DNA of 64,000 nucleotides from Crossaster papposus (Eukaryota > Echinodermata > Asteroidea > Velatida > Solasteridae), in the NCBI GenBank assembly GCA_037893245.1, contig JBAIAA010000398.1:992001-1056000 (forward strand), written 5' to 3'. The notes under the pieces were generated by a model. That model did not search any database, was not told the origin of the DNA, and saw only the letters and a list, made by a program, of their open reading frames with translations. Shown here piece by piece: positions 1 through 64,000 of this stretch. How positions within the stretch are numbered: the stretch's first letter is position 1; every line of letters begins with the position of its first letter. A program made the translations under genes and the position numbers.

Positions 1-589
1 CGGGCGGACATTTTGGGAGGTGGGTAGCACCGCCCGGCGCCGCCCGGCGTGGTGACAACCCTGGTTGCCTATACAATTTCGTATACATAAATCCTTCTGT
101 TAATCTTCAAGGCTATTCATGATCTTGCTCCCAGATAATGCTAAAAACCATAGGTCACTGATAATTTGCACAAGCTGCTCCAAGCTTATGGAACCAGCTA
201 CCACATGAGGTTTAGTCTGTTCAGTCCCTTTTGGTTTTTAAGAATAAGCTTAAGACTTTTTTTTTTACAAAGGCATTCGTGTAAAATTGTATTATTGTAT
301 ATTTTACATTTTGGTAAATTTCGTTGTAAAAATCATTGTTTGACATAACTTTTTTATATAATTAATATTTTTATATTATTAGACTAATGTTTTCTTTTAA
401 TTAGTATTATAAATATTTTAACAATTTTAGGGCTTGTAATGCGCATTAGGACATATTATGGTATCTGCACAAAATAAATACAATTATTTTGCTCCACTGT
501 TTCACAGCTAATAAAGTAATAGACATGGTAGATGCTGGTAAGACTTAAATACACAGATCTGACAAGATGTCAACATTCTTGGCACTTAC
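1..589. other. No gene seen; GC-rich edge
   Basis: The first 50 bases are GC-rich with a short repeat of CGCCGCCCGG. The rest is AT-rich unique sequence with T and A runs. No coding or RNA feature could be supported. Confidence 0.5.
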
Positions 590-637
590 CCTCCTCCACC
601 TCCTGCTTGGTAGTTTGATGTGTGACCACGCCCCTTG
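590..637 (-). CDS. Candidate small internal exon (unrecognised)
   Basis: On the minus strand a 48-bp open segment follows a TAG acceptor and ends at a strong donor, GTAAGTG. Joined in phase 1 to the 19-bp candidate exon at 911-929, it reads ARGVVTHQTTKQEVEE. It could be a downstream exon of the coiled-coil gene whose start is at 42378, because that gene leaves its 21.8-kb exon in phase 0 and the 911-929 segment can be read from phase 0. The distance is large and the exon is short, so this is a splice-site-based guess only. Confidence 0.3.
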
Positions 638-910
638 CTAGTAAGATCAGGCTAAAGATTTAAACCAAAATTGTGTCAACTAATTGTTAAAAGTTTTACA
701 CTATAAACATTTACATTATAAAAGGGCCAAAATTACTCACCGAAAAAAACACTTTACTAAGCAGGTGAACTGGACCAAATTTGGATAAAAATAGGTCAAA
801 CACACAGCTAAATATTTGAGAAAGATAATTATCAATCCCAATAGAATGTATTTTTATTAAATATAAATGACACTAAATTGCTAAAATTATAACAAGAAAA
901 GTAAACTTAC

Positions 911-929
911 CGTAACCATTGTTCGGAAG
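911..929 (-). CDS. Candidate 19-bp microexon
   Basis: On the minus strand a T-rich tract ending in GACAG precedes 19 bases that end at a consensus donor GTAAGTTT. In phase 0 it reads LPNNGY plus one base. Both splice sites are good and a 3' neighbour at 590-637 is phase compatible. No homology is recognised, and chance pairing of splice sites is possible. Confidence 0.3.
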
Positions 930-1002
930 CTGTCATAAAAAGAATATAAAAAAAACAATCAAAAAGGAGTACCTGTCTTAAACATTATTCCCAATTCAAT
1001 CT

Positions 1003-1007
1003 TGATA

Positions 1008-1061
<54 letters not shown>

Positions 1062-1368
1062 TTCTGGTAATGAAACCAAGGATCCTTCAAAAGCGCTCAA
1101 GGCACTGTAGCTCGTAAGCCAGAAGAAACCCGTAGACAGAGGCTGTGTCAGCCAGGAACACCGGGGCAAACCCCTTCTCTTAGCGATAAGTGTTCTGGGT
1201 TCTTTTACGTGCATTATACAATTTTATAATATAAAATGGGAAAGATATATACACACATTATAAATTATACAACACACGGGACCTACAACTTTACGTCCCA
1301 TCTGAAGGACGAAGCAATAGTGGTTTAATTGCCTTGCTTAAGGACACACGTGTTGACAGCCGGGAATA
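1003..1368 (-). mobile_element. 5'-truncated tRNA-derived SINE
   Basis: This is a minus-strand copy of the SINE that is complete at 39161-39546. It keeps the body, including the CCTTGCTTAAGGACACACGT segment next to the tRNA head and the TTTTACGTGCAT segment. It breaks off inside the tRNA-like head near 1366. The 3' tail is an (ATT)n microsatellite at 1008-1061. The asparagine-rich reading frame here is a product of that tail. Confidence 0.8.
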
Positions 1369-1784
1369 ACCACCCCTCCAAAATCCTCCGGGCCGTATAT
1401 AATAATTTTGGAGGATTGAGGATTTATGGCAAAATATTTGTTGATTTTAAAAGATGCATTGTGTTGAGGTCATATGCTGTTTTTCCAGAACTGTAAGATT
1501 TTTACAAACTTTACAGGAAGCCAAATTAAAACTTGCTGTGGCAGAACATTATCAGATTCTTCTGTGAAATATAACTCTCTTGGAACAACATTTTCTGGCC
1601 CAGTATTTCATGTATGCAATATCGTGTTAGGGATATAAACCATCTGGGTCAGTTCAGTTGCCTGGAATGTAATTTAACGAAAAGGTGAAATTATGAGAAT
1701 TTTGCTTATCGACATTACACAAATATCTACTCAGCAGTCCGTCATTGCTGGTGTCGCATTGACACTCTTCTGCGCGCACACGTG

Positions 1785-1907
1785 TAGTCTTGGATTCCAG
1801 ATTTGCTTAATTACCGGTAGCAGTGGGAAGTTTTTACAGCACCCCACAAATCAAAAGTCTAAATATAATAAAGTCGAGTGCACGTAGACGTCTTGGATCC
1901 AAGACTA
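1785..1907. mobile_element. Short MITE with TAGTCTTGG termini
   Basis: The left end starts TAGTCTTGGATTCCAGA. The right end, read on the other strand, starts TAGTCTTGGATCCAAGACG. The termini resemble those of the 10136-10396 element, which has a 9-bp TSD. Here the flanking bases match only loosely, so the TSD is not confirmed. Confidence 0.45.
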
Positions 1908-1997
1908 CATACGTATTCATAAATTTTACTGTGTCTATCCACAACAAAACAATTTTGTTTTAAAAGAGTTACAGTTAGGGGATGTCAAAAAAAACGT

Positions 1998-2109
1998 GCC
2001 CCGCTAGCCGGGACAATAGTGGGGACTTGGCCGGGGTTGTACAGTTTATTGCCCCGCTGTACTGGGACAATAGCGGGGACTTTGCCGGGATTGTACAAAT
2101 GCCGGGCGG
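1998..2109. repeat. Two-copy tandem repeat, about 52 bp
   Basis: Two adjacent GC-rich units share GCCCCGCT, GGGACAATAG and GGGGACTT blocks. The second runs into GCCGGGCGG. No coding role is seen. Confidence 0.6.
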
Positions 2110-2451
2110 TTAAGCTTAATATCTACATTTAGGAAATAAAATACAATACAAAAATCGTCAAGCCAACTTCAAGATGTACAGATTAAGCTTTTGGTGCTGT
2201 GATTATTTCTTGAATTCTTATTTCTAATGATAACTAGTACACATAATACTTACAAGAGATTGACAAAGTTAATGATGCCCCAAAACATTTCTCCAATGAA
2301 CGCCAACCTCCATGGCGATCTAGAATCCAGCATCTGACCTGTTGGAAGAGAAACAGACCACAGCAATAAACTAAATTCTTACAGAACTGCAAGGCTCCAC
2401 ATGCCTGTAGTACCGGTATGTTTCAACTTTTTGGTCTGCTTTCCGAGTTAA

Positions 2452-2746
2452 AGGTAGGATACACCATTGGTAATTGCTTGAATTATCATGAATGGGTAGA
2501 TTTGGGGGTTGTATTTTATAGTAAATACCGTTTTACTGAGCTGTCCAAAGTTTTACAGTCATTGATGCCGAGAAAAGCACGAAAAACAGCCTTTGTTTTC
2601 AACCGACATCGAGCAGTTATTCTTTGTTATTTCTGTTTATTCGCGATCGCCGTAAATTATTAATTATTTACTTTCAAATGAGTAAGATATTTCTCAATAA
2701 TTTGGGAGTAAATATTTTCGAAATCTGCAAATGGTGTATCCTACCT
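2452..2746. mobile_element. Kolobok-like MITE with TTAA target site
   Basis: The TIR AGGTAGGATACACCATT is present at both ends and is flanked on both sides by TTAA (2448-2451 and 2747-2750). A TTAA target with a purine-rich terminus is known from the Kolobok group, while piggyBac ends usually begin with CC, so Kolobok is the better guess. Related single ends lie near 34975-35025 and 15490-15535. No transposase is encoded. Confidence 0.65.
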
Positions 2747-3175
2747 TTAAACACTTTTTAACCAATTATATTTAAGGAATTACTATCAGTTAGTCTTGGG
2801 TACTCTTTTGCTTCTAATCATGTTGTGTCGGCATCACAGTAAAAAAGTCTGTATTCTGCCGACAGTTATAATTGGAAGGTGAAATCTGTTTTTATTCCTC
2901 AAGACTCACAGTTTTGATTATTACACTGGCTCGGACCCGTATCACCAGATCATGTCCAAATGCTAACCTTAACCCTCCTAAATCCTCCGAAATACCGGTA
3001 CATGTAACTATGATTTTGCACACACCCATAGGGAGTTATGGTTAAAAAAGCAATAACTAGGGTCCAGTAACTTGGACAATATGTACCTGTTTCATTTAAT
3101 TTAATTTTATTTTATTTGTCTTAAATCGTGGCCCGGGGGCCAAATTCTTGACAATTTAATTAAAAAAGATGCTTA

Positions 3176-3365
3176 TTAACCAGTTCGCACCGGATGACGA
3201 ATATAAACGCAAAGTTTTCCCCAGATTCAAAACAAATGACGCATAAACACGCCACGAGCAAGGCCGGAAATGTCTGTCAGCAGCGAGCAAGGCCGGAAAT
3301 GCGTGGGTGCATGTGCTTCCCGGTACTGGCGGCCTGAACCTGCTTCAGATCGAGTTTCGTTAAAA
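3176..3365. mobile_element. piggyBac-like MITE, right end missing
   Basis: It begins TTAACCAGTTCGCACCGG and matches the first about 190 bp of the complete copy at 17331-17572. At 3366 the similarity stops and the unrelated repeat block at 3366-3790 begins, so the right terminus was lost to a rearrangement. Confidence 0.65.
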
Positions 3366-3790
3366 ATAATTAGTCTGGTTGATACGTTGATAAATTGTAG
3401 AAGAATGGACAGGGCCCTTGCAGAGTCGAAGAACCAGACCAAAGAGTACACACCAACACCAAATCGTAGAAAAAAAGTGCTACTCCATAGACTTGTGCAC
3501 AAAAGAAATGTTACACGATGCTACACGTGTAATTCAGAGGGAACGAAAATGAGGGGGTTGTGTCCTGTAGCAAAAAAGTGCTACTCCGTAGACTTGTGCA
3601 CAAACGAAATGTTACACGATGCTACACGTGTAATTCAGAGGGAACGAAAATGAGGGGGTTGTGTCCTGTAGCAAAAAAAGTGCTACTCCATAGACTTGTG
3701 CACAAAAGAAATGTTACACGATTCTACACGATGCTACACGTAATGTAATTCAGCGAACGAAAAAGAAGGGGGTTGTGTCTTGTAGCAACA
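3366..3790 (+). repeat. Block R copy 1 with about 101-bp tandem units
   Basis: A unique-looking head (3366-3475) is followed by about three units starting near 3476, 3577 and 3679. Each unit has ACTTGTGCACAAA and the palindrome TACACGTGTA, the last one in altered form. The same head and units recur at 10598-11285, and a short piece of the head at 6811-6863. The head can be read as a peptide containing SLVDTLINCRRMDRALA in both long copies, but the units drift out of frame, so I do not call a gene. Confidence 0.7.
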
Positions 3791-4086
3791 AAAATGACTT
3801 GTAATGACTCGAGTCCACGACTCGAATCACGATTGTTGGCGGGTCGAGTATACTACCGATATGTAAATTACTCGAGTAGACTGTTCCAGATTCAATGCAG
3901 GCAACTTGACTCGAATGGACTTGTGTTCCTCATTAGACTGACTCGACTTAAGTAAAGGTTAACAACGCCTATATAGCTTAAAAATAACAGCAAATTTGTT
4001 CGAAAAAATATCACATGAGTCTATGGTAGTGGATGTAGCCATGCTGCATTGACTCGTGTAATATCAAGCCGAGGCCAGTTAATATT
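3791..4086. other. Spacer before array A
   Basis: This stretch is rich in ACTCGA motifs and ends with a segment (4017-4052) that recurs just before the second array block at 6864-6899. No gene is seen. Confidence 0.5.
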
Positions 4087-6486
4087 CGGTCGGCGTGTCT
4101 CAACGGTCGGCCTGCCTCAACGGTCGGCCTGTCTCAACGGTCGGCCTGTCTCAACGTGGGTCGGCGTGTCTCAACGTGGGTCGGCGTGTCTCAACGTGGG
4201 TCGGCGTGTCTCAACGTGGGTCGGCGTGTCTCAACGTGGGTCGGCGTGTCTCAACGTTGGTCGGCGTGTCTCAATGTGGGTCGACGTGTCTCAACGTGGG
4301 TCGACGTGTCTCAACGTGGGTCGACTCACCCTACTCAACTTTCCCTACACCTACTCTCCCTTCCCTACACCTACTCACTCTACTCACCCTTCCCTACACC
4401 TACTCATTCTACTCACCCTTCCCTACACCTACTCACCCTTCCCTACACCTACTCACCCTTCCCTACACCTACCCACCCTTCCCTACACCTACTCACCCTA
4501 CGGTCGGCGTGTCTCGACGTGGGTCGACGTGTTGAGACGTGGGTCGACGTGGGTCGACGTAACGAGACACTTTGATGTGTCGAGACCTGTCGACCGTTGA
4601 GACACGTGTCTCAACGGTCGGCGTGTCTCAACGGTCGGCGTGTCTCAACGGTCGGCGTACCTCAACAGTCGGCGTGTCTCAACGGTCGGCGTGTCTTAAC
4701 GGTCGGCCTGTCTCACCCTACTCACCCTTCTCTACACCTACTCACCCTTCCCTACACCTACTCACCTTTCCCTACACCTACTCACCCTTCCCTACACCTA
4801 CTCACCCTTCCCTACACCTACCCATCCTTCCCTACACCTACTCACCCTACGGTCGGCGTGTCTCGACGTGGGTCGACGTGTTGAGACTTGGGTCGACGTG
4901 GGTCGACGTAACGAGACACTTTGATGTGTCGAGACCTGTCGACCGTTGAGACACGTGTCTCAACGGTCGGCGTGTCTCAACGGTCGGCGTGTCTCAACGG
5001 TCGGCGTACCTCAACGGTCGGCGTGTCTCAACGGTCGGCGTGTCTCAACGGTCGGCCTGTCTCACCCTACTCACCCTTCTCTACACCTACTCACCCTTCC
5101 CTACACCTACTCACCCTTCCCTACACCTACTCACCCTTCCCTACACCTACCCATCCTTCCCTACACCTACTCACCCTACGGTCGGCGTGTCTCGACGTGG
5201 GTCGACGTGTTGAGACGTGGGTCGACGTAGGTCGACGTAACGAGACACTTTGATGTGTCGAGACCTGTCGACCGTTGAGACACGTGTCTCAACGGTCGGC
5301 GTGTCTCAACGGTCGGCGTGTCTCAACGGTCGGCGTGTCTCAACGGTCGGCCTGTCTCACCCTACTCACCCTTCTCTACACCTACTCACCCTTCCCTACA
5401 CCTACTCACCCTTCCCTACACCTACTCACCCTACGGTCGGCGTGTCTCGACGTGGGTCGACGTGTTGAGACGTGGGTCGACGTGGGTCGACGTAACGAGA
5501 CACTTTGATGTGTCGAGACCTGTCGACCGTTGAGACACGTGTCTCAACGGTCGGCGTGTCTCAACGGTCGGCGTGTCTCAACGGTCGGCGTACCTCAACG
5601 GTCGGCGTGTCTCAACGGTCGGCGTGTCTCAACGGTCGGCCTGTCTCACCCTACTCACCCTTCTCTACACCTACTCACCCTTCCCTACACCTACTTACGC
5701 TACTCACCCTTCCCTACACCTACTCACCCTTCCCTACACCTACTCACCCTACGGTAGGCGTGTCTCGACGTGGGTCGACATGTCTCGACATGGGTCGACG
5801 TGGGTCGACGTAACGAGACACTTTGATGTGTCGAGACCTGTCGACCGTTGAGACACGTGTCTCAACGGTCGGCGTGTCTCAACGGTCGCCGTGTCTCAAC
5901 GGTCGGCGTACCTCAACGGTCGGCGTGTCTCAACGGTCGGCGTGTCTCAACGGTCGGCGTGTCTCACCCTACTCACCCTTCCCTACACCTACTCACCCTT
6001 CCCACCCATCCCCACACCTACTCACCCTTCCCACCCTTCCCTACACCTACTCACCCTACCCACCCTACCCACCCTACTCAACCCACTCCACGGCGAGTTG
6101 TCTCAACGGTCGGCGTGTCTCAACGGTCATCGTGTCTCAACGGTCATCGTGTCTCAATGGTCGGCGTGTCTCAACGGTCATCGTGTCCCAACGGTCGGCG
6201 TGTCTCAACTTGGGTCGACATGTCTCAACGTGGGTCGCCATGTCTCAACGTGGGTCGCCGTGTCTCAACAAGGGTCCACGTGTCTCAACTTGGGTCGACG
6301 TGTCTCAACGTGGGTCGCCGTGTCTCAACGTGGGTCGACGTGTCTCAACGTGGGTCGACGTGTCTCAACAGGGGTCGACGTGTCTCAACGCGAGTCGACG
6401 TGTCTCAACGTGGGTCGACGTGTCTCAACGTGGGTCGACGTGTCTCAACGTGGGTCGGCGTGTCTCAACGGTCGGCCTGTCTAACG
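4087..6486 (+). repeat. Satellite array A, block 1
   Basis: Three monomer types alternate: TCTCAACGGTCGGCGTG (17 bp), TCTCAACGTGGGTCGGCGTG (20 bp) and CTACTCACCCTTCCCTACAC (20 bp). In 4560-5850 they form higher-order units of about 255-350 bp. Each higher-order unit carries a CACTTTGATGTGTCGAG marker, first at about 4569, followed by a perfect 30-bp palindrome, first at 4591-4620. All three plus-strand frames stay open for long distances because the monomers lack stop triplets, so the open frames are not evidence of coding. Confidence 0.92.
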
Positions 6487-6803
6487 GTTTCCACAATTAT
6501 TTTTAAAATACAATATAAAAGCATACATAAGGTTGCTGATCGCGATCCCAAAGTAGCGCAAAGCATGATGGGTAGACAAGGGAGCTGTTTTGTGACTAAA
6601 CCAATTTTTTCGGCCCAGTATGCCTTCTCGGCAAGCTCTTTGTGCTTTTCATCATTTACTACAACACCTCTGGCCCTCAAATACGATGAGAGTTGGTCTT
6701 CTTTTTTAGATTGAGGAATTTTTTTGACGACATATTTTCGAGTGGTTCGCCTATACCCAGCACGATATGAGACCAATGAATTTGTGGCTTGAGCCAGTAG
6801 CAA
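6487..6803 (-). pseudogene. SAP-like coding fragment, copy 1
   Basis: A minus-strand open frame shares nearly all of its sequence with the longer copy at 9470-9960. The recognisable part reads SSYLRARGVVVNDEKHKEL, which resembles the helix-extension-helix of SAP DNA-binding domains (L-x-x-Y-L-x-x-R-G). The frame runs directly into the satellite and its 5' side is cut off near 6803. It looks like the coding relic of a repeated element that travels with the satellite. Family assignment is uncertain. Confidence 0.5.
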
Positions 6804-6810
6804 TGCTACA

Positions 6811-6863
6811 TGCTACAGAAGCAATTAGTCTGGTTGATACGTTGATAAATTGTAGAAGAATGG
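6811..6863 (+). repeat. Block R fragment
   Basis: About 50 bases match the start of block R at 3366 and 10598. They sit between the SAP-like fragment and the spacer that precedes the second array block, which shows that spacer, array, coding fragment and block R were duplicated as a unit. Confidence 0.65.
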
Positions 6864-6903
6864 AGTCTATGAGTCTATGGTAGTGGATGTAGCCATGCTG
6901 CAT

Positions 6904-9466
6904 TGAATATTCGGTCGGCGTGTCTCAACGGTCGGCCTGTCTCAACGGTCGGCCTGTCTCAACGGTCGGCCTGTCTCAACGTGGGTCGGCGTGTCTCAAC
7001 GTGGGTCGGCGTGTCTCAACGTGGGTCGGCGTGTCTCAACGTGGGTCGGCGTGTCTCAACGTGGGTCGACGTGTCTCAACGTGGGTCGACGTGTCTCAAC
7101 GTGGGTCGACTCACCCTACTCAACTTTCCCTACACCTACTCTCCCTTCCCTACACCTACTCACTCTACTCACCCTTCCCTACACCTACTCATTCTACTCA
7201 CCCTTCCCTACACCTACTCACCCTTCCCTACACCTACTCACCCTTCCCTACACCTACCCACCCTTCCCTACACTTACTCACCCTACGGTCGGCGTGTCTC
7301 GACGTGGGTCGACGTGTTGAGACGTGGGTCGACGTGGGTCGACGTAACGAGACACTTTGATGTGTCGAGACCTGTCGACCGTTGAGACACGTGTCTCAAC
7401 GGTCGGCGTGTCTCAACGGTCGGCGTGTCTCAACGGTCGGCGTACCTCAACGGTCGGCGTGTCTCAACGGTCGGCGTGTCTCAACGGTCGGCGTGTCTCA
7501 CCCTACTCACCCTTCTCTACACCTACTCACCCTTCCCTACACCTACTCACCCTTCCCTACACCTACTCACCCTTCCCTACACCTACTCACCCTTCCCTAC
7601 ACCTACTCACCCTTCCCTACACCTACTCACCCTTCCCTACACCTACCCATCCTTCCCTACACCTACTCACCCTACGGTCGGCGTGTCTCGACGTGGGTCG
7701 ACGTGTTGAGACGTGGGTCGACGTGGGTCGACGTAACGAGACACTTTGATGTGTCGAGAACTGTCGACCGTTGAGACACGTGTCTCAACGGTCGGCGTGT
7801 CTCAACGGTCGGCGTGTCTCAACGGTCGGCGTACCTCAACGGTCGGCGTGTCTCAACGGTCGGCGTGTCTCAACGGTCGGCCTGTCTCACCCTACTCACC
7901 CTTCTCTACACCTACTCACCCTTCCCTACACCTACTCACCCTTCCCTACACCTACTCACCCTTCCCTACACCTACTCACCCTTCCCTACACCTACTCACC
8001 CTTCCCTACACCTACCCATCCTTCCCTACACCTACTCACCCTACGGTCGGCGTGTCTCGACGTGGGTCGACGTGTTGAGACGTGGGTCGACGTGGGTCGA
8101 CGTAACGAGACACTTTGATGTGTCGAGACCTGTCGACCGTTGAGACACGTGTCTCAACGGTCGGCGTGTCTCAACGGTCGGCGTGTCTCAACGGTCGGCG
8201 TACCTCAACGGTCGGCGTGTCTCAACGGTCGGCGTGTCTCAACGGTCGGCCTGTCTCACCCTACTCACCCTTCTCTACACCTACTCACCCTTCCCTACAC
8301 CTACTCACCCTTCCCTACACCACTCACCCTTCCCTACACCTACCCATCCTTCCCTACACCTACTCACCCTACGGTCGGCGTGTCTCGACGTGGGTCGACG
8401 TGTTGAGACGTGGGTCGACGTGGGTCGACGTAACGAGACACTTTGATGTGTCGAGACCTGTCGACCGTTGAGACACGTGTCTCAACGGTCGGCGTGTCTC
8501 AACGGTCGGCGTGTCTCAACGGTCGGCGTACCTCAACGGTCGGCGTACCTCAACGGTCGGCGTGTCTCAACGGTCGGCGTGTCTCAACGGTCGGCCTGTC
8601 TCACCCTACTCACCCTTCTCTACACCTACTCACCCTTCCCTACACCTACTTACGCTACTCACCCTTCCCTACACCTACTCACCCTTCCCTACACCTACTC
8701 ACCCTACGGTCGGCGTGTCTCGACGTGGGTCGACATGTCTCGACATGGGTCGACGTGGGTCGACGTAACGAGACACTTTGATGTGTCGAGACCTGTCGAC
8801 CGTTGAGACACGTGTCTCAACGGTCGGCGTGTCTCAACGGTCGGCGTGTCTCAACGGTCAGCGTACCTCAACGGTCGGCGTGTCTCAACGGTCGGCGTGT
8901 CTCAACGGTCGGCCTGTCTCACCCTACTCACCCTTCCCTACACCTACTCACCCTTCCCACCCATCCCTACACCTACTCACCCTTCCCACCCTTCCCTACA
9001 CCTACTCACCCTACCCACCCTACCCACCCTACTCACCCTACTCACCCTACTCAACCCACTCCACGGCGAGTTGTCTCAACAGTCGGCGTGTCTCAACGGT
9101 CATCGTGTCTCAACGGTCGGCGTGTCTCAACGGTCATCGTGTCCCAACGGTCGGCGTGTCTCAACTTGGGTCGACGTGTCTCAACGTGGGTCGCCGTGTC
9201 TCAACAAGGGTCGACGTGTCTCAACTTGGGTCGACGTGTCTCAACGTGTGTCGCTGTGTCTCAACGTGGGTCGACAGGTCTCAACGTGGGTCGACGTGTC
9301 TCAACAGGGGTCGACGTGTCTCAACGCGAGTCGACGTGTCTCAACGCGAGTCGACGTGTCTCAACGCGAGTCGACGTGTCTCAACGTGGGTCGACGTGTC
9401 TCAACGTGGGTCGGCGTGTCTCAACGGTCGGCCTGTCTCAACGGTCGGCCTGTCTCAACGGTTTCC
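6904..9466 (+). repeat. Satellite array A, block 2
   Basis: This has the same three monomers and higher-order units as block 1, in the same orientation, with markers near 7354, 7744, 8113, 8441 and 8775. The spacer before it lacks about 32 bases present at 4053-4085. The last 400 bp consist of 20-bp monomers, like the end of block 1. Blocks 1 and 2 are a tandem duplication of a segment of roughly 2.8 kb. Confidence 0.92.
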
Positions 9467-9960
9467 ACAATTATTTTTAAAATACAATATAAAAGCATAC
9501 ATAAGGTTGCTGATCGCGATCCCAAAGTAGCGCAAAGCATGATGGGTAGACAAGGGAGCTGTTTTGTGACTAAACCAATTTTTTCGGCCCAGTATGCCTT
9601 CTCGGCAAGCTCTTTGTGCTTTTCATCATTTACTACAACACCTCTGGCCCTCAAATACGATGAGAGTTGGTCTTCTTTTTTAGATTGAGGAATTTTTTTG
9701 ACGACATATTTTCGAGTGGTTCGCCTATACCCAGCACGATATGAGACCAATGAATTTGTGGCTCGAGCCAGTAGCAATGCTACATGCTCAGGGTTCGATT
9801 TACCCGGGTGCACGCGTGCAGACATATATTTATCAGCCCCAGTGAGAATACGAATAAAGTTGGTTGAATACTTTACCAGATAATGTACGAACGTGTTATT
9901 TATTTCATAAATCCATAATTTATTCCTTGCAGCAGTTTCAGAATCAGTAAACTTGCGCAC
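9421..9960 (-). pseudogene. SAP-like open frame abutting array A
   Basis: This is the longest non-repeat open frame nearby, 179 codons, but it begins without a clear ATG and its last 15-20 codons are satellite. Visible motifs are a basic stretch RAGYRRTTRKYVVKKIP near residues 95-111, then SSYLRARGVVV with a following charged helix, like a SAP domain. Copies occur at 6487-6803 and, inverted and frameshifted, at 55223-55530. I infer an exon of a repeated element or gene family rather than a complete gene. No product is recognised. Confidence 0.5.
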
Positions 9961-10135
9961 GCCGTCGCGTCGCGTCGCGTCATGTTCTAGCGCTAGTGCT
10001 ATTTTTGTAATCGGGAAAGCCCTCCATATTCGTACGTTAGTACACGTTGTTTACGGGAGTGACGTCATACAGGGGTTATCGTAATTGACTTAATTGTGGC
10101 TACCCCTCTAGGCAATATTTGCTCAGCACTCGCTG

Positions 10136-10396
10136 TAGTCTTGGTGCAAGACGTTGTTGTTCATTATCACGCAACTATCTCGATTTAGTGCCCCTGTGCC
10201 TAACGACTATCAAACAATAGAGGGTGCTGTTGGGAAACTTCCAGATAACCACCACACATCGGCTCAGAACAGATTCGCGGCTTCCAGAATACGCCCTCTA
10301 TCGGTGGAATAGTAGCGACGCGTATAGTGTTGAGTACATAGGCCCTATGGTTTTATGGTTTTACTAACTCAACAAGAACGTCTTGCACCAAGACTA
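10136..10396. mobile_element. MITE with 9-bp TSD (MULE-like)
   Basis: The TIR starts TAGTCTTGGTGCAAGACG at both ends, with one mismatch over about 26 bp. The element is flanked by a perfect 9-bp duplication, CACTCGCTG (10127-10135 and 10397-10405). A 9-bp TSD points to the Mutator group. The terminal 18 bases can also fold on themselves (GTCTTG paired with CAAGAC). Non-coding. Confidence 0.85.
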
Positions 10397-10510
10397 CACT
10401 CGCTGTCGCACGCACGTGTTGCACGCGCTGTCAGTGAATTGTGATTTTTGCAACGGCGGCCGCGGAGTATAGTACGAGTTTGCAAAATTAATGGTGCATG
10501 TAACTTTTTG

Positions 10511-10546
10511 CTGGTGCATGTAGGTTTTTTGGTCTACATGCACCAG
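10511..10546. other. Perfect 13-bp stem hairpin
   Basis: CTGGTGCATGTAG is followed by a 10-base loop and its exact complement. It lies among TGCATG repeats just before a T9 tract. The function is unknown. Confidence 0.7.
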
Positions 10547-10597
10547 TGCATGCAACTTTTTTTTTGTAAAACGAACCCTGTACATGCTACAGAAGCA

Positions 10598-11285
10598 ATT
10601 AGTCTGGTTGATACGTTGATAAATTGTAGAAGAATGGACAGGGCCCTTGCAGGGTCGAAGAACCAGACCAAAGAGTACACACCAACACCAAATCGTAGAA
10701 AAAAAGTGCTACTCCATAGACTTGTGCACAAACGAAATGTTACACAATTCTACACGTGTAATAAAGCTAACGAAAAAGAAGGGATGTGTCCTGTAGCAAA
10801 CAAAGTGCTACTCCATAGACTTGTGCACAAAAGAAATGTTACACGATTCTACACGTGTAATTCAGCGAACGAAAAAGAAGGGGCATGTGTCCTGTAGCAA
10901 CGAAAGTGCTACTCCATAGACTTATGCACAAACGAAATGTTACATGATGCTACACGTGTAATTCAGAGAACGAAAAAGAAGGGGTTGTGTCCTGTAGCAA
11001 AAAAGTGCTACTCCGTAGACTTATGCACAAACGAAATGTTACACGATTCTACACGTGTAATAAAGCGAACGAAAAAGAAGGGATGTGTCCTGTAGCCAAA
11101 AAAGTGCTACTCCATAGACTTGTGCACAAAAGAAATGTTACACGATTCTACACGTGTAATAAAGCGAACGAAAAAGAAGGGATGTGTCCTGTAGCTAAAA
11201 AAGTGCTACTCCATAGACTTGTGCACAAAAGAAATGTTACACGATGCTACACGTGTAATTCAGCGAACGAAAAAGTTTTGATGGT
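10598..11285 (+). repeat. Block R copy 2 with about 98-bp tandem units
   Basis: This has the same head as 3366-3475, then six units beginning near 10705, 10804, 10905, 11004, 11103 and 11202. Every unit keeps TACACGTGTA and ACTTRTGCACAAA. Units include in-frame variants of CPVAKKVLLHRLVHKRNVT, but unit length is not a multiple of three throughout and no gene structure is seen. Confidence 0.75.
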
Positions 11286-11299
11286 CTGTGGAAACCTAT

Positions 11300-12110
11300 A
11301 GGTATAATTGTATTCAGTGTAATCAATAATCTGTATGGGAAACTAAAGCGTATACAACAGCATTGCCATAAGCTACCTCCGGCTATAGCTCCGACCAACT
11401 CCGACTTTTACCAACTAAAATGTTAGGGTCAAATAAAGATGAAATACGTACTGCTCGCTTGGATGGCGTTATGAATACGAGAAAACTCTGAAAAACCGAA
11501 TCTCGACAATACTCCAAACTGTTCGTCTTCCGTCAACTGACGAAAAGCAGTCGAAGACAGATTAATTTTCGGCAATGCACGCTGGTAATGTAGTGATCGA
11601 CTGGTCGTCGTTTTCAAGTTATGCCAAAAAGGAAACAAAATTTACCTTAGCAATTTGTGCTTAGGCAAGCTGACAACATCTTTTTATTAAGTAAACTACA
11701 AATGACGAAATGGGTACAACAAGTATGTCTAAGTTAGAGTTAGATCTTGCAAAGTTAGAACAAGAACACGTGAATTAATTTAACTTCACAGAGCCATAGT
11801 CATAGAGGGATAAGAAGGCGGACGGTATGTGCACCGAGCGTACGATGTGTGTCAGCTGGTGTACCGCAATCGTACCGTGGTGTATGGAACACATGCAACA
11901 TTCAAAGCGTACCAGTGAAGGTTATTCGTTACTGTGCATGCTCCAGTTTTGTACTGCGCGTGCTCAGCTTTTGTAGCAGTAGCATTGCTACACGGCTTGC
12001 TATATGCTACAAGGTTTCGCTCGTCTCAAATTTAGAGGGTCTGACGATATAGTTGACGATATACATATGTACGTACACACCATGGAGGACTTCTTATTCA
12101 TGGTACACAC
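11300..12110. other. No gene seen
   Basis: Mixed-composition sequence without a supported gene. Near 11980-12012 there is a GCTACA-rich patch similar to the sequence at 6797 and 10584. Confidence 0.4.
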
Positions 12111-12116
12111 ACAGTC

Positions 12117-12314
12117 ATGATGAAAGTCAGACCCACCATCAAACTACATGATCATGGTTCTCTGTGTCCCTGGCATTATATAGTTACTCCAAATGGAAAT
12201 AGACCAAGTACTAAATTAAATCTAGACATTTTACACCCTAATATAACACAACTTGAAGTTGAAGAACAGAGAGTACTCACCTTCCGAAATGTAAGCCATG
12301 TTTACGCCATGTAG
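12117..12314 (+). pseudogene. Possible IL-17-like exon fragment
   Basis: The frame contains SLCPWHYIV followed by NGNRPSTKL, which resembles the C-P-W-x-Y then N-R-x-P signature of the interleukin-17 cystine-knot cytokines. The cysteine expected soon after the N-R-x-P segment is absent, the frame starts abruptly and it ends at a stop within 65 codons. Chance resemblance is quite possible; at best this is a decayed or partial exon. Confidence 0.2.
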
Positions 12315-12324
12315 TGATGTAGTG

Positions 12325-12385
12325 TACGTACGTAATTATGTACACGTAACTTAACTGCGTACGTACATGTACGTACGTACGTGGT
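12325..12385. repeat. ACGT-rich simple repeat
   Basis: Imperfect repeats of GTAC and ACGT, including TGTACGTACGTACGTGG at the right end. It can form many small palindromes. Confidence 0.6.
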
Positions 12386-12446
12386 CAATTCATGCTACAT
12401 TATTTGAACAGCGCCCTCTATGTAGACAATCTATTTGTCCCCGGCC

Positions 12447-12838
12447 GCGATTTTTTTTTCCCCAAACAGGTTTGCACAATTCATGAATTATTCAGTAGTT
12501 TGGATGAGAAGTTATGTTTATTCATCGGAATAAAACATGACGTCACAGCATTGTTGTTATTAGTTAACTAAGTTACAATAAATCACTTTAAAGAACAGCT
12601 GTTGTCGAGCTGCTATACGTAGTGTAGTGGATAGTGGGATTGGCTATGGATCAAAGATCCCGGGTTCGAATCCTGCTGTAGTAGGTCACCTCGTTTTTCC
12701 TAGTCAAATTGATATTTTTAGAGTATTTTTAATTTAAGGGGAAAAGGAGACCTAGAACCTAAGTGTTGTACAGCGATCAACGCAACTACTGAATAATTCA
12801 TGAAATTGTGCAAACCTGTTTGGGAAAAAAAAATTCGT
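12447..12838 (+). mobile_element. TIR element carrying an internal tRNA-like sequence
   Basis: Long inverted ends share AACAGGTTTGCACAATT and TTCATGAATTATTCAGTAGT. The interior at 12617-12690 resembles a tRNA gene. Homologous elements at 52048-52396 and 54450-54843 have a clear 9-bp TSD; here the flanks (GTCCCC on both sides) are only partly alike. It is non-coding. A partial copy lies at 36782-37000. Confidence 0.75.
12617..12690 (+). other. tRNA-like segment with A and B boxes
   Basis: TAGTGTAGTGGATAGTGGG resembles a tRNA D-arm with A box, and GGGTTCGAATCC is a canonical B box 30-40 bases later. The 3' side does not pair well with the 5' side as an acceptor stem, so this is a polymerase III promoter-like relic rather than a functional tRNA gene. 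Confidence 0.65.
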
Positions 12839-12912
12839 GGGTCCCCATGCATCATCGACAAGACTCGGATCATTTCAGGGTACGGTACACGTACGTGGGG
12901 TACGGGTACTTA

Positions 12913-13152
12913 GGGCCTTTTCGAAACCGTTGCTTCGTCTTTGGCTTTGGCTTCGCCTCCAAATTCCGAATTACTGGGAAGCAAATAGAAATAGAAGAAA
13001 ATTAAAATAGTCTAACTTTCGGGTTCACATCAATCGAGTGAATGTTTCTAAAGCACAACAGGCGTCAGAATGTGGCTAGAGACCTTGCAGTTGGGAGTCA
13101 AAAATCGCCTTAAGCCAAAGACTAGGACGAAGCCAGGGATTCGAAAAGGCCC
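12913..13152. mobile_element. Harbinger-like MITE, copy 1
   Basis: The TIR starts GGGCCTTTTCGAAACC at the left and GGGCCTTTTCGAATCCC at the right. The second copy at 46647-46886 is inverted, about 95% alike by eye, and flanked by TAT on both sides. A 3-bp TA-rich target with GGGCC ends fits the PIF/Harbinger group. The right flank here is immediately joined to the foldback at 13155. Confidence 0.75.
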
Positions 13153-13154
13153 TA

Positions 13155-13394
13155 TAGTCTTGGTAAAGACCAAGCTAGCTAGCCCGTTCATTTGTTCCGC
13201 GGCGCGCCGTCCGCATTATCTGGGCTTATTGAGGGCGCCCTTAATTATCGCCAGATTCGTGGATTTCTTCCACTAACTTGCTGAAGAAATCCACGAATCT
13301 GGCGATAATTAAGGGCGCCCTCAATAAGCCCAGATAATACGGACGGAGCGCCGCGGAACAAATGAACGGGCTAGCTTGGTCTTGACCAAGACTA
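13155..13394. mobile_element. Foldback element, 115-bp arms
   Basis: Two nearly perfect inverted arms (about 13155-13267 and 13280-13394) surround a loop of about 12 bases. Only a few mismatches and one 4-base indel separate the arms. The ends begin TAGTCTTGGT, like the MITE at 10136. No flanking duplication of 9 bases is visible. The arms contain GC-rich palindromes such as GCGGCGCGCC and GGGCGCCC. Confidence 0.8.
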
Positions 13395-13825
13395 GGTACG
13401 TTAGTGAACCGCGCGCACTAATTCACACTCCAAGTGCAAAATCAACAAAATTCAGGGGTAAATAACAAGCAAGCCGACATCACTGAGGTTTCTCAAACAA
13501 ATATTAATTATTGTTTGATCCTTCATCTTTCCATTTAATTTCAATTTCGGGAGGGGTAGCCAATTACATTTTTTATATTCACACTAAAAGTAAAACCATG
13601 CTAAAACATATTAGGGCCTATAAACTCACCTCCCGAAATATGATACTTCCCAAACCTGCTTGCACTTTCTTTGTCAAATAGGAACTATTTTTTAAGCGTA
13701 ATTGTATTAAGTCTGCCCTTTAATAGATGGAAGCCCCCAGACCAGAGAGTTGATCATCGGCTGTATTTACACAATCCCATGGTCTCCCATTAGAAAAAAA
13801 GGTGTTGGTGCACTTTTTATTATTA

Positions 13826-13910
13826 TTATGTAATGGAACCAAGGATCCCTAAAAAGTGCCCAAGACCACTCGCAACCCTACAGAAACCCGTAGATAGAGA
13901 AGACAATGAA
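13826..13910 (-). mobile_element. SINE 3'-end fragment
   Basis: A short (ATT)n stretch then TGGAACCAAGGATCCC and AGAAACCCGTAGA match the 3' portion of the SINE at 39161-39546 in reverse orientation. The rest is absent. Confidence 0.65.
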
Positions 13911-14103
13911 AAGAAAGAATACAGTTTTAGAGGTGGGAGGTAAAAGTGTCCCTCATGCAGTTAAAGGTGGATACCAATTGCAGATATCGAAAATCTGTAC
14001 ATATTAGGAAATGTAGTACCCTCCATGGTAGTACTTACGAAAGTAAATAATGATTATAGGCATCCAGCAAAATGATATTGCGCTAGATACTATTCTATAA
14101 CTA

Positions 14104-15317
14104 CATGGGCGGATCCAGGATTTTTTTAAAAGGGGGGTCCACCCAAGGTCTTAGGCAGGATTTTGTGAATTGGGTGTGTAAAAAAAAAATGTGGGTGTGT
14201 AACAATTTGAGTACATGTAACTGGGAAGCATGTACGCGAAGCGCACATCACGAGCGCGTAGCGCGAATTCCCTGCGGCCGGGGTTCAGGGCCCGCTTAAG
14301 GGCCCTGAAATTTTTTGGTTTATTAGGTACTCTCTGGCGCAATCTGAGGCCAATTTATACCTATTTGTTGTTAATGTTGTGGCAATATGAAGCCTGATTT
14401 TTATACCATTTTTAAAAAAAATCTAATATTTACCATTTTTAGCTGGAATGATAACTTTAAATAAATTTTGACCAGAGGAGTATATTATGGATACCGGTAT
14501 TGGAAGTTTGGATTTAAAAACAGCGCACACTGACTCACACTACGTGTAAAATGAGGTAACGGTTAATTGGTCATAAACCTTAGGCATACTTAACATAGGC
14601 AGGATTTGGCTGGGAGCGACCGGCAGTGACTTCATTTAAAATAATAAACAAATTACAAGCCCTAATAGTTATTAAGTAAGTTTAATTTAAAGTTGTATGT
14701 TAAAATAAAATGTTACAAGTTGTGTTTAATCTTTAAAAAACTACACGCCAAACGCCCGCTTGTGCTAGCGGGGTTTATTCCGACCGTCTCTACAAACGGT
14801 GGAAAAAGCGGCGTGTTTGTTCCAATTTAGTGTTTAGTAATTTACATAAATTTAGCTTAAATTTAGGTCACGTGACAAATATATAAACACTGTGGTTAGC
14901 GCCTATTGCACTCGTTCTGCTGGGGCTACTCAACCGTCACTTCAAACGGTGAAATTCCAGTGTTTTTATTGGCAAGTCTGCCAAGTAAATGGGCCCAGTG
15001 GTGAGCCAAGCATGGCATTTGGGGCAAGCCTGCCCCGTTCAAGCTTATGAAAGCGTTAAAAAAATTAAAATATGTAATTGCCTGAAATGCAATAAGAAGG
15101 AATAAACAAACTAGCGGCTCGAAAAACTAAGCCAAAAAAGTCAAATCATAGTCTATATGGTTGTTATTTTGTGTGTGTGGTTTGAGAATAATACACGTAT
15201 GTATGTGTGTACATGTATATACGTTGCTTGTTAGGTGAAATACATTTTTTTTTTTTTTTTTTCACTCAAGAAAAAAGGGGGTCCGGACCCCTTGGACCCC
15301 CCCTGTATCCGCCCATG
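14104..15317. mobile_element. 1.2-kb non-autonomous DNA transposon, 6-bp TSD
   Basis: The ends read CATGGGCGGATCCAGG and, inverted, CATGGGCGGATACAGG, followed inward by GGGGGTCC at both ends. TAACTA flanks both sides (14098-14103 and 15318-15323). The interior has no transposase-like frame. It includes a hairpin-forming GCGAAGCGC region near 14230-14260 and a T18 run near 15245. The superfamily is not assigned. Confidence 0.75.
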
Positions 15318-15584
15318 TAACTATACAAAAAACAAACAAACATAAGAACCACTGCGGCCCGACGCCGGTTGAAACCGAACGACGTTTTTCTTGCTTTTAT
15401 TAAAACTTCGGACAGGTAGTACCAGTTAAACGATATTCACTACAACCATGGAGGATTGAAACGCTACAACCGCCTGAATCCCCTCATTCCCGCCGACTAA
15501 TTCAAGCAATTACCAATGGTGTATTCCGTCTCCCTCCAGTCCAGGTAATTCCGTTCCCAGTCGCCACCCCCTTTTTTTATACCC
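15318..15584. other. Intergenic or intronic; one MITE end
   Basis: A short segment around 15495-15532 matches the end of the TTAA-flanked MITE at 2452 (AATTACCAATGGTGTAT). Nothing else is recognised. Confidence 0.4.
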
Positions 15585-15773
15585 AGCACGATATGTGGCA
15601 GAGGGGTACCCCCCTCTTATCCCTATACTTTATACGCACTCAACACTATTGTAACCTAACCCACCCCCCTTGAAACCTACAAGGAACTCCTGAGATTCCG
15701 GGTACACAATGGTCAACACAAAAGAGGGGGGTGGGGGGGGGGGGGGGGGGGTTTCTCTGCCACATATCGTGCT
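15585..15773. mobile_element. Small MITE with AGCACGATATGTGGCAGAG ends
   Basis: A perfect 19-bp inverted repeat bounds 189 bp. The right half holds a G-run of about 19 bases (15733-15751). The terminal motif AGCACGATATG also occurs, with seven more matching bases, inside the SAP-like fragments at about 6753 and 9730. Confidence 0.65.
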
Positions 15774-16590
15774 TCATATGCCTTTTTTCACGTATAATTT
15801 TAAGACCCTTTTCGAGGCATTGCTTGAGTTAAATATATACAGACTATAAATCAAGGGCTTATTGCTCTTTATTATGATGCTATAACATAACAAAATCTTT
15901 CTCTGTTGTGTTGGAATTCAGAAATAATGTTAGTTTCTAATTGCCAAACGCGGTCATATGGGCCACACCCAACATATCACAGCTCCAGTTTAGTGGCCTC
16001 ATGTGCCGAACTTAAACATTTCCAACTACTCAATGCACCGCGAGTAACGAACTGATGTACTGGTCACAACGTAAACATTGTGTCCACGTTGTTGCCTGCC
16101 AAAAATTGGGTCGCAACCTGATAAATCTTTCCGGGAGCTATAATAAAATAAAATAAAAATCATTATTTACTTTCAAATAAGTAAGATACAGTATTTCTTA
16201 ATAATTCGGTAGTATCCAGAGTGAACATTTTTAGATTACAAATAAGTTAAGAGAGCCTATAATATTTCGATCTTAATTACAATATCATCTTTAGAGGCAA
16301 AATGGTTGTGTACATGAAACCATGATAAAACAAACACAAAGGGGGACGTATAAGCATGATGCAAAACATGGTCGGAAGAAGAAACACAAAGAGGGATACA
16401 GGGGTAGTGTAAAAGAACCAACAAAAGGAGGGTTAAGCCAAGGAATGAATGATCAGAGTAGGATCAAAGACATACTAATTAAGGGGATAAAGGATGGAAA
16501 CCTAGGTGGAAACCACAAGGAAAGGAACAGGGTGAAGATCTAGAAAGAAACCAACTAAGAAGTGCGATGACTTTGGTCCAAAAATAATTG
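15774..16590. other. No gene seen
   Basis: AT-rich sequence; 16160-16215 resembles the inner part of the MITE at 2452-2746. No exon or RNA is supported. Confidence 0.4.
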
Positions 16591-16591
16591 A

Positions 16592-16613
16592 GGGGGGGGG
16601 GGGGGGGGGGGGG
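16592..16613. repeat. G22 homopolymer
   Basis: An uninterrupted run of 22 G, the longest G tract in the window. Length in the source genome is likely to be unreliable. Confidence 0.8.
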
Positions 16614-16639
16614 TTGCAAGGAAAATGAGTGAGCAACGT

Positions 16640-16910
16640 GGGGTGTAAAAGGAAAATGTACAGGAGAAACCAGAGGAGTGAGAACAAACGAAAAACAAAA
16701 ACAAGAATGGGGTGTAAAACTCACTGAGTAAGTCTATTATAAGAAAGTGGTGCAAAAGGAAAATGGACGGGAAACCAGGGCGAGAACAAAAAACAACAAA
16801 AAAACAAGAAAGGGGTGTAAAACGCACTGAGTAAGTCTATTACAAGGGGTGTAAAGAGAAAATGGACGTGAGAAACTATAAGTGAGAACAAACAAAAACA
16901 AACAAAATCC
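16640..16910. repeat. Three-copy minisatellite, about 95 bp
   Basis: Units share GGGGTGTAAAA, GGAAAATG-AC and GTGAGAACAAA blocks, and the first two junctions carry CACTGAGTAAGTCTATTA. The sequence is purine-rich. Reading frames across it are low complexity and are not called. Confidence 0.65.
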
Positions 16911-17330
16911 TGGCAAGGGACTAATCTGAAACAGATTACAATTATAGGAGAAGACTTTTTAAAGATTTATAAAAAAACAAAGATGAGTTCCAATAGAGTG
17001 CTGCACTTATTTGTTAATCAGTTGAGTGAAGCCAAGTGTATCTGCCTATTCATTTACTGAAAGTCACTATGGGTAAGTAACTGTCAAGTAGATTGACATT
17101 GAACACCTTTCAACAATGTTACACCATGTGATGAAATAATGCAAACTGAACAAATCAGACCTCAGAATTATACTGAATTTAATTAGCACACAATGATATC
17201 TCGTGCTATATCTCGTTCAAATATAAAAGTGCAGAAGAACCCTGTTGTACATACATAGCACCAAGACAATGCAACCACTTATTTATACACAAATAATGCT
17301 GATTAGACCAATGCACAATGTTATTGACTG

Positions 17331-17572
17331 TTAACCAGTTCGAGCCGGATGACGTATATAAACGCAACAATTTTCACAAATTCAAAACGGATGACGCATA
17401 AACACGCCAAGTTCAAGTTCGGAAATGTATGTCAGCAGCGAGCAAGGCCGGAAATGCGTGGGTGTGCTTCCCGGCACTATCAGCCTGAACCCGCTTCGGA
17501 TCGAGTTTCGTTAAAAATAATCCTGCCCTTGGGCTCAGCGATGTTAAAATAATCCCGGCGCGAAGTGGTTAA
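17331..17572. mobile_element. piggyBac-like MITE with TTAA target site
   Basis: It starts TTAACCAGTTCGAGCCGG and its other strand starts TTAACCACTTCGCGCCGG. TTAA is the duplicated target. The total is 242 bp and non-coding. TTAA plus a CC-starting terminus fits piggyBac. A truncated relative is at 3176-3365. Confidence 0.78.
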
Positions 17573-18890
17573 ATATAAATGGAAATAAGTAAATACTAAG
17601 TATTTTAGTAAACAAAATATATTGCTCATCAGTGTTGTCTCTGGCTTTAATATACTGTAAAAAGAATACTGAAACTGGTAAATATTGTAAAATGATTCTA
17701 CTTGTTTAAAGGGTAGTCCTTTTAAAATGAGCAAAATTAATACTCGTTCAGATACAGCATACTTTCCAGATGCAATACAAAGACCTTTAGTCAATACAAA
17801 TCACTTGGTATAATAAATGTATAATACTGGAAGGTTATACACATACAAGTTCAGTTATTGTTTCAGGTTCTTTTTCATAGTAGAGAGTAATTGTACATCT
17901 TTTTGTGCCAATTATTGTGACCAATCTAAATATTTTGTCCAACTCAGTAGGGTCCAAATTCCTTGGATTGTTCTTTTATGATATTCTGTTATTGTTAAAC
18001 AACATTTTTGGTCTTTTGTAGATGCAAGAACAAATCTATGTACAGACTAGAAAATATTGTTTTAATAGTTCCTGCCTTGGCAGAACATAACACTATTAAT
18101 TATAATATAAATGTGAGGTGTTTTGCCAACCAAAAAGAAAGAAATGGTCAGAGTCTAAAATTAAAAGATTACAATTTTCCTGGAAATAATGTTTGCTGCA
18201 CTTCAATCAGACATTCTGTTGATAAGTTATAGCTGTTTTAAGTTTGCATTATCAACATTCCAAAATGTAAAATACTAAGAAACATTTTTAATTTACGTAG
18301 TCGTGAAAACAAGTTACCAATTTTTTCCCCATCAAATCACTTTTATTTCACTTATTTTTGTTTAGATATGTTTAGATATGTGTAACAAATCAATATATAG
18401 TATTTTCGAGCAAATTAATTTCATTTAGTCAATATATTTGCCACTGTAATTAAACATGGTAAATGATTTGTTTGTTTAAACCTCCTTGTTTAAATTGTTT
18501 AATTCCAAAATTGAGCCAACAATATGAATTACAAAATAGAAGGATATAGTTTACTTGAACATGAGCAGCAAGGACTAAATGATTTGATGTTTACAAAACT
18601 TTGGTACAAAGTATATTAGTACAGGATTACACTTACAAGATGCAAGATAAATACAGTATGAAGAAATAGAAATACAGTATATTCCCCATGGAATATTCTA
18701 CTAAATAATTGGTGTCATATGTGACAGGGTATTAGCAAATAATACTCAAAACTTGCATAATTATGAGAATATTATACAATCGGATGCACCATTATGTTTT
18801 TAGGGGGAAAGGAAGACCCATGACTATATGATATGATGCACATGTGTATGTGATATCATAATTTATATAGTTTTCAAAGAGAACAAAGTA
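17573..18890. other. No gene seen
   Basis: AT-rich sequence with scattered short frames. I could support no exon, RNA or element. Confidence 0.4.
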
Positions 18891-18893
18891 ATT

Positions 18894-18968
18894 GGCAAGG
18901 CGGGACTCGATTAACCTGCAACCTCCAGAATATCAGACCGGCGCTCTACCAACTGAGCTATTTTGCCC
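18894..18968 (-). other. tRNA-like sequence, full length
   Basis: On the minus strand it has TAGCTCAGTTGGTAGAGC (D-arm and A box), an anticodon-like loop CTGATAT and a modified T-arm ending TCGAGTCCCGCC. Total length is 75 bases. A two-base insertion in the B box and imperfect stems suggest a tRNA-derived repeat rather than a working gene. Confidence 0.6.
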
Positions 18969-19205
18969 TATGTTGGCAGTCTTCCAAATTGTCAGTATCT
19001 TTGTTCGAGGGCACTAGTAATAAGTCATAAACACCAGAATTCCGTGTTGCCAGGAATCACGCCCAATTTTACGATACAACCTGGGAAGCAACATTGTGGG
19101 GATCACTCAATGAGGAGATGACTTTTTATCTTATAATACCCAAATATACCACAAGGGAAACTAATTAGGTAAATTTGCATAGATTTCAAAGTGAACAAAG
19201 AATTT

Positions 19206-19261
19206 GGCAAGGCGGGACTCGAACCTGATACCGACGCTCTACCAACTGAGCTATCTTGCCC
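19206..19261 (-). other. tRNA-like sequence with anticodon arm reduced
   Basis: This is the same family as 18894-18968, with intact A box (TAGCTCAGTTGGTAGAGC) and canonical B box (GGTTCGAGTCC), but about 19 bases shorter in the middle. Both copies share flanks: TTTCAAAG-GAACAAAG on one side and TATGTTGGCAGTCT on the other. They are therefore a local duplication about 310 bp apart. Confidence 0.6.
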
Positions 19262-19330
19262 TATGTTGGCAGTCTCTCAAAATGTCAGTATCTTTGGAAA
19301 GATATCTCCAAAAATTCAAGTCACCATGAC

Positions 19331-19915
19331 AAGACTGGAATGTTTGTTGGCCTTTTTTTATTCTACTTAACTGAGTGGTGCTTCAACCTCCTTGGGGATC
19401 CAAAGACTGGCTTTCTATAAGCGAGACCATAACTAGACTGGAATGTCTCGTGGCCTGTCCTCATTCCGCTTGACCGAGTGGTGCTTCAACCTCCTTGGAG
19501 CTCCAAAGACTGGCTCCTATAAGCGAGACCATAACTAGACTGGAATGTCTCGTGGCCTGTCTTTATTCTGCTTAACTGAGTGGTGCTTCAACCTCCTTTG
19601 GGCTCCAAAAAGTGGCTCCCTATAAGCGAGACCATAACTAGACTGGAATGTCTCGTGGCCTGTCCTCATTCCGCTTGACTGAGTGGTGCTTCAACTTTCT
19701 TGGGGCTCCAAAGACTGGCTCCTATAAGCGAGACCATAACTGTCTCGTGGCCTGTCCTCATTCTGCTTAACAGAGTGGTGCTTCAACCTTTTGGGGGCTC
19801 CAAAGACTGGCTTCCTATAATCAAGACCATAACTAGACTAGAATGTCTCGTGGCCTGTCCTCATTCCGCTTGACTGAGTGGCGCTTCAGCCTTCTTGATG
19901 CTCCAAAGACTAGCT
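19331..19915. repeat. Minisatellite, about 102-bp unit, nearly 6 copies
   Basis: Units repeat GACTGGAATGTCTCGTGGCC, GAGTGGTGCTTCAACC and GCTCCAAAGACTGGCT. One unit lacks the GACTGGAATG part. No frame is shared across units. Confidence 0.8.
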
Positions 19916-20302
19916 CGGACTGTATCTGTACAGAAAAAGGAGGAGTTTTAAATTTAAATCCAGATATATTTAAATAATCTGAATATTCAGGTTAATCACA
20001 AGGAAATCTTTGGCGCAGTGTGCTTTATACTCGAGTGGTAGCAATTTTGATATGATTGGAGCAGCTACAGTAGAAACGTCTCCTGAACCAAGCCATGGAA
20101 ATTTAAGTGATTATTTCCCTTTGCAACCAGCTTACTACTGCAATTTCAAATGCCCATCACTTACTTATATGGCTAAATGATTATTAATACGGAAATAAAT
20201 GTGGTTGACTGGTTTTGAACAAGTATGTTTAAAACCGGCTCATGGCCTGGACGCGTTATTGCCCTAGCCAAAGGCATTGGCATTAACAATGTTCAGGCCA
20301 TT

Positions 20303-21048
20303 GGGCCGTATGCATAAAAACTAGCATTTGCTTTTACTATCAATTTTCAAGCATTTACTGGAATCTGTATGAATAAAAATGAAGCAAAAGGTTTTACTGG
20401 AAAGTATTTGCTAAAAAGACTAAAAGTATTTACTTTTTAATTTCCAGCATTTGCTAGAATATTAGTATTTGCTCCATTTGGTATGAATAAAAATGAATAA
20501 ATGCTTCAGATTTGCAGTATTTACTCGTAATTTTTCAAGGTTGGGTCGGGGCTACCTTGAAAAAAGAGAAGCAAATACTAATATGAAAAATAGGAGCTTT
20601 TGTATGTGGTTAGGCAGGAAAAGGTATGAAAATTGTCTAGGATTAAAATACAAGCAGTTGTACTGATTTTGGGGAAGGAAATGAGACGTAGATGGCCGAT
20701 AATTTCTTGCAATATTGCTGAGACAGAAAAGGGCATGCATGACTGCGAAGAAGAAACTTGAGGTTCCGATTTCATTCAAACACCCCTGTCAGCGTACGAG
20801 CATATATGGGTGTGTGTGTATCGTACACACAATAAAGACTCTATTGTTATAAACCATTCGGCTGTGAAATCAATTGCAAGTAAAAAGCATTTACAGCTAT
20901 TTTAGCCAGTAAATGCTAAACAGTAAAACTTTATTTTATTCATACAAATTGAAGCATTTGCTTTTCCTTAATGCTTTTACTTCGAAGTAAATGCTTTTAC
21001 TTTTTGCTTGTACTTCATAGCATTTGCTAGTTTTTATTCATACGACCC
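20303..21048. mobile_element. MITE with GGGYCGTATGMATAAAAAC ends
   Basis: About 24-bp TIRs (GGGCCGTATGCATAAAAACT at the left, GGGTCGTATGAATAAAAACT inverted at the right) are flanked by ATT on both sides. The inner subterminal region is full of AGCATTTGCT and TTTACT repeats. A 3-bp target is compatible with Harbinger-type elements. A fragment with the same right end lies at 34135-34320. No transposase is recognised. Confidence 0.65.
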
Positions 21049-21776
21049 ATTGAGCTGGTTTAACCACAACATTCATGCCTTACTTTGGGCTAAAGAAGTA
21101 CTGCAGAATACTATAGTACATAGTAGTATGGGTCAAGCTATGACTGATGATGATGACTGGCCAATGGGCTTGTAATGACAGAAGTATACCTACTGGCTAC
21201 TACAGAATACTACTTGGCATGTACCTTTTACTAATAGGGTGTAGTATTTTCAGCATTGGATTTCTTTTTTGCTTTTTGAGAGTGCTATTTTCAGATACTG
21301 TGTACATAACCTCGTTTCTACACCCAGCAGTCCTCAGTACAAATTACTATGTACATTATTTGAGGTGAGATATCAGAGTTTCGCAAAGTTCCAAATGTTT
21401 TAAAGATCACGTGAATGGCTTTGAACACATTGAAGTTTTACGGTAACTAGCTATGCAAAACACGTTTTTTGGCTTGCTCTTCTTTTAATATTGATTTAAA
21501 AAAAAAAATTCAATCAAAAATCACCATTTCACTCAGATTTTATATTTTTCTTACCAAAAAGTATCTTCTCTGTGGTAAATATAAACCACTCAAACTGTGT
21601 AACTTTGTGTAGTAAATCTTTGTCGTTTTGTTGATGTCTAGTCTGTTCTAGAAAGGGAAATAATCGCTCGAGATTGCAATTTCCAGCAGTTTGTGCTTTT
21701 TTTATGAAATTTTCTGTTTTACAGCGAGACAACTTTTGGGGACATAAGTGGGGACTGACTGCATCATCCATCTTAC
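21049..21776. other. Repeat-like sequence, no gene
   Basis: 21070-21360 resembles the reverse complement of about 41060-41250 (shared CCTTACTTTGGGCTAAAGAA and TGACTGATGAT), so it is part of another dispersed repeat. Nothing else is supported up to the exon at 21777. Confidence 0.45.
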
Positions 21777-21872
21777 CTTGGCTACCTTGCTTGTTGTCTC
21801 CATTCCCCGTACCATCTTCTTATCTGCGATCCATGAGGCCCGTTTGTTTATAGATGCTGCCAGCCGACGGTG
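21777..21872 (-). CDS. Coiled-coil gene, predicted exon 8
   Basis: A 96-bp phase 0-0 exon reads in 32 open codons and includes NKRASWIADKKMVRGMETT. The acceptor is TTTTGTAG and the donor AAG|GTAAGA, both strong. It follows in phase from the exon at 27190-27303. The peptide is basic and helical in character. It is the last exon I can place with fair confidence; candidates further down are at 911-929 and 590-637. Confidence 0.5.
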
Positions 21873-23059
21873 CTACAAAAATGTAAATTTCAATAATATT
21901 TTAATATATGCCAGTCTACACAAACATCTTATCAGTTTATAGTATTCTGCTATTTTCATCACGATTACATGTTAGTGATTTTGAATTTCAACAAGTCCTT
22001 TTAACCATTTTGCGCCGGGTTTTAATTTATTTACTGGACACAGGCGTGGAATTATTTTTTACAAACATCGAACCCAGTAGGCCCAGGCCAGCAGTCCATG
22101 GGCAGCACATGCCAGCTGCTTTACGCTGTTAATTACTACCCATTCAGCAGTTGCCCGGCCTGCATTGCTTATCTAATTAGCGTATGTAATGCTGGGAGAA
22201 ATGAATAAACTATTAAATTGCTGGCGCAGGTTTGCAAAGACGACAGTATGACTAAGGGAGCAGGTCTATAATCATGTTGTTTGCAGGCGCACTGCGTGAA
22301 AAGATTTTAAGTGCCCAATATCGATTACGGTAGCAAAGGATATACACATTGCATCGTCTCTTGATAAAGTGCATTGTAACTTCAAAAGTACAAGAGGAAC
22401 GCCTTGGAACCAAGACTAGGGAGATGGGTGATAGGCATGCTGGTTAAGGAGGTTTTTTTACGTACGATATATTTCGCTGCAGAGTTAGAAGGTGACATCA
22501 TGTGCCAATAGTCGAATCCCCTTCTCTTCACCATAAAATAAATGTACTTAATAAATAAATAAATAACATATTGGCTCAAGAACCTTGCCTGCACTTGAAG
22601 GGATCTGAATTGGAGCTACCACTCAGCACACATTCACAAGGGTTAAGTTGCAAACATTCTAATGAAGGTTTGATTGTTTTTCATTCATGCAAACTGTTTA
22701 CATGTTATACATATGTAATCATTTATGGAGATATGTCAATTTAAGGTTTTTGTTTGTCAATTTACCTCTTCTTGTTCTCGTCTCAATCTTAGTTGCAGCT
22801 CATTCCTCTGTGATTGGCATGTTGCAATATATCGCTGTCAAGAATAATGTAGTAGTATTATTATTATTTGGATTATTCTGGATTATTTAGAAACATTAAA
22901 TTGATAACCACATTTATGTGATTGCATCTGATTGTGATTATCTGATCTGCCCCAATCTGATTGTTTATTAAAGTAAATCTCAGTTATTCGTTTAGGCCAA
23001 ATGGCTAATCTTATACTCAATTTGGATTACAAGGTTGAGTGTACTTTTTGGATTTTTAG
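21873..23059. other. Intron, no exon recognised
   Basis: AT-rich with (AATA)n near 22550. CCTTGGAACCAAGACTA at 22401-22417 resembles one end of the TAGTCTTGG element family, but no partner end was found. Confidence 0.4.
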
Positions 23060-24502
23060 TATGAATCAAGATGAATGATCAGGCCAACTTCAATCTTTCT
23101 ATAACCAACCATTCAGTTCCGGCCTCGCTCAAAACTGACAAAATTATTCCTTTATTTAAAAAAAAAAAAAAACTTGAAATGGGAAACTACCGACCGATTT
23201 CCATTAGTAAGGTGTTAGAGAAAGTAATCTATGAGCAGGTTGAGGAATAATACATTTCCAAAAACATCCTGTATGAATTTCAATCAGGCTTTAGATCGCG
23301 GCATTCCACTGAAACTACTCTGATTCACATCACAGACTTTATTAGATCCGAGTCGAACAGAGGTAATTATGTAGGGGCGATTATATTAGACCTACAAAAA
23401 GCCATTGATTCAGTCAACCACGATATTCTTGTAAACAAATTGGCTTCTATTGGGTTTTCTGACAATACAGTAGATTGGTTTAAATCTTACCTCTCTCACA
23501 GACCACAGGTGGTTGAGATAAACGGTGTTAGATCAAGTGAACTTAATCTAACCTGTGGGGTTCCACAGGGTTCAATTTTGGGACCGCTATTGTTCTTGTC
23601 TTATATTAATGATATGCCATGTTCTGTTAATTGTAAACTACAGCTTTACGCAGATGACGCTATGTTGATAGCTATAGACAAAAACGCTCATAATGTAGAG
23701 CAGAAGCTTTCTGCAGAACTCACTAAGGTCAACAACTGGCTCATAGACAACAGGCTTTCACTCCATTTCACTCCATTTCTCTCAATCCATTTTATTTGCC
23801 AATAAAAGGAACTTGCGCAATAAAAATGTTCTTGACCTTACACATAATGGCATTGACATAAAAAGAGCCAAATCAATCACCTACCTTGGCCTAGAACTAG
23901 AAAAGGATTAAAACAACGGTTTAATTGCACAACACATAATTAAGAAGGCTAACTCAAGACTTAAATTTTTGTTCCGTCATCAAAATTGTCTAAGTAAAAA
24001 GGCAAGGAAAATCTTGTGTTCAGCCTTAATAACTTGCCACTTTGATTGTTGTTGTTCCTGGTATTCCTCATTGTCACAAAAATTTAAAATCAAACTTCAA
24101 ACCTGTCAAAATAAAACAATCCGCTTTATCAACAACCTCCCCACAAGATCTCATATTGGTTATAAAGAATTCCATGAATTAGGATGGTTAGACATTCACC
24201 ATAGAGTAGAGTTTCTTAAAGCAAATCATGTTCATAACATTTTTTATCAAAAATCTCCTAATTATCTCAAACATAATTTCACCTATATTAAAGAAGTTCA
24301 CCACTACCCCACGAGATCTAGTCAGTGTAATTTTTATGTGCCACACACTAAGGGATCAGATACTAATTCTTTTTTCTACACTGGAATTAAATTATGGAAT
24401 TCACTGCCATCCAACCTGAAACAGCATGAAAGGAAAACTTTGTTCAAAACTAAGCTTAAAGGATTCCTTTTTAATAAAATCCAAGCTGTTAAATCTAGCT
24501 AA
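23060..24502 (+). pseudogene. Non-LTR retrotransposon reverse transcriptase, 5'-truncated
   Basis: Translated pieces carry the reverse transcriptase blocks of CR1/L2-type LINEs: NYRPISISKVLEKV, FQSGFRSRHSTETTL, LDLQKAIDSVNHDIL, GVPQGSILGPLLF and YADDAMLI (catalytic DD kept). The C-terminal region includes FRHQNCLSKKARK and FYTGIKLWNSLP. It is broken by a stop after QVEE, a frameshift near 23770 where TTTCACTCCA is duplicated, and a stop after LEKD. The N-terminal endonuclease is absent. It lies within an intron of the minus-strand gene, in the opposite direction. Confidence 0.85.
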
Positions 24503-25140
24503 AGATGCTATGAGTTTATTCTTAAGACATCAATTGTTTAGTCTTCAATGAAATGATTAAAGGTTTTATGTCATTATTATTATTATTCTAGGAGGCCTGG
24601 AAGGTTTTAAATTAAGTGGTACAATACTGATATACGATATAAGTTGAAGATTTTTGATGGTTTTAGGTAATATGTATTTTAACAATTTTTGTATAAGATC
24701 AGGGTTAGTGCAATGTCACGTATACAAAATTTAAAAAAAAATGAAAAACACACAAAATAAAACAAACAAAATTAATTGAAGTTTTTAAAGATTCTGGCGA
24801 TTTTTAAGTACACTGTAATATAAATGTTGTGTTTTTGTGATACATTATATGTTACAGTGTTACTGTTTTTTGTAACGCCCTAATTTAGGTCGGGGCTAGT
24901 AGCTAATAATTTCAGTCCTATCTGATCCGTAAAAAGATGTTTATTTTTAATAATATGGTGTTATGTCATGTACTTCTCAATAGGTATCTTTGGGACCGCA
25001 ATGGAAATAAGTTTTTTAAAACTTTTTTGCGTTATCCCTGCTCTTTCCATTATATGTATTTGTTTTTGTTTTTTCTTTTTCTTCTGTAGTAAAATCTGTA
25101 TCATTATTGTGGAAATTGCGAATAAATCAAATCAAATCAA
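24503..25140 (+). mobile_element. Probable LINE 3' untranslated region and tail
   Basis: After the reverse transcriptase stop the sequence continues AT-rich to GAATAAATCAAATCAAATCA. An (AATCA)n tail of this kind is typical of LINE 3' ends. An internal (ATT)n near 24570-24590 could instead mark the end of one element and the start of another. Confidence 0.55.
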
Positions 25141-25175
25141 AATCCCAGACTACAACAAAGGAGTAGATTTGCCGG

Positions 25176-26320
25176 ATGAATCAACGCTCCAAGACGTATC
25201 AGATGTACCCGAAGTACAGCTGTTCAATAATGCATCGTCTCAGTCGTACACACCTTATAGATTGTCCCATCAAGAGGAAGATGTACTCAGCGCTCAATCA
25301 GAAAGCAGACGTATCAGAAGTACCTGAAGTACAGCTGCCTAATTCAGCGTTCAGTAATGCATCGTCTTCGTCGTACCCACCTTCTAGATTGTCCCATCAA
25401 GAGGAAGATGTACTCAGCCCTCAACCAGGATGCAGAATGAATCAACGCTCAAAGACGTATCAGATGTACCCGAAGTACAGCTGCCTAATTCAGCGTTCAG
25501 TAATGCATCGTCTCAGTCGTACACACCTTCTAGATTGTCCCATCAAGAGGAAGATGTACTCAGCACTCAACCAGGATGCAGAATGAATCAATGCTCCAAG
25601 ACGTATCAGATGTACCCGAAGTACAGCTGCCTAATTCAGCGTTCAGTAATGCATCGTCTCAGTCGTACCCACCTTCTAGATTGTCCCATCAAGAGGAAGA
25701 TGTACTGAGCCCTCAACCAAGATGCAGAATGAATCAACGCTCCAAGACGTATCAGATGTACCCGAAGCACAGCTGCCTAATTCAGCATTCAGTAATGCAT
25801 CGTCTCAGTCGTACACACCTTCTAGATTGTCCCATCAAGAGGAAGATGTACTCAGCCCTCAACCAGGATGCAAAATGAATCAACGCTCCCAGACGTATCA
25901 GATGTACCCGAAGCACAGCTGCCTAATTCAGCGTTCAGTAATGCATCGTCTCAGTCGTACCCACCTTCTAGATTGTCCCATCAAGAGGAAGATGTACTGA
26001 GCCCTCAACCAAGATGCAGAATGAATCAACGCTCCAAGACGTATCAGATGTACCCGAAGCACAGCTGCCTAATTCAGCGTTCAGTAATGCATCGTCTCAG
26101 TCGTACAAACCTTCTAGATTGTCCCATCAAGAGGAATATGTACTCAGCCCTCAACCAGGATGCAAAATGAATCAACGCTCCAAGACGTATCAGATGTACC
26201 CGAAGTACAGCTGCCTAATTCAGCGTTCAGTAATGCATCGTCTCAGTCGTACACACCTTCTAGATTGTCCCATCAAGAGGAAGATGTACTCAGCCCTCAA
26301 CCAGGATGCAGAAAGCAGAC
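25176..26320 (+). repeat. 146-bp tandem array, about 8 units
   Basis: Identical starts (ATGAATCAACGCTC) recur at 25430, 25576, 25722, 25868, 26014 and 26160, exactly 146 bp apart. The second unit lacks about 38 bp and the first also lacks a short piece. Divergence between units is a few percent. Because 146 is not a multiple of three, each long frame simply passes from one reading to another at every unit, so coding is unlikely. The array starts 35 bp after the LINE-like tail. Confidence 0.9.
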
Positions 26321-27189
26321 GGAGAGATATCTGGTGACCCAATCACGCGTATCGTTGCTTTTGCACTGGAAAATGCTACAACTGCTTTTTATGCTACTGC
26401 CCTAAACCCCAAAACAACAATTTTGTAAATGCCCATTGCCATGTGGATCGATTGCTGAATGTCACGCACAATAAAGGGACTCAGTTTTATGAAAACGGAA
26501 GCCATGGAGTGTCTAAACAGTTAAATTACAAAGAGATAGAGAGCAATCAGAGGAACTAACTGAGTTAACCATATACAAAAAATAAAGGAAAGAAAAGTAA
26601 ATAAAAAAAGAAACAGAATAACGTGGGAAAACATCAAAAGAAAGGAAAGAGTAAAGATATACATGTATTTGTATATACATTTTACTAAAAAAGAAAAGAA
26701 TAAACAAAATTATTCTTTTGTTTATATATTTAATTGAAGAAGAAAAGACTAAGCAAAATTATGTATTGTTTATAAATTTAATTAAAAAGGAAAGACTACA
26801 CACAAATATGATGGAAAGGAGTTTGGTGATTGTTAAGTATTTGTTTATGAATGTGATTAAACCAGTCAAGCGTGCCATTGCCGGTGGTGCCCTGTCTGCT
26901 GCCTACATATAATGGCAGTCATGAATTTAATACAATCCTGCATGTGTGGAAGTGTGCGTTATTACGTGTGCTGTCCGTTGACAAGACTCACCAGCCCACG
27001 GCCAACCACTGGCCGAGGTATGTGCTATACCGGTAAATGTAGGTTGGGACCAAATACTACACCAGTCGGTCTCTGTAACATGCAATGTATAACGCTGTAA
27101 TAATGCTCACTAAACATATTGCGTGAACTATGTAAACCATTATGGGAGATTAAAATTTGGAGACAAAGCCTATAAGATATCAATCATAC
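26321..27189. other. No gene seen
   Basis: AT-rich intronic sequence, with a purine-rich patch at 26520-26820. No exon is supported. Confidence 0.4.
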
Positions 27190-27303
27190 CTGGATAATCT
27201 CCACATCCCTCTTTGAATCTTTACTGCTTTTCATCAGATGAGTGTTGTCATCTCGAAGCCGCTGCACCTCCATTTGAAGAGTTTTGTTCTCATCCACCAG
27301 ACA
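27190..27303 (-). CDS. Coiled-coil gene, predicted exon 7
   Basis: A 114-bp, phase 0-0 exon of 38 codons contains LVDENKTLQMEVQRLRDDN, a clear heptad pattern. The donor is CAG|GTATGA. The acceptor ATGCAG has a weak pyrimidine tract. The open frame, the charge pattern and the phase match to both neighbours support it. The protein family is not recognised. Confidence 0.7.
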
Positions 27304-27375
27304 CTGCATTTAAAGGTATCATACCTCATTGGCTTTGGTTGTAACTTTCACAATTGTATTGATTACGGATTAGAT

Positions 27376-28682
27376 TAGCCCAGGTTTGACGAAGTTCTTC
27401 ATTGCGTTATGACTGATGTACAGGGTATCAATGTATCCTGCCATTGCGAAAAATTTTACAACAACATTTTTTCATATTTTTACCTGATGAAGGAAGCCGA
27501 AATCTTGCTTATGTATTCTTTGTGTCTGGAATTACAGATCGTCATGGGTTATTAATAGTTAATGTGTCTTTCGGGGCCGTCCAAAGTTTTCAACATTTTA
27601 ATGGTCGTACAAAGCGTACGACAGGGGGAGGGGGGTCGGAGGCCGCGTACGACTTTAAATTGTAAATAAAATGTTGATTTTGTACCGTACAATCAGCAAA
27701 GGAAAATTATATGATTGGTTTTGTTTCCTTCTTTTTTTATCTCAAAAGAATTTCCAACGTTAAAATCAGAAGCGATACAAAGTCCGCTGTTCAAAAATGA
27801 TTGCTTAGGCAGGTTATACCTTGTTAACAGCTATTGTGCAACTCCGAAAAAAAAAAATCCGATGCGTCCCTGGCTAGCTATACGTAGCTTGCGATGATGA
27901 GCCGCCCGCCCTACACGCCGCGACGACCGAGTTGGCAATGATTTCGTATAGCGCAACGTTAACCATGCGGTGTACAGTACACATGTATTGATGCCCTAGA
28001 TACGTACTACCCTGAATAAGCGCGCGAATGTGAATGAATAACCTTTGACACGACTGTACTGCGACTCGTTCCCACAGCTGTGCATGGACATCGTGCACGC
28101 AATGCCCCACCGCGCTCTACCGGTGTTTGGACTAAATGTTGAAAAGTACTACTTTGGGGGGAGGGAGGGGGGTCTTGAAAAGTAGTACGCTCTGTACGAC
28201 CTTAAAAATGTTGACAACTTTGGACAGCCCCTTAATTAGGCAACTTATTTTACAGAAAATAAATTTCAAATCCACGCTTTTTGACATGAACATCATGTAC
28301 GAATTATCTACAATCCCTACATGCGTGCGCGGGTACCGTGCACGCGCCTGGCTTATCAGTTGTAGGCCGGCGCGGCTGCCGGGTACCCGCGCACGCATGT
28401 AGGGATTGTAGAGAATTCGTACATGATGTTCACGTCAAAAAGCGTGGATTTGAAAATTTATTTTCTGCAAATAAGTTGCCTAAAGACACATTAACTTTCA
28501 ATAACCCATGACGATCTGTAATTCCAGACACAAGGAATACATAAGCGGGATTTCGGCTTCCTTCATCAGGTAAAAATATGAAAAAAAGGTGTTGTAAAAT
28601 TTTTCGCTATGGCAGGATACATGTACATTGATACCCTGGACTCCGTCGCGTTGTACACAACAGAGGAGTCCAACCTGGGATA
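27376..28682. mobile_element. MULE-type element with about 270-bp TIRs and 9-bp TSD
   Basis: It is flanked by GGATTAGAT on both sides (27367-27375 and 28683-28691). The left TIR begins TAGCCCAGGTTTGAC and the right, inverted, TATCCCAGGTTGGAC. The TIRs run to about 27650 on the left and back to about 28185 on the right. The right TIR is interrupted by the foldback at 28237-28482. A 133-bp relative with the same ends is at 47112-47244. The interior encodes no recognisable transposase. Confidence 0.82.
28237..28482. mobile_element. Foldback inserted in a MULE TIR
   Basis: Inverted arms start TAGGCAACTTATTT at each end and meet around a loop of about 40 bp (28339-28379). The left TIR of the host element lacks this block, which shows it is an insertion. 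No certain TSD is visible. Confidence 0.75.
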
Positions 28683-28691
28683 GGATTAGAT

Positions 28692-29985
28692 CAATATTGT
28701 TTCACTGTAATGTAAAAGTTTTGTGTTAATAGATGCTGGTAAAAACCAAGAAGAAATAAAATGATTTTCTTGTAGTCTGCAGTTCCTTGACTTTAGAAAA
28801 AAGAGCAAGTTATAGACGTCAGGTCAGGTAAGAAAACCAGACTAGTTGGCTTGCAAACATTCATGGATGTGGAACCGTATTGCAAAAATGAAATGTTAAT
28901 AAATTGGGGGCAGTGTTTTTCCAATAAAACAAACTTTGGTACACTTAGTCCTAAAATTTAAATTAAAATAGCCAAACCCACTAGCTGGCTAGCTGCGCAT
29001 CTGATAAAAGTGGACAAAATTCCTGATCTGTGAATTTCTGCCCATGATGTTTTAACAAATCAGTCGGATTATGCAATAATCAGTGTCCAACTAAGTGGGT
29101 GTTGTACTCCGCTGTTTCATAGTTTCAGACTGATATACTCCAACTCTCTCTGGGCAAGCAGATTGTGATTGGTTATCCGAGGCCTTAAGATCAAAGATGG
29201 CAACATGCGTTATGAACACATAGCAAAAGTGATCATTGTAGTAGATTGGAAACATCAAATGAGCTTTTGTGACTATTTTCTTTATACCTTATATATAATT
29301 GTCTTATATATAATTAAAAACAGTACAACTGAGTTACATGTACTATTTTTCATGGAAACTACAATTAGCATAAAATAGCCCCCTGTCTAGAAAAATAAAG
29401 CAAATGGTGTTCATCTCATGTGTTTATGCTCTTACATGGCATTACGACCGAGGATCAAAACACAAAAGAGAACAAAGATCTCCTTAGAATTCTTGAACGA
29501 CGGTTTCTTTGTTAAAATTTGTCCTCGAACATTAGGGTAATTAGGTTAATGTGGCAAGGTTTTAGTACAGAAACAAAGGGAAACACAATGGTCGATCCTG
29601 GGTGGTTATGTGGCGTTTGTTTATGGTGTAAATGGAGGACACATACCTGGCGACACATACGTGGCGACACGAAGGTGAATTGGGGTTAGGGTTAGAATCG
29701 AGGATGACCTCAATTGAGATTCGTGTACAAAACCAATGAGAGCCGTCGGAGTACAAACAAAGGAAATTTTCGAAAGGAACAAAGGAAACTCCTCGATTTA
29801 CACTATAAACAAACGTGTATGTTCACGACTGTGTGTGTATAAAAGATTTGACACAGAAGTGTTTCTTGTTGTTTTCAAAGTGCTAAAAAATGACAAAGTG
29901 TCAAGTGTCAAAATGTCAAGTTCCCTGTTTTTTTTGTACAGAACCTCATAATCTCCCAAAAGATCGAGTTTTGTCACTGACTCAC
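28692..29985. other. Intron, mostly unassigned
   Basis: A 52-base segment at 28776-28827 on the plus strand is bounded by a good acceptor and donor but lacks support (see rejected items). 29610-29640 and 29791-29818 form a weak inverted pair around TTTGTTTATRGTGTAAA, perhaps an old MITE. Confidence 0.4.
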
Positions 29986-30050
29986 CAAGTACCTTGTGTC
30001 CACTTCTTTGGGTTTCTCATACTCTAGCGACTTGACTTGGCTCATAGGTG
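29986..30050 (-). CDS. Coiled-coil gene, predicted exon 6
   Basis: The open sequence SLEYEKPKEVDTRYL ends at a strong donor, TTG|GTGAGT, in phase 0, matching the next exon. The acceptor is ambiguous: AGs at 30031, 30041 and 30051 give entry phases 0, 2 and 1. Phase 2 (start 30040) joins directly to the exon at 30902-31049 as read. Phase 0 (start 30030) would require a one-base change in that exon. Acidic-basic character fits the rest of the protein. Confidence 0.6.
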
Positions 30051-30569
30051 CTTAGAAGAGATATGGTGTGGTAGATAACATGTGGGTTTGCCTTGACACA
30101 TGGGTCATATCTCGATGGAACAGGGTGCCTGCCTCCCTATGACAGACACAGTGTTCAGTGGATAATGTGACATTCAGATTTCCGACTTTATACAACACAA
30201 AGTGCTGACCTTATTGTCAGGGATGACAGTGGATTTGTTTGTTCCAGGCCCCGTCGCAATACCACACACATGTCGACAATGAACACATGCCGACAGATCC
30301 GAGACTTGCACATCAGTACACTTTTATATTATCGTTTGCCGTACAATGTGAACACAGTGAGTCGATGCAGATAACTTGGATGGAGTGCACTCATCAGTAC
30401 CAGTTAAACTCAACACCTACTTGTACATGCAGGTTCACGCTGGCAAATGCAAATTTATGACATCCGGGCAAATTTTTGCACTGTGAATTCGCAACATTTG
30501 AATACATTTCAACTTCATTTTGCAGTGATGTTTCGTGCTGTTGCATTTGCATAAAGTATGAACTGGCTT

Positions 30570-30659
30570 TTAACCCTAACTCCCTACACAACAAAGGAAG
30601 TTGGAGGATTTTGGAGGAATTGTATTGTTCAATAACAATGGTGAGGGAGTTAGGGTTAA
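30570..30659. mobile_element. 90-bp piggyBac-like mini-element
   Basis: TTAACCCTAACTCCCT at the left and the same motif inverted at the right, with TTAA at both edges. It is only 90 bp including targets and non-coding. Confidence 0.55.
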
Positions 30660-30901
30660 TAATGCGTAACCAATTTGCCTAGCTCATGAGCGTCTCTCAA
30701 ACAACTGGCAACAAATTGTCCTATTGGCAGACTGACAAGTTGTTTGTTATTTATTGTTTTTCCTTGCATACAACATGATTATTTAGTTTTCTTTTATTCA
30801 CGCTAACAGTAAACTAGAAGCTTGAAAACTGGCATCCCTGAATTACGCATACTCAGCACACAATGAAATGACAACAATTATAACAAATTAAAGTTACAAA
30901 C

Positions 30902-31049
30902 CTCTTCTTTGATGGATTCATGTTCTTTCTTTTTTCTTTCTCATACTGGTCCAATTCCTGCCTCTCTGCATTGTACAAGCTCTGGTACTCCTGGGATGTC
31001 TTCTGGGCTTTCTTGGTTTCTTTCTTCACACAATCTAATCTGTCTTCAC
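30902..31049 (-). CDS. Coiled-coil gene, predicted exon 5
   Basis: 148 bp, entered in phase 1 from the 33620-33846 exon (completing a glycine) and left in phase 2. It reads 48 open codons, including KKAQKTSQEYQSLYNAERQ. The acceptor CTGTTCAG and donor GAG|GTTTGT are present. A T6 run at 30930-30935 (A6 on the coding strand) sits in the middle. With one more base there, the tail would read EHESIKEE and end in phase 0, so the local frame is not certain. Confidence 0.7.
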
Positions 31050-31194
31050 CTGAACAGAAAGTTAAAAGTAATTTGCATTTGTGGTAATTTAAATGTGCCC
31101 ATTTGCAAGCTACATGTATTCCATCCCCGAAGAGACTACCATCTTATGGTGGGGATGCTTGTGTGTGATTCAGTGACCTGAAGAGCTATGCCGT

Positions 31195-31725
31195 CGGGAG
31201 TCTTAGTTCTCCTGGTAGGGCCACCAAAGGCAGACAGGTCAACAGGTAGAGCCAGACAAAGAGTATAGTTTCCTGGTCCTCCAGGTTGGGAGTCTTAGTT
31301 TTCCTGGTAGGGCCACCAAAGGCAGACAGGTCAACAGGTAGAGCCAGACAAAGAGTATAGTTTCCTGGTCCTCCAGGTTGGGAGTCTTAGTTCTCCTGGT
31401 AGGGCCACCAAAGGCAGACAGGTCAACAGGTAGAGCCAGACAAAGAGTATAGTTTCCTGGTCCTCCAGGTTGGGAGTCTTAGTTCTCCTGGTAGGGCCAC
31501 CAAAGGCAGACAGGTCAACAGGTAGAGCCAGACAAAGAGTATAGTTTCCTGGTCCTCCAGGTTGGGAGTCTTAGTTTTCCTGGTAGAGCCACCCAAGGCA
31601 GACAGGTTGACAGGTAGATAAAGAGTAGCCTCCTGGTCTTCCAGGTTGGGAGTCTTAGTTTTCCTGGTAGGGCCACCCAAGGCAGACAGGTTGACAGGTA
31701 GATATAGAGTAGCCTCCTGGTGTTA
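31195..31725. repeat. 91-bp minisatellite, about 6 units
   Basis: Units start GGGAGTCTTAGTT near 31196, 31288, 31379, 31471, 31565 and 31647 and share GGTAGGGCCACCAAAGGCAG. The last two units lost an inner piece. Long minus-strand frames through it shift with each 91-bp unit and are not coding evidence. Confidence 0.88.
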
Positions 31726-31734
31726 TTAACACCC

Positions 31735-32500
31735 CTAGTGCACCAATTACCGTAAATGGTGATCCTTTGGAGTTTGTGGAGGACTTTACCTGTCTGGGCA
31801 GTCGAATCAGTAAGAACAACGGGGTACAGAAAGACATCAAGGCTAGGCTTGAAAAAGCTAATGGTGGTTTTGCTTATTAAACTATATACGTACCATTTGA
31901 AGGTCAAAACAGTACAGTCTAAAAACCAAGATTCGCCTCTCATCAACAGCAATGTACAATCTGTATTGTTGTATGGTTCCGAATGCAGGCGTGTCATCAA
32001 GGCCGACATGATTTTATGAAATTAGATTAATTTAATATTTTAGTACCTTGGTTGTGATATTTACATGTGTTTTTCATACTTGTGTGTTGCTGCGCCCTGA
32101 GCATCTTTCTGATGGATACCGGCGCATTACAAATATTCATTATTATTATGATGATTAAAATCTCTTCACAAAAGCTGCCTCATGAGAAACTGTTGCATTT
32201 ACTGGCCCAACAAGATTTCGAACAGAAAGACCTATTGTCAGAGTGCTGTGCAAGAAATCAAATGACAAAGTATCCGATGGCTAGCCAGGTGCTCAGGATA
32301 GATTGATCAGGATCGTATTCCTAAAGTAGCTTTGTGATGAACACAACCTAGAAGGAGGAAACCAGAAAAGAAAGGTAGGCAGAGCTTGCTGAAATGAAAC
32401 TTACTTGGGGAGAGGCACTATACATTGCAAAGGACAGGACCAAGTGGAAAGAGATCAACCATCAAAGTGCAGCTTGCAGAGGTTTATTGCGATAAGAAAT
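31735..32500 (+). pseudogene. Decayed LINE reverse-transcriptase 3' region
   Basis: Recognisable fragments on the plus strand include VNGDPLEFVEDFTCLGS, SVLLYGSECRRVIKADM and, after a gap, TWGEALYIAKDRTKWKE. This series is typical of the C-terminal part of a LINE polyprotein whose usual motif is LLYGSE-W. It is broken by several stops. At about 32020-32155 a different 3' end is inserted, with CGCCCTGAGCATCTTTCTGA and a (TTA)n tail. Confidence 0.75.
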
Positions 32501-32839
32501 CCTACTAGGTGCTCACATGAAAACAGTTGTAGAAGTTGTACAAGTTCTAAAAAGTTATACTTCTTGATTTAAGGTAATAATTTTCACGAATGGGTGGATT
32601 TGGCTGTTCATATTTTGTTGAAACACTGACTTGTTTAAAGTTTTGTGTTCATAGATGCTATTTATTAAATGACGTCAGTTTCTGGATCATTTGCAGATTG
32701 AGGCTCTTTGGGGCTGGTTGGTTCACACTCTCCACTCCCCTGCCCCATTCGCTATGCCAAGGCAACTGCCAACTATATTTTACCATGTTACACAGTAATT
32801 CCTCTATACCACTAATATTGTTTTGACAACCCCGTCAAG

Positions 32840-33619
32840 GAGTCTAATCATCACCCTGCCATCCTTTGCTGTCCTGTCCAACTTGTCTAGGACACTGCTC
32901 ATCAGATCTTCTCCTACGACTCCTCTATTTCCCCATCAAGCATTCAAATCAACCTACATGTACCATTCTTTGCCATCTTGTCCGACCTGTCTAGGACACT
33001 CCTCATCTTCTCCTGCGACTCCACCGTGTCCCATCAAGCATCCCAATCAACCTAGATGTACCATCATTTGCTGTCTTGTCCAACCTGTCTAGGACACTTC
33101 TCATCCGACTCCAATGTGTCCCCATTAAGCATCCCAATCAACCTAGATGTACCATCATTTGCTGTCTTGTCCAACCTGTCTAGGACACTTCTCATCCGAC
33201 TCCACCGTGTCCCTATCAAGCATCCCAATCAACCTAGATGTACCATCCTTTGCTGTCTTGTCCAACCTGTCTAGGACACTCCCGATCTTCTCATGGGGTC
33301 TGCTCCATTTTATCCCCATCATCAAGCATCCCAATCAACCTACCACCCTTTGCTGTCTTGTCCAACCTGTCTAGGACACTCCCCATCTCCTCCTCTAACT
33401 CCTCCATTTTCCCCCTATCAAGCATCCCAATCAACCTACCATCCTTTGCCATCTTGTCTGACCTGTCTAGGACACTCCTCATCTTCTCCTGCGACTCCAC
33501 CGTGTCCCCATCAAGCATCCCAATTATGTACCATCATTTGCTGTCAATATCCAACCTGTCTAGGATGTGCTTCTCATCCGACTCCATTGTGTCCCCATCA
33601 AGCATCCCAATCAACCTAC
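32840..33619 (-). repeat. Tandem repeat of an exon tail and its splice donor
   Basis: About nine degenerate units of 79-105 bp each contain CTGTCTAGGACA and CCATC-TTTGC-TCTTGTC on the plus strand. On the minus strand the consensus reads VLDRLDKTAKDGRLIGMLDG. The same sequence forms the 3' end of the exon at 33620-33846. Each unit repeats the exon tail, the GATGGTAGGTT donor and the sequence after it. Frames break between units, so most of the array is probably intronic. Confidence 0.8.
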
Positions 33620-33846
33620 CATCCTTCGCTGTCTTGTCCAACCTGTCTAGGACAATCCCCATCTTCTCCTGTGACTCCACCACGTCCCCGTGCTGTATCT
33701 GGTTCATCTTGCTGGTCTGGGCAAGCTGATGCAACTTTTTTGCCAGGAGGGCCTCTAGAGCTGACTTGTCCTTGTGCCGGGCTACGTTGTAGTTTGGCTT
33801 GGACATCAGCTGCTGTTTCACTGACGAAAAGGTGGAGTCCGGGACC
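33620..33846 (-). CDS. Coiled-coil gene, predicted exon 4
   Basis: 227 bp, entered in phase 2 and left in phase 1. It encodes 75 codons plus split codons, starting VPDSTFSSVKQQLMSKPNYN and including LEALLAKKLHQLAQ. The acceptor is CATGTACAG. The donor is placed at GATG|GTAGGT because that phase matches the next exon. Downstream units of the adjoining tandem repeat offer the same donor many times, so the exon could be longer in some transcripts. Confidence 0.75.
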
Positions 33847-34343
33847 CTGTACATGGGGAAAGAATGCCAGAATGTCTAAAACAACGCCTCTTACCCAGTA
33901 CAGATGTCTCTCTAACCAATGACCTTACAATCAAATATTGTTTCGTAACTCAGGGAATAATATAATAAATCTGAAGCAGTTTAATAAAAAACTAACCTAT
34001 ACAAATTTCACGTTAAAGTTCAAAAGATGTGCAATTGGTTTCTTACACTTTGGGGGTTTTCAGGATTTGCAAATTATAAATTATACAGCGTGCCCCTAAA
34101 AAAATGATGCAAGTGGAATGCCTCAGTGCACATCTGAACGCTATTGTTCAGAACTATAAGCATTTGCTAGGAAAGCTTAAGAAAAAGCATTTAGTCAAAG
34201 CAAAAGGTTTTGTTCATGTTTTTAAGAAATTGCTTTTGCTTTTGCTTGATGAGCTTTTGCCTTTGCTGGGTGCTTCTGATTAAAACCAATTGCTAGTTTT
34301 TATGTATTCCGCCCAATGTTTAAGCACTCTGCTTCTTTCTTAC
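33847..34343. other. Intron with one element fragment
   Basis: 34135-34320 carries AGCATTTGCT repeats and ends GCTAGTTTTTATGTATTC, like the right half of the element at 20303-21048. No gene is seen. Confidence 0.5.
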
Positions 34344-34441
34344 CTGTTAATATCACCATGTATATCATCATCCGAGTACCTGGCTAATTCTTTAATTTGC
34401 TCTTCCAGATTTCCGCATTGACTTTCAGCGATCTCCTGGAC
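34344..34441 (-). CDS. Coiled-coil gene, predicted exon 3
   Basis: 98 bp, entered in phase 0 and left in phase 2, reading 32 codons with CGNLEEQIKELARYSDDD. The acceptor is AATGTAG and the donor CAG|GTAAGA. Splice phase matches both neighbours. The heptad pattern is clear. Confidence 0.8.
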
Positions 34442-35060
34442 CTACATTTAATGTACATTGTCAACATTCAGGAGCAAGTTGGCATTTTTAAGTTGGCACT
34501 AGCGCCAGATGATACTATGATAAAATCAAGATATTCGCCACCCAAAAAAAAAAATTAGCTACAAAATAAAAAAACCCAAAAATTGGTGATTTTTTTGGAG
34601 ATCACATTTTCACAAAACGGCAATACTTTCTTTTTACCAGCATATTCGCAATTTTTCAGTTTTCATTATTTGTTTTGCATGCCTGTATCTGCGCTATTCC
34701 TTGCCAAATGATTTAGCAGCATGGTTTGTTTTTAAGACAGAATGTGCGTAGGCTAGACCCATCCGCCCATAGCACTAGTGGTAGCGGTACACATTACCGG
34801 TAGTTTTCCTTGAGAATGCATTTGATACCACATCTGGCTCTGCCCCCGATAAGTAAACATTTTGCGGTTAGCTTTGTAGAATTTGATACCACATTTGGCT
34901 GCGCTCTTAAAAAAACACTTCGCGTTCAGAGTTAAACAATATTTAATATAAAATACAACACCCTAAATTCCCCCATTCATGATAATTCAAGTAATTACCA
35001 ATGGTGTATCCTACTTTTAATAAGCAATAATTTATAGTTACGATATTTCTTTTTTTTTAC
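34442..35060. other. Intron with MITE end
   Basis: 34975-35025 matches the end of the TTAA MITE at 2452 (ATTACCAATGGTGTATCCTAC). The A9 run near 34543 and T9 near 35050 are homopolymers. No other feature is supported. Confidence 0.45.
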
Positions 35061-35219
35061 CTGTTTGCTGGAGATTTTGCAAATCTGCAGGCTCTCTGTG
35101 ATCACATCACTGTTGACCATACAGTCATCCATATCGGCAACTGAGGCTTCAACCTGCTGCAGGTGGCCAAGGACTTCATTGTTTCTTTCTAGTATTACTT
35201 TAAGCTGCAGTTGGAATGT
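35061..35219 (-). CDS. Coiled-coil gene, predicted exon 2
   Basis: 159 bp, phase 0-0, 53 open codons starting TFQLQLKVILERNNEVLGHL and ending KISSKQ. The acceptor is ATTTTTCAG and the donor CAG|GTAAAA. It continues directly from the start exon at 42337-42378. The peptide is strongly helical, with leucine and valine at heptad spacing. Confidence 0.82.
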
Positions 35220-35277
35220 CTGAAAAATAATATTAAGACAAAGCCATTTTACATTCTAAATACGGGATTAATTGTTA

Positions 35278-35634
35278 TTATTTATTATTATTTCTTTTCG
35301 GCAATGAAACCGAGGATTCCTCAAAAGCGCCCAAGGCACTGTAGCTCGTAAGCCTGAAGAAACCAGTAGGAGGATGAACGAAATGCCAGAAACACCGGGG
35401 CGAACCCCTTCTCTTTAGCGATAAGTGTGACTGGGTTCTTTTACGTGCGTGTCCAGGTTAAATATATACATTATACACACACACGGAACCTACGGCTTTA
35501 CGTCCCATCCGAAGGACAAAGCAATAGTGGTTTAATTGCCTTGCTTAAGGACACACGTGTCGACACCGGGACTCGAACTCGCGCTCTGCAGAACAGAAAA
35601 CCCAGCTCTTAACCGCTCGACCACGACACTCCAC
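35278..35634 (-). mobile_element. tRNA-derived SINE, nearly full length
   Basis: Minus-strand copy with the tRNA-like head at 35563-35632, including the A box TGGTCGAGCGG and B box GAGTTCGAGTCC. The body is shared with the 39161 copy, with several small deletions, and the tail is (ATT)n. It sits about 60 bp upstream of the acceptor of the 35061-35219 exon. Confidence 0.8.
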
Positions 35635-35739
35635 TATTGTGGCACATGTAAAGTTGAAAATAACTTTATACTATAGCCAATTCTTAGAATCTGTAAACAC
35701 TGGTAAAAAAGAAAAAATTACTTTCGAAATGTATGCTTA

Positions 35740-36480
35740 GGCCAAGTAACAAAAATAACATGTTGATCGTCCCCGCCCGCTCTGATTTTGGATGCCGCAC
35801 CAATTTTTTGGTTATTTGTTATTTAAAAAAAAAATATGTAAAAAAACCAAAAAATTTAAAAAAAAACCCAATTAAACAAACAAATATCGGAGCCCTAACT
35901 CTTATACCTATTTTCAAGTGTATCCTTCATTTTTATTGAGCAATTTCATCATCTTTTTTGCATGTATAGGCCTACTATTTCCAAAATGCAATCGTGAGAA
36001 AATCCTCATTGTGACTATATAAATCAGATGGCCATTTTATCCCACGTTTATGCAGCTAGACTCCATTAAAATAACTTTGGAGCAAAAGCAGGATAAGAAC
36101 GTTTGAAAAAATAACAATATGTATTAAAATGGACACAGAAATACACATCGCAATCACTGCATAATTTTATTATATATACATCCGCATCACTTTTGTAGGT
36201 GTACATGTACAATTAAAGGGATCAGGCTCTATTCACTTGTCATTCAAGCTGCGAAATACTGTTTGTGATACTTGCTTGACATTTGTTGATCTACATTACA
36301 CCTTAATAACTTAAACGGCACCATAAAACCATCTTTAAATATGTTATGGCGGCCATCTTAGACATGGCGGCCATCTTGAAAAAAACACCAAAAATTCGGA
36401 AAATAACAAATAAAAAGGGCCTCCCTCACCAACTTTTTTAAAAGTCCGGACGATCAACATGTTATTTTTGTTACTTGGCC
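35740..36480. mobile_element. Harbinger-like MITE, 741 bp
   Basis: About 32-bp near-perfect TIRs start GGCCAAGTAACAAAAATAAC, with TTA on both sides (35737-35739 and 36481-36483). A 3-bp TTA target and a GGCC end are characteristic of PIF/Harbinger. The interior includes a repeated ATGGCGGCCATCTT. No transposase is encoded. Confidence 0.78.
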
Positions 36481-36589
36481 TTACATGTAGCATCGATCGA
36501 TCGGCTCGATCAATTACCAGCGGTCATCCCCCAACCCGGTCATTATCATGCAGTAATAACCGGGTCCTCGCACTGTTATTACCTAATAA

Positions 36590-36775
36590 AGTTCATGCAT
36601 ATGACGTCACACGCACGTCGCATATCACAACAGCACCTCCAATGAGGTCGTTGCGTAATCGCGCTAATGTACTGCTGCACTTTGTTTGACCTCAATAATG
36701 GCCGCTCGGTCCGGTTGCTAGTACAATTAGCGCGTACGCGTAGCGCGCGTGACGTCAATGCAACCCCCTTTTTTT
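36590..36775. mobile_element. CRE-containing MITE, copy 2
   Basis: It starts ATAAAGTTCATGCATATGAC and ends GCGCGTGACGTCAATGCAAC, similar to the element at 42399-42572. It carries TGACGTCA near its right end and again, with a one-base change, near its left end. The middle is diverged. Confidence 0.6.
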
Positions 36776-36781
36776 TTTAAA

Positions 36782-37000
36782 TAGCTGTTGTCGAGCTGCT
36801 ATGGATATATAGGCTGCCTATGGATCAAATTGATCCCTGGTTCCTGCTGTAGGTCACCTCGTTTTTCCTAGTCAAATTGATATTTTTGGAGTATTGTTAA
36901 TTTAAGAAAAAAAAAGAGACCTGTTGTACAGTGATTAATGCAACTACTGAATTAAATTCATGAAATCTGCCAGTTAGGTTTGGTAAAAAAATATTTGCAG
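36782..37000 (+). mobile_element. Partial copy of the tRNA-like TIR element
   Basis: GCTGTTGTCGAGCTGCTAT and GTAGGTCACCTCGTTTTTCC match the right half of 12447-12838. The tRNA-like part has lost its B box (TGGTTCCTGCTG). The left TIR is missing. Confidence 0.65.
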
Positions 37001-39160
37001 CCGGCCAGGGCAGGGGGTACTTGCCGGTGTCATGCATGGTCACAGAGTACCAAGTAGTGGTGGGGCAAGATTTTGAAGTGTCCTCTGCTTTGATCTCTTT
37101 ATTTCGGTCCTACTATTCACCGACAACACACCGACAACACGCACAGCACCGACAACACATCCAAAACGTAAATTCTATATTGACAAAAAAGGTGTGGCAT
37201 ACACGATACAAAAGAGTGTCAATGTGCTTGAGGTAACATTTATTTTGTAAAAATGGTGTTTTTTTCACGCGAAAAAAATATCTCTAACCAGCACGGTCGT
37301 TGGCTGCCATCTTGCCTTTGCGCGGAGTTGGCCTATACCATTTTATGTACGGTAGTGCAGAAAATGAAATTATCATGTCGTACACAACAGAGGGCGCCCT
37401 GTACGGTTTTATGCTGACTTAAAGTTTTGTTGGAATGGAAGGTGAGTTTTGATACGACATGGCCTACTACTTTGATTTTTTTCTAAGTAATATGGGGAGA
37501 CAACATTTACCATTCAAGTAATTTTGGTAGGATAATTACCCACTGGGCATTTTACCTGATATTAGTAATTATTAGTTATTACCCGGGTTGTAAACGAGTA
37601 AATGAGTAATAACGCTAGTTATTACTGGGTAACATACTGATATTACCTTGGCTGTAACGAGTAATAACGAGTAATAACTCGTGGTTATTACTGGGTACGA
37701 CATTATTACTGGGTAATAACGGGGAAATAGTAGAACAATATTTCCCTGTTATTACCACCCGATATTACCCCATTTACCCAATATTACCAGTGAGAATGTA
37801 ACCGTTATTTCCGACATTGCATTGTTATTACCACCCAATATTTCCCCCTTTACGCAATATTACCAGAGAAAATGTAACCGTTATTTCTGGCATTGCATTG
37901 TTATTACCACCCGATATTACCCAATATGATCAGGGAGACTATTACCGATATTACTCGATATTACCCTGTTTACCCAATAATTATTGGTTAATTGGTTAAT
38001 TATATGGGTTAATACCGGTACTAATATATTACGATACTACGGAACAATACTACAATACTACAATGTATACACATATAAACATCCACTCTTCTGAGCTTGC
38101 CACTCCTATAATCTTAGTGTGTACCGTACTTAAACGCTATGCTCCGTATTACCACCGTCTGTAATCACAGTTTGCAATTATTTTTATTGTTAATTTATTT
38201 ATGTGTTGGCTTTTTGGCAAATTTGTTTCTTTGAGACTTGGAGTAAATAAATATTACACAATTATCTCTACAATATTTGAACTTAGAAATTTAGCTTGGA
38301 TTGCTATAATTTTACCATTACATTATTACTCAAGTTCCCAATGTTATAACCAATTCAAGCCTTTCACCATTACCCACATTACATGTATTTATCTTGTTGT
38401 TACTCTGTAAAATGTTGGTTTCAACAGGGTAATAACGCTTATATTTGAATTGGGAAATGTTGCTGGGATTGCTATAAATTTACTGTTATTACTCAAGTTC
38501 CCAATGTTATAACCAATTAAACCCTTTCACCATTACCCACATTACCTGTATTATCCTGTTGTTACTCGGTAAAATGTTGGTTTCAACAGGTTAATAACGG
38601 TTATATTTGGACTTTGAAATATGGTAGACCGGTGCACCATTTATCAAGAGTTGTTCTCATCATAAACAGATCCTGTCGGTCTCAAGGACCAATTATATCC
38701 AATCCTTATACTAAAAACACAAATATTAAGGAATTTATAACAATTTCATTATCCCACAGGTAATATCATTTGGGTAATAACACGGTAATAACGGTAACAT
38801 TTGGACTTAGTCAAATTTTGGGGTGATATTACCGGTGATATCGTTAACCGGTAACAACCTTGATTGATCGAACTTATTTGAGCTGGACCTATAAATTGTT
38901 CCTGTTCCCTCCCCTGATGATCAAATTGTTTTAATTTAAAATAGGCCCCATAACATAGGCCTAGTGAGGCCTACTAGTACTAATTTGTGTGTGCTTGCAC
39001 TTTTTTTAATTTTTTAAATGGCTAATTATCCTACCACCAGAGTACTCAAATTTTGAATGTTTTCTCTCCATATAAAACAAATCATAGTAGGCCCTGTCAT
39101 ATCAAAACTCACCTTCCAAAGTCAGCATAAAACCGTACAGGGCGCCCTCTGTTGTGTATG

Positions 39161-39546
39161 ACAACGTGGAGTGTCGTGGCCGAGTGGTTAAGAGCGTGTG
39201 TTTTCTGTTCCACAGAGCGTGAGTTCGAATCCCGGCCGGGACACGTGTGTCCTTAAGCAAGGCAATTAAACCACTATTGCTTCGTCCTTCGGATGGGACG
39301 TAAAGTTGTAGGTCCCGTGTGTTGTATAATTTATAATGTGTGTATATATCTTTCCCATTATATCATTATAAAATTGTATAATGCACGTAAAAGAACCCAG
39401 AACACTTATCGCTAAGAGAAGGGGTTTGCCCCGGTGTTCCTGGCTGACACAGCCTCTTTCTACGGGTTTCTTCTGGCTTACGAGCTACAGTGCCTTGAGC
39501 ACTTTTGAAGGATCCTTGGTTTTATTACCAGAAAATAATAATAATA
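39161..39546 (+). mobile_element. Full-length tRNA-derived SINE
   Basis: The tRNA-like head at 39171-39244 has TGGCCGAGTGGTTAAGAGC (A box) and GAGTTCGAATCCCGGCC (B box), resembling a type II (Leu or Ser) tRNA. It is followed by a body of about 300 bp and an (AAT)n tail. It interrupts the right arm of the foldback, so it inserted after that element. Two other long copies are at 35278-35634 and 1003-1368. Confidence 0.85.
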
Positions 39547-39755
39547 ATTTCATTCCCTGCACACCCGTACATTAATGGTATAGGCCAACTCCGCGCGAAG
39601 GCAAGATGGCGGCCAACGACCGTGCTAGTTAGAGATATTTTTTCGGGTGAAAAAAACATCATTTTTACAAAAGAAATGTAACCTCAAGCACAATGACACT
39701 CTTTTGTATCGTGTGTATTACAATGCTAACTCTTTTTTGTCAATATAGAGTACGT

Positions 39756-39845
39756 TTTGGATGTGTTGTCGGTGTGTTGTCGGTGCTGTGCGTGTTGTCG
39801 GTGTGTTGTCGGTGCTGTGCGTGTTGTCGGTGTGTTGTCGGTGAA
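39756..39845. repeat. TGTTGTCGGTG minisatellite
   Basis: A 10-11 bp unit TGTTGTCGGTG with interspersed CTGTGCG gives a 31-bp higher unit. The same repeat, inverted and shorter, ends the left foldback arm at 37122-37165. Confidence 0.75.
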
Positions 39846-40112
39846 TAAGCCAATTCGGTATTCCAACTGCGCATACATGTGCACAACAAGATTCAACAAT
39901 TTTTCTCAAGGGATAAAGACGGCAGACAAATGCACACAAGGCTATGGGGGACGTGGTAACTGAATCTGCATTCTCTTTATTTTCTTGTGAAATCAAAAAG
40001 ACGATGGGCACTTTGTTCGAACAAAAGTTTGGCCACACAAAACACCTGAAAATACCAAAATGTATAACAAAAATATGTTACTTAGTAACTTTAATTAACC
40101 CTAACCCTACCT
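39846..40112. other. No gene seen
   Basis: Mixed sequence; two telomere-like TAACCC motifs at 40096-40108 only. Nothing supported. Confidence 0.4.
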
Positions 40113-40830
40113 CAGGCCTGGAATTACAATTTTTTTAGGGCAAGGCCACTTTGGCCTTGGAGTATTCAAAATTTGGGAGGGCACCAAGGCCAGTAGAAAG
40201 GGCACCAAGGCCAAAATTTGAAAATAAAAAAGAAGTCCAATTTCTTGCATTTGGCAGCAGAGTGTTCTACATGTAGTTCACCTTTAACAGTCCGCTTCAA
40301 ACGCTCTTTTCGCGGCATTGGTACTATATTAAATTCTTGTAGTTTAATCCGAACAGTTTTGGACGGTGACGGGATTCATTCACTAAAAAAGTTTTTATAG
40401 TCATGCGGTGCAACAATTCCACCAGAAGAGGGCGTTCAAACAACAGAGAGCGCCCTCTGTTGGTCAATGTTTTTTATTTTAGACTGGTCCCTTGTTTAAA
40501 GACGTCGGGTGTTCGTGTACAACGGGTGCCGAGAGAGTCGCGAATGCGTTGAACGTAAACAATTTACGCTAGTGCAACTTCCTTTGACTCGTTCGAGCGG
40601 ATTGCGCTGCCGGATATACATTAAAACATGTCACAAGCACAAGATGTATCGTAGGCTGAAAAGTAACACAAGTAAATATTTAACTTTCATAAAAAGGGCA
40701 CGACGGCCAACAGGGGAAAAGGGCACGACATTATGGCCGTGAAAAGGGTATTTTTTCGAGGGGCACCACGGCCAGTTGCAAGGGCATCGACGGCACTGGC
40801 CGTCGTGGCCGCCGTGTAATTCGAGGCCTG
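40113..40830. mobile_element. hAT-like MITE with CAGGCCTSGAATTACA ends
   Basis: The left end is CAGGCCTGGAATTACA; the right end inverted is CAGGCCTCGAATTACA. CTACCT flanks both sides (40107-40112, 40831-40836), perhaps the remnant of an 8-bp hAT target. The interior is rich in GGCACCAAGGCC and GGGCACGACGGCC. Fragments of the family flank the composite element at 47375-50906. Confidence 0.68.
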
Positions 40831-40836
40831 CTACCT

Positions 40837-41594
40837 AATGCTACTTTTTACTACTAGTAGTAAAAAGTAGTCTGCAGTACTCTCACTGACTTGTGTGCAA
40901 TGCCTGTAGTAATTTTTAGTATTTGGTACTTCACCCCTAATTGCACTCCTAGTACTTTTTAGCATTGGGTCCCTCTGCTAGCTGAGTGTGCATGGCCCAT
41001 GTATGCTCTGCAGGGTGTTCTAAACTGTACAGCAAAAATTGTCACTTGGGACACAGCAATAGGTCAAGGCTGGACTACTGCATTTTTTGCCAGGTAAGTA
41101 TTACTGACCTGTATTGCCACTTTAGTATTTTGTAGTTGGCAGTATCTGTACTCTGTCAGTACACACCCAATCATCAGTCACGGAGAGACCCAAAATACTA
41201 AGTAGTATTCTGTAGTACGCAGTTCTTTAGCCCAAAGTAAGGCCTAGGGGGTTAGGGTTAAAACACGACGATCTCTTTAATTTGGCTGGTACCCCGCTAT
41301 GCTTTTGCACGCAATCGATGAAATGTTTATCCCGAAAGAAACATCGTCAAATCTTCATGTGCAGTGGAATACCGAACTCGCTTATAGTCATATGGGGTGG
41401 TGCATCATTTGGAGGGAATAATTTGGACGGTCGTGCTGAGTAGTAATACTGGTCACTACACGCACTACACGGTTGGTAACCTGACTGTTAATGTTATGTA
41501 TAATGCTGGGCGTTCAACACTTACCATCGAGTCGTGTATACGAAAAACTAGGGACTGTATACAATTAACTAGGGACTGTATTCATTTTATTTTA
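40837..41594. other. Dispersed repeat, no gene
   Basis: 41060-41250, reverse complemented, resembles 21070-21360. TACTACTAGTAGTA near 40853 is a local palindrome. I see no exon. Confidence 0.4.
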
Positions 41595-41965
41595 GTTTGT
41601 ACACGGTTCTATGGAGCAGTGATTTTATTCCCGTGTAGGATTTGTGTATTGATTTGTTGTGCACGGGTCTATGAAGTAGTGAGTAGGAATTTCATTTTCC
41701 CTCGAAAAATAACTTTTTAGTTTGTACACGGTTCTATGGAGTAGTGATTTTATTCCCGTGTAGGATTTGTGTAGTGCTTTTTTGTGCACGGGTCTATGGA
41801 ATAGCGAGTAGAAATTTCATTTTCCCCCGAAAAATAACTTTAGTTTGTACACGGAATTTGAAGTTTGTATACGGTTCTACAGAATAGTGATTTTATTCTC
41901 TTGTAAGAGTTGGGTATCATTGTTTGTACACTGGTCTATGGAGTAGCGATTTTATTCCCTTATAA
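41595..41965. repeat. Three-copy tandem repeat, about 127 bp
   Basis: Units carry TTTGTACACGGTTCTATGGA, TGATTTTATTCCCGTGTAGG and CATTTTCCCTCGAAAAATAA. The third is diverged. Non-coding. Confidence 0.75.
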
Positions 41966-42336
41966 CTCCAAGCCGAGTTAACAAACTTCTAAGGTATTCA
42001 CGATCAATTCTTAATCTGCAAATCAGGGAAATTCGACGATAGTATTCAATTGAGTACTGCACACTTGTTCAACAAGTGTGCAGTACTTGAGTAGCGCCAG
42101 ATCACTGCAGATGATGTCCAAATGTTAAAAAAGCGATAACTAGAGGCCAGTCGGTCTAGGTTCGAGTAATTGAAATAGTACTGGTGTAGGGCTTGTTGTA
42201 GTACTACTCAAGTAACTCAACACATATGGTCAAATTCTTCCCCCAAAATCGTGCAGGGTATCCTATAGAACCCCTTTATTTTGAACTCTTCTTTCAAACA
42301 CCAATCCAAACAATAAATGTACGTAACTATAATTAC

Positions 42337-42378
42337 CTGTAGTCGTTTACACAAATCTTCCACTTCGCTGGCCGCCAT
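42337..42378 (-). CDS. Coiled-coil gene, start exon
   Basis: ATG at 42378 in a good context (CGCCCATGG), then MAASEVEDLCKRLQ in 14 codons to a donor, CAG|GTAATT, in phase 0. The next exon at 35061-35219 enters in phase 0 and continues the helical pattern. The first intron is about 7.1 kb. A palindromic MITE with CRE-like sites starts 21 bp upstream of the ATG, so it must lie in the 5' untranslated region or core promoter. No known family is recognised. Confidence 0.72.
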
Positions 42379-42398
42379 GGGCGATTGCGTGTATTGCC

Positions 42399-42572
42399 TA
42401 TAAAGTTAATGCATGTGATGTCACACGCGCTACGCGTACGCGCTAATCGCACGTACAACCGGGCGGAGCGGTGAGGTCAAACACACTTTGTTTGACCTCA
42501 CCGCTCCGCATGGTTGTACGTACGTGCGATTAGCGCGTACGCGTAGCGCGCGTGACGTCAATGCAACCCCTT
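42399..42572. mobile_element. Palindromic MITE next to the gene start
   Basis: The ends are ATAAAG-TTAATGCATGTGATG and, inverted, ATAAAGGGGTTGCATTGACG. The inner part forms a near-perfect palindrome of about 120 bp (42430-42549) centred near 42490. It contains the exact CRE octamer TGACGTCA at 42553-42560 and TGATGTCA in the left arm. A diverged copy is at 36590-36775. Confidence 0.75.
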
Positions 42573-42894
42573 TATTGGTGTTTTTTTTCCTCTGGGATGC
42601 TTTGCCAACGATTACTAATACCATTTCCTACCTCCAGGCCAGGGGGGGGCGGAAGGGGTCCCAAAAAAGTGCGCCACCAACGTTGAAATGTATCTCATTC
42701 ATTCTTCCACGCTCACGAGTCGAACATCTCATACAGTAAACACGTATAGATCGCTGCCGCGAAGCGCACCATTGAAACACGTACAAATTTGCTCCGTGCA
42801 TTCTCTCCCGAATTCAGTGATTTATGCTACGTCCGCAAAGCCAGATTCGTACAGTACCAACCTCGTTCCCAGGGCTTACTTTATTTCCAACCAC
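42573..42894. other. Upstream region, no feature
   Basis: Contains a G7 tract near 42645 and pyrimidine-rich stretches. Transcription of the minus-strand gene may start here, but no promoter motif can be singled out. Confidence 0.35.
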
Positions 42895-43740
42895 GATTTT
42901 CACTGGGCACACTTAATTTCAGCAAGGGCGTATTCCAGTAAGCCGATCCGTTCCAAACGGCCTCTTAAAGAGGCAACGTTTTCGATAACATCTGAAAAAG
43001 GCGGTATTTGATGTTACTAGTAAAACGCAGTCTTAAAAAAAAAGTGTACCGCACATGTTTTGGAAAATTAACTTTTTTACTTCATAATCGTAATTGTCAC
43101 CTTCCTGGGCACACTTTATTTCAGCAAGGGCGTATTCCAATAAGTCGATCTGTTCCAAAAGGCCTCTTAAAGAGGCTACGTTTTCGATAACATCTGAAAA
43201 AGGCCATATTTTAATGTTTCTAGTAAAACGCCGTCTTAAAAAAACAGTGTACCGCACATGTTTTGGAAAATTAACTTTTTTACTTTATAATCGTCATTGT
43301 TACCTTCCTGGGCACACTTAATTTCAGCAAGGGCGTATTCCAATAAGCCGATCCGTTCCAAACGCCCTCTTAAAGAGGCTACGTTTTCGATAACATCTAA
43401 AAAAGGCGGTATTTGATGTTTCTAGTAAAACGCCGTCTTAAAAAAAAAAGTGTACCGCACATGTTTTGTAAAATTAACTTTTTTACTTCATAATCGTAAT
43501 TGTCACCTTCCTGGGCACACTTAATTTCAGCAAGGGCGTATTCCAGTAAGCCGATCCGTTCCAAACGGCCTCTTAAAGAGGCAACGTTTTCGATAACATC
43601 TGAAAAAGGCGGTATTTGATGTTACTAGTAAAACGCAGTCTTAAAAAAAAAGTGTACCGCACATGTTTTGGAAAATTAACTTTTTTACTTTATAATCGTC
43701 ATTGTTACCTTCCTGGGCACACTTAATTTCAGCAAGGGCG
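42895..43740 (-). repeat. 203-bp exon-like tandem array, minus block
   Basis: About four units in minus orientation. Three contain an intact 93-bp core between AG and GT: 43101-43193, 43304-43396 and 43507-43599. The core encodes, in frame phase 1-1, a 31-residue helical peptide such as VIENVASLRGLLEQI followed by LAEIKCAQE. The outer units are truncated. The block meets the plus block head-on at 43740. Confidence 0.85.
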
Positions 43741-46170
43741 TCAAATACCGCTTTTTTTTAGATGTTATCGAAAACGTAGCCTCTTTAAGAGGCCTTTTGG
43801 AACAGATCGGCTTATTGGAATACGCCCTTGCTGAAATTAAGTGTGCCCAGGAAGGTGACAATTACGATTATGAAGTAAAAAAGTTAATTTTACAAAACAT
43901 GTGCGGTACACTTTTTTTTTAAGACGGCGTTTTAATAGAAACATTAAATACCGCCTTTTTCAGAACTGATGTTATCGAAAACGTTGCTTCTTTAAGAGGC
44001 CGTTTGGAACGGATCGGCTTACTGGAATACGCCCTTTCTGAAATTAAGTGTGCCCAGGAAGGTAAAAATGACGATTATAAAGTAAAAAAGTAAATTTTCC
44101 AAAACATGTGCGGTACACTTTTTTTTTAAGACGGCGTTTTACTAGAAACATTAATGGCCTTTTTCAGATGTTATCGAAAACGTAGCCTCTTTAAGAGGCC
44201 TTTTGGAACAGATCGGCTTATTGGAATACGCCCTTGCTGAAATTAAGTGTGCCCAGGAAGGTGACAATTACGATTATGTAGTAAAAAAGTTAATTTTACA
44301 AAACATGTGCGGTACACTTTTTTTTTAAGACGGCATTTTAATAGAAACATTAAATACCGCCTTTTTCAGAACTGATGTTATCGAAAACGTTGCTTCTTTA
44401 AGAGGCCGTTTGGAACGGATCGGCTTATTGGAATACGCCCTTGCTGAAATTAAGTGTGCCCAGGAAGGTGACAATTACGATTATGGAGTAAAAAAGTTAA
44501 TTTTCCAAAACATGTGCGGTACACTTTTTTTTTAAGACGGCATTTTACAAAAAACATCAAATACCGCATTTTTCAGATCTTATCGAAAACGTTGCTTCTT
44601 TAATGAGGCCGTTTGGAACAGATCGGCTTACTGGAATACGCCCTTGCTGAAATTAAGTGTGCCCAGGAAGGTAACAATGACGATTATAAAGTAAAAAAGT
44701 TAATTTTCCAAAACATGTGCGGTACACTGTTTTTTTAAGACGGCGTTTTACTAGAAACATTAAAATATGGCCTTTTTCAGATGTTATCGAAAACGTAGCC
44801 TCTTTAAGAGGCCTTTGGGAACAGATCGGCTTATTGGAATACGCCCTTGCTGAAATAAAGTGTGCCCAGGAAGGTGACAATTACGATTATGAAGTAAAAA
44901 AGTTAATTTTCCAAAACATGTGCGGTACACTTTTTTTTTAAGACTGCGTTTTACTAGTAACATCAAATACCGCCTTTTTCAGATGTTATCGAAAACGTTG
45001 CCTCTTTAAGAGGCCGTTTGGAACGGATCGGCTTACTGGAATACGCCCTTGCTGAAATTAAGTGTGCCCAGGAAGGTGACAATTACGATTATGAAGTAAA
45101 AAAGTTAATTTTACAAAACATGTGCGGTACACTTTTTTTTTAAGACGGCGTTTTACTAGAAACATCAAATACCGCCTTTTTCAGATGTTATCGAAAACGT
45201 TGCCTCTTTAAGAGGGCGTTTGGAACGGATCGGCTTATTGGAATACGCCCTTGCTGAAATTAAGTGTGCCCAGGAAGGTAACAATGACGATTATAAAGTA
45301 AAAAAGTAAATTTTCCAAAACATGTGCGGTACACTGTTTTTTTAAGACGGCGTTTTACTAGAAACATTAAAATATGGCCTTTTTCAGATGTTATCGAAAA
45401 CGTAGCCTCTTTAAGAGGCCTTTTGGAACAGATCGACTTATTGGAATACGCCCTTGCTGAAATAAAGTGTGCCCAGGAAGGTAACAATGACGATTATAAA
45501 GTAAAAAAGTTAATTTTCTAAAACATGTGCGGTACACTTTTTTTTTAAGACGGCGTTTTACTAGAAACATTAAAATATGGCCTTTTTCAGATGTTATCGA
45601 AAACGTAGCCTCTTTAAGAGGCCTTTTGGAACAGATCGGCTTATTGGAATACGCCCTTGCTGAAATTAAGTGTGCCCAGGAAGGTGACAATTACGATTAT
45701 GAAGTAAAAAAGTTAATTTTACAAAACATGTGCGGTACACTTTTTTTTTAAGACGGCGTTTTAATAGAAACATTAAATACCGCCTTTTTCAGAACTGATG
45801 TTATCGAAAACGTTGCTTCTTTAAGAGGCCGTTTGGAACGGATCGGCTTATTGGAATACGCCCTTGCTGAAATTAAGTGTGCCCAGGAAGGTGACAATTA
45901 CGATTATGGAGTAAAAACGTTAATTTTACAAAACATGTGCGGTACACTTTTTTTTTAAGACGGCATTTTACAAAAAACATCAAATACCGCATTTTTCAGA
46001 TCTTATCGAAAACGTTGCTTCTTTAAGAGGCCGTTTGGAACAGATCGGCTTATTGGAATACGCCCTTGCTGAAATTAAGTGTGCCCAGTAAGGTGATAAT
46101 TAGGATAATGAAGTAAAAATAAAAAAATTACAAAACATGTGCGGTACACCATTTTATTTAAGACGGCATT
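43741..46170 (+). repeat. 203-bp exon-like tandem array, plus block
   Basis: About twelve units. Intact cores start after TTTTTCAG or TTTTTTAG at 43762, 44168, 44781, 44983, 45185, 45388 and 45591. Each is 93 bp, a multiple of three, entered and left in phase 1, with donor AAG|GTGACA or AAG|GTAACA. Three units carry a five-base AACTG insertion at the acceptor, and others have base or frame changes. It could be a series of duplicated exons or a satellite born from an exon; similarity outside the core is just as high, which favours the satellite view. Confidence 0.85.
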
Positions 46171-46447
46171 TTATTGATTCGGAAGTAATATGTTGCGAGA
46201 AACGCTTAAAAATGAGGTTCTCTGGAATCGACTAATATAATGGCAATTTTGGAGGGAAAAAAGTGTTAAGAATACTATTTATAGTCTTGCTGATAGTTAT
46301 TGTTGAAGTTAATCTTTAATTGGGGATTAATTTCCGTCCTATTTTCGAAAATTCGTTGATCTAATCTGTAAATCTAGTTTCAAATCAGCACCTCCTTTTG
46401 TCGCATGGATTCTAAATTTTTATGAACGGCTGCGGCCAACCGAAGCG

Positions 46448-46545
46448 CGGGCTGAATCCATCGAATTGAGTTCGTTGGCTGAATCGCGGGTTGAATCGAA
46501 GGCTGAATCGCGGGCTGAATCGCGTGTTGAATCGCGGGCTAGGTT
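46448..46545 (+). repeat. 15-bp repeat GGCTGAATCGCGGGT
   Basis: About six degenerate units of 15 bp. One plus frame reads repeats of AESRVESKAESRAESRVE, but stops lie close on both sides, so no gene is called. Confidence 0.6.
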
Positions 46546-46646
46546 CTGCCAGGTACCGTTGGTGGTCGCTCGAAAAGCCATTGTCGTGTCCCCCGTCGTC
46601 GCATAGTGTGCTCTTTACGTGAGTCGGGTGCTGTCGGGACGTCTAT

Positions 46647-46886
46647 GGGCCTTTTCGAATCCCTGGCTTCGTCTTCGTCTTTGGCTTAAGGCGATTTTTG
46701 ACTCCCAACTGCAAGGTCTCTAGCCACATTCTGACGCCTGTTGTGCTTTAGAAACATTCACTCGATTGATGTGAACCCGAAAGTTAGACTATTTTAATTT
46801 TCTTCTATTTCTATTTGCTTCCCAGTAATTCGGAATTTGGAGGCGAAGCCAAATCCAAAGACGAAGCAACGGTTTCGAAAAGGCCC
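46647..46886. mobile_element. Harbinger-like MITE, copy 2
   Basis: An inverted copy of 12913-13152 with TAT on both sides (46644-46646, 46887-46889). The ends start GGGCCTTTTCGAA. Copies differ at only a few positions, so the family moved fairly recently. Confidence 0.8.
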
Positions 46887-47111
46887 TATGTAGTTTATAT
46901 AGACCTCGACGTTATAGGCATCATTGTTTTGAAAAGTATGGTCAAAATTGCTCGGATTTGCAACCCCAAATAACCGTGAGTACCAATAAAGCCATAATAG
47001 TTCTTCTTTAACATGTATAGAAGCCAGTGTGCGCTTTCCAATATACATTGTCAAGTATTTGGCATGTTTTTGGCAACTTTTGTGGTCACAACTTGTTTTT
47101 TAATTGGCACC

Positions 47112-47244
47112 TAGCCCAGGTTGGACTCCTCTGTTGTGTACAACGCGACGGAGTCCAGGGTATCAATGTTACCTGCCATAGCGAAAAATTTTACAGCTGG
47201 ACGTCAGTCGTAATGCAATGAAGAACGTCGTCCAACCTGGGCTA
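47112..47244. mobile_element. 133-bp MULE-type MITE with 9-bp TSD
   Basis: The ends are TAGCCCAGGTTGGAC inverted, flanked by ATTGGCACC on both sides (47103-47111 and 47245-47253). Its ends match the 1.3-kb element at 27376-28682, of which it is a deletion derivative. Confidence 0.85.
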
Positions 47245-47344
47245 ATTGGCACCATGCTTTACAACGGTTGGGGCGTAGAACGACAGACAAAATCCAAAAT
47301 TCGAAAAAGGAGAAAAAGGAGTGAAAACGCCCCAATTATTGGGT

Positions 47345-47374
47345 CTACACGGCCAGTTGCAAGGGCATCGACGG
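47345..47374. mobile_element. Left flank piece of an interrupted hAT-like MITE
   Basis: CGGCCAGTTGCAAGGGCATC matches the right part of the element at 40113-40830. The same element resumes at 50907 and ends at 50953, so the 3.5-kb element landed inside it. Confidence 0.7.
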
Positions 47375-48239
47375 TACCCCTAGAACTCTGGGTCTCCCGA
47401 CGCCCATAGATAGAGAGGGTTTTTACAGGTTAACCGCCGTTGAACAATAGAAACCGTGCACAAATTCCGGGTAATAACTCCATACTGCCACACGGTCTAC
47501 CCCAACAAAAAATTTGTACGAGTACTTTATCAACTCACCCAGCTGTAACAAACCCAAAACCGGTCGAATCTTGGCAAATTTCTGTAAAAAAGATGAAAAC
47601 TATGCCTGTTCCGCAAACGCGACTGTTACAAGATGGCGGATAACATCGTTCAATGTGTGCTGTTTTCCAAACCCTGGTTTTGGTATATTGTGGTAGGGAC
47701 GACTGCCTGTGTGTGCGCACAACGCACAACGTGGCGAGGTTTGTGTGTGCGTGGGTCTGTGCGTGGTATCACACCGCGCACAGCTAAAAATGCGAGTTGG
47801 TCAGAGTCAAAACAACCCGTTTTCTAACGCTCGAAGAAAAATCGTATCAGGGTCTAAACATCTGAATTTGATACCAACATAAAGCTGATAAAATGCTCAT
47901 TTCATTGATTACCGGAAAAATTTCATCCGATTAGAGTAAAAGCTTCGAAATAATCAAACAAAACTAGCACCGACGAGAGCTTGATGACAGAATGAACTTT
48001 CCAACAAAAAGTCGCTCATCAAACGAAAGCTTAATCCACTGGCTACACAATGGCATCGATACCAAAGTACATGCTGGTCTCCACTTCCTAACACATGCCT
48101 TTGGAATGTAGTCGTACGAACACCAGCTTGTCTGGCTTTTGCCTCCTTTAATCGAGAAATGCATTGACATGCGTTGGAATGCCTGTACGCGGGCCAGACT
48201 ATCAGGATTTATATAGACAGGTGCCCAGACAGTGTGCGC

Positions 48240-49959
48240 TAGGCTTGGACGGTATTTCGGTATTACCGGATAGTCACGGTTTTTTTTTATTACCGACTAG
48301 TCGGTACTAATGATCTACAAAAACCGAAATACCGGTGATCTCGGTATGGAATTGCAATACCGCGATATTGTTCAGAACCTCGCAAAAGTCTTTCAAACAG
48401 AAAGAGAAACACCCGATCCACATGTTTCATTCCATTCAGTGTCATGTCTGCATTCAATCAAGTGGAAAGATAAGACGTTATTGTCAATCTCCACTTGATA
48501 ACCCGATACTTCAGCAGCAGCCGTCCTTCCAGAAAGGCCTTTGAAGTTTGCTTATTACGCCGCCGTGTTTGCGGTTTTCTTTGTGTGTAGTGTCTGGACG
48601 AAAGTTCAAACAACTTTTTAAATGCGGCCCAAAAGCTGCTCCCAGTCCCACACCCACTTTACTTTCTCGAATCAAACATGGCAGACCTCGCAGACGTCGC
48701 AGAAATACGCCTAGTGGCAAAGAAAAAAACCAAATCAGTTCTGTGGAATTACTTCGGTTTCGAGCCAAACGAAGCTGGAGCGCCAAAGAACGAAACTGAA
48801 GCGATATGCCGCCTCTGCCGCAAAAAAGTCGCCGAGAGGTTAACCAGAAACTTGTGATTTTCGTTTTTCGAACATTATTTAAACAGTAAACATGTTTCAT
48901 GATCATTTATTTTATTTCATATTTACTCGAAATAAAGATTTGGGAAGTGACATCTGTATGTTCAACCGAGTTTTAGGCTATTGAGTTAATATATGGAACT
49001 GCTTCGTGGTTAATATCACTACTAAAAATCACTTTTTATAATTGCACGTCATCTATTGCTTGTTCCCAACTTCTCAGGCGAAACGAAAACAAATAGCGTA
49101 TTGGGTCACTACACGTGTTTGTACAATGTACAGTCGTACGCGTGTACATAGTATGTCGGTACAATAAGAGCGCATACTCCACGCACAGCATGCACAAGGT
49201 AATACACGTGCTTTTCTCCCACGCACGACTTGCACGCCGCGAGCTAATGTCATTTTAAACAAATCTGATTGGCCGTCTAAAACAACGACCAGAACATTTT
49301 TCATTCACAAATAAGGTTTCGTCACACCGATTACTCCAGTACGGCCTCCTATTGGCGCCTGCTCTGATTGTATCGTCGTACGCCCGCCCTGCAAACAGGG
49401 CGATATTATAATACATGTACCAGTACATGTACATCGCCGCTGCATATGCTGCGAACGCACACGCAGTAGGAATCGCTGGTGGCCGGCATGAATCGCATGA
49501 TGAGCCAATTGAATCACTGCCATTGATGCAGGATACCAACTGATAGCTAGCATGATCGTGGGAAGCAAGTTCGCAGTGTGCCGGTGCAGTGCATGGGCAT
49601 TACGACTGGGCATCGGTCGCTAACAATCGGCATTTCTTTGATAGACATATCAATGACTTTACAAACTCAAACAATGATTCCACAAAAAGTAAGCTTTTAA
49701 TTTTCAATAATCCATCACAGTGATACATTTTTACAAATATAAAGACTGATAATGAATCTTAGGTGTTGAAGGATTTGCCATGAAGATGCAATTACGTGGT
49801 TTGCCGGTTCGACGTAGCATGCAGTGATCGCTGTAATTTGTTTGGGTTGATAATAATGACGTAATACCCACTTAACATAACACCTCGGTATTACCGAATA
49901 CCGCGGTTTTTTTTGTCACGGTATCCCGGTATAGTAAAAGGCAATACCGTCCAAGCCTA
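48240..49959 (+). mobile_element. hAT-family element, 1.72 kb, 8-bp TSD
   Basis: The TIR starts TAGGCTTGGACGGTATT at both ends and is flanked by GTGTGCGC on both sides (48232-48239 and 49960-49967). The subterminal regions repeat CGGTATTACCG. An 8-bp target and a BED-finger exon fit hAT. The catalytic and dimerisation regions are absent, so it is a non-autonomous derivative. Confidence 0.85.
48678..48838 (+). CDS. First exon of a BED-zinc-finger transposase
   Basis: ATG at 48678 opens 53 codons plus two bases, ending at a donor, AG|GTTAAC. The sequence contains SVLWNYFGFEPNE and AICRLCRKKV. This is the W-x-Y-F-G-F and C-x-x-C half of a BED finger as found in hAT transposases and ZBED proteins. 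The H-x-x-x-H half should lie in the next exon, and I could not find it in the element. Acidic residues precede a lysine patch (KKKTK). It may be transcribed, but cannot encode a complete finger from this copy alone. Confidence 0.75.
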
Positions 49960-50906
49960 GTGTGCGCGCGTAATCCAACATGAGTGATTAAGGTTTCAGA
50001 CGTATGTGCGACGTTGCGTGTGTATGGCATACATAGTTTACCACGCACACACACACACACACGGTGGGTAGTCTTTTGTGCATGCTGCCTGCAACTTTCA
50101 CAATCGGAAAGTCATTCTAGTAAATTACTAAAAATAATTACTAATATATCATAACCTGTATTATAATTTGCAAAACATCCAAGGGGAAACATCATTGCAT
50201 TTCATGGGGACCACGCTGAATTCTGTGTTGCTAAAAAAAATACATGTGATTGTAATTTGTATTTGCTTTCGGCAACACTATGCTAGAGGAAGTGAAAGGG
50301 CGTGACTTATCCCCAAAAAGGGGGGGGGGTAGAGGTAATTAACTTTTGTAATTGATCTAGTAGTTTAGGTACACTTAAACAAAATTATAAAATTTAACAA
50401 AACCATATTAATACTAGTTAAGTTGATTAAACAATTGAAAAAAGGTTTTAAATAAAATATAACAAGACCTTAATAGTAATACTAATTAAGTTAATTAACA
50501 TATTAATTAACATTAAATAACACTTCATTTTAGCATTGCTAAACTGTATGATAAGGCCGCGCAAGATGAAGCTTGTGTTTCAAAAACGGCTAATGCGCAT
50601 GCGGCTTGAAATTACGCACGAGTTTATCCGCCATCTTGTAACAGTCGCGTTTGCGGAACGGGCATAGTTTTCACTTTTTTACAGAAATTGGCCAAGATTC
50701 GACCGGTTTTTGGTTTGTTACAGCTGGGTGAGTTGATACAGTACTCATACAAATTTGTTGTTGGGGTAGACCGTGCGGCAGTATGGAGTTATTACCCGGA
50801 ATTTGTGCACGGTTTCTATTGTTTAACGGCGGTTAACCTGTAAAAACCCTCTCTATCTATGGGGCTCCGCCCTACGGGCGTCGGGAGACCCAGAGTTCTA
50901 GGGGTA

Positions 50907-50953
50907 CATCGACGGCACTGGCCGTCGTGGCCGCCGTGTAATTCGAGGCCTGG
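50907..50953. mobile_element. Right end of the interrupted hAT-like MITE
   Basis: GGCCGCCGTGTAATTCGAGG followed by CCTG is the terminal sequence of the 40113-40830 family. It directly abuts the start of the 1.5-kb duplicated segment. Confidence 0.7.
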
Positions 50954-51000
50954 CATGTCGGGGAATCAGATTGTCATTTTATTAACTACTCTTTTTTTAG

Positions 51001-51112
51001 GCTTGCTTGAGCTGCACCAATGAAGCTTGTTGACGCTACAATGAAGAGCATGCTGTGAAACACTTCCAGGAGACCAAACACCCATTGAGGTCAATGACAG
51101 ATATGTGTTTTG
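51001..51112 (+). pseudogene. USP44/49-like ZnF-UBP exon, copy 1, broken
   Basis: After a TTTTTTAG acceptor the frame reads ACLSCTN, then after two codons a TGA where the family has the glycine of C-G-R-Y, then RYNEEHAVKHFQETKHP. Vertebrate USP44 has the same layout. This copy also lacks seven bases relative to copy 2, just before IEVNDRYVF, which shifts the frame. The donor TTTTG|GTGAG is kept. The zinc-finger would bind ubiquitin tails; this copy cannot encode it. Confidence 0.75.
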
Positions 51113-51510
51113 GTGAGTTAGGGTGCCATACTCTACAAACAATTGGTTGGTCACCACTCAAAATCGATAATTACACATTTGATGAGAAACTGCCTTGTTG
51201 AATTTACTAGAAACCATAACTATATCCTGGCAAATTCAAACACCATATGGCAAACTGTACACACAAACTGTTGGACTTTGATTCTGGAGGTATGCCTAAC
51301 CCAGTGTAAAAGACTGTCAGCTTAGGGGTCCAGTACCCATCCTAACGGATTTCAACATAACCTGGTGTTGAAGTTTGACTGGATGGGGATTGGGGTGTGG
51401 TACACAAGGTATTGGTGTAAGAATTCATTTTACAGTATATAAAATATCTCACATACGCTGTTGACATGTTTGTTGATAATTTCAATTGTAAATGTGAATG
51501 TTTATTGTAG

Positions 51511-51681
51511 TTATGAATGCGATGACTATATTCTGAATGACAATGCACCGGGTGATTTGAAACTGCTGCGTACAACCTTGGATGCGATCACCAAACAATT
51601 GCTGTATGAAAGTCAGACGAGGAGTGGTCGTCGTCTCTTGAGGGCGCTGTCCGTTGACACTGGAGAACAAATCAAACACAG
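51511..51681 (+). pseudogene. USP44/49-like second exon, copy 1
   Basis: 171 bp entered in phase 2 from the previous exon, forming [13 protein letters not shown], then [13 protein letters not shown]. The same order ([22 protein letters not shown]) occurs in USP44 and USP49. The acceptor TTATTGTAG and donor CAG|GTATTT are intact and the frame is fully open, but the preceding exon is broken. Confidence 0.8.
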
Positions 51682-51696
51682 GTATTTGTGAATTAT

Positions 51697-52032
51697 GCTG
51701 CGTTCCAATCGTGTCGTGTTTATCGTGTTCACGAGTTAACGAGTTGTATAATGGCGTTCTAATCGCCTGGTAACTCGTGTTCACCAGTGGTGAACTCGAG
51801 GTGTGTTTTTTTTTCTCCATGTTCACGACTTCATAACCAATGAAATACTCGCGCATGCGTGTTGGTTCACGTACGAGTTCTTGCTCGATAAAGAATGTCC
51901 TTACCGCACGACTAACTCGTCTGTGCGCAAGCGTCTTGGTGAGTAGCGTTTGGAATGCAACCCACTCGTGAAAATGGAGAAATTCACGGTGAACACGATA
52001 AATACGACGCGATTGGAAGTTTGGAACGCAGC
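51697..52032. mobile_element. MITE with GCTGCGTTCCAA ends, copy 1
   Basis: TIRs of about 40 bp (GCTGCGTTCCAATCGTGTCG at the left) begin 16 bp after the exon end. The interior is rich in ACTCGT and GAACACGA. It is duplicated at 54099-54434 as part of the 1.5-kb duplication. Confidence 0.7.
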
Positions 52033-52047
52033 ATGTATCCCCGGCTA

Positions 52048-52396
52048 GCGAATTGTTTTTTCACCGTAGGTGGGTGAGTCAAACTTCATGAATTATTCAG
52101 TAGTTGTATTGATCACTGTACAACACTTAGGTTCTAGGTCTCTTTTCCCCTTTATATTAAAAATTCTCCAAAGATTTCAATTTGACTAGAAAAAAAGTGA
52201 CCTACAGCAGGATTCGAACCAGGGATCTTAAATTCATAGCCCATCTTGAAAGCGATTTTAACTTGTTAACTATAACAACAATGCTGTGACGTCATGTTTT
52301 ATTCTGATGAATAAACATAACTTCTTATCCAAACTACTGAATAATTCAAAAAGTTTGACTCGCCCACCTGTACCGTACCTACGGAAAAAAATTTGC
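52048..52396 (-). mobile_element. tRNA-like TIR element, copy with internal deletion
   Basis: The direct flank CCCCGGCTA is present on both sides (52039-52047, 52397-52405), a 9-bp TSD. The ends are GCGAATT. The tRNA-like interior keeps the B box, but about 45-60 bases including the A box are missing compared with 54450-54843. Confidence 0.8.
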
Positions 52397-52458
52397 CCCC
52401 GGCTAGGCTCCGTGCAACTGACCTCTAGTGGCCGTTAAATCCAAGATTTGCATCCCAT

Positions 52459-52777
52459 GTGTTTCATCTTGAATCTTATCTGATATATTATCAAGGAATT
52501 CAAGTGCTTGATCAGGCCCAAAACGAGTCGCCATGTCGCTTTTTCATCGCAAAAAAACCCCAAAAAAAAACAAAACGTTCAACCCTATTTTTCTACATTT
52601 TTTTCAATAGCGCCCCCTATTGAATATCACATCAAACGAAAGCTCAACAATTGCTCTAAACAACCGAATGAGGGCGGTATATAAGGGGACCGTAGTTTTT
52701 TAGTTATGACCACTTATCAAAGTCCAAATTGAACGTGTTTTTGGTGGTCGCTAGCGACCGCAGTGTGCACCAAAGGG
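52459..52777 (-). mobile_element. piggyBac 5' end, cut at the duplication border
   Basis: The right edge is TTAA (52778-52781). Reading inward on the minus strand it starts CCCTTTGGTGCACACTGCGG, the kind of end seen in piggyBac elements, and passes a TTATATA box-like motif near 52680. The start codon at 52534 follows. Everything beyond about 52463 is lost. Confidence 0.65.
52463..52534 (-). pseudogene. Transposase N-terminus (piggyBac-like), 24 codons
   Basis: ATG opens MATRFGPDQALEFLDNI followed by SDKIQDE. Many piggyBac transposases start with a similar F-x-x-x-Q-A-L-x-x-L segment followed by acidic residues. The frame then runs into unrelated duplicated sequence. Identification rests on the position next to the TTAA end and on this short motif. 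Confidence 0.45.
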
Positions 52778-52781
52778 TTAA

Positions 52782-53199
52782 AAAAGTATTTTCATGTAAA
52801 AGAAAAATATTTTCCCCTTCTGTTTTTGTAAAAAAGTCAATTTGGATTTGTCCACCCCTACGAACATATTTTGGCCCTATCCCAAAACAAGAATTGCCTT
52901 GTTCCGACTGATTTTGCTTGGTCGAATCACATATATATTGACTTGACTATAAACTGTATACTGTGAGCCAACTCACTCGAATTAATGACTGAATGACCTC
53001 GAGTCACTTATGACAATGACATTGTTAAGGAAGTATTTTATACACAGTGGCTGTCATTACAGCAGTCGGTGATCTGGGTACCTGACTACTCGACCTCACA
53101 TTAACAATAATACTTGGATATCGCTCTTGGAACCAGACTGGTTGATAGTCAGGTTACAAGGGTGAAAGGTCAAGAGTATTGTGAATGTCAGGATAATCA
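52782..53199. other. Spacer between duplicates, no feature
   Basis: AT-rich sequence with repeated ACTCGA-like motifs near 52975-53000. No gene is seen. Confidence 0.4.
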
Positions 53200-53348
53200 T
53201 GTCCGGGAATCAGATCCTCATTTTATTAACTACTCTTTTCTTTTTCTAGGCTTGCTTGAGTTGCATTAATGAGCTTGTCTCTGTCAGGGAATCAGATTGC
53301 CAATTTACTAACTACTCTTTTTTAGGCTTGCTTGAGCTGCACCGATGA
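53200..53348 (+). repeat. Two extra copies of a splice acceptor and exon head
   Basis: Two units of about 70-78 bp each contain GGGAATCAGAT, a pyrimidine tract, an AG and GCTTGCTTGAGYTGCA. They are the same as the intron end and first bases of the USP-like exon at 53396. Each adds a usable acceptor upstream of the real one. Confidence 0.8.
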
Positions 53349-53395
53349 GCATGTCGGGGAATCAGATTGTCATTTTATTAACTACTCTTTTTTAG

Positions 53396-53514
53396 GCTTG
53401 CTTGAGCTGCACCAATGTAGCTTGTTGACGCTACAATGAAGAGCATGCTGTGAAACACTTCCAGGAGACCAAACACCCAGTAGCCATTGAGGTCAATGAC
53501 AGATATGTGTTTTG
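53396..53514 (+). pseudogene. USP44/49-like ZnF-UBP exon, copy 2, with in-frame TGA
   Basis: 119 bp, 39 codons plus two bases, ending with the donor TTTTG|GTGAG. It reads ACLSCTNVAC, stop, RYNEEHAVKHFQETKHPVAI. The TGA sits exactly where a GGA glycine codon is expected in A-C-G-R-Y. Apart from that codon the exon is fully consistent with the family, and it lacks the seven-base deletion of copy 1. The shared stop shows it predates the duplication. Confidence 0.8.
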
Positions 53515-53912
53515 GTGAGTAAGGGTGCCATACTCTACAAACAATTGGTTGGTCACCACTCAAAATCGATAATTACACATTTGATGTGAAACTGCCTTGT
53601 TAAATTTACTAGAAACCATAACTATATCCTGGCAAATTCAAACACCATATGGCAAACTGTACACACAAACTGTTGGACTTTGATTCTGGAGGTATGCCTA
53701 ACCCAGTGTAAAAGACTGTCAGCTTAGGGGTCCAGTACCCATCCTAACGGATTTCAACAAAACCTGGTGTTGAAGTTTGACTGGATGGGGATTGGGGTGT
53801 GGTACACAAGGTATTGGTGTAAGAATTCATTTTACAGTATATAAAATATCTCACATACGCTGTTGACATGTTTGTTGATAATTTCAATTGTAAATGTGAA
53901 TGTTTATTGTAG

Positions 53913-54083
53913 TTATGAATGCGATGACTATATTCTGAATGACAATGCACTGGGTGATTTGAAACTGCTGCGTACCACCTTGGATGCGATCACCAAACAA
54001 TTGCTGTATGAAAGTCAGACAAGGAGTGGTCGTCGTCTCTTGAGGGCGCTGTCCGTTGACACTGGAGAACAAATCAAACACAG
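53913..54083 (+). pseudogene. USP44/49-like second exon, copy 2
   Basis: Differs from copy 1 at only three of 171 positions: one changes proline to leucine in DNALGDLKL, and two are silent. The splice sites and frame are intact. No further USP exons (catalytic Cys or His boxes) could be found before the satellite array at 55693. Confidence 0.8.
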
Positions 54084-54098
54084 GTATTTGTGAATTAT

Positions 54099-54434
54099 GC
54101 TGCGTTCCAATCGCGTCGTGTTTATCGTGTTTACGAGTTCACGAGTCGTATAATGGCGTTCTAATCGCCTGGTAACTCGTGTTCACCAGTGGTGAACTCG
54201 AGGTGGGTTTTTTGTTCTCCATGTTCACGACTTCATAACCAATGAAATACTCGCGCATGCGTGTTGGTTCACGTACGAGTTCTTGCTCGATAAAGAATGT
54301 CCTTACCGCACGACTAACTCGTCTGTGCGCAAGCGTCTTGGTGAGTAGCGTTTGGAATGCAACCCACTTGTAAAAATGGAGAAATTCACGGTGAACACGA
54401 TAAATACGACGCGATTGGAAGTTTGGAACGCAGC
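54099..54434. mobile_element. MITE with GCTGCGTTCCAA ends, copy 2
   Basis: Duplicate of 51697-52032, with a handful of substitutions. Confidence 0.7.
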
Positions 54435-54449
54435 ATGTATCCCCGGCTA

Positions 54450-54843
54450 GCGAATTGTTTTTTCACCGTAGGTGGGTGAGTCAAACTTCATGAATTATTC
54501 AGTAGTTGTATTGATCACTGTACAACACTTAGGTTCTAGGTCTCTTTTCCCCTTTAAATTACAAATTATCCAAAGATTTCAATTTGACTAGAAAAAAAGT
54601 GACCTACAGCAGGATTCGAACCAGGGATCTTAAATTCATAGCCCATCCCACTATCCACTACACTACGTATAGCAGTTCGACAACAGCTGTTCTTTAAAGC
54701 GATTTTAACTTGTTAACTATAACAACAATGCTGTGACGTCATGTTTTATTCTGATGAATAAACATAACTTCTTATCCAAACTACTGAATAATTCAAAAAG
54801 TTTGACTCGCCCACCTGTACCGTACCTACGGAAAAAAATTCGC
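54450..54843 (-). mobile_element. tRNA-like TIR element, full copy
   Basis: The 9-bp TSD CCCCGGCTA lies at 54441-54449 and 54844-54852. The inner tRNA-like region on the minus strand (about 54604-54672) keeps ACGTAGTGTAGTGGATAGTG and GGTTCGAATCC. The 12447-12838 copy shares the interior, but its outer TIRs differ in sequence near the ends. Confidence 0.82.
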
Positions 54844-54852
54844 CCCCGGCTA

Positions 54853-55222
54853 GGCTCCGTGCAACTGACCTCTAGTGGCCGTTAAATCCAAGATTTGCAT
54901 CCCATGTGTTTTTTGTTGTCAAATTCTAATGTCGCGAAGCCTCCGAGGAAAGTTGATTTCCGAAGTGAATGTTTTCTCTAAATTTTCGCTGTACTAAGTA
55001 CAACTCAGTAGTAGGTAAGTTAAACCCCGCCACTCACTTCATATTTGAATACTAGGGTAAACACCCAAACAAATCTGCAAATAAACCTGGCCGACATTCT
55101 GACAAACAAACCTGATACTGAATGTGCGCAAACCTATGGAGCCGAGTACCAGTTTTTTATCGATCGGTTGATTTCAACAGGTGGCGCCCTGTGCTACGGC
55201 GTACTTAGTAAAGAAAGGGAGC
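54853..55222 (+). other. Open frame of unknown origin
   Basis: A plus-strand frame without ATG runs from about 55045 and includes LADILTNKPDTECAQTYGAE. It continues into the SAP-like fragment in a different frame. I do not recognise it; TACTAG at 55050-55055 could be an acceptor. Confidence 0.3.
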
Positions 55223-55530
55223 ATCGCACGCACGGCGAACCACTCGACAATATGTCGTCAAAAAAATTCCTCAATCTAAAAAGAAGACCAACTCTCATCG
55301 TATTTGAGGGCCAGAGGTGTTGTAGTAAATGATGAAAAGCACAAAGAGCTTGCCGAGAAGGCATACCGGGCCGAAAAGCTTGGTTTAGTTACAAAACAGC
55401 TCCCTTTGTCTCCCCATCATGCTTTGCGCTACGTCTTTGGGATTGCGATCAGCAACCTTATATATGCTTTTATATTGTATTTTGAGAATAATTGTGGAAA
55501 TCTTTTCACACATTGTTGCACTAGTAATTA
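55223..55530 (+). pseudogene. SAP-like coding fragment, inverted copy
   Basis: From GGCGAACCACTCGA onward it matches the minus-strand frame at 9470-9960 in reverse orientation. One A is missing in the run before AAGAAGACC (A5 instead of A6), which shifts the frame before RARGVVVNDEKHKELAEKAY. Beyond the homologous part there is an AATAAA at about 55537. The fragment points into array B just as its relatives point into array A. Confidence 0.55.
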
Positions 55531-55692
55531 AATTTAATAAAGCCTAGCATTTAGCCAATTTGATGTCGAACGTTAGACTGAACAATGTATTTTTAAGGTC
55601 GAACAAAACAAAACACGTGGGTTTGTTATTCAAAATTCGGTCTCAGAATTCATTGCTCACAACTGAGCCAACTCGACCGTAGGTCCGATAAA

Positions 55693-58600
55693 TGGAAAGA
55701 CACGCCGACCGTTGAGACACGCCGACCGTTGAGACACGCCGACCGTTGAGACACGCCGACCGTTGAGACACGCCGACCGTTGAGACACGCCGACCGTTGA
55801 GACACGCTTACCGTTGAGACACGCCGACCGTTGAGACAGGCCGACCGTTGAGACAGGCCGACCGTTGAGACAGGCCAACCGTTGGGACACGCCGACCATT
55901 GAGACAAGCCGACCGTTGAGACAACTCGCCGTTGAGTGGGTTGAGTGGGTTGAGTGGGTTGAGTAGGGTGGGTAGGGTGGGTAGGGTGAGTAGGTGTAGA
56001 GAAGGGTGGGAAGGGTGAGTAGGTGTAGGGGAGGGTGAGTAGGTGTAGGGAAGGGTGAGTAGGTGTAGGGAAGGGTGAGTAGGTGTAGGGAAGGGTGAGT
56101 AGGATGAGACAGGCCGACCGTTGAGACGACGCCGACCGTTGAGACACGCCGACCGTTGAGGTACGCCGACTGTTGAGACACGCCGACCGTTGAGACACGC
56201 CGACCGTTGAGACATGTGTCTCAACGGTCGACAGGTCTCGACACATCAAAGTGTCTCATTACGTCAACCCACGTCGACCCACGTCTTGACACGTCGACCC
56301 ACGTCGAGACACGCCGACCGTAGGGTGAGTAGATGTAGGGAAGGGTGGATAGGTGTAGGGAAGGGTGAGTAGGTGTAGGGAAGGGTGAGTAGGTGTAGGG
56401 AAGGGTGAGTAGGGTGAGACAGGCCGACCGTTGAGACGAAGCCGACCGTTGAGACACGCCGACCGTTGAGGTACGCCGACTGTTGAGACACGCCGACCGT
56501 TGAGACACGCCGACCGTTGAGACACGTGTCTCAACGGTCGACAGGTCTCGACACATCAAAGTGTCTCATTACGTCAACCCACGTCGACCCACGTCTTGAC
56601 ACGTCGACCCACGTCGAGACACGCCGACCGTAGGGTGAGTAGGTGTAGGGAAGGGTGGATAGGTGTAGGGAAGGGTGAGTAGGTGTAGGGAAGGGTGAGT
56701 AGGGTGAGACAGGCCGACCGTTGAGACGACGCCGACCGTTGAGACACGCCGACCGTTGAGGTACGCCGACCGTTGAGACACGCCGACCGTTGAGACACGC
56801 CGACCGTTGAGACACGTGTCTCAACGGTCGACAGGTCTCGACACATCAAAGTGTCTCATTACGTCAACCCACGTCGACCCACGTCTTGACACGTCGACCC
56901 ACGTCGAGACACGCCGACCGTAGGGTGAGTAGGTGTAGGGAAGGGTGAGTAGGTGTAGGGAAGGGTGAGTAGGTGTAGGGAAGGGTGAGTAGGTGTAGGG
57001 AAGGGTGAGTAGGTGTAGGGAAGGGTGAGTAGGTGTAGGGAAGGGTGAGTAGGTGTAGGGAAGGGTGAGTAGGGTGAGACAGGCCGACCGTTGAGACGAC
57101 GCCGACCGTTGAGACACGCCGACCGTCGAGGTACGCCGACCGTTGAGACACGCCGACCGTTGAGACACGCCGACCGTTGAGACACGTGTCTCAATTGTCG
57201 ACAGGTCTCGACACATCAAAGTGTCTCATTACGTCAACCCACGTCGACCCACGTCTTGACACGTCGACCCACGTCGAGACACGCCGACCGTAGGGTGAGT
57301 AGGTGTAGGGAAGGGTGGGTAGGTGTAGGGAAGGGTGAGTAGGTGTAGGAAAGGGTGAGTAGGTGTAGGGAAGGGTGAGTAGGTGTAGGGAAGTGTGAGT
57401 AGTGTGAGACAGGCCGACCGTTAAGACGACGCCGACCGTTGAGACACATCAAGGTCTCGACACATCAAGTAGGGTGAGTAGGTGTAGGGAAGTGTGAGTA
57501 GGGTGAGACAGGCCAACCGTTGAGACACGCCGACCGTTGAGGTACGCCGACCGTTGAGACACGCCAACCGTTGAGACACGCCGACCGTTGAGACACGCCG
57601 ACCGTTGAGACACGCCGACCGTTGAGACACGCCGACCGTTGAGACACGCCGACCGTTGTTATTCAAAATTCGGTCTCAGAATTCATTGCTCACAACTGAG
57701 CCAACTCGACCGTAGGTCCGATAAATGGAAAGACACGCCGACCGTTGAGACACGCCGACCGTTGAGACACGCTTACCGTTGAGACACGCCGACCGTTGAG
57801 ACAGGCCGACCGTTGAGACAGGCCGACCGTTGAGACAGGCCGACCGTTGAGACAGGCCGACCATTGGGACACGCCGACCATTGGGACACGCCGACCGTTG
57901 AGACAAGCCGACCGTTGAGACAAGCCGGCCGTTGAGTGGGTTGAGTGGGTTGAGTAGGGTGGGTAGGGTGAGTAGGTGTAGGGAAGGGTGGGAAGGGTGA
58001 GTAGGTGTAGGGGAGGGTGAGTAGGTGTAGGGAAGGGTGAGTAGGTGTAGGGAAGGGTGAGTAGGTGTAGGGAAGGGTGAGTAGGATGAGACAGGCCGAC
58101 CGTTGAGACGACGCCGACCGTTGAGACACGCCGACTGTTGAGGTACGTCGACCGTTGAGACACGCCGACCGTTGAGACACGTGTTTCAATGGTCGACAGG
58201 TCTCGACACATCAAAGTGTCTCTTTACGTCGACCCACGTCGACCCACGTCTTGACACGTCGACCCACTTCGAGACACGCCGACCGTAGGGTGGGTAGGTG
58301 TAGGGAAGGGTGAGTAGGTGTAGCGAAGAATGAGTAGGTGTGGGGAAGGGTGAGTAGGTGTAGGGAAGGGTGAGTAGTTGTAGGGAAGGGTGAGTAGGGT
58401 GAGGCAGGCCGACCGTTGAGACGACGCCGACCGTTGAGACACGCCGACCGTTGAGGTACGCCGACCGTTGAGACACGCCGACCGTTGAGACACGCCGACC
58501 GTTGAGACACGTGTCTCAACGGTCGACAGGTCTCGACACATCAAAGTGTCTCATTACGTCAACCCAAGTCGACCCACGTCTTGACACGTCGACCCACGTC

Positions 58601-61600
58601 GAGACACGGTGACCGTAGGTTGAGTAGGTGTAGGGAAGGGTGGATAGGTGTAGGGAAGGGTGAGTAGGTGTAGGGAAGGGTGAGTAGGTGTAGGGAAGAG
58701 TGAGTAGGTGTAGGGAAGGGTGAGTAGGGTGAGACAGGCCGACCGTTGAGACGACGCCGACCGTTGAGACACACCGACCGTTGAGGTACGCCGACCGTTG
58801 AGACACGCCGACCGTTGAGACACGCCGACCGTTGAGACACGTGTCTCAATGGTCGACAGGTCTCGACACATCAAAGTGTCTCTTTACGTCGACCCACGTC
58901 GTCCCACGTCTTGACACGTCGACCCACGTCGAGACACGCCGACCGTAGGGTGAGTAGGTGTAGGGAAGGGTGGATAGGTGTAGGGAAGGGTGAGTAGGTG
59001 TAGGGAAGGGTGAGTAGGTGTAGGGAAGGGTGAGTAGGTGTAGGGAAGGGTGAGTAGGTGTAGGGAAGGGTGAGTAGGGTGAGACAGGCCGACCGTTGAG
59101 ACGACGCTGACCGTTGAGACACGCCGACCGTTGAGGTACGCCGACCGTTGAGACACGCCGACCGTTGAGACACGCCGACCGTTGAGACACGTGTCTCAAC
59201 GGTCGACAGGTCTCGACACATCAAAGTGTCTTATTACGTCAACCCACGTCGACCCACGTCTTGACACGTCGACCCACGTCGAGACACGCCGACCGTAGGG
59301 TGAGTAGGTGTAGGGAAGGGTGGGTAGGTGTAGGGAAGGGTGAGTAGGTGTGGGAAAGGGTGAGTAGGTGTAGGGAAGGGTGAGTAGGTGTAGGGAAGTG
59401 TGAGTAGGGTGAGACGGGCCGACCGTTGAGACGACGCCGACCGTTGAGACACGCTGACCGTTGAGGTACGCCGACCGTTGAGACAGGCCGACCGTTGAGA
59501 CAGGCCGACCATTGGGACACGCCGACCATTGGGACACGCCGACCGTTGAGACAAGCCGACCGTTGAGACAAGCCGGCCGTTGAGTGGGTTGAGTGGGTTG
59601 AGTAGGGTGGGTAGGGTGAGTAGGTGTAGGGAAGGGTGGGAAGGGTGAGTAGGTGTAGGGGAGGGTGAGTAGGTGTAGGGAAGGGTGAGTAGGTGTAGGG
59701 AAGGGTGAGTAGGTGTAGGGAAGGGTGAGTAGGATGAGACAGGCCGACCGTTGAGACGACGCCGACCGTTGAGACACGCCGACTGTTGAGGTACGTCGAC
59801 CGTTGAGACACGCCGACCGTTGAGACACGCCGACCGTTGAGACACGTGTTTCAATGGTCGACAGGTCTCGACACATCAAAGTGTCTCTTTACGTCGACCC
59901 ACGTCGACCCACGTCTTGACACGTCGACCCACTTCGAGACACGCCGACCGTAGGGTGAGTAGGTGTAGGGAAGGGTGAGTAGGTGTAGCGAAGAATGAGT
60001 AGGTGTGGGGAAGGGTGAGTAGGTGTAGGGAAGGGTGAGTAGTTGTAGGGAAGGGTGAGTAGGGTGAGGCAGGCCGACCGTTGAGACGACGCCGACCGTT
60101 GAGACACGCCGACCGTTGAGGTACGCCGACCGTTGAGACACGCCGACCGTTGAGACACGCCGACCGTTGAGACACGTGTCTCAACGGTCGACAGGTCTCG
60201 ACACATCAAAGTGTCTCATTACGTCAACCCAAGTCGACCCACGTCTTGACACGTCGACCCACGTCGAGACACGGTGACCGTAGGTTGAGTAGGTGTAGGG
60301 AAGGGTGGATAGGTGTAGGGAAGGGTGAGTAGGTGTAGGGAAGGGTGAGTAGGTGTAGGGAAGAGTGAGTAGGTGTAGGGAAGGGTGAGTAGGGTGAGAC
60401 AGGCCGACCGTTAAGACGACGCCGACCGTTGAGACACACCGACCGTTGAGACACGCCGACCGTTGAGACACGCCGACCGTTGAGACACGCCGACCGTTGA
60501 GACACGTGTCTCAATGGTCGACAGGTCTCGACACATCAAAGTGTCTCTTTACGTCGACCCACGTCGACCCACGTCTTGACACGTCGACCCACGTCGAGAC
60601 ACGCCGACCGTAGGGTGAGTAGGTGTAGGGAAGGGTGGATAGGTGTAGGGAAGGGTGAGTAGGTGTAGGGAAGGGTGAGTAGGTGTAGGGAAGGGTGAGT
60701 AGGTGTAGGGAAGGGTGAGTAGGTGTAGGGAAGGGTGAGTAGGGTGAGACAGGCCGACCGTTGAGACGACGCCGACCGTTGAGACACGCCGACCGTTGAG
60801 GTACGCCGACCGTTGAGACACGCCGACCGTTGAGACACGCCGACCGTTGAGACACGTGTCTCAACGGTCGACAGGTCTCGACACATCAAAGTGTCTTATT
60901 ACGTCAACCCACGTCGACCCACGTCTTGACACGTCGACCCACGTCGAGACACGCCGACCGTAGGGTGAGTAGGTGTAGGGAAGGGTGGGTAGGTGTAGGG
61001 AAGGGTGAGTAGGTGTGGGAAAGGGTGAGTAGGTGTAGGGAAGGGTGAGTAGGTGTAGGGAAGTGTGAGTAGGGTGAGACGGGCCGACCGTTGAGACGAC
61101 GCCGACCGTTGAGACACGCTGACCGTTGAGGTACGCCGACCGTTGAGACACGCCGACCGTTGAGACACGCCGACCGTTGAGACATGTGTCTCAACGGTCG
61201 ACAGGTCTCGACACATCAAAGTGTCTCATTACGTCAACCCACGTCGACCCACGTCTTGACACGTCGACCCACGTCGAGACACGCCGACCGTAGGGTGAGT
61301 AGGTGTAGGGAAGGGTGGGTAGGTGTAGGGAAGGGTGGGTAGGTGTAGGAAAGGGTGAGTAGGTGTAGGGAAGGGTGAGTAGGTGTAGGGAAGTGTGAGT
61401 AGGGTGAGACAGGCCGACCGTTAAGACGACGCCGACTGTTGAGACACATCAAGGTCTCGACACATCAAGTAGGGTGAGTAGGTGTAGGGAAGTGTGAGTA
61501 GGGTGAGACAGGCCAACCGTTGAGACACGCCGACCGTTGAGGTACGCCGACCGTTGAGACACGCCAACCGTTGAGACACGCCGACCGTTGAGACACGCCG

Positions 61601-63920
61601 ACCGTTGTTATTCAAAATTCGGTCTCAGAATTCATTGCTCACAACTGAGCCAACTCGACCGTAGGTCCGATAAATGGAAAGACACGCCGACCGTTGAGAC
61701 ACGCCGACCGTTGAGACACGCCGACCGTTGAGACACGCCGACCGTTGAGACACGCTTACCGTTGAGACACGCCGACCGTTGAGACAGGCCGACCGTTGAG
61801 ACAGGCCGACCGTTGAGACAGGCCGACCGTTGAGACAGGCCGACCATTGGGACACGCCGACCGTTGAGACAAGCCGACCGTTGAGACAACTCGCCGTTGA
61901 GTGGGTTGAGTGGGTTGAGTAGGGTGGGTAGGGTGAGTAGGTGTAGGGAAGGGTGGGAAGGGTGAGTAGGTGTAGGGGAGGGTGAGTAGGTGTAGGGAAG
62001 GGTGAGTAGGTGTAGGGAAGGGTGAGTAGGTGTAGGGAAGGGTGAGTAGGATGAGACAGGCCGACCGTTGAGACGACGCCGACCGTTGAGACACGCCGAC
62101 TGTTGAGGTACGCCGACCGTTGAGACACGCCGACCGTTGAGACACGCCGACCGTTGAGACACGTGTTTCAATGGTCGACAGGTCTCGACACATCAAAGTG
62201 TCTCTTTACGTCGACCCACGTCGACCCACGTCTTGACACGTCGACCCACTTCGAGACACGCCGACCGTAGGGTGAGTAGGTGTAGGGAAGGGTGAGTAGG
62301 TGTAGCGAAGAATGAGTAGGTGTGGGGAAGGGTGAGTAGGTGTAGGGAAGGGTGAGTAGTTGTAGGGAAGGGTGAGTAGGGTGAGGCAGGCCGACCGTTG
62401 AGACGACGCCGACCGTTGAGACACGCCGACCGTTGAGGTACGCCGACCGTTGAGACACGCCGACCGTTGAGACACGCCGACCGTTGAGACACGTGTCTCA
62501 ACGGTCGACAGGTCTCGACACATCAAAGTGTCTCATTACGTCAACCCAAGTCGACCCACGTCTTGACACGTCGACCCACGTCGAGACACGCTGACCGTAG
62601 GTTGAGTAGGTGTAGGGAAGGGTGGATAGGTGTAGGGAAGGGTGAGTAGGTGTAGGGAAGGGTGAGTAGGTGTAGGGAAGGGTGAGTAGGTGTAGGGAAG
62701 GGTAAGTAGGGTGAGACAGGCCGACCATTGAGACGACGCCGACCGTTGAGACACGCCGACCGTTGAGGTACGCCGACCGTTGAGACACGCCGACCGTTGA
62801 GACACGCCGACCGTTGAGACACGTGTCTCAATGGTCGACAGGTCTCGACACATCAAAGTGTCTCTTTACGTCGACCCACGTCGACCCACGTCTTGACACG
62901 TCGACCCACGTCGAGACACGCCGACCGTAGGGTGAGTAGGTGTAGGGAAGGGTGGATAGGTGTAGGGAAGGGTGAGTAGGTGTAGGGAAGGGTGAGTAGG
63001 TGTAGGGAAGGGTGAGTAGGTGTAGGGAAGGGTGAGTAGGTGTAGGGAAGGGTGAGTAGGTGTAGGGAAGGGTGAGTAGGGTGAGACAGGCCGACCGTTG
63101 AGACGACGCTGACCGTTGAGACACGCCGACCGTTGAGGTACGCCGACCGTTGAGACACGCCGACCGTTGAGACACGCCGACCGTTGAGACACGTGTCTCA
63201 ACGGTCGACAGGTCTCGACACATCAAAGTGTCTTATTACGTCAACCCACGTCGACCCACGTCGAGACACGCCGACCGTAGGGTGAGTAGGTGTAGGGAAG
63301 GGTGGGTAGGTGTAGGGAAGGGTGAGTAGGTGTAGGAAAGGGTGAGTAGGTGTAGGGAAGGGTGAGTAGGTGTAGGGAAGTGTGAGTAGGGTGAGACGAC
63401 GCCGACCGTTGAGACACGCCGACCGTTGAGGTACGCCGACCGTTGAGACACGCCGACCGTTGAGACACGCCGACCGTTGAGACATGTGTCTCAACGGTCG
63501 ACAGGTCTCGACACATCAAAGTGTCTCATTACGTCAACCCACGTCGACCCACGTCTTGACACGTCGACCCACGTCGAGACACGCCGACCGTAGGGTGAGT
63601 AGGTGTAGGGAAGGGTGGGTAGGTGTAGGGAAGGGTGGGTAGGTGTAGGAAAGGGTGAGTAGGTGTAGGGTAGGGTGAGTAGGTGTAGGGAAGGGTGAGA
63701 CACGTCGACCCACGTTGAGACACGCCGACCCACGTTGAGACACGCCGACCCACGTTGAGACACGCCGACCCACGTTGAGACACGCCGACCCACGTTGAGA
63801 CACGCCGACCCACGTTGAGACACGCCAACCCACGTTGAGACACGCTGACCCACGTTGAGACACGCCGACCCACGTTGAGACAGGCCGACCGTTGAGACAC
63901 GCCGACTGTTGAGACACGTG
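55693..63920 (-). repeat. Satellite array B
   Basis: This is the reverse-orientation counterpart of array A: ACACGCCGACCGTTGAG (17 bp), AGGTGTAGGGAAGGGTGAGT (20 bp) and ACACGCCGACCCACGTTGAG (20 bp, only at 63700-63890). The CACATCAAAGTG marker occurs about 18 times, mostly 300-370 bp apart, each next to the 30-bp palindrome or a near copy (for example 56511-56540). Non-satellite segments of about 75 bp beginning TTATTCAAAATTCGGTCTCA recur at 57659 and 61611, and first appear at 55627 at the array edge, marking larger repeats of about 2.0 and 4.0 kb. Confidence 0.93.
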
Positions 63921-64000
63921 ATGATACATGAAGAGGTTTTGTTTTTGTTCGGGCGGTGCCGGGTGATCAATACGGCTGGGGTTGCCGCTGGGTGAGAGGA
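63921..64000. other. Right edge
   Basis: Unique sequence after the array. CGGGCGGTGC here and GCACCGCCCG at 27-36 are reverse complements over 10 bases, too short to mean much alone. Confidence 0.4.

Follow-up and report, generated by a model that had tools for sequence, protein, structure and literature searches.

A small local satellite with exon-like cores in Crossaster papposus, probably seeded by an exon-bearing gene segment

A stretch of 64,000 nucleotides from Crossaster papposus (assembly GCA_037893245.1, contig JBAIAA010000398.1, positions 992,001 to 1,056,000 of the forward strand; hereafter the window) contains a tandem array whose units carry a core that looks like an exon. This raises the question whether the array is a working set of repeated exons or a satellite and, if it is a satellite, from what kind of sequence it arose. 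The first-pass annotation described about 16 tandem units of about 203 bp in two inverted blocks, and this layout was recovered by two programs. TRF reported a period-203 array with 4.1 copies on the minus strand at 42903-43741 and 12.0 copies on the plus strand at 43741-46173, and a BLAST search of the window with a single unit returned 5 minus-strand and 12 plus-strand segments, the orientation turning at 43741. Beyond the array, no further copies of the 203-bp unit were found in the window (BLAST, E 1e-3). The constant length of the head-to-tail units, as given by TRF, is that of satellite or tandem repeat DNA. The features of the array are as follows.

42903..43741, minus strand: block of about 4.1 units, named from left to right M05, M04, M03, M02 and M01; its left end falls in the middle of a core
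43741..43741, no strand: head-to-head turn between the blocks, from BLAST
43741..46173, plus strand: block of 12 units, P01 to P12, of which P12 is the diverged edge unit
44983..45075, plus strand: representative intact 93-bp core (unit P07), 31 residues, phase 1-1, with AG before and GT after
44961..45140, plus strand: longest open frame of P07, 60 codons, continuing beyond the GT; its length is usual for shuffled units

An intact core, that is a 93-bp open core in phase 1-1 with a pyrimidine tract and AG before it and AG/GT at its end, was present in 10 of the 17 segments (P01, P03, P06-P10 and M02-M04), in agreement with the ten intact cores annotated earlier. Five other segments have an insertion or a stop in the core: P02, P04 and P11 share a 5-bp insertion immediately after the AG, P05 has a 1-bp insertion and P12 a stop. 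The last two, M01 and M05, are truncated. One explanation of this arrangement is a working repeat-exon gene, in which one block would be transcribed at a time and the intact cores spliced in varying number to yield 31-residue helical repeats. The symmetric phase and the number of intact cores argue for such a gene, as do donor scores of 77-80, 77 being reached by about 3% of 4912 GT sites (11.5-42.6 and 46.4-55 kb; score table entered by hand). However, only 7 of the 12 cores of the plus block (P01, P03 and P06-P10) are intact, with the defective ones interspersed among them, and the two blocks of near-identical units are opposed.

A different explanation is that the satellite was derived from random non-coding DNA and that its exon-like core arose by chance. 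Of 5000 dinucleotide-shuffled versions of the unit, 96 contained a comparable symmetric open core when either strand was allowed (39 of 5000 for one strand), and so did 8 of 197 window pieces 203 bp in length (11.5-42.6 and 46.4-55 kb). As shuffles and window pieces thus yield such cores at 2-4%, the layout alone is only mildly unusual. The chance origin is also favoured by the 61-codon open run of the unit, which is ordinary (equalled in 2456 of 5000 shuffles), by the G at donor position +5, which occurs in none of the 16 readable donors and whose absence also speaks against present use, and by the lack of any Pfam family above its cut-off for the core. On the other hand, when the TRF rows with a period of at least 60 were inspected (the rows overlap), such a core was found in 3 of the 29, all three of which are this array, and in 0 of the other 26.

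Variation among the units was compared between the core and the rest of the unit. In all 17 segments 12 of the 93 core sites are variable versus 32 of the 109 sites outside (Fisher p 0.006). The number for the flank may be too high, because some units appear to be loosely aligned by MAFFT immediately before the core. Without the edge unit P12 the numbers are 11 and 24 (p 0.064), and for the ten units with intact cores 8 and 20 (p 0.065). When a circular 93-bp mask was moved around the unit, 12 of 202 placements had as few variable sites as the core and 5 of 202 as low a diversity for all segments; without P12 these numbers were 15 and 10 of 202, and for the ten intact units 10 and 10 of 202. 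The statement in the first-pass annotation that the flanks are as conserved as the cores is thus not borne out, since the flanks vary more. The reduced variability of the core could reflect past or present constraint, and is marginal (p ~0.06) when the edge unit is left out.

Lower variability of the core than of the rest of the unit would be in line with a working repeat-exon gene, but the kind of variation is not. The variable core sites are distributed over codon positions 1, 2 and 3 as 4, 4 and 4 in all segments, as 3, 4 and 4 without P12, and as 1, 4 and 3 in the ten intact units. Five of the 12 core variants are synonymous and seven change the peptide, including one stop (insertions not counted), and the synonymous excess in the cores is not significant (p 0.10 or 0.27, with only 12 informative sites). 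Purifying selection on the core peptide, which would be expected for a repeated-exon gene, is not seen in these numbers. Two observations had been named beforehand as speaking against splicing, the absence of spliced reads and equal substitution at the three codon positions; the analysis covered the second of these, and the variation was found to be equal. In addition, Pfam revealed no partner exon from a host gene between 22 and 52 kb, although exons that lack a Pfam domain would escape such a search. The proposed cassette from which any number of exons could be spliced is thus unsupported, and we regard a working repeat-exon gene as highly improbable. If it were active, unequal exchange in the satellite would directly alter the length of a protein, linking copy number to length, but the evidence is against it. 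That 7 of the 17 cores are broken or cut, that codon positions vary evenly and that no significant synonymous excess exists were counted in favour of a satellite that is not translated.

The composition of the core bears on the origin of such a satellite. The GC content is 0.452 in the core versus 0.321 outside, and is as high in 23 of the 202 mask placements. The core peptide is protein-like in composition, being matched by 5 of 5000 random open frames with the background of the whole unit and by 21 of 5000 with its own background, whereas the in-frame flanks are unremarkable (1886 of 5000 for the 7 residues upstream and 1430 of 5000 for the 22 residues downstream). The remaining open frames of the unit of at least 25 residues have composition scores below zero. 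The helix propensity of the core peptide was equalled in 24 of 20000 random frames, and its GC excess of codon position 1 over 2 in 577 of 20000 shuffles. The amino-acid frequencies, the helix propensities and the donor-site table were all entered by hand. For calibration, 1 of 320 background open windows scored as high as the core, and a true reverse-transcriptase frame in the window matched the core score in only 1 of 33 windows (mean z 0.49). Another array (33007-33652) reached a best composition score of 2.55 versus 2.49 for the core. The composition test is weak, as a true coding stretch rarely scores as high.

Because the core is protein-like and helix-prone while its in-frame flanks are not, an origin from a real exon seems likely. 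Low variability, GC content, composition and helix propensity together give moderate support to this origin, and their convergence on about one 93-bp stretch argues against chance. We consider the chance origin rather unlikely, yet a serious competitor. The exon origin is probable on the basis of composition and site layout; a single-copy ancestor or source gene for the unit was not found in the window. Also counted against a satellite seeded by an exon were the extension of the open frame beyond the GT in most units and the weak keratin-type structure match, described below, that crosses the GT. The presence of other arrays of coding-like DNA in the window was counted in its favour. One of these, a second coding-like array of the window, is a tandem repeat of about 91-96 bp at 32859-33689 on the minus strand. 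It follows an open coding-like stretch and reads like a coding repeat of about 32 residues in decay. At 25307-26313 on the plus strand lie about 6.9 units of 146 bp, which are open with a frame that shifts from unit to unit, again with a coding-like stretch before them.

Homology searches were carried out with the core, the longer frame and the surroundings of the array. A single core matched no Pfam family. With a tripled core peptide 11 families were listed up to E 10, each below its curated cut-off, the best being DUF2250 (E 0.00078, 20 bits versus a cut-off of 24.4); these matches were set aside because tripling repeats one weak match. Among solved structures, 7 of the 8 hits of the tripled peptide were ankyrin-type designs, with a best E of 0.014 that is inflated by the tripling. 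Of two tripled shuffled cores used as controls, one gave no hit up to E 1 and the other unrelated hits at E 0.067 and 0.21, so that the ankyrin-design match stands out only a little. A typed ankyrin consensus was scored at or above its value for the core by 14 of 3000 shuffles; for TPR, ARM and HEAT consensuses the numbers were 1992, 1376 and 978 of 3000. An ankyrin repeat was rejected, as the 11 Pfam families that the tripled peptide drew up to E 10 include no Ank family and the single core matched no family at all.

The longer open frame matched no Pfam family, and its best match was keratin 14 (E 0.33; 0.21), with 10 of 27 residues identical. The score of this match was reached by 0 of 3000 shuffles, a count that is not independent because the target had been chosen as the best database hit. 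An intermediate filament rod was likewise rejected, keratin 14 being matched only at E 0.21-0.33 and three 54-residue versions of the frame giving no Pfam match. Scans of viral and genome contigs, of plasmids and of phages gave no relatives, which is unsurprising if this is animal nuclear DNA.

Pfam was also run on all six frames of two stretches, 37-52 kb with E up to 0.1 and 22-37 kb with E up to 0.01. The only matches above cut-off were a zf-UBP fragment of USP type and a reverse transcriptase; DIX, which lies inside the array (E 0.031), and YqiM (E 0.039) fell below it. The zf-UBP fragment belongs to a decayed gene piece with a USP49-like zf-UBP exon (Pfam E 7.4e-6; solved USP49 chain E 7.8e-9), which is present in two copies, 95% identical, at 50953-52464 and 53349-54911. 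The first copy has a stop in the zinc finger, and the start of the exon with its pyrimidine tract is itself tandemly repeated at 53198-53425. The reverse-transcriptase frames (RVT_1, E 1.7e-27) are split between two open frames at 23251-24502 on the plus strand and are probably part of a broken retrotransposon.

The relationships between the units tell something of how the array grew. Pairwise differences are as low as 2 sites between P04 and P11, 0 between P07 and M04, 2 between P06 and M02 and 3 between P08 and M03, while P12 is the most diverged with 17-31 differences from the other full-length units. Variants are common to several units, as is typical of homogenisation in satellite DNA. 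Shared variants and a most diverged edge unit are as expected from amplification and homogenisation. The 472-nt arms between the two blocks are 99% complementary, and owing to this near-identity the left block would be either a recent inverted copy of interior units or a fold-back of the assembly.

The explanation that we prefer, and that we think probable without being certain, is that of a small local satellite that is not translated and that probably goes back to a gene segment of about 203 bp with an exon in it. The alternative offered in the first-pass annotation, a satellite made from an exon, is in fact the reading that fits best, as protein-like composition, higher GC content and lower variability all lie on or near the AG...GT core. 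The source segment would probably have comprised a single exon, 93 bp long and in phase 1-1, from the gene of a helical protein, together with parts of the two introns beside it. This segment would have been duplicated in tandem, after which unequal exchange or gene conversion, as suggested by the pattern of unit identities, may have spread and mixed the unit variants. An interior stretch would have been copied in inverted orientation to the left, an event to which the near-identity of the blocks points. The units would now be untranslated and their exon-like appearance an inherited relic. If the exon origin is true, this is a satellite at an early stage, in which exon boundaries can still be read, beside other arrays of coding-like DNA, and it would throw light on the way in which satellites are seeded by pieces of genes.

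The array might also be the tandem part of a mobile element, for instance repeats from the interior of a non-autonomous DNA transposon, or a ribozyme array of the retrozyme-like kind. Dispersed repeats abound in the window and a foldback element, related to 36678-36773, is situated just left of the array at 42397-42578, both of which would suit this explanation. However, when the 2.9 kb on the left side were compared with the 3.3 kb on the right, only 7 inverted matches were listed, 10-14 bp long (E 1.9-7.3), and none had an arm at both edges; the strongest flank match is a 27-bp direct repeat at about 2.1 and 1.2 kb from the edges. No convincing mobile-element ends were therefore seen in this flank comparison. 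A string CTGATG...GAAA in P02, P04 and P11 resembles what we take to be a hammerhead core. A ribozyme satellite, hammerhead or other, was nevertheless rejected, since no ribozyme family came up in Rfam for 42.8-46.3 kb at E values up to 5; the only Rfam matches there were purD (E 0.31) and a histone stem-loop (E 2.7), both below their gathering scores. Folding of the unit RNA is unremarkable (z -1.59 for the plus strand, 9 of 200 shuffles folding as well, and -0.54 for the minus strand). We consider an origin as part of a mobile element very unlikely.

Other repeats of the window include two large GC-rich compound satellites at 4088-9426 and 55698-63824, with 17- and 20-bp motifs and units of about 255-370 bp. 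The motifs at the opposite ends of the window are mutual reverse complements, and the stretches 6488-6751, 9462-9725 and 55500-55234 are related to one another. On the minus strand two mutually related tRNA-like Rfam matches occur at 18893-18967 and 19205-19260 (36.7 and 29.1 bits), which ARAGORN does not call and which are perhaps tRNA-derived repeats.

Genes with tandemly duplicated symmetric exons are a known kind. The array is like them in its cores of constant length and phase 1-1, with AG and GT, in 10 of the 17 segments, and unlike them in that no host gene was recognised, broken cores lie between intact ones, the blocks are opposite and codon positions vary evenly. Tandem arrays inside retrotransposons can expand to satellites (PMC7004042). 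With such arrays the present one has in common that it is short, local and a possible satellite seed; it differs in that no enclosing retrotransposon was found, the sole RVT_1 match in 22-52 kb being near 23.2 kb. In a review (PMC5615363) it is stated that any sequence could in theory give rise to a satellite, and the seeds named in the portion consulted are rDNA spacers and transposable elements, with no mention of exon seeds in that portion. No description of this array was recognised among the matches listed in the literature on satellites and exons. The closest likeness is to minor local satellite DNA with mixed, partly higher-order variants, with which the array shares its head-to-tail units of about 203 bp, its shared variants, its diverged edge unit and its inverted block. 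From such satellites it is set apart by its small copy number (about 16) and by its probable seed, an exon with intron flanks.
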